Of a stretch of DNA of 29,334 nucleotides, positions 1-29,334 are shown piece by piece. The notes beneath the pieces are model-generated. The model had not been told where the DNA came from and searched no databases. It saw only the letters and a program-made list of their open reading frames with translations. The position numbers and the translations under genes are program-made. Every line of letters starts with the position of its first letter. The first letter of the stretch is position 1. The DNA is from a virus, in the IMG/VR virus record IMGVR_UViG_3300047560_000243, positions 1 to 29,334 of that record; one strand, given 5' to 3'.

Positions 1-175
1 GGATTAACCTCTCACGCAATTCGCCATTATTTTTGTATCGAGATAACAACTTCTTAAGATACAAGAATTTCTTGATATCTTCTTCAAACTCAGCTAAACT
101 ATGACACTGCGGATTATCGTAGTGGTGCATCGCATAGACGAGAAAGTTGTCTTCATTTAATTTTTCACTAACCAT
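1..175 (-). CDS. Conserved phage hypothetical protein (C-terminus cut by window edge)
   Basis: The first 58 codons of a gene running out of the left edge of the window. The ATG at 175 is preceded by a GAAGAG ribosome-binding sequence. The visible protein begins MVSEKLNEDNFLVYAMHHYD and continues with a charged helical stretch (FEEDIKKFLYLKKLLSRYK, then GELRERL). From memory this resembles a small conserved protein of marine T4-like phages with the pattern LNExNFLxxAxxHYxNPxC ... GELxERL, usually found near structural genes. Its function is not known. It lies just downstream of a strong hairpin and a late-promoter-like octamer, so it may be expressed from its own late promoter. Confidence 0.8.
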   Translation of the reverse strand, partial: MVSEKLNEDNFLVYAMHHYDNPQCHSLAEFEEDIKKFLYLKKLLSRYKNNGELRERLI

Positions 176-191
176 AGTCTCTTCAAAAGGT

Positions 192-214
192 AGAGGGGGA
201 ACAACTCCCCCTCT
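192..214 (-). terminator. Strong hairpin, likely intrinsic terminator or RNA-stabilising stem
   Basis: A perfect 9-bp inverted repeat (AGAGGGGGA / TCCCCCTCT) with a 5-nt loop lies just after the 340-residue structural gene. Read on the minus strand it is followed by ACCTTTTG, a weak U-tract, so termination may be partial. It also sits in the leader of the next gene and could protect or fold that leader. Confidence 0.65.
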
Positions 215-224
215 TTACATTATG

Positions 225-232
225 TATTTATT
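225..232 (-). promoter_or_regulatory. T4-late-promoter-like octamer (AATAAATA)
   Basis: On the minus strand the octamer AATAAATA differs at one position from the T4 late -10 element TATAAATA. It overlaps the TAA stop of the upstream gene and lies about 50 nt before the ATG at 175. The AT-rich context and overlap with a stop codon make chance matches likely, so this is tentative. Confidence 0.35.
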
Positions 233-1253
233 ATGCGTCTGGGAACTGGATATCGTCAGATTGGTCACCAGCAGTAGCAGCAGTTGTTCCAGAAGCTACT
301 AGAGTTTCATAGAACACACGACCAGCACGACCACCAGTACCAACAGTACGACGAACCCAACCAGCGTGAGCAGCACCACCAACAGCACCGTCACCTAGAG
401 CAGAAGCTGCAGTAGCAGTAGTTTCGTCAGTAAGATCGAAATACTGAGCGTTGTTACCAGTACCAGAGATATTCATCTTACCTGTTGCGCCAGCAGCAAC
501 AGCGTGATCAGCTGTGTCATACACGTAGAATGTATCAGCGTCGATAACACCAGCGTAATAAGTTGTAGCGTCAGTTAGACCAGTTGCAGCAGCGCCACCG
601 TTAACGTAATACTTGATAGCGTCGCCAGTTGTTAAACCGTGACCAGTATAGCTAACAACTTCAGTTGAAGTGTTAATGTTTGCAGTTGGAATAGTGCGAC
701 GTGGTACGTTCACGTTAACAGTTGGTGCTGAAGTATATGCAGAACCTACGTTAGTCACAGCGATAGAAGTAACTGAACCACCAGAAATAGTAGCAGTTGC
801 AGCAGCGTTTGAACCAGCGCCACCTGAGAACGATACAGCAGGAACTTCTAAGTAACCAGAACCACCTTGAATAACTGCAACAGCTTGAACGTTGTCGCCA
901 CCAGATTTGATTTCAGTAACGTCTACGCCGAATACTTTGTTAGCATCACCGCTGTCGCCGAAAGTGTCAGCAGATTCGTGTGCGACGAAAGCTGGCTTCT
1001 CAGATAGAGTGTATGAAGTGCCAGATGTTTGAGTAGTTACAGTACCGTTACCGTTGTTCTTACCCATGATAACCTTAGCAACAGTGTCTGAAGTGATAGA
1101 AACGATTTGATAATCGATACCACCTGCACGGATAGTATTACCAACTTTAGCTTCAGTTGTGAACGCAGTGCTAGTACCAGTAACAATGCCAGTGTTGGCA
1201 ATAGCAACTGTTCCGCTAGCAGTCTTGCTGTCTTTGTTTCCCCATAGTGCCAT
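231..1253 (-). CDS. Virion structural protein (340 aa, Gly/Ala/Thr-rich)
   Basis: The protein begins MALWGNKDSKTASGTVA, an opening I recall from structural proteins of marine T4-like phages. It is rich in Gly, Ala, Thr and Ser with almost no Cys or Leu, as in beta-rich virion proteins. Around residues 128-183 a repeated unit is visible, GGSGYLEVPAVSFSGG followed by VGSAYTSAPTVNV, matching the G-x-G/A-Y-x-x-x-P-x-V beta repeat common in phage structural proteins. There is no signal peptide or membrane segment. The start has an excellent ribosome-binding site (AAGGAG, 7 nt upstream). A hairpin follows the gene and a late-promoter-like octamer precedes it, so it is probably transcribed late and strongly. 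Whether it is a head, neck or tail component cannot be decided here. Confidence 0.75.
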   Translation of the reverse strand: MALWGNKDSKTASGTVAIANTGIVTGTSTAFTTEAKVGNTIRAGGIDYQIVSITSDTVAKVIMGKNNGNGTVTTQTSGTSYTLSEKPAFVAHESADTFGDSGDANKVFGVDVTEIKSGGDNVQAVAVIQGGSGYLEVPAVSFSGGAGSNAAATATISGGSVTSIAVTNVGSAYTSAPTVNVNVPRRTIPTANINTSTEVVSYTGHGLTTGDAIKYYVNGGAAATGLTDATTYYAGVIDADTFYVYDTADHAVAAGATGKMNISGTGNNAQYFDLTDETTATAASALGDGAVGGAAHAGWVRRTVGTGGRAGRVFYETLVASGTTAATAGDQSDDIQFPDA

Positions 1254-1279
1254 TTTATGTCTCCTTAAATTTTGGACTT

Positions 1280-1287
1280 TATTTATT
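1280..1287 (-). promoter_or_regulatory. T4-late-promoter-like octamer (AATAAATA)
   Basis: AATAAATA on the minus strand matches 7 of 8 positions of the T4 late element. It lies 27 nt before the ATG of the 340-residue structural gene, a good distance for a short leader with an AAGGAG site. It overlaps the stop codon of the upstream 551-residue gene. Confidence 0.45.
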
Positions 1288-2938
1288 TAGTGTGCAGCTT
1301 AGAGCTACCGTAATTTGCTTTAGCTCCACGCTTCGATCCCATTTTTGGACCACGTTTAGCCTTAGGTTCTGATTCAAAACCTTCCTCGTCTTTTTCACGT
1401 TCAGCTTTTGCGAAGCTAGAACCATATGTACCCTTGTGAACGTATTTACCGTTCTTGTCTACTTCATACTCGAGCATCATAGAGAACTCGCCGAAAGATA
1501 GTTTAGATCCTTCTTTCAACTTTTGACCTGGTGCTACTTCTTTCCATCCTTCATGTTCTGGATAGTTACCGATATGTTTACGGTCAATAGTCACACGACT
1601 CTTAGACTGAGTATTAACCATGACTGCATGGTTCTTCCATTTTTGACCTAGAACTGGAGCAACTGGAGCTTGTTCTTCGAGATCAACTTCTTCTTTAACG
1701 CCAGTAGCTTTCTTTAGATTCTCAGCATCAGAGATAGTATCTTTACGCTTCAAGTCTTTTAGTTCAAGTGGCTTCTCGCCTTTAGCTTTACGTAGGTAAG
1801 CTGGAACATCAACCTTTTGAACTTCTTCTTTAACTGCATCGTGTGGGTGATCCCATCCTTCAACTGTATCACCTTCAACAGCCTTCTCAGACTTCTTGAT
1901 CATGGCAGTTGGAAGACCTTTCTTGTCTTCTTTTTCTAGACCCTTGTATGTCTCTTTAGCTTCATTAGTAGATTTCTTACCAAGAGCCAAACGTGCTAAA
2001 CGACGAGCACGGCTCATAGCAGAATGAGCAACACCAGAAGAATCCTTGATGCTTGCTCCAGAAGTAGACTTACCCATTGGAGCCAATGCAGCAGTAGACT
2101 TAACTTCAGTAGACTTTGGACGATCGTTAACACCTTCGTTCACAGAGCGACCTTCAGAGTCAATCTTGTGTACGCTATACTTACCACCAACTTTGTCAAT
2201 AGAGTTGCCTTTGCTTGCATGAGCGTCAGCCTTTGCTTTATCATCAAATACCTTGGAAGTGTTCTTGTGAACACCTTTAGCGTCATGGTACTTAACAATG
2301 TAACCTTCTTCAAGAGATTCGTTTTGCTTACCATAGTAAGCACCAAGAGCCATCTTGATACGTTCTTTCTTAGACTTACCTTCGAACTTTGGATTGTCAG
2401 ACTTAACAAAGTCAGAGATCCATTCACCAGCTTTAGCGTCTTTGGATAGAACTTCTAATAGTTGTTCTTCGATAGACTCAACTTCTTCTTTAAGAGAAGA
2501 GTGAGGAACAGAAGTCTTTGGACCACCGTTAGCGCCATGGAAGTGAACAGTATCACCTTCACGCTTAACGTGCCACTGACGACCATCTTCGGTCTTGATG
2601 TCATGAACTTGACCATCTTTCATCTTAGCGATGTGTTCGTGGTGTTCTGGGTGTAGAGGAATAGAATAAGAAGCACCCTTATGGATAGTCTTCATTGTAC
2701 CCCAAGAATACTTTTGAGTCTTAACTGTTGCTTGTTCGTTCATAGTTTCTTCTTTCATTCCATAATCGCCTTGAGCGTCCTTTTGAGCTGGTTCACCACG
2801 TAATTTACTCGCATCAAATTCAACACGATGTGGACGAACTTTACGTTCCTTTGTTTTACCTGTAACTGGGTCTACCCACTTCTTAACCTTATACTCAGAT
2901 GTATAGAGATCTTCTAAGATAGATTTGAAATTCTTCAT
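1283..2938 (-). CDS. Modular internal head-type protein with repeated acidic linkers (551 aa)
   Basis: No enzymatic domain is recognised. The N-terminus MKNFKSILED matches the short amphipathic peptide seen on neighbouring proteins and recalls the T4 internal-protein capsid-targeting sequence. The rest looks like small modules joined by acidic linkers: SLKEEVESIEEQLLE near residues 148-162, AVKEEVQKVD near 368 and GVKEEVDLEEQ near 414. Between them are short beta-type units (such as QWHVKREGDTVHFHG and KYSVHKIDSEGRSVNEG), a basic helix (SRARRLARLALGKK) and a very basic C-terminus (PKAKRGPKMGSKRGAK). The start overlaps the dps stop as ATGA, so the two are probably translationally coupled. I infer a DNA-associated internal or scaffold-related protein that may be cut by the prohead protease; the exact role is unknown. 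Confidence 0.65.
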   Translation of the reverse strand: MKNFKSILEDLYTSEYKVKKWVDPVTGKTKERKVRPHRVEFDASKLRGEPAQKDAQGDYGMKEETMNEQATVKTQKYSWGTMKTIHKGASYSIPLHPEHHEHIAKMKDGQVHDIKTEDGRQWHVKREGDTVHFHGANGGPKTSVPHSSLKEEVESIEEQLLEVLSKDAKAGEWISDFVKSDNPKFEGKSKKERIKMALGAYYGKQNESLEEGYIVKYHDAKGVHKNTSKVFDDKAKADAHASKGNSIDKVGGKYSVHKIDSEGRSVNEGVNDRPKSTEVKSTAALAPMGKSTSGASIKDSSGVAHSAMSRARRLARLALGKKSTNEAKETYKGLEKEDKKGLPTAMIKKSEKAVEGDTVEGWDHPHDAVKEEVQKVDVPAYLRKAKGEKPLELKDLKRKDTISDAENLKKATGVKEEVDLEEQAPVAPVLGQKWKNHAVMVNTQSKSRVTIDRKHIGNYPEHEGWKEVAPGQKLKEGSKLSFGEFSMMLEYEVDKNGKYVHKGTYGSSFAKAEREKDEEGFESEPKAKRGPKMGSKRGAKANYGSSKLHTK

Positions 2939-4229
2939 TCCCCAGCACCCTTTAATGTGGATTGGATCATCCAGCTGTGTTTCTTATGTGCATCTAAACG
3001 ATCTGCGATAAAGTTCGCAAAACCTTGCTCATTTGCAGCTGTCAGTAACCCGAATAACTTATTTAGGCTAACGATAGTTTCTTCATTTGCAATTAGAAGG
3101 TCGTGTAGCATTTCAGGGATTGTAGTTGCAGATTGAGATGCATCGATGGTCTTATAACGGTACAATTCGTCGATATTTCTAGGAGCATACTCGTTCATCT
3201 TACGGATGTTTTCAGCCATTGGATCAACTGCACCGTATAGGTCTTCGTAGATGTCACCGAAGAACTCATGGAATTGTGGGAATCCCATACCTTCTACGTT
3301 CCAGTGATATGAGTGTGCCTTAAAATACATCAAGAATGTATTCGCTAAGGCGATCTGTGCTGATGCTGCTGTTTCGTTCATGTTATTATCCTATTAAAAT
3401 ACGCTTGGAGAAGATCCCTTAGTGAATGTGCCATGGGACATTCTAGCCTTCTCAGTTTTACGAACACGTGACACTAGCTTAGTAGCGATACGGTTAATTA
3501 CTTCTTTGCGCTTCTCGAGAGTACGCTCAAGTCTTTCTTTCTCACCAACGGAGATCTTTGATAGATCTCTACCACGTAGCATACGTTGCTTCATTAGCTT
3601 GATAGCTAAACGACGAGCACGTTTGTTGATAGTCTTAGTATCTGAATAACGCTTCAACGCTACCTTAGTAGAACGTTCACGCTTGGCTTCAGTACGACGT
3701 AGACGAACCTTAGCTCTCATACGCTCTTGTCGTGAAAGAACTTCCATCAAGTCAAGTTTATCTTCACCTTCTGCAACTGGCAATTCTTCACCAGTCTCTT
3801 CGTCGATGATAGCAAATTCAGATTCTTCGTATAGGTCTTCGATGTCTTCATCTGTAACAGACTCGATCATCTTGTCGATTTCAGCGTCAGAGATTTCTTC
3901 CTCTTCCTTGAAGAATGGATCGAAAGTTGGCTCCATACCCTTAATGAAACCATGTGAGTCGTCACATTGGCATTCTTGTTTCATGCAAACTGGACATAGC
4001 TTTGGTTCTTCTTCCTCAACTAAACGAGAACGGTTGATGCTTTCGATCTCTTTCTTAACCTTGTGAGTGTCGTTACCGAACTTCTTGTGGTGTGCATGAA
4101 CAGCAGTAAGATATGCAAGGCGTTTCTTAACTTCTTCTTTACCACCAGTCACCGAACCTTTGTCCATTGATTGAACATTCTTCCACGAATCAACCATAGA
4201 CTCTTCAAGGTCTTCAACTTCTTCTTTAA
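1683..4229. repeat. Dispersed 16-nt repeat encoding KEEV linkers
   Basis: The 16-mer TCAACTTCTTCTTTAA occurs exactly at 1683-1698, 2478-2493 and 4214-4229, with near copies around 1819-1833 and 4128. On the minus strand it encodes the linker (V/F)KEEV(D/E) in two different proteins, the 551-aa and 847-aa products. It may simply reflect repeated protein linkers, or mark points where modules have been exchanged by recombination. Confidence 0.5.
2935..3381 (-). CDS. Dps-like ferritin-family DNA-protection protein (148 aa)
   Basis: The protein shows the Dps signature YHWNVEG followed by FHEFFGDIYEDLY and DPMAENIR. The ferroxidase ligands fit the family: His26, His38, Asp53 and Glu57 match the spacing of His31/His43/Asp58/Glu62 in Listeria Dps, while the position equal to Asp47 is Gly42 with Asp43 next to it. 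Dps proteins form 12-subunit shells that oxidise and store iron, and many bind DNA. There is no long basic N-terminal tail here, so any DNA binding would need other surfaces. The start has a TAGGA site after the upstream stop, and the stop overlaps the next gene as ATGA. Its place within the structural block suggests late expression; it could be packaged or protect progeny DNA from oxidation. Confidence 0.85.
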   Translation of the reverse strand: MNETAASAQIALANTFLMYFKAHSYHWNVEGMGFPQFHEFFGDIYEDLYGAVDPMAENIRKMNEYAPRNIDELYRYKTIDASQSATTIPEMLHDLLIANEETIVSLNKLFGLLTAANEQGFANFIADRLDAHKKHSWMIQSTLKGAGE

Positions 4230-5937
4230 AGTGGGCGATGGCAGTAGCCTTCTTACCTTTAGCTTGCAGTGTCTTAACTGCAGCGTTTGCTTGATGTCCG
4301 TTGTCAAACTTCTTCCATGGCTTACCGTCGATGTGAACAGTATGTGGTCGATCTAACATAGACTTAGCTTTGAATGCTGGCTTACGTTCGTTATGGTATT
4401 CATCGTCTTCACGTGGCTTCTTAGCGAAACCAGTACGGTTGTCGTCGTAGTTGTTACCTTCTGAAACTAATTCAGAGAAAGACTTCAGACGAGATTCTTG
4501 AGTCAATGCAGTTGTATGTGAAGCAGATCCACCGAAGTTATCTGGAGCAGTTGGTGTAGCGTTCTTGCTACCCTTTAACAATTCTTCACCACGCTTCTTA
4601 GAAGCAGCTGTACGTTCTTGTTCACGTTGGAATGCTTTCTGTAACTTCATAGCTGCAGTCATACGTGCTTCGTTAAGAGAAGCCTCGTGGTGTTCTTCTG
4701 CTTTAGCAGCATGCGTGTCAGCTACGTTGTGACGACCTTTGCTGTCGTGCCATTGAGCCATAGCATCGTGGTGGTTAGCCATGTGAGCATTATAAGCAGC
4801 GTTGTCTCCACGAGCCTTAGCTTTTAGAGCTTGTTCTTTGTGTTGCTCTGCTGCTTCATAAGATTCACCCAAGTGATGTTTGATCTTCATACGGCGAAGA
4901 TGGGCAGAACCCTTATCGCCATTGTGGGCATTGATAGCATTACCAACTTCAGTTGGGTCAAATACTTGTAGCTTTTGGTTCTTAGCATCAAGGTCAGACT
5001 CGCTGTCTTGATCTTCATCAGATACTGAGTGTGGAACGTACTGTTCCATCTTGGCATCCTTTAGGTCACCGTTGTCAGTATTGTAGTTATAGAAAGTCAT
5101 GAAACCTTTTTGTAAACCTTTAGCCTTTGGCTCTGGATTACCATTAAGGTCAGAGTTAACTTTGTTCGAACTAGCAGGTTCAACCTTATCAGTTCCGTTT
5201 GGTTGAATGACAGCTTCGTCAATCGCTTTTACGTCGTGGATCCATTTAGACACAAGTTCTCCCGATTCTTCTTTTAATAGTAGGTGATTGGAACCACGTT
5301 TAACGATGGTATAATGTGCACCATTTGATTCTACAATATCTCCCTCGTTGAAGATTTCGCCACGGAAATACTTCTCACGGAGAGTGTCCTTAACGAGGTT
5401 CAACTGTTCTTTGATTGGCTCTAAGCCCATACCAGCACGAACATCATTCATTAGACGACGACCATCAAGTTCACGAATAGAACTTGGCAGTTTCTTCTTA
5501 AATTCTTCATAGAGACCCTTCGTTGCAAACGACTTCATCTTAGAGTCATTTACGTCTGGGTCTTTTTCGTTGACTGTGATAATGTCAACAGATTCTCTTA
5601 ACGACTTCTTGATTGACGATACTTGGTCAGCACCGACAACTACGATTACGTTCTTATACTTTTGTTTTAGTTGCTCTAGAGAAACAGAGAACGATTCTTC
5701 AATGGAAGTGAAGTTAGTCTTTGGGAAAACTATCTTCAAGTATTGAGACTTCTTGTCTTCTTGTAGAGTCTTAGATGTGGATGTGAAGATGACGTGTGCT
5801 GAGTTCTTTTGTTCAGCCAGTCTTTTGACAGTCTTTACCAACAGTTCGTGCCCAACTGTAGGAGGATCAAAATCTCCTAATGCGCAAACGATCGTGTTTG
5901 TTGGTAATTCTTTGACGAGTTGTCTATAATCTTTCAT
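3394..5937 (-). CDS. HxGH nucleotidylyltransferase domain fused to long modular, basic-tailed head protein (847 aa)
   Basis: The start at 5937 (MKDYRQLVKE) is preferred to the in-frame ATG at 5946 because it reproduces the N-terminal peptide of neighbouring proteins. Neither start has a strong ribosome site. Residues about 14-175 form a cytidylyltransferase-like domain with the nucleotide-binding motif GDFDPPTVGH (21-30). After it come a small beta unit, a His/Ala-rich helical region (about 360-425), an internal copy of the N-terminal peptide (LKSFSELVSE, about 485-494), the acidic linker FKEEVEDLEES (about 570-580), a Cys cluster CPVCMKQECQC (648-658, possible zinc site), a very acidic segment and a strongly basic helical C-terminus (about 735-835). 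The ISxTxxR motif of active nucleotidylyltransferases is only partly recognisable (SSIRELDGRRL). I infer a capsid-internal, DNA-binding protein that may be proteolytically processed. Confidence 0.7.
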   Translation of the reverse strand: MKDYRQLVKELPTNTIVCALGDFDPPTVGHELLVKTVKRLAEQKNSAHVIFTSTSKTLQEDKKSQYLKIVFPKTNFTSIEESFSVSLEQLKQKYKNVIVVVGADQVSSIKKSLRESVDIITVNEKDPDVNDSKMKSFATKGLYEEFKKKLPSSIRELDGRRLMNDVRAGMGLEPIKEQLNLVKDTLREKYFRGEIFNEGDIVESNGAHYTIVKRGSNHLLLKEESGELVSKWIHDVKAIDEAVIQPNGTDKVEPASSNKVNSDLNGNPEPKAKGLQKGFMTFYNYNTDNGDLKDAKMEQYVPHSVSDEDQDSESDLDAKNQKLQVFDPTEVGNAINAHNGDKGSAHLRRMKIKHHLGESYEAAEQHKEQALKAKARGDNAAYNAHMANHHDAMAQWHDSKGRHNVADTHAAKAEEHHEASLNEARMTAAMKLQKAFQREQERTAASKKRGEELLKGSKNATPTAPDNFGGSASHTTALTQESRLKSFSELVSEGNNYDDNRTGFAKKPREDDEYHNERKPAFKAKSMLDRPHTVHIDGKPWKKFDNGHQANAAVKTLQAKGKKATAIAHFKEEVEDLEESMVDSWKNVQSMDKGSVTGGKEEVKKRLAYLTAVHAHHKKFGNDTHKVKKEIESINRSRLVEEEEPKLCPVCMKQECQCDDSHGFIKGMEPTFDPFFKEEEEISDAEIDKMIESVTDEDIEDLYEESEFAIIDEETGEELPVAEGEDKLDLMEVLSRQERMRAKVRLRRTEAKRERSTKVALKRYSDTKTINKRARRLAIKLMKQRMLRGRDLSKISVGEKERLERTLEKRKEVINRIATKLVSRVRKTEKARMSHGTFTKGSSPSVF

Positions 5938-5966
5938 ATGATCCATCTATAAAGTAGTAATACTAT

Positions 5967-5974
5967 TATTTAGT
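5967..5974 (-). promoter_or_regulatory. Late-promoter-like octamer (ACTAAATA)
   Basis: ACTAAATA lies in the 39-nt gap between two structural genes, about 30 nt before the ATG at 5937. The same CTAAATAATAGTA string recurs at 11180-11191, before another structural gene, which supports a shared signal rather than chance. It matches T4 TATAAATA at 6 of 8 positions. Confidence 0.4.
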
Positions 5975-5976
5975 CA

Positions 5977-7203
5977 TCATAATTGTTCTGAGTAATACAG
6001 CGTAGTAAAGCATTGCTTGTTGTTAGCCAGTGGTTTGGCGCACACAATAAGAATATCTCCAGGTGTTAGTAAGAAGTCGTCACGACCTGGATTTGTGATG
6101 ATGTTTTTTGTTTCAATCTCAGAATACTCACGAACAACCTCTACGCAACTCGCTCGGTCTGCTTGAAATGCTGTGTTCAGTGCACTAGCATCACCACCGA
6201 TCAGATGCTGTAACTTTGAGTCGTTATTGGTTGTCCATGTCAGAGCAGAAAGGTTAGGGACATTATAATCTCTGGCGACATAAGCAATCATGGCACCCTC
6301 ATCACGTAGCCATTGAACTGCTTTAGTCATAATTGCGCCACGAGTGTTTTGTACAGTATTCCCGTTATATGTAATATATCTTGGAACACGAATGGCGATA
6401 GTCGGTGTTCCAATTGTATCCACCTGCACAGCGGAATCTCCAGTAGTGACGCTACCAAACACGCCAGGTTGAGCCGTACCACCTTCTGATGATATGTTGA
6501 CACAACCAACTTTAAGCGCCACTTGCGTACCATTCACAGCACAGCTACTAGCCATGATGAACGGTAGTGAGTTATCCGCAACACTCAAACCTGTGAGTGT
6601 TCCTAAGATTTCTTCAGTGTAGATTAGTTCTTCGTCGATGAAAATTTGAATGTTACCTACACCACGCCATTGTATTCTCATATCATACAGGTGACCCTTA
6701 GCAGGGTCAAATCCTGCTGGCAAGTATGGAGCTAAATCAACCATAGCTGCTACCGTATTGTTATGGCGTCGGTTATAATATAAAGTCCAACTGGTACCTG
6801 TACCTACCATAAACAAAGAGATACCGTTCTCACCTGAGCTTGGTCCAACAGCACGAGCACCTGCGGCATTTGGATTAGGGTATTCTGCTGACCAAGAATA
6901 AATTCCACCACGGTTTGATTGCACACGGAAAAACTCTTTGGTCTTTAGGCTGTATCCATAGTTCGCAACTGTACCGCTTTTAACAGTAAACATGTTGTCT
7001 TCTGATAGTATGTGCGTTCCATCAATGTCTTGGTGTGTAACAGTAGCAGGCACAACATTTAAATTAAAGACTTCTTGTTCCCAAACACGAAGAGGTATGC
7101 GAATCGTGGCTTCACCATTGAAAATTGAATAGTCTTGTACTACTTTCGGTCTCTTATACGCATCCTGAGCGTACTCTTCAATAGCCTTAAACAAATATGT
7201 CAT
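5977..7203 (-). CDS. Virion structural protein with lectin-like beta fold (408 aa)
   Basis: The start at 7203 is chosen because a GGAG site sits 6 nt upstream and the ATG overlaps the upstream stop as ATGA; an in-frame ATG at 7215 lacks such a site. The protein begins MTYLFKAIEEYAQDAYKRPK. Residues about 60-235 look like a concanavalin/laminin-G-type sandwich (FRVQSNRGGIYSWSAEY, LYDMRIQWRGVGNIQIFIDEELIYTEE), a fold common in carbohydrate-binding or fibre-associated proteins. The C-terminal part is a mixed domain (IAIRVPRYITYNGNT ... LLTPGDILIVCAKP). There is no signal or transmembrane segment. It is coupled to the upstream structural gene and is probably an accessory head, fibre or baseplate component; the receptor or partner is unknown. 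Confidence 0.65.
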   Translation of the reverse strand: MTYLFKAIEEYAQDAYKRPKVVQDYSIFNGEATIRIPLRVWEQEVFNLNVVPATVTHQDIDGTHILSEDNMFTVKSGTVANYGYSLKTKEFFRVQSNRGGIYSWSAEYPNPNAAGARAVGPSSGENGISLFMVGTGTSWTLYYNRRHNNTVAAMVDLAPYLPAGFDPAKGHLYDMRIQWRGVGNIQIFIDEELIYTEEILGTLTGLSVADNSLPFIMASSCAVNGTQVALKVGCVNISSEGGTAQPGVFGSVTTGDSAVQVDTIGTPTIAIRVPRYITYNGNTVQNTRGAIMTKAVQWLRDEGAMIAYVARDYNVPNLSALTWTTNNDSKLQHLIGGDASALNTAFQADRASCVEVVREYSEIETKNIITNPGRDDFLLTPGDILIVCAKPLANNKQCFTTLYYSEQL

Positions 7204-8105
7204 ATAATTCTCCATCCTGAGCGGTAAATCAGTTGGATACCGCCATTATCCGTTTGTAAAATAAAACCTTCTGGGTCATTGTCAACATTACCAACAACAT
7301 TGATTGGGTTTTTAGAAGCATTGCCAGATTCGTCTTTGAAGACCAACATACGACCAGAACTAGGAGAATTGGGTAGGGTTATCGTAACTGCATCATCATA
7401 GTTCACTCCAATGTAGTAATCATTATCCTGCACAGTATATGTGGCAGTAGTTACTTCAGTTGCATTATGGACTACCTCGTAAGGGTTTATTTCATCAAAT
7501 ACGAATTTCTTTAAAGAGCCATCGTATTTTAACCAACGCCCATCAGCGATAGTATCACGTTTAACATCATCCAACCATCGTAAGTTTACTTCACCAGAAC
7601 CTGGACCAGCATTGTTGATCTTACCAACCCATTGTTCCAAGAACCTAAACTTTTCTGTTAAGTGTTTTAGTTCTCTACCATAATCAACGTCAACTTTTTC
7701 TGGCTCTTGAAATTGCGGAGACTTTAAGTACTTGTCGATTGATGGGATATCAACTACGTCAGGGATTACCTGAGTCGCAGGAATCTCGCCAATTGGAGTT
7801 GATAACGGAGGAGTCTCAATTAGAACTTCTTCCACGATCGGTTTAACTTCAGCAGCTGGTTTCTTTGCTGCAGCCAATTCTGACAACAGAGAAGAGAAGT
7901 CTGCTTTGATTGATTCTTGAACTTGTGCTTCGATTCTTTTTGTTTGCTGAACTTTAGGATCTTCTGATTTTAATGATGACAGTTGTGAGAATAGACCACC
8001 AAGATCTCCCTTGATGTTCTCTTTAATCTCTTTAGCCTTCACAGCAACTGGGTCAGTCTTCTTCCCCTCTGCCATCAATTTTAGAAAATCATTTAATTCA
8101 CTCAT
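7200..8105 (-). CDS. Virion structural protein with helical N-terminus and beta C-terminal domain (301 aa)
   Basis: The first 100 residues are helical and contain two related units (KEIKENIKGDLGGLFSQLSSL and AQVQESIKADFSSLLSELAA). A proline/valine-rich linker and a short helix (LKHLTEKFRFLEQWVGKI) follow. Next comes GPGSGEVNLRWLDDVKRDTI, a string I recall from marine T4-like phage structural proteins. The C-terminal 100 residues (TYTVQDNDYYIGVNYDDAVTITLP ... GGIQLIYRSGWRII) resemble a small trimer-forming beta domain seen at the ends of phage fibres. The N-terminus MSELNDFLKLMAE only weakly resembles the capsid-targeting-like peptide of the neighbours. The start overlaps the upstream stop as TAATG. 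It is likely a head-attached or fibre protein, with the exact location unknown. Confidence 0.7.
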   Translation of the reverse strand: MSELNDFLKLMAEGKKTDPVAVKAKEIKENIKGDLGGLFSQLSSLKSEDPKVQQTKRIEAQVQESIKADFSSLLSELAAAKKPAAEVKPIVEEVLIETPPLSTPIGEIPATQVIPDVVDIPSIDKYLKSPQFQEPEKVDVDYGRELKHLTEKFRFLEQWVGKINNAGPGSGEVNLRWLDDVKRDTIADGRWLKYDGSLKKFVFDEINPYEVVHNATEVTTATYTVQDNDYYIGVNYDDAVTITLPNSPSSGRMLVFKDESGNASKNPINVVGNVDNDPEGFILQTDNGGIQLIYRSGWRII

Positions 8106-9889
8106 TACTTCATCGCTTTACGAAGGTCATTGTACAGTTCGTCTTTATGTTCTGGTTTCATCTGGCTGGATAGATGAGAGTGGAACTCTTTCTTCTTACC
8201 AGACGATGCTAGTTCTCTTAACTTAGTGCCAGAGATTCCAGCTACACCCTTAGCGTTTTCGTCACGCTCACCAGATGAGTGGAAGTCGATGCTCTTAAAG
8301 TTGTAGTGACCATGCGCACCCTTGACACCGTTGTACTTCTTAAGAAGTTCGTACATTGGCTTACGGTCTGAACCACCAACGAAGTGTAGATGTGTAACAC
8401 CCTTAGCGTGTAGGTCAGAAGCGTGTTGAAGAACAGTTGGTTTGTCTTTAGAAGCAACCTCAATGTTAGTTCCAGGGAATGCATTACGTGCATGCTTCAA
8501 CTTAGTTTCTGGATCAAGAGGATTCTTACCGTCTTTGGTGTTGTGAGAGTGAGACAAGATTAGAGTATGTCCACCACCAACTTTCTTGGCAGTGTCTTTA
8601 ATAGTCTTCACAACTTCTTCGTGACCAGCAGTTGGAGGATTCATACGTCCATACGCCATCACGTGGTGTACGTCTTTATGCTCTGCAGCATTGGATGGAG
8701 TTCTAGCCTTCAGTAAGTTCTGACGAGCAAACTCTGCACGGTTGACCAACTTGGTTGGTTCAGTAACACCTTTGTGAGTGTGGTTGTATACGAAACCTTC
8801 TGGCTTAGACGCTTCTCCACCGATAGCGTGTTCGTAAGAACCTTCATTAGATTCCAGAGACTTAACCATCTCGTTCTTAGCATTCGCTAAGTGTTGGTGC
8901 ATTTTGAATAGGTTATCATAGTGAGCCTTGTTCTTCTCAATATGATTGACGTGAGTCTTCAGTTCGTCTAACTTAGCGTTCTGAGATTTCTCAGTCTTAA
9001 GTTTACCAACGATTTTCTCGTACTTACCAGCAATGTGTTGCTTTAAACCTTCTGCTGTTGGAGTGCTTCCATCACGGACAGTTTGGTTAATGTAAGTACC
9101 CAGATGCCCAGCTTCACCTTGATGCATCTCAGTGGCTTTGTACATCTTGCTACCATGCTTCTCGTGGATAGCCTTAGCCTTAGATAACTCGTCCAATACT
9201 CTCTTCTGAGATTGTTCAGAATAGTGAGCACCCTTGGCATCGTAGTCAGCTGTGTGATGAAATACGTCTGGGTGTTGTTTGAAGTCAGAAGCATCAACGT
9301 CATGAGTAGCATGCATTGAAGCTAGGTTATGACCATGATACTTGGTGTGAATAACGACACCGATCTTAGACTTCTTGATAGCGTCAGCTTTGTCACCTTT
9401 AGCAGTATAGGTGATAGTGTTCGGAGTGAACGAAACCTTACCGTCTTTATGCTTCTTAAGGTCGTCATGGGTATACATCAAGTCACCTTGATAAACACCT
9501 TCCTTTGGAGCAATCTTAGGGAAATGGTGAAGTGCACTCTTCAGTTTGTCGGCAAGACCTGGAGCATGTCCATGGTTCTTATCAACGTCTTCTGGAGTGT
9601 AGTTAATCTTTGGATTCTTATTGAAGGCAGACTTAGAAGCAACGAAGAACTTACCAGTCTCTGGATGGTGACCAAAGACAACTGATGGCGAACCATCATA
9701 CTTCATTGTCAGCTTATGAGATTGCATTCCCTGCTTTGTGTGGAAATGTGCGCCATGAAGTGCATCATAAGCATGATGGAATCCCTCTGCTCCGTGGAAC
9801 AGAGGACGATCTTCAGCGTGGTGAATGTGCTTTAACTTAGCACCTTCAGCGTTAGCATCTTCAGTTAAGAAATCTAAGAAGTTTAACAT
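8105..9889 (-). CDS. Ligase-like adenylyltransferase fused to HxGH nucleotidylyltransferase, with capsid-targeting-like N-terminus (594 aa)
   Basis: Two catalytic modules are visible. Residues about 20-390 carry the nucleotidyl-transfer motifs of DNA/RNA ligases: motif I KYDGSP (63-68, Lys63 as candidate adenylated residue), a motif III-like GVYQGDLMY (131-139), motif IV EGFVYN (364-369) and motif V TKLVN (379-383). A His/Lys-rich helical insertion (about 225-345) separates them. Residues about 405-594 are a cytidylyl/NMN-adenylyltransferase-like domain with GRMNPPTAGH (414-423) and ISGTKLRE (552-559), both key motifs intact. The N-terminus MLNFLDFLTED matches the peptide on the neighbouring gene. 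It begins 1 nt after the upstream stop. The natural substrate is unknown: RNA or DNA end repair, or nicotinamide-nucleotide chemistry, are possible. I infer that it is packaged and perhaps injected. Confidence 0.7.
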   Translation of the reverse strand: MLNFLDFLTEDANAEGAKLKHIHHAEDRPLFHGAEGFHHAYDALHGAHFHTKQGMQSHKLTMKYDGSPSVVFGHHPETGKFFVASKSAFNKNPKINYTPEDVDKNHGHAPGLADKLKSALHHFPKIAPKEGVYQGDLMYTHDDLKKHKDGKVSFTPNTITYTAKGDKADAIKKSKIGVVIHTKYHGHNLASMHATHDVDASDFKQHPDVFHHTADYDAKGAHYSEQSQKRVLDELSKAKAIHEKHGSKMYKATEMHQGEAGHLGTYINQTVRDGSTPTAEGLKQHIAGKYEKIVGKLKTEKSQNAKLDELKTHVNHIEKNKAHYDNLFKMHQHLANAKNEMVKSLESNEGSYEHAIGGEASKPEGFVYNHTHKGVTEPTKLVNRAEFARQNLLKARTPSNAAEHKDVHHVMAYGRMNPPTAGHEEVVKTIKDTAKKVGGGHTLILSHSHNTKDGKNPLDPETKLKHARNAFPGTNIEVASKDKPTVLQHASDLHAKGVTHLHFVGGSDRKPMYELLKKYNGVKGAHGHYNFKSIDFHSSGERDENAKGVAGISGTKLRELASSGKKKEFHSHLSSQMKPEHKDELYNDLRKAMK

Positions 9890-9890
9890 A

Positions 9891-11111
9891 TTATTTCAAT
9901 CCGAATGCGCCAACGATACCTTTGTGTGGACCAGAAGAACTCTTGGCAGTTAGAGTGGCAAGACGAACTGGCTTACCAGTTTCGCTATGTGTACCTTTGA
10001 TAACTGCAGATGTTCCTTGATGAACAACGTGTAGGTTTTCTGCCTTTGCCATATGCTCATCAGCAATGCCGTGAGATGGCTTAACAATTGCTTCAGAAGA
10101 ACCATCGTTCTTAATCTTGCTGTGAGCAACTGTGTGAGGAATATGAGTCGGTGCTGATACGTGATCACGAACAACTTGACGCAGTTCTTCATCAGACTTC
10201 TTAGACAAACCTTCAGCAACGTGTTTAGCAACAGCAGTCTTTGCTACGATAGAAGACGCTTCAGCAGCGCCAGCACGAGCCTTAGCATGTTGTAAGAATT
10301 CTTGACGCTGAGCATCAGTCTTCATGCTGTCGTGGGCTTGCAGGAATTTACCCAAGTGTTCGTGCATGATAGCGTTCTTCTTGCTTAGAGTCTTACCTTG
10401 TGCAAGTAAACCTTCATACTTGGCATGTTCGCCACGTGCCTTCTCTACGTCCATCTTGTCAATCTTGTACTGGATGTTACGTTGGTCAGCAGAGCCATTG
10501 TAGCCCAAACTTTCCATATGTTTGTGGTGGTTATCTGTAAGAGCCTTCAGGCTACCTTGCTTGAGACCAGCAGTCTTTTCCATAGACTCAAGACCTGGAT
10601 TGCGATAGTTTGGCTCTTGCGAACCATACTTAGCAGAAACGCCATGATAACCAACCTTCTTACCATTCTTATCATGAAGTGTAAGAATCAAGTCAGCGTT
10701 TGAGTTTACGTCTTTAACACCAGTAGTCTTCTCGTGGTCTCCAGGCTTGTTTGGTTTGTCAGCGTTGGATGTCCAGTGCACATCACCAATATGAACGCCA
10801 TTACCTGTGTGACCTTTACTGTCAAGTTCTTTCTTAACAGCTTCCGCAGTTTTCTTAGCGTGGGAGTCGATCTCGTTATAAGCTGCATCACCAATCTTCT
10901 TCTTAAGACGGTCGTGAACTTGTTGAGGTGTACCAGCGTGTTCATCGTTCTCAGACTCAGAACGGTGGTGTAGTGGTAACTGGGTAGACGGGTGTAGGTG
11001 CTTCGCCAGAAGCAGTTCGTGTAGTTTACCCTTGTCGTCGGATTCTACATCGGCGGAAAGTGCTCGCTCTACGAGTAACTCTTCCTTAAGAAATGATTTA
11101 AAGTTCAGCAT
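9891..11111 (-). CDS. Capsid-targeted nuclease-like protein (406 aa)
   Basis: The start at 11111 gives MLNFKSFLKEELLVE, parallel to the next gene's MLNFLDFLTED; a GTG two codons earlier is the alternative. After the N-terminal peptide come a helical region, then about 105-165 (GVHIGDVHWTSNADK ... SNADLILTLHDKNGKKVGYHGVSAKYGSQ). There, an acidic residue on one beta-strand followed by an S-x-K strand resembles the PD-(D/E)xK nuclease core, with Ser in place of the usual acidic residue. The rest is helical and basic, with a beta-rich C-terminus (GTSAVIKGTHSETGKPVRLATLTAK). The overall composition is very rich in Lys, His and Ala. No clear family is recognised, and the nuclease reading is an inference from one motif. 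A late-type gap with promoter-like signals precedes the gene. Confidence 0.6.
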   Translation of the reverse strand: MLNFKSFLKEELLVERALSADVESDDKGKLHELLLAKHLHPSTQLPLHHRSESENDEHAGTPQQVHDRLKKKIGDAAYNEIDSHAKKTAEAVKKELDSKGHTGNGVHIGDVHWTSNADKPNKPGDHEKTTGVKDVNSNADLILTLHDKNGKKVGYHGVSAKYGSQEPNYRNPGLESMEKTAGLKQGSLKALTDNHHKHMESLGYNGSADQRNIQYKIDKMDVEKARGEHAKYEGLLAQGKTLSKKNAIMHEHLGKFLQAHDSMKTDAQRQEFLQHAKARAGAAEASSIVAKTAVAKHVAEGLSKKSDEELRQVVRDHVSAPTHIPHTVAHSKIKNDGSSEAIVKPSHGIADEHMAKAENLHVVHQGTSAVIKGTHSETGKPVRLATLTAKSSSGPHKGIVGAFGLK

Positions 11112-11144
11112 GCTCACTAGCCCTATAAGTAAAATGATAGTTGA

Positions 11145-11173
11145 ATTGTGCCTTAGTTTTGAATTAAAGGCAA
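11145..11173 (-). promoter_or_regulatory. Possible weak sigma70-type promoter overlapping a hairpin
   Basis: TTGCCT (11168-11173) and CACAAT (11145-11150) are separated by 17 bp. The -35 and the first bases of the spacer (TTGCCTTT-ATT) match the strong promoter at 27086-27114, but the -10 fits only 4 of 6. TGCCTT and AAGGCA also form a 6-bp inverted repeat here, so the element could instead be an RNA hairpin after the metallopeptidase gene. Confidence 0.3.
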
Positions 11174-11183
11174 CTAATTACTA

Positions 11184-11900
11184 TTATTTAGGACGGCGAG
11201 ATGCTCGGATCGTTCTGTCGTACTTTCGATCCCACTTGACTATCTGAGACATTAGCTTAGGGATAGCATGGTTATTACGGTAGTCGTAGTCGAACGTCTT
11301 CAGAATGTACTTTAGAGTGTTTGAATCACGCTTTGTTTTAGCACGATTGATTAGGGTTTGGGTTGGAATGTTTGGTCGAAAGACCTTAAAGTCTAGCAGG
11401 ACACAGTGAGCGTATGCCTGAATCTCGTCGAACTCGGAGAGGTACTCTCGTTCGTAGTTCTTCTTAGCTTGCTTGACTTTCTTGTATGGAACAATGTAGT
11501 TGGACCACTGGTCGCATCTTCTATCGAACTGCATGAAGTGAATTAGCTCATGCATTTGGGTTTGTATCAAGCGATACTTGAACTTATCCCAAGAGTCGTC
11601 GGTGAAGTTAAATCTGTCAAAGTTTTGGGAGTAGATGTGTAGTGTACACTGGCGATTGTTTGGGTCGTATTCCCCTCCTGCAGCGACATAGGTGTCGTAC
11701 AGTTTCGCCTTAGATTTTTGTGGTCTGAACTCTACTCTGGTTCGCCACTTTTTGAAGTAGTTGGAGAGACCCTTACTATCATTGCGATAGTTATCAAGAT
11801 CTCTCCACACTTTGCTTGGAACAAACTTAGCCCTAAATGGACGCTCATAGAAGTTGAGTAAGTCCATCCAGTCGAAGTCGGCAGTCTCTAGGAATTTCAT
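11184..11900 (-). CDS. HExxH metallopeptidase-like protein (238 aa)
   Basis: Residues 117-121 read HELIH, a perfect HExxH zinc-binding and catalytic motif. They are followed about 35 residues later by SEFDEIQAYAH (155-165), where Glu156 or Glu159 could be the third zinc ligand, as in gluzincin-type enzymes. The surrounding protein is rich in basic and aromatic residues and has no signal peptide, so it should act in the cytoplasm or the virion. The start has a clear AGGAG site 6 nt upstream and a 21-nt gap from the kinase gene. It is the last gene of the replication/modification block. The substrate is unknown; host-protein cleavage or virion maturation are both possible. Confidence 0.7.
   Translation of the reverse strand: MKFLETADFDWMDLLNFYERPFRAKFVPSKVWRDLDNYRNDSKGLSNYFKKWRTRVEFRPQKSKAKLYDTYVAAGGEYDPNNRQCTLHIYSQNFDRFNFTDDSWDKFKYRLIQTQMHELIHFMQFDRRCDQWSNYIVPYKKVKQAKKNYEREYLSEFDEIQAYAHCVLLDFKVFRPNIPTQTLINRAKTKRDSNTLKYILKTFDYDYRNNHAIPKLMSQIVKWDRKYDRTIRASRRPK
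11185..11192 (-). promoter_or_regulatory. Late-promoter-like octamer (CCTAAATA)
   Basis: CCTAAATA followed by ATAGTA matches the string before the 847-residue gene (5961-5974). It overlaps the metallopeptidase stop codon and would give a leader of about 65 nt for the first gene of the structural block at 11111. The repeated longer context is the main support. Confidence 0.4.
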
Positions 11901-11921
11901 ATGCTCCTAGAAAGGACTTGC

Positions 11922-12464
11922 TTACTTGGCTAAGTGTTTCTCCAAGAATCCAAGAACCTTTCCTTGCTCCTCTAAGTTAGTGTTTACAAACTCAGTAATA
12001 TATGGCATCAAGTCAAAGTTAGACAGTAGGTTACTATATTTAGTTGCTCTGCCTTTTAGGAAAGTCTCGGACTGGTCTGAACCACGATCCACATAACGCT
12101 GTTTTAGAGTGGCGTCTGGGACTTTGAGATAGACCACCTGAAGGTCTGTCTCAGGCTGGTTCATGGCGAACTCCAAGAAAGACTGGTTGAAGATTCGGTC
12201 ACCTTCAAAGAGGATGTTGGACTTAGTCTCGGTTACAAACTCTTGAGCGATAGGCTGAACAGCCATGGACAGTCGGTCGGTGCCAGCAAAAGTCTCACCG
12301 TCTTCGTACTTACCTAGGATGTATAGGTCTAGTTCTTTACAGTAGAGAGCAGGGAGCATCTTCTTAGGTTCAACCTTCTCCCAAGTATGGGCTTCCATGA
12401 ACTTACGGAACAATGTAGTCTTACCAGTTCCAGGCTGACCACCAACAGCAATTAGTTTACGCAT
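11922..12464 (-). CDS. P-loop kinase, candidate DNA-base kinase (180 aa)
   Basis: The start at 12464 is chosen because GAGG lies 6 nt upstream; an ATG at 12476 is also in frame. A Walker A motif GGQPGTGKTT (residues 8-17) follows a short beta strand (MRKLIAV). Later come SNILFEGDRIF, a likely acid-ending strand, and a lid-like segment (KQRYVDRGSDQSETFLKGRATKY) with arginines that could contact phosphates. The size and layout match nucleoside/nucleotide-kinase-like P-loop proteins, not AAA+ ATPases. It lies two genes downstream of the amino acid:DNA transferase-like gene. In thymidine-hypermodifying phages a P-loop kinase phosphorylates 5-hydroxymethyl-uracil in DNA before amine transfer, and this is a candidate for that role. 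A deoxynucleotide monophosphate kinase is the alternative. Confidence 0.7.
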   Translation of the reverse strand: MRKLIAVGGQPGTGKTTLFRKFMEAHTWEKVEPKKMLPALYCKELDLYILGKYEDGETFAGTDRLSMAVQPIAQEFVTETKSNILFEGDRIFNQSFLEFAMNQPETDLQVVYLKVPDATLKQRYVDRGSDQSETFLKGRATKYSNLLSNFDLMPYITEFVNTNLEEQGKVLGFLEKHLAK

Positions 12465-12879
12465 TACGTGCCTCATTAATTAGGTTTTTCAATTCGTCTT
12501 CTGTGAACACCCATACTCTTCCAATGAAATGGTGCACATCAGCATCAACGTCTTTCTTCTTAGTGAACGTTGCTTTCTTAATTATATCTCTCGCAAGATT
12601 CTTAGACAAGTTTTCTTTGATCTCGTCTGCAAAGGTTGGCACAGTTTCCTTCAACTTCATGAACTCGTGTTCTTGCAGTTTGTGGTCAACTGTGAACTTG
12701 TTAAACGAACGTGTGTCCAGAAAACCTTCCATATCGAAGTGTTTACCAGCGCTGACATTACTGACAGTTGTTATTGGCATTGAGATAGCAGTACCCAATG
12801 CACCAAATGTATTTCCATCAATCATACCAGTACCAAGATAGTCTTGTATGTTGATCGTTTTCATTAAATCGTCACCCAT
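12457..12879 (-). CDS. Unknown protein inside the modification cluster (140 aa)
   Basis: No family is recognised. The protein has a Gly/Thr-rich N-terminal part (IQDYLGTGMIDGNTFGALGTAISMP), a central HFDMEGFLDTRSFNKFTVDHKLQEHEF segment, and a helical, charged C-terminal half (ADEIKENLSKNLARDIIKKATFTKKK ... VWVFTEDELKNLINEARN). The start at 12879 overlaps the upstream stop as TAATG and has GGAG about 9 nt upstream; an ATG six codons in (12864) is the alternative. Its stop region overlaps the kinase start. Being wedged between the transferase-like gene and the kinase, with overlaps on both sides, suggests a role in the same process, perhaps as a partner subunit. Confidence 0.65.
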   Translation of the reverse strand: MGDDLMKTINIQDYLGTGMIDGNTFGALGTAISMPITTVSNVSAGKHFDMEGFLDTRSFNKFTVDHKLQEHEFMKLKETVPTFADEIKENLSKNLARDIIKKATFTKKKDVDADVHHFIGRVWVFTEDELKNLINEARNA

Positions 12880-13895
12880 TAAAAATTCTCCAGTCCAACC
12901 AATACTGGTTGCTCATCATCAAATAACCACTCCAAGTTCTCCAGCTTACCAGAGTTTAAGAATGAACTAAATCTTTCCTTATTGATTCCAACGTCACGGT
13001 CAAGTCTCAAGTCGATAGTCTCGTTTCGTGCTTGCCACATAACATCCCAATCAATACCATACCAACCATCAGATTGACACTGTTTGATTTCTTCAGCTTG
13101 TCGATCCAGATAGTATCCAAGATAGCGACCACGGCTAACTCTGAAGATCTTCTTGAATGAACACAAGCAGGTTTCCATAGTGAAGAAGTCAATCTGACTC
13201 GCTAACTCAGGAAAGCGTTGAACCATTTCCACCCTGATGCTTTCGCCCATTGCTTCAAGGTCTGTGTACTCGCTTCCAGTAAGTTTTCGATCGTAATCGT
13301 CATCCCTGCCAAGGGCAAGAAGTAATCCATTACGATGAGAACGGGAGCCATCATAATCACTAAGCATAAGAGAACTAGGCACAACGTCAAGTCCAGCAGT
13401 GTGCTTAAGATGCTGCATATAGAACCAAGTAGAATAACGACCGAACTTATGAAGCTGTCCTTTAAGAACGTCCCACAGAGCATCAAAGTTTTCTTTAGCA
13501 TCACCGACGTAGTACGATTCGAGTGTTTCACGTTGAGTCTTCTTTCCAATAAAATTCTGATACGATTCAAACATTGCTGGAAGATGACCCTTGTTCCATT
13601 TCGTATCAGTCTGGTAACGTAGTCGTTTGTAGTTGGTAGTATTCCATTGAGTCATACGATCGACAGTTGCCAATTCGTAGTCAGGGAATTCGTTCATCAG
13701 AACCCATGCAGTTGGGAGATAGTAAGTGTTACCATACAACCAGCAAAGCCACAGTCGTTGTTCGTCATTATGTTCGTATCGTTTGTTAAGATAGTTCGTA
13801 GCCCATACAGCTGGGTCACAGTCATCATACTTCAACGACCAAGCATACCAACGAATGAACGCTTCACGTCTGTTTTCTTTTTTTCTGTAATCCAT
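12879..13895 (-). CDS. Amino acid:DNA transferase / 5-hmdU-kinase-helical-domain-like protein (338 aa)
   Basis: The sequence is aromatic and helical, with strongly patterned blocks: WLYGNTYYLPTAW (52-64), RLRYQTDTKWNKGHLP (91-106), FGRYSTWFYMQ (151-161) and SDYDGSRSHRNG (179-190). I recall these from the group first predicted as alpha-glutamyl/putrescinyl-thymine pyrophosphorylases (Iyer, Aravind and colleagues). Members were later shown to act as amino acid:DNA transferases or to form the helical part of 5-hydroxymethyl-dU DNA kinases in hypermodifying phages. There is no P-loop, so the kinase activity would come from the neighbouring 180-aa protein. The C-terminus VGLENF resembles the SLEDFF ends of neighbouring proteins. 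Both ends overlap adjacent genes as TAATG. The family call is moderately secure; the substrate is not known. Confidence 0.65.
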   Translation of the reverse strand: MDYRKKENRREAFIRWYAWSLKYDDCDPAVWATNYLNKRYEHNDEQRLWLCWLYGNTYYLPTAWVLMNEFPDYELATVDRMTQWNTTNYKRLRYQTDTKWNKGHLPAMFESYQNFIGKKTQRETLESYYVGDAKENFDALWDVLKGQLHKFGRYSTWFYMQHLKHTAGLDVVPSSLMLSDYDGSRSHRNGLLLALGRDDDYDRKLTGSEYTDLEAMGESIRVEMVQRFPELASQIDFFTMETCLCSFKKIFRVSRGRYLGYYLDRQAEEIKQCQSDGWYGIDWDVMWQARNETIDLRLDRDVGINKERFSSFLNSGKLENLEWLFDDEQPVLVGLENF

Positions 13896-14536
13896 TATTT
13901 CAAAAAATCTTCAAGTGATGGTTGATCCATCAATGCGTCACGAAGCCATGCCTTACCGACATATTCGATGGCTTCCTTAGTTTTTGCTTTCTTCTTATCA
14001 CCCCACTTGTAGGAATCTAATCCTTCTTTACGGAATTGCTCTCTAGCTTTGTAGGGAGGTAAAGATTGTAGTGGGCTGACGATGGCTGTGTCACGCCATG
14101 CGATTTGTTCTGCACGTGTAGCGAATAGTGGCTGGTCTGAGCGGAGTGAACCAGTGGGGTCAACTGCCCAAAAGACCAAGCCATTCCGTAAGTGCCAAGT
14201 GACTGACGTTGGTGTGCATGATATTTTGAGTCGTTGGGTTTTTCTTTCTTCGACTGCGTATTTGATCCACGCATCCCAGCATTTTGATGCATAACCTTTT
14301 CCTTCTTTACCTTCGATTGTGACAATTTCGTAGAGGTTGGCATATCCGTCTCGGTTAAATGTAGCGAAGATTAAACAAACAACTTCACCATTGTCTTCAT
14401 AAGCCATCGGTGGACACTTCTCGTAGTTCTTAAAGCGATACCACAATGAGTGTGCAGCCGATAAGAACTTGGTGTTCTTACCAGCTGGCGAGTTTTTAAT
14501 AATCTCTTCTACTCGTGTAGAGTTAACAAAGTTCAT
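13895..14536 (-). CDS. GNAT-like N-acyltransferase with clamp-binding-like C-terminus (213 aa)
   Basis: The start at 14536 (MNFVNSTRVEE) is preferred; a GTG at 14557 is an in-frame alternative. A GNAT core is visible: beta strand EVVCLIFATF, strand NLYEIVTIE, then GKEGKGYAS (76-84), which fits the acetyl-CoA pyrophosphate loop (Q/R-x-x-G-x-G/A), helix KCWDAWIKYAVEE, strand RLKISC and a C-terminal segment ending the fold. The last residues, QPSLEDFLK, match the C-termini of the DNA polymerase (SLEDFFG) and the TET-like enzyme (SLEGFF). The gene overlaps the amidotransferase gene by 14 nt and ends on TAATG with the transferase-like gene. The context suggests acylation of an amine placed on DNA, but protein or small-molecule substrates are not excluded. 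Confidence 0.65.
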   Translation of the reverse strand: MNFVNSTRVEEIIKNSPAGKNTKFLSAAHSLWYRFKNYEKCPPMAYEDNGEVVCLIFATFNRDGYANLYEIVTIEGKEGKGYASKCWDAWIKYAVEERKTQRLKISCTPTSVTWHLRNGLVFWAVDPTGSLRSDQPLFATRAEQIAWRDTAIVSPLQSLPPYKAREQFRKEGLDSYKWGDKKKAKTKEAIEYVGKAWLRDALMDQPSLEDFLK

Positions 14537-15215
14537 ATTCTTGTAAGTCCTTGGCACCTTCGATGACTACCTTTTCCATAGTCATTGCAAGGTTCTCATC
14601 AAACGTAGTGTAGTGGTTCATTAAAAGATTCACAGGTGATCCTCCAGCATTTGCACGCTCAGGAATATTCCATGTAGAAGTAATTATACACCCACTAGGC
14701 ACAGATGTCAAATATAATGGACGCTTACCGTTGCGATAGACTCGCAACTTCTTATCAACATGCAACTCGCAAACTGCAAGAGAGGAGTCTTTCCAATGTT
14801 CCAATGGTGAGTGGTCTTCCAACGAACGGAGCAATAACTCAGTATCGTTCTTACCTTCACACTTGTAACCGTAGATAGTTTCCCAGTCTTCGTATAGTTC
14901 TTGGGTGATAACACCGTTGTGAACTACAGAAACTTTATCATTAGCAATTGGTTGATTGTGCTCAAGATCGCTAGTGGAATAACGACAGTGCCCAACCATA
15001 TACAGATTTCCATCTTCATTAACATAGTCAGCAAACTTAAAAGGAAACTGATCAGCTGGGACTGGTCGTTTATCCGTTACAATCTCTCCACCTTTAATGT
15101 AGGAGATACCAGTAGCATGCATCCCACGAATCTTAGACTCGTGGAATACACGTAGCAGCATTTCAAAGTCCTCTGGACGAGGACTCTTTAGGATTGCTCC
15201 AATGACAGCACACAT
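14523..15215 (-). CDS. Class II (Ntn-hydrolase) glutamine amidotransferase (230 aa)
   Basis: The protein begins MCAVIGAIL, placing the nucleophile at Cys2, to be exposed when Met1 is removed. Other class II motifs are present: RGMHATGISY (residues 30-39), VGHCRYSTSD with the glutamine-binding Arg, VVHNGVIT for the oxyanion hole, KNDTELLLRSL and YRNGKRPLYLTS. Such domains release ammonia from glutamine and pass it to a synthase. Here the domain stands alone with no synthase fused, so the ammonia acceptor must be another protein, probably encoded next door. It starts with a TAATG overlap on the TET-like gene and overlaps the GNAT gene. In this context it likely supplies nitrogen for a base modification. 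The enzyme class is very secure; the pathway is an inference. Confidence 0.9.
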   Translation of the reverse strand: MCAVIGAILKSPRPEDFEMLLRVFHESKIRGMHATGISYIKGGEIVTDKRPVPADQFPFKFADYVNEDGNLYMVGHCRYSTSDLEHNQPIANDKVSVVHNGVITQELYEDWETIYGYKCEGKNDTELLLRSLEDHSPLEHWKDSSLAVCELHVDKKLRVYRNGKRPLYLTSVPSGCIITSTWNIPERANAGGSPVNLLMNHYTTFDENLAMTMEKVVIEGAKDLQEYELC

Positions 15216-16564
15216 TAAAAGAAACCTTCTAAGCTGTTAGACTTTTCAGACTCTGGGTGATACTTCTTCAACTCATCTGGTCCAAGACGTTCTTGACAGA
15301 AGTCATACCACTCTTGGCTTTCCCACATACCAGCTGAAACACCATTCCAAAGAGGGCGTTGCTCTGGATGTTCTTTGTTGTTCTTACGAGATTCAACAAA
15401 GTCATAACGGCAGTCTTCGTACTCTTTAGAACCAAGCTCAAGCATCTTCTCACGGAAATAGCAAACCAGAGAAATACGTTCAGCTTCTTCGTCCAAGAAC
15501 TTGATCTCAGTATTACCGTGAAGAACTTCGTGGTTGTTGATCAACAGCAAGTCGCCTGGTCTTACGTTCACAGCAACACGATACTCTGGAGCAACCAAGT
15601 AGCAACCTTCATAGTTACCGTTGTTGGACAACACCAATAGGTTTGACAAACCAGTATCCAAATCACCAGCGTCAAAGTGAGCAGCTGTACGGAAAGACTT
15701 GTTCACAGTAACAGTAGTGAACGGAGTCCCTGGAACTAAGAAGCGTTCATCAATTTTCTTTGCTGCTTCCATCTGGTTGTTGTAACGCCATGGCAACAGT
15801 TCTTTGAAACCCTTGGCAAGAGTTTGTAGGAATGGATAAGCCATCGCAAACTTCTCTGGGTTACGTTGAGTATATGATGTGGCACGACCATAAGGGATAC
15901 GGGGGTAACGATCGAACCAACCAGCGATACCAGAGAACACACCGTTAGCGTATGTAGTGGCACAAACGTATTTCTTGATAACACGTTCAGCTTCAACCTT
16001 CATCTCGTCAGCTGGCAGTTTCTTAGTAGTCTCAACCCATGAAGCGAAGTCGAAACCATCTTTCTTAACTGCAGAGATACCCCACACGTTGTTACGGTTA
16101 GAAGGACTTGGCTTCTTACCTTTGTGGTTGTTCTTGATTTCTTCGATTGGATCTTCACCGAACAGGTTGGCAGTTGGGTTGCAGAAGTAATCCAGAACGT
16201 CATACTCATACTCAGTTACCCACTCACGATTGCCGAGTTTCTCAGCACGTGGTCCAGCTGCGAGTCCACGGTTCTGTGTCTCAGTTGCAGCTTCACGAAG
16301 ACCAGCATATGCTGCATCTTGTTGTTCTTTTGTAAAGTAGTTCTTACGGAACTTGAACGCAATGCGCAGTTCGTCTGTACCCTTGGAACAGTTGGCACAA
16401 TCACGATTCAAATCACATGACGCTTGAGCAGCGACATCGCAAGTTGCTGGCATATAGACGTCAGCGTCTTCCTCGACCAGAATGTCGTAGTGCGATTCAT
16501 CTAAGAACTGACCCAACAGATGAGAACAGTCGTGTTTTCTATCAGCTACAATTACCTTTACCAT
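15215..16564 (-). CDS. TET/JBP-like 2-oxoglutarate/Fe(II) dioxygenase, candidate DNA pyrimidine hydroxylase (449 aa)
   Basis: The C-terminal half holds a double-stranded beta-helix dioxygenase core. The iron motif is FRTAAHFDAGD (His296, Asp298), the distal histidine lies in HEVLHGNTEI (His349) and Arg363 in ERISLVCYF is a candidate 2-oxoglutarate ligand. The segment GLSNLLVLSNNGNYEGCYLVAPEYRVAVNVRPGDLLLINNHEVLHG is of the type seen in phage TET/JBP enzymes, which oxidise 5-methylpyrimidines in DNA. The N-terminal half has a Cys cluster (Cys42, 50, 56, 59), perhaps a metal site, and WGISAVKKDGFDFASW. The last six residues are SLEGFF, like the polymerase C-terminus. The gene follows gp41 after 9 nt with a GGAGAG site. 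No DNA methyltransferase or thymidylate-synthase-like gene is in the window, so the substrate base is unknown. Confidence 0.75.
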   Translation of the reverse strand: MVKVIVADRKHDCSHLLGQFLDESHYDILVEEDADVYMPATCDVAAQASCDLNRDCANCSKGTDELRIAFKFRKNYFTKEQQDAAYAGLREAATETQNRGLAAGPRAEKLGNREWVTEYEYDVLDYFCNPTANLFGEDPIEEIKNNHKGKKPSPSNRNNVWGISAVKKDGFDFASWVETTKKLPADEMKVEAERVIKKYVCATTYANGVFSGIAGWFDRYPRIPYGRATSYTQRNPEKFAMAYPFLQTLAKGFKELLPWRYNNQMEAAKKIDERFLVPGTPFTTVTVNKSFRTAAHFDAGDLDTGLSNLLVLSNNGNYEGCYLVAPEYRVAVNVRPGDLLLINNHEVLHGNTEIKFLDEEAERISLVCYFREKMLELGSKEYEDCRYDFVESRKNNKEHPEQRPLWNGVSAGMWESQEWYDFCQERLGPDELKKYHPESEKSNSLEGFF

Positions 16565-16573
16565 TTTTCTCTC

Positions 16574-17971
16574 CTAAAACTTAAAACCTTCAAAGCCTTC
16601 TGCTTTTTGTCTACGACCAAAATTACTCTTATCGAACATTGGTGTGTCATCATACTTGTCTTGTCCCGAGTCTGCCAAACCAGCTTGTGCCGATTCTTCA
16701 ACATCGTACAGTTTCATCTTAGCTCTATCAATCCCAACGACGAATCGTTTGTAAAAACCTGGATCGTTATAGCGATTCTTTAACTGCTTGACAATAATCT
16801 GTCCCAACGCTTCTAACTCTTCATTGCTGACCAAAGCAAACATAAAGTCAGCTGTCGCTGGCAAACCGAATGATTCAGAAGTATCTTCAAGACCTGGATC
16901 TGAGTTTGTATATCCAGAGCGAGTAGTTTGTGTGGCTGAAACGATTGGTACGTTATACTCAACAGCCAAACCTCTTAGTTCTTCAGCAATTGCCTTAATA
17001 TATGTATAAGAGTTTACAGAGCCACCTTGCTTCATTCGCTGACTTGCGCAGATGTTCAAGTAGTCAATGAAAATAATATCTGGTCTGAACTCTCGTTTCA
17101 ACTTCAACTCTTCAAGTAATGCACGGAAATGTCCAGCATGAGCACCAGCTGTAGGATATTCCTTGATGATCAGTTTACCTTGAGTCTTCTTGGTAATCTT
17201 ATCAATGCGATTCTCGTAAATGTCTCTGTCGATAACTTTCAATTCGTCCATGGTCAGGTTCAACAAGTTCGCATCAATACGTTCAGCGATTCGTTCTTCT
17301 GCCATTTCCATAGTTATGTATAAGACATTTTTACCAGCTGTCAAAGCGCCAGCACCAACGTGACACATGAACAACGACTTACCAACACCAGTACCAGCCA
17401 ATGCGATGTTCAGAGTTTTCTTGGACAGACCACCCTTGGTAATCTTGTTGAACATATCCAAGTCGAAAGGAATCTTCTCTTCAACACGATGGTAGAAGTC
17501 ATAACGAGATGCATGGTCGTCAATGTAATCGTGACCAATATGATTGTCAAACGATACAGCCAAAGCGTCCGAAAGGATAGAAGGAATTGCGTCTGTTGTG
17601 TGTTGTTTGTCACGACCTTCTTGGATTCGGATAGAAGTCAGGATGGCGTTATACACTGCTCGGTCTTTACAGAACTTCTCTGTATTCTCGAGTAACCAGT
17701 CTTCATTGACTGGTTCAGTGCTGAGTCCATTGACGTACTCATTAACCTCAGCCATCTCTTTGTCGCTGAGATCCTTACGGTTGCTCACTTCAATCTGCAG
17801 AACTTCTTTGCTTGCAGGTTTGTTATACTTCGTGAAGAAGGAAAGAAGTTCATCGGCGAGGACTACTTCTTTCCTGTCTGAAAAGTAATCCTTCTTGATA
17901 AATGGGATTACCTTTCGGCAGTATTGCTCATCATGTATCAGATTCGCTAGAATCTTTTGTTCTATTCTCAT
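16574..17971 (-). CDS. 41: Replicative DNA helicase, T4 gp41-like (DnaB family, 465 aa)
   Basis: A RecA-fold hexameric helicase that unwinds DNA 5' to 3' at the fork and recruits primase. The N-terminal helical domain spans about 1-150. The ATPase domain has Walker A GTGVGKS (193-199), TMEMAEERIAERID (about 220-233) and Walker B IIFIDYLN (299-306), followed by VSATQTTRSG, the DnaB-type loop, and a basic arginine-finger region (VKQLKNRYNDP). The ATG at 17971 is used; it overlaps the upstream gene by about 40 nt, with CGGAG just before it. The C-terminus AEGFEGFKF loosely resembles the other (L/F)-E-x-F ends in this window. The length fits T4 gp41 (475 aa). Confidence 0.95.
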   Translation of the reverse strand: MRIEQKILANLIHDEQYCRKVIPFIKKDYFSDRKEVVLADELLSFFTKYNKPASKEVLQIEVSNRKDLSDKEMAEVNEYVNGLSTEPVNEDWLLENTEKFCKDRAVYNAILTSIRIQEGRDKQHTTDAIPSILSDALAVSFDNHIGHDYIDDHASRYDFYHRVEEKIPFDLDMFNKITKGGLSKKTLNIALAGTGVGKSLFMCHVGAGALTAGKNVLYITMEMAEERIAERIDANLLNLTMDELKVIDRDIYENRIDKITKKTQGKLIIKEYPTAGAHAGHFRALLEELKLKREFRPDIIFIDYLNICASQRMKQGGSVNSYTYIKAIAEELRGLAVEYNVPIVSATQTTRSGYTNSDPGLEDTSESFGLPATADFMFALVSNEELEALGQIIVKQLKNRYNDPGFYKRFVVGIDRAKMKLYDVEESAQAGLADSGQDKYDDTPMFDKSNFGRRQKAEGFEGFKF

Positions 17972-18257
17972 CAACTCCGCCTGTGTATGTCAAATTATTT
18001 TCTTCAATGCCTTGATGAATGAGTTCTTCTAGAATCTTTCCTAAGACAGATTCAAAGAAACCCAAGTCATCGGGTTCTTTGTCTGCCCAGTCTAATACTT
18101 CATACTCAAACTTCAATGTCGCTGTAAAGTTAGCTTCGTCCTCTTCAATGCTAACCTTACCGTATGTATACATTATACCTGTAAATGGTTCAGCTGTCAA
18201 CTTAATAGCTTGTAAGCCATTGTGACGGTTCTCCATTACGACATATGGTTTACTCAT
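17931..18257 (-). CDS. Conserved T4-like phage hypothetical protein between uvsX and 41 (108 aa)
   Basis: The protein has a small beta-rich N-terminal part (AIKLTAEPFTGIMYTYGKVSIEEDE ... ATLKFEYEVL) and an acidic helical C-terminal part (FESVLGKILEELIHQGIEENN). I recall a small protein of this style at the same place, between recombinase and helicase, in marine T4-like phages, but no function is established. It overlaps uvsX by 8 nt and gp41 by about 40 nt, so translation of the three is probably coupled. The acidic character and position might fit an accessory factor of recombination or replication; this is only a suggestion. Confidence 0.75.
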   Translation of the reverse strand: MSKPYVVMENRHNGLQAIKLTAEPFTGIMYTYGKVSIEEDEANFTATLKFEYEVLDWADKEPDDLGFFESVLGKILEELIHQGIEENNLTYTGGVDENRTKDSSESDT

Positions 18258-19323
18258 CGAATTCTAATTCCTCTAAGGCTTTGTCCAAGTCATCAGCTTT
18301 AATCATATCGACTTGACCAACAGAGTAACGATCTTTCACGAACTGGTAGAACGACTTCTGAGTCAACAGAGGCATCCAAAACTCTTTGGTGTCAGTGTCT
18401 TTGAGACGATACTTCTTCTCTTCAACTTCACCAGTCTCAACGTCTACCTTTGAATACCAACCATTGCTAGGCTTGACAACGTGTCCAGATTCGAGTGCAA
18501 TATCAAGTAGACCGCTCCACTTGCTAATACCACCGTCAAAAGATACGGACACAGGGATCTTAGATTTTTCTTTAACATAACGAGATTTTTCCACATTGAT
18601 AATGAAGTTGTAACCAACGACTTCAGTACCTTCTTTTTCTTGCTGGCGACCCAAGATGAAGATGTTGTCGGCAGAGTAGTAAGAACCAGTACCACCACCA
18701 ACGATATCCTTTGGATACAAACCAATTTCTTTATATGTATGGTTCACGACTACACAAGGAATGTCTTTCATAGTCAAGTGAGGTGTAACCATACGCCACA
18801 AACTCTTCATCTGTTTAGCACGAGACATATCGGCAACAGACTTACCATCCATGGCATCTTCAACTTCTTTCTTAGAAGCCAAGTTACCGATAGAGTCCAC
18901 TACAATGATAACATGTTCACCACGTTCGATCTGATTCAGCTGTTGCATGATGTCGAACTTCAATTGTTCAACGTCAGTTATCGGTGTGTGAATAACTCGT
19001 TCAGTATCAATACCGAAAGCATCAAAATAGGACTGAGGAGTACCAAACTCAGAATCATAGAAAAGAACAACACCATCATCGTATTTGTCCAAGTATGCTT
19101 TCGCCATCAAGAGGCTGAATGCTGTTTTGAAATGCTTTGATGGTCCAGCCCACATTGTAAGACCTGGAGTCAGTCCACCATCCAAACGACCAGACAACGC
19201 AACGTTGATGACTGGAATTGAAGTAGGAATCATATCCTTCTTCGTGAAGAACTTAGAGTTCGAGAGAACAGAAGTCTCTTTGATCGTAGAGTTCTTTTTT
19301 AGTTTATCTAAAATGCTTGCCAT
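18250..19323 (-). CDS. uvsX: UvsX recombinase (RecA family, 357 aa)
   Basis: A RecA-like strand-exchange protein that forms filaments on single-stranded DNA for recombination-dependent replication and repair. Walker A is GPSKHFKT (60-67), matching the unusual GPSK-x-FK form of T4 UvsX. Walker B is HVIIVVDSIGNL and the DNA-binding loop regions follow (SVADMSRAKQMKSLWR and VVVNHTYKEIGLYPKDIVGGGTG). The C-terminal part is a smaller UvsX-type domain ending in an acidic tail (ALEELEFDE), as in many recombinases. The start overlaps the thioredoxin stop as TAATG. The length is close to T4 UvsX (about 390 aa). Confidence 0.95.
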   Translation of the reverse strand: MASILDKLKKNSTIKETSVLSNSKFFTKKDMIPTSIPVINVALSGRLDGGLTPGLTMWAGPSKHFKTAFSLLMAKAYLDKYDDGVVLFYDSEFGTPQSYFDAFGIDTERVIHTPITDVEQLKFDIMQQLNQIERGEHVIIVVDSIGNLASKKEVEDAMDGKSVADMSRAKQMKSLWRMVTPHLTMKDIPCVVVNHTYKEIGLYPKDIVGGGTGSYYSADNIFILGRQQEKEGTEVVGYNFIINVEKSRYVKEKSKIPVSVSFDGGISKWSGLLDIALESGHVVKPSNGWYSKVDVETGEVEEKKYRLKDTDTKEFWMPLLTQKSFYQFVKDRYSVGQVDMIKADDLDKALEELEFDE

Positions 19324-19577
19324 TATTCACCCTTTACAAATTCTAAGAATTGAGCTTCGTTCATCATACCAACCTTACGACGAATCTCGTTCTCGTTCTC
19401 GTCAACTAAGACTACAGTTGGTACACCACGAACATTAAAGTTCGTTGCCATGAAAACGTTCTCGTCAATGTTCACGTCTTCAACAGGCACGTCAATCTTA
19501 TCCTTGGCACCGTTGATAACCATAGCCAGTCCCTTACATGGACCACACCACTCAGCGTAAAATTTTAACACTTTCAT
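19323..19577 (-). CDS. Thioredoxin-like protein (84 aa)
   Basis: A small redox protein with the canonical active site WCGPC (residues 10-14) after the first strand (MKVLKFYAE), the cis-proline motif GVPTVVLVD and a C-terminal helix. At 84 residues it is shorter than host thioredoxin (about 105) and closer in size to phage thioredoxin/glutaredoxin hybrids. It probably reduces phage ribonucleotide reductase or other disulfides in the cytoplasm. It is the first gene after the promoter at 19597-19625 and has an AGGAG ribosome site, so it should be made early and well. Its stop overlaps uvsX as TAATG. Confidence 0.92.
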   Translation of the reverse strand: MKVLKFYAEWCGPCKGLAMVINGAKDKIDVPVEDVNIDENVFMATNFNVRGVPTVVLVDENENEIRRKVGMMNEAQFLEFVKGE

Positions 19578-19596
19578 ATTTTTCTCCTAAAGTATA

Positions 19597-19625
19597 ATTA
19601 TACAGTATCTCTTCCTGCAAGGCAA
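19597..19625 (-). promoter_or_regulatory. Strong sigma70-type promoter (TTGCCT-17 bp-TATAAT)
   Basis: The -35 TTGCCT (19620-19625) and a perfect -10 TATAAT (19597-19602) are exactly 17 bp apart. The -35 begins directly after the TAA of the oxygenase gene. The expected start site leaves a short leader with AGGAG before thioredoxin. It likely drives thioredoxin, uvsX, 41 and the modification genes, since no terminator is visible down to 11184. Confidence 0.85.
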
Positions 19626-20174
19626 TTATGGATTCTTCTTGGAATGTGGTACATCGAACACGAATGTAATTCGTGGACAATCCCCAACGTTCACAGTTCC
19701 ATGTTGCAACTTGTTGTTGAACCATAGCAAAGTTCCAGGCTCTACTGTTACCATCTCACCACCAACGACATAGTTGTATCTTCCTTGAATTGATAGATGG
19801 TATCTATCTTTATCTTGGTAGTACGTACCTTCGTCGATATGCATACCGACTGTACCACCTACTGGGAGAGATAAAAAACCACAACGTCTAAAGTCGTGGA
19901 AATGTCGTTTCAAAAATCCAATAATCTCAGTGTGTCGTTGGTAGGCTGGAGTTGGCATACACAGTTCACTGTCTCCAACAAAGTCTTCAGCACGAGTAAC
20001 GACACCCATAACCAATTGCAAAACGCCAGCTGGAACATCGAGGTATCCACGATCCAGTAGAGACTGAACACCCTCTACTGTCTTCTGGTTTCCCCAATCT
20101 TCTGGATATTTCTCCAGCTGTTTCAGAATCTTCGATACGTTGATTCCAGTTCTAATAACTCTAATATTATCCAA
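19626..20174 (-). CDS. Aspartyl/asparaginyl beta-hydroxylase-like Fe(II) dioxygenase (182 aa)
   Basis: A cupin-fold oxygenase: GGTVGMHIDEG gives His112-x-Asp114, LQHGTVN gives the distal His158, and PRITFVFDV gives Arg168, a candidate 2-oxoglutarate ligand. The strand order YHLSIQGRYNYVVGGEMVTVEPGTLLWFNNKLQHG is typical of the aspartyl/asparaginyl hydroxylase family. No ATG is available near the true start. A TTG at 20174 has a GGAGG site 6 nt upstream, lying inside the end of the polymerase gene, so I choose TTG; longer readings would overlap the polymerase heavily. The target could be a protein side chain (translation factor, ribosomal protein) or a free amino acid. It is separate from the TET-like enzyme. 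Confidence 0.75.
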   Translation of the reverse strand: MDNIRVIRTGINVSKILKQLEKYPEDWGNQKTVEGVQSLLDRGYLDVPAGVLQLVMGVVTRAEDFVGDSELCMPTPAYQRHTEIIGFLKRHFHDFRRCGFLSLPVGGTVGMHIDEGTYYQDKDRYHLSIQGRYNYVVGGEMVTVEPGTLLWFNNKLQHGTVNVGDCPRITFVFDVPHSKKNP

Positions 20175-22662
20175 AGAAGTCCTCCAATGAACTCTGTTCT
20201 TCTGTTTTCCAACCCAACGGTTCGATGACGATCTGTAGAGCATCAAGGAAAACTTTCTCGAACTGTTTATCATAATCTATGTATGCGTCCAATCCGAGCT
20301 CCTTTGGCAATACCTGACTGAAAGCAATAACGTCTTCCTGAATCGGATTAGGTGTACGTACATACACGAACTTAATCTTATCACCGTCACGGATGGGTTG
20401 ATACTTCTTGTCAATACCGAATCGCTTGCAGTGGTGGTTGAACAACAATGCGCCACGCACATGGATCGGAGTACCCTTCTGATAGATTGGTGAACCAGCA
20501 TACTGTTTCAATCCATTTACACCACGAGGGAATGCAATGTCAGCGATTGGCATCTTGACAAACTCTTTTCTAAACTCCATCACATATGTATGTAGGTCTT
20601 TTTGAGTGCCATGAAGAATAACATTCAGCGAGTCACGTAGCTTATCACGGATGACAGCTGGAGTCGAAGACTTAACCATCTCAAGACCCATGACCTTAAT
20701 CTTAGGCTGAGCAAACTGAACACCCTCAGAGTTATGAACGTTGATAACGTAACGCTTCTTGGCAGTCCAGATGGCTTTGTCGGCTAGAACTTCTCGCTTC
20801 ATGACCATCTTCTGAGAATAGGCATTCATGTAGTCAGCAAGTTCGGTGTAACCTTGATCAATGAATGGTTGGAAAACATCTTCACAGATCTTGTCCATGA
20901 ATTTGATCTTCTGTTCGGTGGTCTTACCTTCGCAAACTTTATCAACCAGCTTCTCAAGAGTCAGGTAGATGGAGTCAGTGTCGATCGCAATAACGAAGTC
21001 CAAGCCTTCAGTCTTGAGAGTCTTGTTCAGGAATGCATTGAGTTTGTTCGCCATCCAACGAATGGACAACTGACCAGAAGTGGTAATACCTTCAGCCATA
21101 CGGATATCGAAGTAACGGAAATACTGGTTACCCATCGCACCGTAAGCAGAGTTCAGAGCAATCTTCATAGCCATCTGCAGGTTGTTCAAACGAGAGATCT
21201 CTTTGAGCAGATGTTTCTTGCTCTTGTCGTTCTGATACTCTTGTTCAACCTTCAACATCTGCTTCTTGAACTTGGAACGATTCTTGTACATCTCTTCCAT
21301 CAACTCAGGCATGAAACCTTTGATGTCTTTACGATAGCACCAGCCGTTCGCAGTCAACGCCAAGTCTCGGCGCTTCATATATTCGGTATCGATCTCTTTG
21401 TGAAGCAACTTATCAACCGTAACTGAAACCTTCTCGGAGGTCAGAGTCTCTGGGCTGATGTTGTACTGCATGATCAAGTGAGGGTACAGACTGTTCAAGT
21501 CGAACGAAGCAACCCACTTGTGCTGCCCAATCAACGGGTCTTTAACATAAGCACCTTCGAACTGGGCATCTTTACCAGAGTACGACTTGGCTGGAATTAC
21601 AATACCCTTCTTACGGAGGTGATTGTAAATGATAGTATCCCACATACGTACTTGAGAGTAAACGTCTTCTGGATTGATCTTGGCGTTGTACGCCATGGTC
21701 AGATGCAGTTCAAGGAGACGCATCTTGTCTTCCAGTTGGTCAACCAACTCTACGTCGTGAATGTTGTATTCAAAGAACAGTTGCCAGTGATGAGTGTAGA
21801 AGTCTTTGAACGTATCACCTGGATTTTCTTTCTTCTTGTCGCCAAGTTCTTGTTCGGCGATATAGTCAAGACGATAAGATTCTTGCTTGGTGTAGGTGTA
21901 CTTCTTGTAGAGTTCGAGATAGTCCAGCTGGCTGATACCCATGATATCGTAGTGGATCTCTTCGTTACCTTTGATGAAGGTCTTACGTTCGTTGATGTAA
22001 CCCCATGGGCTAATCTTGTTGGCGAATGTCTCACCCAACTCACGACCAATACGTTTGATCAAGTAAACGTTATCGAAGAAGTCGGTGTTCCAACCAGTGA
22101 TGATATCTGGGTAGTTACCTTGCCACCAAATCATAAACTCTTTGAGCAGTTGCTGCTCTGAGTTACAGTTGATCAACTTAACATCTGGACGGTTAGTTGT
22201 GGCTGTGCCATACTTGGTTTGAGCGAACGTGATCAGCTTCTTGGAGATTAGATCCTTGACAGTAATCAAGAGAACTTCTTCGTTAGCAATCTTAAGATCT
22301 GGGAAACCATTCTCAGTTTCAGTCTCAATGTCCAGTGTGTAGACTTTGAGATGTTCCATATCCCAGTTGACATCGTCTTCGTAGGTATCGCTGATGTATT
22401 GGTATGCGTAGTTGGTGTTACCGTAAACTGGAAACCCTTGCACATCATCGTAGCGTTTGATGAAGTCTCGTGTTTCACGAATAGTTCCAGGCTTTATCTC
22501 GTCGACGTAGGTATCGTCCAGAGTCTTCCATTTAGATTCTTTCTGAGAAGTGACAAAAAGCGTAGGGTAGAAATCTACCTTACGCTGATATGCTCGACCA
22601 TTCTCATATCCTCGAACGAGGATCTTGTCACCCACTGGGTGAACACTTGTGTAAAATTCCAT
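20167..22662 (-). CDS. 43: DNA polymerase, family B, T4 gp43-like (831 aa)
   Basis: The replicative polymerase with proofreading. The exonuclease domain has DIETE (111-115), GWNTDFFD (190-197) and YNIHDVEL (299-306). The polymerase domain has motif A SFDLNSLYP (386-394), motif B KIALNSAYGAMGNQY (500-514) and motif C IDTDSIYL (560-567). All catalytic acids are present. The start MEFYTS at 22662 overlaps the dexA stop as TAATG; a longer frame upstream is antisense noise within dexA. The length is a little below T4 gp43 (898 aa). The final residues, SSLEDFFG, are a hydrophobic/acidic peptide in the place where T4 polymerase binds the sliding clamp gp45. No intein or split is visible. Confidence 0.97.
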   Translation of the reverse strand: MEFYTSVHPVGDKILVRGYENGRAYQRKVDFYPTLFVTSQKESKWKTLDDTYVDEIKPGTIRETRDFIKRYDDVQGFPVYGNTNYAYQYISDTYEDDVNWDMEHLKVYTLDIETETENGFPDLKIANEEVLLITVKDLISKKLITFAQTKYGTATTNRPDVKLINCNSEQQLLKEFMIWWQGNYPDIITGWNTDFFDNVYLIKRIGRELGETFANKISPWGYINERKTFIKGNEEIHYDIMGISQLDYLELYKKYTYTKQESYRLDYIAEQELGDKKKENPGDTFKDFYTHHWQLFFEYNIHDVELVDQLEDKMRLLELHLTMAYNAKINPEDVYSQVRMWDTIIYNHLRKKGIVIPAKSYSGKDAQFEGAYVKDPLIGQHKWVASFDLNSLYPHLIMQYNISPETLTSEKVSVTVDKLLHKEIDTEYMKRRDLALTANGWCYRKDIKGFMPELMEEMYKNRSKFKKQMLKVEQEYQNDKSKKHLLKEISRLNNLQMAMKIALNSAYGAMGNQYFRYFDIRMAEGITTSGQLSIRWMANKLNAFLNKTLKTEGLDFVIAIDTDSIYLTLEKLVDKVCEGKTTEQKIKFMDKICEDVFQPFIDQGYTELADYMNAYSQKMVMKREVLADKAIWTAKKRYVINVHNSEGVQFAQPKIKVMGLEMVKSSTPAVIRDKLRDSLNVILHGTQKDLHTYVMEFRKEFVKMPIADIAFPRGVNGLKQYAGSPIYQKGTPIHVRGALLFNHHCKRFGIDKKYQPIRDGDKIKFVYVRTPNPIQEDVIAFSQVLPKELGLDAYIDYDKQFEKVFLDALQIVIEPLGWKTEEQSSLEDFFG

Positions 22663-23228
22663 TAAACTTTTCCGTACATTAGTTGCATTGCGTCGAGTGC
22701 GCAGTCGTGGACAGGGTGATGTTTGATAACTTCGTGGCGTTGGAACAGAGGATGTACCACTTCTACATATCCATTGGTAGTTCCATACAAAATATCCACG
22801 GCAGTTCGGACATCTCTCCACATATTATACGGTGTGATTTCTTCCAAGCCAAATTTAACTGCCAATGAGTCGATGGCTAATTGGTCAAGCGAACCACGTG
22901 CCCACATAGTTTGTTTCTTTGCGTTTGGAAACTTAGCCATGTAGTCGTAGAATACTTGCATGCCATCGACAACCTTGACGTCTTCATCAGAAGGATCCAA
23001 GGAAACCTTACGAACGTATTCGTGTTGCCCCTTCCACCACTCCAATGTAGATTTAGAAGCAGAACGTCCAGCTGCCAGTTGTTCTTTTACATCGAACTTA
23101 ACAAAGCAAGCACCATCAAGAATGTCTTGATAGGTTGGACGTGCCTCTGGATCGAAGTGAACCATCGCAGCAGATAGCACTACGCAGTTAGACTCAACTC
23201 CCAGTGTTTCAACATCAAATACAAACAT
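22662..23228 (-). CDS. dexA: DexA-like 3'-5' DEDD exonuclease (188 aa)
   Basis: The first motif FDVETLG (Asp5, Glu7) lies at the N-terminus. A central acidic motif falls in RGSLDQLAIDSL, and the last motif is HDCALD (His174, Asp179), the H-x4-D form of DEDDh nucleases. T4 DexA (227 aa) degrades single-stranded DNA 3' to 5' and helps host DNA turnover; related enzymes act on RNA. The phrase TLEWWKGQHEYVRKVSLDP fits the phage DexA group. A ribosome site AAGGAAT precedes the ATG, and the stop shares a base with the polymerase start, so the pair is probably coupled. Confidence 0.85.
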   Translation of the reverse strand: MFVFDVETLGVESNCVVLSAAMVHFDPEARPTYQDILDGACFVKFDVKEQLAAGRSASKSTLEWWKGQHEYVRKVSLDPSDEDVKVVDGMQVFYDYMAKFPNAKKQTMWARGSLDQLAIDSLAVKFGLEEITPYNMWRDVRTAVDILYGTTNGYVEVVHPLFQRHEVIKHHPVHDCALDAMQLMYGKV

Positions 23229-23237
23229 AATTATTCC

Positions 23238-23705
23238 TTAGGTATACCAAATTTCATCGAAGCCTTCTTCCTTGGTTGGAGGCTCTGCTTCCAATTGTTG
23301 TGCCATTGATGACACAATCTCCCAAGGAATTTCTTTCCCTGGTCTTGACGCCAAACGTCTTTCCAACTCAGCAGTTGGTGGAGTCTTAAACACCACAGCG
23401 ATCTTGTAGTACTTCGGCAACATACGAATCTTCTTCGCACGTGTAGCTACAGTAGTTGATGTTTGATCCCAGATAACATCCAAGTTGTTTGCTTGGCAGA
23501 TCAATGCTTGGTTCGCCATCAACTTAACAGCGATAGGCATATACTCTTTGAACACCTCAGAGTAAGTTTTACCTTGCTCCTTAGCATACGCTTCCACGAA
23601 ACGATCAGTGGATACCACTGGGATGTCCTTAGCCCATACTTGGTTCTTAATCCAAGTGGACTTACCTGCTGCTGGAACACCAACCAATACATACAACTTG
23701 TTCAT
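23238..23705 (-). CDS. Polynucleotide-kinase-like P-loop kinase, no phosphatase domain (155 aa)
   Basis: Walker A is GVPAAGKST (9-17). VVSTDRFVEAYAKEQGKTYSEVF follows, matching the STDxxR acceptor-site region of T4 polynucleotide kinase, where the Asp activates the 5' hydroxyl. VIWDQTSTTVATRAKKIRML and the arginine-rich lid (ELERRLASRPGKEIPWEIV) also fit. The T4 enzyme (301 aa) has a C-terminal 3' phosphatase; that part is absent, so only 5' phosphorylation is expected. It lies downstream of DNA ligase in the same unit, consistent with a nucleic-acid end-repair role. It has an AGAGGGAA ribosome site. A role on other substrates cannot be excluded. Confidence 0.82.
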   Translation of the reverse strand: MNKLYVLVGVPAAGKSTWIKNQVWAKDIPVVSTDRFVEAYAKEQGKTYSEVFKEYMPIAVKLMANQALICQANNLDVIWDQTSTTVATRAKKIRMLPKYYKIAVVFKTPPTAELERRLASRPGKEIPWEIVSSMAQQLEAEPPTKEEGFDEIWYT

Positions 23706-23707
23706 TA

Positions 23708-24001
23708 CTATTCCCTCTGTTCACCTTCCTTTGTGAAGAAGGCTTTTATCTTTTGTTCGTCTGTCCATGAAGAACAGTAACTGGTATCAATATCGCATTG
23801 AGCCAGTGCTTCCTCAGTCGTCATCGTACGAGAAGAAACGATCTGCTCACCCAACCATTCCTGCGAGAACTCTTTGGCAGTACCCATTGTCACATCATCA
23901 AGAGCATACTCAGGATTGGACTTGGGTGCCTGCACCATATATCGCATACGGAAAGTAGAGATACAATCCACTAGCACCCATACTGTTTCTTCATTCTTCA
24001 T
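23708..24001 (-). CDS. Small phage hypothetical protein (97 aa)
   Basis: No family is recognised. It begins MKNEETVWVLVDCISTFRMRYMVQAP, a beta-hairpin-like region, and later has TMGTAKEFSQEWLGEQIVSSRTMTTEEALAQCD, a pattern resembling small phage proteins that handle sensory or antirestriction-like roles, none proven. Two Cys residues lie close together near the C-terminus (CDIDTSYC). The start overlaps the upstream gene by 11 nt, and the stop is 2 nt before the kinase ATG, so it is translated as part of this operon. Confidence 0.7.
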   Translation of the reverse strand: MKNEETVWVLVDCISTFRMRYMVQAPKSNPEYALDDVTMGTAKEFSQEWLGEQIVSSRTMTTEEALAQCDIDTSYCSSWTDEQKIKAFFTKEGEQRE

Positions 24002-24332
24002 ATTGAATCTCCATGAAGTTGGTTTCTGGTGGCATCAATTCCATAGTTGTATCTTTGGTTTGAGATACCTGAGTTTGAAAATCAGCATAGATGCTAGAAG
24101 TGTAACTACCCATACCATACAATTCCTTGTGACAGTAGTATATACTACCACTCGACCCATGGAACAGATAGTAGTCATCTTCCTGTTGAATGCTAGTCAC
24201 ACCACTGTTCAGTTTCCAACTATCTCCACGAGCGAAACCACCGTAGAAGGTAGCCAGAATCTTGTAGATAGTCTCACCGTTGCCGTACTTAAACTTCAGC
24301 ATGACCCAACGGTCTGGATTATAATTACTCAC
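23991..24332 (-). CDS. Small beta-rich hypothetical protein (113 aa, GTG start)
   Basis: A GTG start at 24332 is chosen because AAGGAAT lies 5-8 nt upstream and it overlaps the upstream stop by only 8 nt; a start at 24428 would overlap by about 100 nt. The protein reads as a compact mostly beta fold (WVMLKFKYGNGETIYKILATFYGGFARGDSWKLNSGV ... DDYYLFHGSSGSIYYCHKELYG), then a polar tail. The pattern is common in small conserved proteins of T4-like phages, but I do not recognise a named family and no catalytic motif is visible. Confidence 0.7.
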   Translation of the reverse strand: MSNYNPDRWVMLKFKYGNGETIYKILATFYGGFARGDSWKLNSGVTSIQQEDDYYLFHGSSGSIYYCHKELYGMGSYTSSIYADFQTQVSQTKDTTMELMPPETNFMEIQYEE

Positions 24333-24891
24333 GTTTATTCCTTGCTTGATACTCGGCTTCATGTTCATCGCACAGAGTACGAATCCATCCACCACCTCGT
24401 TGCTTACCTTTGTTACCGCAAGTCTCACATGTACGACCAGCCCAAGATTCAGCCATGATTACCATACCAAAGATACGTTCGTCTCCACCATCGTAGTAGA
24501 AGCGGAGTCCACCAAACTTCTCTTTGATTTGAGCGACACGAATCCACTCTACACGTTCAGTGATGCTATGTGGTGTTGCCATAATATCGTCCACACGTTC
24601 TTCATCCCAAGCACTTGGGTGTTTACCTTTACAGATAAACTTCAGAACAGCATCACGTCCCTTATCACGAGCACGATCTAGTCGCAGGTCATAGGCACGA
24701 GTATTACGACGCCACTTAGTGTAGCTATCAATCTGTCCGACAAGTGCTTCGATGATAGGATACCATCCTTCGCCGATAGCGAATCCGCCATAGCGTTGAT
24801 CTTCGCCAAAGTAGCGAGGATACTTCTCAGCCATCTTCTTAGCAAAGATGTCGTGTTGGCTTTCAGCTTGCCCAGTGATGTCGTCTGTCAT
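24325..24891 (-). CDS. Phage hypothetical protein with C-terminal zinc-finger-like motif (188 aa)
   Basis: The start at 24891 has GGGGA 7 nt upstream. The N-terminal half is helical with an aromatic core (FAKKMAEKYPRYFG, GFAIGEGWYPIIEALVGQIDSYTKWRR). A central segment IKEKFGGLRFYYDGGDERIFGMVIMAESWAGRTCETCG leads to a C-x2-C ... C-x2-H arrangement (CETCG ... LCDEH), probably binding zinc. I recall IKEKFGGLRFYY ... CExCG ... CxxC/H as a recurring conserved phage protein without assigned function. It overlaps the upstream gene by 29 nt and the downstream gene by 8 nt. Nucleic-acid or protein binding through the zinc site is plausible. Confidence 0.75.
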   Translation of the reverse strand: MTDDITGQAESQHDIFAKKMAEKYPRYFGEDQRYGGFAIGEGWYPIIEALVGQIDSYTKWRRNTRAYDLRLDRARDKGRDAVLKFICKGKHPSAWDEERVDDIMATPHSITERVEWIRVAQIKEKFGGLRFYYDGGDERIFGMVIMAESWAGRTCETCGNKGKQRGGGWIRTLCDEHEAEYQARNKRE

Positions 24892-25087
24892 ATTCAATCC
24901 CCAGTGATTTGTGAATCAGTTTATCTTTAATCATGTCAGGGATGGACATATATGGATACTCCAGAATGAACGGACAACCATCACCACCCCACTTATGTTC
25001 TTGGAAGAAGTTTCGAGCAACTGCGATGTCTGCTTTAGACCTCTCGTCGAAAAATCTCTTCTGTCGAATCAGCGTTTCTAAAATCAT
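24863..25087 (-). CDS. Small hypothetical protein (74 aa)
   Basis: The protein begins MILETLIRQKRFFDERSKADIAVARNFFQEHKWGGDGCPFILEYP. FFQEHKWGGDGCPFILEYPYMSIPDMIKDKLIH is a recognisable type of short phage protein, but no function is known. The ATG overlaps the ligase stop (ATGA), and AAGGAT lies just upstream, a good ribosome site. Its last ten codons overlap the next gene in another frame. The tight coupling supports it as a real gene. Confidence 0.7.
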   Translation of the reverse strand: MILETLIRQKRFFDERSKADIAVARNFFQEHKWGGDGCPFILEYPYMSIPDMIKDKLIHKSLGIEYDRRHHWAS

Positions 25088-26379
25088 TTAATATCCTTAC
25101 TTGAGTCAGCCACTTCTTTGTCATCACGAATCTCAAGAACGATTGGGAGGAACAAAGATTCTTCTCCAGCTTTATTCTTGATACGCATATTATACTTGAT
25201 AGCAGCGACTTTGCCAACTATTTCTTTACCAAGAGTCTTGCGTTGGTCATCGTTGAAACCAGAACCAGCACGAACCTTGATAACACCATCAGAAGATTCC
25301 AGCAGAATTGCACCAAGCATTCCTGCATACTTACCCGAACCTTCTTCAATACCCACGATCTTCAGATCGCATTCCAACTCACCCTTGAACTTAATCTGAG
25401 TCTTGGAGCGTTTGTTCTCCCAGACGCCAGTGATATCCTTCAAGATGATACCTTCTTGACCCATGGACAGATATCGTTCGAAGATTACATTGGCTTCTTC
25501 GATATTCTGCACAGTGTGCTTCTGCACCAAGTAAACTTTCTCAGGCTCATGTGACGCCAGCAGATTAGCCAGTGTTTCAATACGCTGAGAGTACGGAGTA
25601 CCACAGTAGCCATCAGCGAACTGGATGTAGGGAATGATATCCCATACAGTGGCACGAACCTTCGCTGCATCGGCTGCAGAGATTGTACCCTTGTTTGCTT
25701 TGTTCAGAATACCGTTACCAGTTTGACGATCCAGAATCATGTCACCTTCCATGACCAGAAGTTCTCCATCAAACACACAGTCGATTGGACCAGCCATCTT
25801 GATGAAGTCTTCTTCCAAGTTACCCAGCAGTTGAATCTCTTTACCGTTTCGGCTACGGAATTCGCACTTACCATCTCTGACGATAGCGTTGAAGCGCATC
25901 CCGTCCATCTTTAGTTGAACCATTGCTGGGAACGTGACCTTGTCCACCAGTTTTTGCTCGAATGGGCTGCACAACATGACTGGATATTCTGGCACCAAGC
26001 CACTCCACACTACGTTTGCGGTTGACGCTTGTACTCCACATTTAAGATCCTTCTGAATGATTCGCTCAATCACCTTAGCATTGTCAGATGAAACAGACTC
26101 CAGCATCATCTGAAGATAGCTGATGGCTGCATTGCCAGTAACTGTACGTGTGTACAAGTCATAGAAGGCTGGGAGAACTGCTTTAAGAGAAGCTGGATTG
26201 GATTGAGTGTTGGGTGTGTAAGCTGGAATCTTACGGATGTAGAACTGAGTGAACGGATCCAGAGCGAGGCGAACGACTTCTCGGAGAGTTGAGTCGTCCT
26301 TGTTGGCTTCTAGCTGATCAATCTTAAAGTTACGAGAAGAGTTAGCTGCAAGGCTGTCGAGGAAAGCATTGATGTTCAT
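25084..26379 (-). CDS. 30: ATP-dependent DNA ligase, T4 gp30-like (431 aa)
   Basis: Seals nicks in DNA during replication and repair. Motif I is KMDGMR (157-162), with Lys157 as the adenylated residue. Motif III is FDGELL (203-208), motif IV EGIILK (309-314) and motif V QIKFK (328-332), followed by an OB-fold domain (CDLKIVGIEEGSGKYAGMLGAILL ... KVRAGSGFND). An N-terminal helical domain of about 130 residues precedes the catalytic core. The length is close to T4 ligase (487 aa). The start overlaps the upstream 62-residue gene as ATGA and the stop overlaps the next gene as ATGA. Confidence 0.95.
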   Translation of the reverse strand: MNINAFLDSLAANSSRNFKIDQLEANKDDSTLREVVRLALDPFTQFYIRKIPAYTPNTQSNPASLKAVLPAFYDLYTRTVTGNAAISYLQMMLESVSSDNAKVIERIIQKDLKCGVQASTANVVWSGLVPEYPVMLCSPFEQKLVDKVTFPAMVQLKMDGMRFNAIVRDGKCEFRSRNGKEIQLLGNLEEDFIKMAGPIDCVFDGELLVMEGDMILDRQTGNGILNKANKGTISAADAAKVRATVWDIIPYIQFADGYCGTPYSQRIETLANLLASHEPEKVYLVQKHTVQNIEEANVIFERYLSMGQEGIILKDITGVWENKRSKTQIKFKGELECDLKIVGIEEGSGKYAGMLGAILLESSDGVIKVRAGSGFNDDQRKTLGKEIVGKVAAIKYNMRIKNKAGEESLFLPIVLEIRDDKEVADSSKDIK

Positions 26380-26564
26380 TTGTGTTTCAATTCCTTAAAT
26401 GTACGGTATCTCATGTCGAAGCGGATCGGTTGTTTGAACTTCTTGATCACGCCAGTGTCCACGTTGTAGAAGGCGACCATCTTCTCTTTGTTGTCGGTGA
26501 GAAGGTAAACGTGATTCGACACATTACCTACCCAGTCTTTAGTCGTTTCTTGGAATACTCTCAT
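26376..26564 (-). CDS. Small hypothetical protein, possibly from a leaderless mRNA (62 aa)
   Basis: The ATG at 26564 gives MRVFQETTKDWVGNVSNHVYL, a small beta-rich protein with repeating strands (HVYLLTDNKEKMVAFYNVDTGVIKKFKQPIRF). No family is recognised. The perfect -10 box TATAAT ends only 6 nt before this ATG, so the expected transcription start is at or near the start codon and no ribosome site fits between. The stop overlaps the ligase ATG (ATGA), so it may serve to couple ligase translation. Confidence 0.65.
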   Translation of the reverse strand: MRVFQETTKDWVGNVSNHVYLLTDNKEKMVAFYNVDTGVIKKFKQPIRFDMRYRTFKELKHK

Positions 26565-26570
26565 ACGATT

Positions 26571-26599
26571 ATTATACCCCAAACAGTCTTGCAAGACAA
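26571..26599 (-). promoter_or_regulatory. Strong sigma70-type promoter (TTGTCT-17 bp-TATAAT)
   Basis: The -35 TTGTCT (26594-26599) and -10 TATAAT (26571-26576) are 17 bp apart, with a spacer sharing TTGCAAGACTG with the promoter at 27086. It lies just after the TAA of the 78-residue gene. It should drive ligase, the small genes, dexA, polymerase and the oxygenase. Confidence 0.82.
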
Positions 26600-26602
26600 C
26601 AA

Positions 26603-26839
26603 TTAAATGCCAGCCTTGGACGGATACCCGATTGCAAAGCCAGACGAACCACCAGTGAACCCACGTGAAGTCTTACCAGACATTTTGGACTTGGGTGCTT
26701 TACGTGCTTTGACAGTCTCGATTGAACCACCACGTTTGAGGAACAGTTGCAGAGCCTTCTCACCTTCTTCACGGAGTTGAGACTTGGTCTTGACCGAAGT
26801 GTTATAGATTGTAGAAACCACAGAAGAAGTTTTAGTCAT
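26603..26839 (-). CDS. Small basic hypothetical protein (78 aa)
   Basis: The N-terminal half is a predicted helix (TKSQLREEGEKALQLFLKRGGSIETV) and the C-terminal half is disordered and basic, rich in Lys, Gly and Ser (KARKAPKSKMSGKTSRGFTGGSSGFAIGYPSKAG). The charge suggests binding to nucleic acid, but no family is recognised. An AAAGG site lies upstream. The -35 element of the next promoter starts a few bases after its stop codon. Confidence 0.7.
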   Translation of the reverse strand: MTKTSSVVSTIYNTSVKTKSQLREEGEKALQLFLKRGGSIETVKARKAPKSKMSGKTSRGFTGGSSGFAIGYPSKAGI

Positions 26840-26857
26840 GATATATTACCTTTCAGT

Positions 26858-27055
26858 TTAAAGAAAATCGTAAGAGGTTTCAGAGCCACACTTACCAAAA
26901 GCGAGAGCAGCAGTAACTTTTTCCCAGAGAGCATCGAACACTTCAGTAGCGATCTTGCTGTCAACAGTTTCAAGGAACAGAGTACCGTTGAAGAAGTAAG
27001 CAGGGGTATCGGTAACTTCAGACACCACAGACAAAACACGCTTTTCGTTAATCAT
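26858..27055 (-). CDS. Small hypothetical protein, first gene after an early-type promoter (65 aa)
   Basis: The protein begins MINEKRVLSVVSEVTDTPAYF and is a compact mixed alpha/beta sequence with one Cys. No family is recognised. Directly upstream is a near-consensus promoter and a GAAAGGG stretch. As the first gene of its transcript, it is likely made very early in infection; first-position small genes of T4-like phages are often host-takeover factors, but nothing in the sequence proves that here. Confidence 0.65.
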   Translation of the reverse strand: MINEKRVLSVVSEVTDTPAYFFNGTLFLETVDSKIATEVFDALWEKVTAALAFGKCGSETSYDFL

Positions 27056-27085
27056 TTAGAACCCTTTCTCAATCACAATAGAGTT

Positions 27086-27114
27086 ATTATACAGCAGTCT
27101 GCAATGAAAGGCAA
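27086..27114 (-). promoter_or_regulatory. Strong sigma70-type promoter (TTGCCT-17 bp-TATAAT)
   Basis: The -35 TTGCCT (27109-27114) and a perfect -10 TATAAT (27086-27091) are separated by 17 bp. It starts the unit after the terminator at 27188-27208 and lies about 30 nt before the ATG of the 65-residue gene. It is the best-isolated promoter in the window because the surrounding gap is non-coding. Confidence 0.88.
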
Positions 27115-27187
27115 CAACTATTTTCAATAACCCTACAGGTCTGAGGGGATTACTAGCCCTCTAGGAGACAGGGTCTGGAATGTGAAA

Positions 27188-27208
27188 AACCCTCTACGAG
27201 AGAGGGTT
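27188..27208 (-). terminator. Rho-independent terminator
   Basis: A perfect 8-bp stem AACCCTCT / AGAGGGTT with a 5-nt loop is followed on the minus strand by a run of T. It ends the transcript carrying the acetyltransferase and two small genes and isolates it from the promoter at 27086. Other GGG/CCC-rich inverted repeats flank it (27135-27175 and 27224-27236). Confidence 0.85.
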
Positions 27209-27223
27209 TGGAGGTCGTTTTTC

Positions 27224-27236
27224 GGGCTTCTAGCCC
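27224..27236 (-). other. Small GC-rich hairpin ahead of the terminator
   Basis: GGGCT / AGCCC with a 3-nt loop lies just after the stop of the 101-residue gene, before the main terminator. No U-tract follows on the minus strand, so it is unlikely to terminate by itself; it may shield the mRNA 3' end. Confidence 0.4.
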
Positions 27237-27242
27237 TGTAGA

Positions 27243-27548
27243 TTAGGGCATCTGGAGACCAGCTAGAGCCGAAGCTGGAGCGATCTGGATTCCCGTACCG
27301 AAAAGACGGTTATATTCGTTGACCATCTTCTGAGAAGGTTCACCGATCGAGGCGATGGAATTCTTCAATAGAGTGATGTTACCATCGGCGTATGGCATGT
27401 AAGGCATCAAAGCCAAGCCTACACCGTTTTCAGTTTGCTGCATGATGATAGTGGCAGGAGATTTCAACTCAATACTATCTGTTGAATGTTCAACTTGCTC
27501 AGCGATAAGTTCTTCACCGCTAATCAACTTCCATACTTTAATGCTCAT
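27243..27548 (-). CDS. Small conserved phage protein, Sm-like beta fold suspected (101 aa)
   Basis: The opening MSIKVWKLISGEELIAEQVEHS followed by SIELKSPATIIMQQ and LALMPYMPYADG resembles a recurrent marine-phage protein of the type K-L-x-S-G-E-E-x-I-A-E-V ... L-K-N-P. Its strand pattern is like Sm/Hfq folds, so RNA binding is possible but unproven. The C-terminus is Ala/Pro-rich. It starts with a TAATG overlap on the upstream gene and is the last gene before the terminator. Confidence 0.7.
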   Translation of the reverse strand: MSIKVWKLISGEELIAEQVEHSTDSIELKSPATIIMQQTENGVGLALMPYMPYADGNITLLKNSIASIGEPSQKMVNEYNRLFGTGIQIAPASALAGLQMP

Positions 27549-27754
27549 TATTTTTCCTCATTAACTAATTGTTCAATAAAATCTGCTGCTATGTTCTGGT
27601 CTACGAAAAATCTAATCAGTAGACATTCAGGATCAAAGTAGTTCTGTGCAACGACCATTACCTGTTTAGTTTTGTAAACAGATATCTTTAAGATCCATTC
27701 TCCACGGCGAACTGTGACGAACGAGATCATGTGTTGGGTAATCTTTGCTTTCAT
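27548..27754 (-). CDS. Small hypothetical protein (68 aa)
   Basis: A short alternating hydrophobic sequence (MISFVTVRRGEWILKISVYKTKQVMVVAQNYF) followed by a helix (FFVDQNIAADFIEQLVNEEK), suggesting a small beta-sheet plus helix. No family is recognised. The stop overlaps the next ATG as TAATG. The upstream gap is only 9 nt and contains TAGG as a weak ribosome site. Confidence 0.65.
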   Translation of the reverse strand: MKAKITQHMISFVTVRRGEWILKISVYKTKQVMVVAQNYFDPECLLIRFFVDQNIAADFIEQLVNEEK

Positions 27755-27763
27755 ACCTAGTAT

Positions 27764-28321
27764 TTAGGTACGATTACGTCTCCAGTAGAAGTCAAAGGCA
27801 TTGAAGTTGTTCTTGATGATCATATCATAGACAGCGATTCTATCCATGTAAGCATCCTTAACAATCGTCACTGGAGTTGCTGGTTCAATCTCTACAGTGG
27901 CGTCTGTCTCACCCTGCTCTGAAACGATAGTCATCTCGTTCTTGCGAGCAATGTGTCGCATGATTTGATTCTCGGTTAAGCAGTGCATGAAGACTTCTTT
28001 GATGCCCTGTGTACGTAACCATGTGACTGCTCGATCAAACATTTCCTGAGCGAGTCCGTGACCACGATACTTCTTATTGACTGAGCACCCCAGTTCAGCA
28101 TCACCCTTGTCGACTGCAGCATGGCAAGCAGCTACAATCTCTCCACCATCTTCACAACCGAACCATTTACAGTTGGTTTCAAATGATGAGTGGACGTAGT
28201 GTTCGATAAAATTGTCAGAGACCATACCACCAAAACGTAGGCGACGATCCTCACCTTCCAGAGTAAGAAGATGAGCAACAATTCTATCTTTGTCTAGTAC
28301 TGTAAGTTTTCTTGGTATCAT
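27764..28321 (-). CDS. GNAT-family N-acetyltransferase (185 aa)
   Basis: Contains the acetyl-CoA pyrophosphate-binding motif KYRGHGLA (84-91) after strand ELGCSVN, with the helix QEMFDRAVTWLRTQG and strand EVFMHCLTENQIMRHIARKN following, which is the standard GNAT core. The early region (RLRFGGMVSDNFIEHYV) recalls acetyltransferases of the RimI/Pat type. The substrate is unknown; protein lysine, N-terminus or antibiotic-like amines are all possible. It differs from the GNAT-like protein at 13895 and lacks the (S/G)LExF C-terminus. The start lies about 10 nt after the hsp20 terminator, with no clear ribosome site, which is odd for this genome. Confidence 0.85.
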   Translation of the reverse strand: MIPRKLTVLDKDRIVAHLLTLEGEDRRLRFGGMVSDNFIEHYVHSSFETNCKWFGCEDGGEIVAACHAAVDKGDAELGCSVNKKYRGHGLAQEMFDRAVTWLRTQGIKEVFMHCLTENQIMRHIARKNEMTIVSEQGETDATVEIEPATPVTIVKDAYMDRIAVYDMIIKNNFNAFDFYWRRNRT

Positions 28322-28330
28322 AATACTAAA

Positions 28331-28348
28331 AGGGAGCCGAAGCTCCCT
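28331..28348 (-). terminator. Rho-independent terminator with UUCG loop after hsp20
   Basis: A perfect AGGGAGC / GCTCCCT stem capped by TTCG is followed by TTTAG on the minus strand. The UUCG tetraloop is among the most stable RNA loops. It ends the hsp20 transcript and lies just 10 nt before the acetyltransferase start codon. Confidence 0.85.
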
Positions 28349-28352
28349 GTTC

Positions 28353-28829
28353 TTAGTCGTTTAAGAACTGTTTGCCACCAGCCTTGACTGGGACTTTCTT
28401 AGCTTTCTTTTCCTCTGGTACGAGTTGATCAAGAGCGATCTTCAAGACACCGTTGAAAAGTTCTGCATCCTTAACTTCATACTGGTCACCGATAGCCCAA
28501 GCACGTGTGAAAGCACGGTTTGCGATACCTTTGAACAAGTAGTCAGTACCCTCTGGCTCCACTGATTCAGAGTTGCCCTTAACGATTAGCTTACCACCGT
28601 CGATAGTGATGTCGATTTCGTTTTGTGCGAAACCAGCTACAGCAATCTCGATTGTGTAAGTGTTACCGTTCTTGCGAACATTGAATGGTGGGTAGTTAGG
28701 GATGTCTTTAGTCAAGTCGTCATGCAATTGCTGCATGCGTTTGAATTGGTCGTCAAAACCAACGAATACCTTATCAAAGTCTTTGAAAAGGTCTTGGCTA
28801 AAAAATGCAGGTACGAATGATTTCGTCAT
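28353..28829 (-). CDS. Hsp20 (IbpA-type) small heat-shock protein (158 aa)
   Basis: An alpha-crystallin domain spans about 45-140: YPPFNVRKNGNTYTIEIAVAGFAQNEIDITIDGGKLIVKG, then YLFKGIANRAFTRAWAIGDQYEVKDAELFNGVLKIAL, which fits the A-x-x-x-N-G-V-L signature (here AELFNGVLKI). The N-terminal arm is Phe-rich (SFVPAFFSQDLFKDFDKVF) as in IbpA. Hsp20 proteins hold unfolding proteins; several marine T4-like phages encode one, and roles in virion assembly or host stress have been suggested. The gene has an AGGAG site and lies alone between two terminators, so it has its own regulation; its promoter is not clear from the sequence. Confidence 0.95.
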   Translation of the reverse strand: MTKSFVPAFFSQDLFKDFDKVFVGFDDQFKRMQQLHDDLTKDIPNYPPFNVRKNGNTYTIEIAVAGFAQNEIDITIDGGKLIVKGNSESVEPEGTDYLFKGIANRAFTRAWAIGDQYEVKDAELFNGVLKIALDQLVPEEKKAKKVPVKAGGKQFLND

Positions 28830-28866
28830 TTTGTTTTCTCCTATTAAGCGAGTTAAGTTATAAAAT

Positions 28867-28887
28867 TATCTCCCCGAAGGCGAGATA
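28867..28887 (-). terminator. Intrinsic terminator with UUCG loop and bulged G
   Basis: On the minus strand, TATCTC-G-CC-TTCG-GG-GAGATA forms an 8-bp stem with one bulged G and a UUCG loop, followed by ATTTTA. It separates hsp20 from the upstream genes. Confidence 0.7.
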
Positions 28888-28889
28888 GT

Positions 28890-28981
28890 GCTGGTTACTT
28901 TATCCAGCGCCAACTACGAGTGGCAGTGCAATTGCTCGGACGCCTTTTGCCGTAGCGACAACGTGCCCTAAGGTGGGTTCT
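28890..28981 (-). other. Non-coding 92-nt stretch with hairpin; possible extra reading frame
   Basis: Between the 59-residue gene and the terminator. GCTGG / CCAGC (28890-28908, 9-nt loop) forms a hairpin right before the terminator. A frame offset from the 59-residue gene stays open through this region to a TAA near 28903 without an obvious start; it may be chance. I see no tRNA. Confidence 0.35.
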
Positions 28982-29161
28982 TTACTCAGCAGTTGCTTGA
29001 TCAGCCTTAGCTTCAGCCAACTGCTTTTCCAACTCGGCGACTTGTGGGTCACCTTGATGTTTAATCTTACCGATTAGGTTTGCAATTTCCTCGAAAGGGT
29101 GTTTGCTTAGCGAACGAAGAATAGTATTTACTTCTTGTACAGTCAAATCAAGTTTAATCAT
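28982..29161 (-). CDS. Small conserved phage hypothetical protein (59 aa)
   Basis: It begins MIKLDLTVQEVNTILRSLSK and continues FEEIANLIGKIKHQ, a pattern I recall from short proteins widespread in marine phages (L-D-L-T-V-x-x-V-N-x-I-L). A predicted coiled-coil C-terminus follows (QVAELEKQLAEAKADQA). Function is unknown. The ATG overlaps the upstream stop as ATGA, so it is probably translationally coupled. Confidence 0.75.
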   Translation of the reverse strand: MIKLDLTVQEVNTILRSLSKHPFEEIANLIGKIKHQGDPQVAELEKQLAEAKADQATAE

Positions 29162-29334
29162 TTTGCTTTCTTTCCTATGTTATATTTTGGAACTAATTCC
29201 CACTGGTCTTTTTCTTTATAAGAGACCACCTTAATTTGTGACAGTGACGCTTTCTGGTCAGCTTGTGTAGTATTTAGTATCTTTAACAGATCCCAATCCT
29301 GAAGCAGAGTAGCGATAGCGTTACGTCTTTCAAT
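29158..29334 (-). CDS. C-terminal 58 residues of a gene cut by the right window edge
   Basis: The frame is open from the window edge to a TGA at 29158-29160. It contains RRNAIATLLQDWDLLKILN, probably an amphipathic helix, then a polar stretch and a basic tail (KYNIGKKAK). No family can be assigned from the fragment. It is coupled to the 59-residue gene by an ATGA overlap. Confidence 0.7.
   Translation of the reverse strand: MERRNAIATLLQDWDLLKILNTTQADQKASLSQIKVVSYKEKDQWELVPKYNIGKKAK

Follow-up and report, generated by a model that had tools for sequence, protein, structure and literature searches.

In phages M6, ViI, and phi W-14, the hydroxymethyl group on which hypermodified bases are built enters as a 5hmdU nucleotide; a kinase then acts, and an amine or amino acid is placed onto the phosphorylated hydroxymethyl base (PMC6449724). 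An amide bond is also formed on a modified base in the CmoX/CmoY carboxymethylcytosine system, where the base comes from a carboxymethyltransferase and amide formation involves a fused asparagine-synthetase-like ligase, some CmoY homologues having a glutamine-hydrolysing domain (PMC12783734). Rhodococcus phage Tonitrus has been annotated with a five-gene thymidine-hypermodification system that includes a TET-like protein (PMC11955845). In the isolated Coopervirus mycobacteriophages, represented by the complete, cultured Mycobacterium phage Magpie, genes 1-4 encode ParB, TET, an amino acid:DNA transferase (ADDT), and a P-loop kinase. Acetyltransferases were reportedly placed by Lee et al. in 2021 among the late enzymes of thymidine hypermodification; a cytosine hypermodification combining TET with a C5-methyltransferase is said to have been described by Burke et al. 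in 2021, and Iyer et al. are said to have described, in 2009, phage systems of glutamine amidotransferase (GAT), amidoligase, and ATP-grasp enzymes of the kind seen in BroderSalsa and Vibrio 1.293.O. Association with the sliding clamp gp45 is known from phage T4, in which the C-termini of gp43, gp55, and gp33 bind gp45 interchangeably (PMC2988020), and in which the DNA-modifying enzyme alpha-glucosyltransferase (alpha-GT) also binds it, an interaction reported not to decide its modification share (PMC13216743).

The locus described here lies in a window of 29,334 nucleotides (IMG/VR record IMGVR_UViG_3300047560_000243), a 29-kb fragment of the genome of a freshwater T4-like phage. Positions 11922-16564 hold six open reading frames, all on the minus strand and overlapping head-to-tail; gp41 directly precedes them, with uvsX and gp43 further upstream. 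The features are as follows:

20173-20190, minus strand: C-terminal motif SLEDFF of gp43, the DNA polymerase whose tail served as reference for the clamp-motif matrix
16574-17974, minus strand: gp41-like replicative helicase (phrog_19, 6.1e-130)
15215-16564, minus strand: TET/JBP-type 2OG-Fe(II) dioxygenase, 449 aa (PF12851, phrog_24024)
15218-15235, minus strand: putative polymerase-like clamp motif SLEGFF at the TET C-terminus (gp43 matrix score 18.7)
14523-15215, minus strand: stand-alone class II GAT (Ntn type, Cys2), 230 aa (PF13522)
13895-14557, minus strand: GNAT acyltransferase with an extra C-terminal helical region (PF00583, AlphaFold, Foldseek)
13901-13918, minus strand: putative polymerase-like clamp motif SLEDFL at the GNAT C-terminus (gp43 matrix score 15.3)
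12879-13895, minus strand: ADDT, amino acid:DNA transferase family (aGPT-Pplase2-like), 338 aa (PF18724, phrog_3271)
12882-12896, minus strand: weaker clamp-like C-terminus GLENF of the ADDT (loose motif)
12457-12879, minus strand: 140-aa cassette protein, family-less (open reading frame)
11922-12476, minus strand: P-loop kinase (Ploopntkinase3, PF18751), candidate hydroxymethyl-base kinase

The preliminary description had named these six overlapping genes and their families, and both are borne out by the positions of the reading frames, by Pfam matches, and by conserved catalytic motifs, the 140-aa protein staying without a family. The dioxygenase matches Tet_JBP (PF12851; 1.2e-28, 99.9 bits against a cut-off of 34.9) and phrog_24024 (1.5e-166); its profile also matches TET2 (E 4e-6), it is 48-49% identical to proteins of the isolated phages Cr30 and DLP6, and residues H296, D298, H349, and R363, which form the HxD...H motif and the 2OG-binding arginine, are invariant across 20 sequences, all of which suggests an enzyme that would oxidise the C5-methyl group of a pyrimidine in DNA. 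The GAT matches GATase_6 (PF13522, 2.2e-10) and retains the class II motifs C2, GHCRYST, HNG, and NDTE across 96 sequences; it stands alone: the cassette version in the window shows no obvious ammonia-accepting synthase to go with it, which counts against the pathway proposed below, and an amidoligase neighbour occurs only in sister loci. The GNAT is barely over the Pfam cut-off (PF00583, 2.3e-4), and its fold is backed by an AlphaFold model (pTM 0.80) whose best Foldseek match among solved GNATs has an E of 1.3e-5; alignment indicates that translation probably starts at Met8 (~14536), while the kinase likely starts at Met5. The ADDT is recognized by PF18724 (1.5e-20, 74.3 bits against a cut-off of 26.2) and phrog_3271 (5.7e-55), and the kinase by Ploopntkinase3 (PF18751, 2.8e-11), with a conserved Walker A motif GGxPGTGKT, such that the side-by-side arrangement of a P-loop kinase and an ADDT/aGPT-Pplase protein is present. 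No role is claimed for the 140-aa protein, since it has no match in Pfam or NCBIfam, its predicted model is poor (pTM 0.39), and its matches are unnamed viral proteins only; it is conserved from approximately residue 55 onward.

A hypermodification cassette within a T4-like replication operon, as had been proposed, is thus supported, the oxidation, kinase, and amino-acid-transferase steps each matching known families. That the combination of oxidase, kinase, and transferase is undescribed is not supported: the core of TET, ADDT, and kinase is carried by the Coopervirus phages, Cr30 has TET plus ADDT, and the Tonitrus annotation points the same way (PMC11955845). The window ADDT is 29% identical to Coopervirus gp3 (E 9e-30) and the window kinase 26% identical to gp4 (E 5e-10), gp4 itself matching PF18751 at 9.3e-73. 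The Coopervirus set differs, however, in that its TET is only 26% identical to the window TET, over a short stretch, in that genes 1-4 include no GAT, GNAT, or amidoligase, and in that it lies outside any T4-like replication operon. The less familiar part of the locus is the GAT with either GNAT or amidoligase inside the TET-ADDT-kinase cassette. BroderSalsa and Vibrio 1.293.O likewise pair a class II GAT with an amidoligase, but these are unlinked to TET or ADDT, and the fused ligase of the CmoX/CmoY system contrasts with a stand-alone GAT accompanied by GNAT or Amidoligase_2 (PMC12783734).

The order gp41-TET-GAT-(GNAT or amidoligase)-ADDT-(140 aa)-kinase recurs in dozens of IMG/VR contigs, which places the block far beyond chance. 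In loci that span the cassette the GAT sits between TET and ADDT. A stand-alone GAT belongs to the cassette core, an association that is new as far as checked. The gene beside it has been exchanged several times: in place of GNAT, an Amidoligase_2 enzyme is found (17/17 members of the swapped-in gene), the two never co-occur, and the module states require five changes on the gp41 tree. This replacement of GNAT by Amidoligase_2 beside the GAT is also new as far as checked. Other swapped-in decorating genes encode radical SAM enzymes, a tryptophan halogenase, further GNATs, and 2OG oxygenases, and one type of relative has the TET-associated glycosyltransferase PF20691, recalling the systems in which a phage TET is followed by decorating enzymes. 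In locus L107, which represents one sister type, a cytidylyltransferase and a glycosyltransferase stand behind TET in place of the cassette, again new as far as checked, and the swap takes out the GAT along with ADDT and kinase. A replacement gene in L104 and L126 was considered as a glycosyltransferase; it has no family match and is not counted as proven.

The C-termini of several cassette enzymes resemble that of the phage's own DNA polymerase. With a scoring matrix built solely from gp43 C-termini, TET ranks first or second among the 213-255 open reading frames of each of four genomes; three of these genomes also have GNAT, which comes second or third there. A strict form of the motif, SLExFF/L, is present in 95% of 109 TET homologues and in 100% of 56 GNAT homologues, versus 0.6% of 865 background reading frames, whereas the ADDT shares the hydrophobic and acidic gp43-like peptide only loosely: a loose motif occurs in 99% of 98 ADDT homologues versus 5% of the background, and the window ADDT C-terminus scores low with the gp43 matrix (-5.5). 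In TET, the motif is preceded by a variable linker of 7-12 residues, and in DLP6 the TET and polymerase C-termini are alike. The matches of TET and GNAT, and more weakly of ADDT, to the polymerase tail suggest that two or three cassette enzymes may ride the replication clamp; this shared C-terminus is another feature that is new as far as checked.

Together, these features most likely describe a cassette that rebuilds the methyl group of a DNA base into an elaborate chemical shield, and a clamp-tethered, post-replicative pathway of base hypermodification, with thymine as the most likely target, is in our judgement probable. TET would hydroxylate the 5-methyl group of a pyrimidine in the phage DNA, probably converting thymine to 5-hydroxymethyluracil in a JBP-like reaction; the P-loop kinase would phosphorylate the resulting hydroxymethyl group, and ADDT would swap the phosphate for an amino acid. 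GAT and its neighbour, GNAT here and amidoligase in the sisters, could then elaborate the added moiety through amide bonds, so that the product would be acylated or amidated, in an order of amidation and acylation that we infer. TET and GNAT, and perhaps ADDT, would be tethered to the gp45 clamp via the polymerase-like peptide, so that new DNA would be modified just behind the fork. The fuller proposal, in which a TET tethered to the clamp would hydroxylate thymines already incorporated into DNA and the GAT with its swappable GNAT or amidoligase would convert the ADDT product into undescribed amide-bearing bases that differ in each sister phage, is offered tentatively.

The choice of thymine follows from the lack, in close relatives, of a detectable enzyme that makes 5-methylcytosine or a hydroxymethyl nucleotide. 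C5-cytosine methyltransferase PF00145 was found in 0/29 records of relatives, near-complete ones included and eight being contigs 126-174 kb long, and is likewise absent from the window and from the Magpie genome; thymidylate-synthase-type PF00303 was found in 0/11 IMG/VR relatives and 1/14 overall (in Cr30 only), and ThyX was present in 11/11 IMG/VR contigs tested, a pattern that is new as far as checked. The search for either homologue that had been recommended thus came back negative in close relatives, a difference both from the M6, ViI, and phi W-14 route, since TET would here make the hydroxymethyl group in DNA, and from the TET plus C5-methyltransferase systems. A somewhat doubtful alternative is that the substrate is 5mC: a methyltransferase of the host, or one that escaped recognition, would provide it, TET would oxidise it to 5hmC, and kinase and ADDT would then act on the 5hmC. 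Phage TETs studied biochemically by Burke et al. in 2021 reportedly act on 5mC, which counts in its favour. The third residue after the TET metal Asp, a position that contacts cytosine N4 in TET2, NgTet1, and CMD1 (PMC11040006), is Asp in 116 sequences, which would suit 5-methylcytosine, while 11 sequences have Asn/His, a TET2-like residue pair; these pocket residues are compatible with a cytosine target. Against this stand the negative search for a C5-methyltransferase in the 29 records and in Coopervirus, the failure to find a thymidylate-synthase-type dCMP enzyme in close relatives, and the fact that known ADDT/kinase pathways work on hydroxymethyl-uracil (PMC6449724), and thymine in finished DNA is the most likely TET substrate. 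It is far less probable still that TET strips host methyl marks or remodels host DNA while building no modification: animal TETs are generally known to oxidise 5mC for its removal (PMC11040006), but the phage TET gene sits in tight linkage with modules for kinase, ADDT, glycosyltransferase, and amidoligase. A literature search on Cr30 turned up no usable restriction-digestion data, and the available text of the DLP6 paper reports no digestion result.

Clamp binding itself could be questioned, as the tails of TET and GNAT might serve another contact or reflect convergence. The motif is absent from gp55 of cassette-bearing phages, the intended positive control; partly similar tails occur on the baseplate hub and head-tail adaptor, and T4 alpha-GT binds gp45 with no polymerase-like C-terminal motif, differing in this from TET and GNAT. 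This reading is nevertheless unlikely, given tails near-identical to that of the cognate polymerase behind a variable linker, and their retention in nearly all homologues. More improbable is a division of labour in which TET, kinase, and ADDT modify DNA while GAT and GNAT or amidoligase form a separate peptide, protein, or envelope system, as might be suggested by the distant GATs of BroderSalsa and Vibrio 1.293.O, which lie beside amidoligase and gamma-glutamylcyclotransferase or ATP-grasp genes with no TET or ADDT nearby; the position of the GAT between TET and ADDT, the polymerase-like motif on GNAT, and the joint loss in L107 argue instead for one pathway.

If the clamp-tethered thymine pathway is correct, it would represent a route to hypermodified DNA that starts in finished DNA and not in the nucleotide pool, parallels in a phage the JBP reaction of trypanosomes, and has a late chemistry that could be read from one swappable locus. 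The shared polymerase-like C-terminus would provide a directly testable rule for bringing modification enzymes to new DNA, as well as a simple sequence filter by which to find other clamp-borne phage enzymes. In T4, gp43 ends in SLDFLFG and scores 7.2 with the matrix, which misses the SLDFLY located a few residues from the end of gp55.

The six overlapping genes of the cassette were located at 11922-16564, as the preliminary description had proposed; they are on the minus strand, behind the replicative helicase gene gp41 and downstream of uvsX and the DNA polymerase gene gp43. The window (29,334 bp) is a fragment of the virus genome. Pfam searches bore out the named families: a Tet_JBP dioxygenase (TET), a stand-alone class II glutamine amidotransferase (GAT; GATase_6), a GNAT, an amino acid:DNA transferase (ADDT) and a kinase (Ploopntkinase3); they returned no family for the 140-aa protein, and an NCBIfam search of the cassette added solely distant class II GAT matches. 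The Pfam match of the GNAT is weak by sequence, and its predicted model (pTM 0.80) matches solved GNATs, among them spermidine and N-terminal acetyltransferases.

Two scans of IMG/VR yielded 314 stretches with ADDT relatives and 175 with TET relatives, and the best 80 of each (160 loci, mostly from uncultured contigs of uncertain completeness) were examined. The recurrent order is gp41-TET-GAT-[decorating module]-ADDT-(140 aa)-kinase, plus a downstream flanking gene; among examined loci that span TET to this flank, L107 alone has no GAT, ADDT or kinase, and a cytidylyltransferase and a group-1 glycosyltransferase occupy the place of the whole cassette. In the window, the flanking gene (11184-11900) lies directly downstream of the cassette, carries a HELIH (zincin-like) motif, matches no Pfam family, and in relatives forms the far boundary of the cassette.

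The window-type GNAT fills the slot between GAT and ADDT, which in 41 of the best-match loci examined holds a 290-334-aa protein matching Amidoligase_2 in all 17 aligned members (best 7.5e-9); the two were found together in none of the loci examined. After the amidoligase there often comes another GNAT or a low-molecular-weight phosphatase; a glycosyltransferase sometimes stands ahead of the amidoligase, and in one cluster this is the TET-associated PF20691. Less common insertions encode radical SAM, tryptophan halogenase, ParB-domain and 2OG-oxygenase proteins. Mapped onto a gp41 tree built from 60 loci, these module states require 5 changes vs approximately 20 with shuffled labels, and well-supported branches force at least three changes of the amidoligase. 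The swapped modules and the five changes point to one conserved hydroxymethyl-making enzyme whose decoration would be exchangeable. In one relative, the halogenase (L022:10139-11614; PF04820, 7.9e-93) sits between the genes for ADDT and the 140-aa protein, which hints that the base chemistry there may be halogenated or flavin-dependent.

The window polymerase ends in SSLEDFFG, and similar C-termini are present in TET (NSLEGFF), GNAT (PSLEDFLK) and ADDT (VGLENF). In T4, tails of this kind in gp43, gp55 and gp33 bind the sliding clamp gp45 interchangeably (PMC2988020); the T4 polymerase ends in SLDFLFG. A six-position matrix derived from polymerase C-termini only was applied to the nine C-terminal residues of 932 ORFs in four near-complete relatives. 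TET came first or second in every one of them; GNAT, carried by three, came second or third, and ADDT fourth to sixth. The strict form of this candidate clamp motif (SLExFF/L-type) occurs in 95% of TET, 100% of GNAT and 89% of gp43 homologues vs 0.6% of background ORFs, and ADDT homologues carry mainly a loose motif (99% vs 5%), percentages that overstate the number of independent events since homologous genes are non-independent samples. The motif is constant while the linker ahead of it varies in length; GAT, kinase and 140-aa protein homologues gave no clamp-motif match, and two structural proteins carry partly similar tails. The TETs of DLP6 and C48C1 have the motif, and that of phage Cr30 does not. 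T4 alpha-glucosyltransferase, which has no polymerase-like tail, co-purifies with gp45 (PMC13216743), and in T4 the genes b-gt and 42 are likewise neighbours of uvsX and gp41.

As to the modified base, the search for a C5-methyltransferase or thymidylate-synthase homologue suggested in the preliminary description was extended to relatives. A C5-cytosine methyltransferase (PF00145) was not found in 29 of their records (8 being contigs of 126-174 kb) or in the window; PF00145 was not found either in Magpie, a complete, cultured Coopervirus mycobacteriophage that carries the core; and, apart from Cr30, none of the 14 relatives searched yielded a thymidylate-synthase-type enzyme. All 11 IMG/VR contigs tested encode ThyX, and the ThyX sequences inspected have an RHR-type motif. 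With neither enzyme type found, the phage would make no visible 5-methylcytosine or hydroxymethyl nucleotide, leaving thymine as the methylated base at hand. Counting against thymine, the TET residue three after the metal Asp, which contacts cytosine N4 in known TETs (PMC11040006), is Asp in 116 sequences and Asn in 11. On this gene content, thymine is nonetheless probably the base modified.

The 11 Asn-type TETs (L008, L009, L022, L046, L081) change both predicted base-contact residues together, from Asp/Arg to Asn/His as in TET2, the second-position His aligning with a base-contacting His of TET2; every one of them comes from a locus that carries the amidoligase module. Between thioredoxin and gp43 lies a second 2OG-Fe(II)-like oxygenase (19626-20273; PF05118 5e-6, phrog_32420 7e-75), which many relatives retain, and sister loci have other 2OG oxygenases inserted beside TET.

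The combination had been put forward as undescribed. This does not hold for TET with ADDT and kinase, already present in Coopervirus and in Rhodococcus phage Tonitrus; thymidine-hypermodifying phages are likewise known to transfer amines onto phosphorylated hydroxymethyl bases, and other phages pair GAT with an amidoligase in the absence of TET. The claim stands provisionally for the joining of TET-ADDT-kinase to GAT-amidoligase or GNAT: neither this, nor the GNAT/amidoligase exchange, nor the polymerase-like tails were found described in the literature searched, and novelty is provisional for all three.

Elsewhere in the window, two long proteins of a probable virion-gene block (3394-5946 and 8105-9889) carry nucleotidyltransferase-like motifs (DFDPPTVGH, RMNPPTAGH), the latter protein with an additional ligase-like KYDGSPSV motif. 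By eye, 2935-3381 resembles the Dps/ferritin-like family and 28353-28829 a small heat-shock protein.
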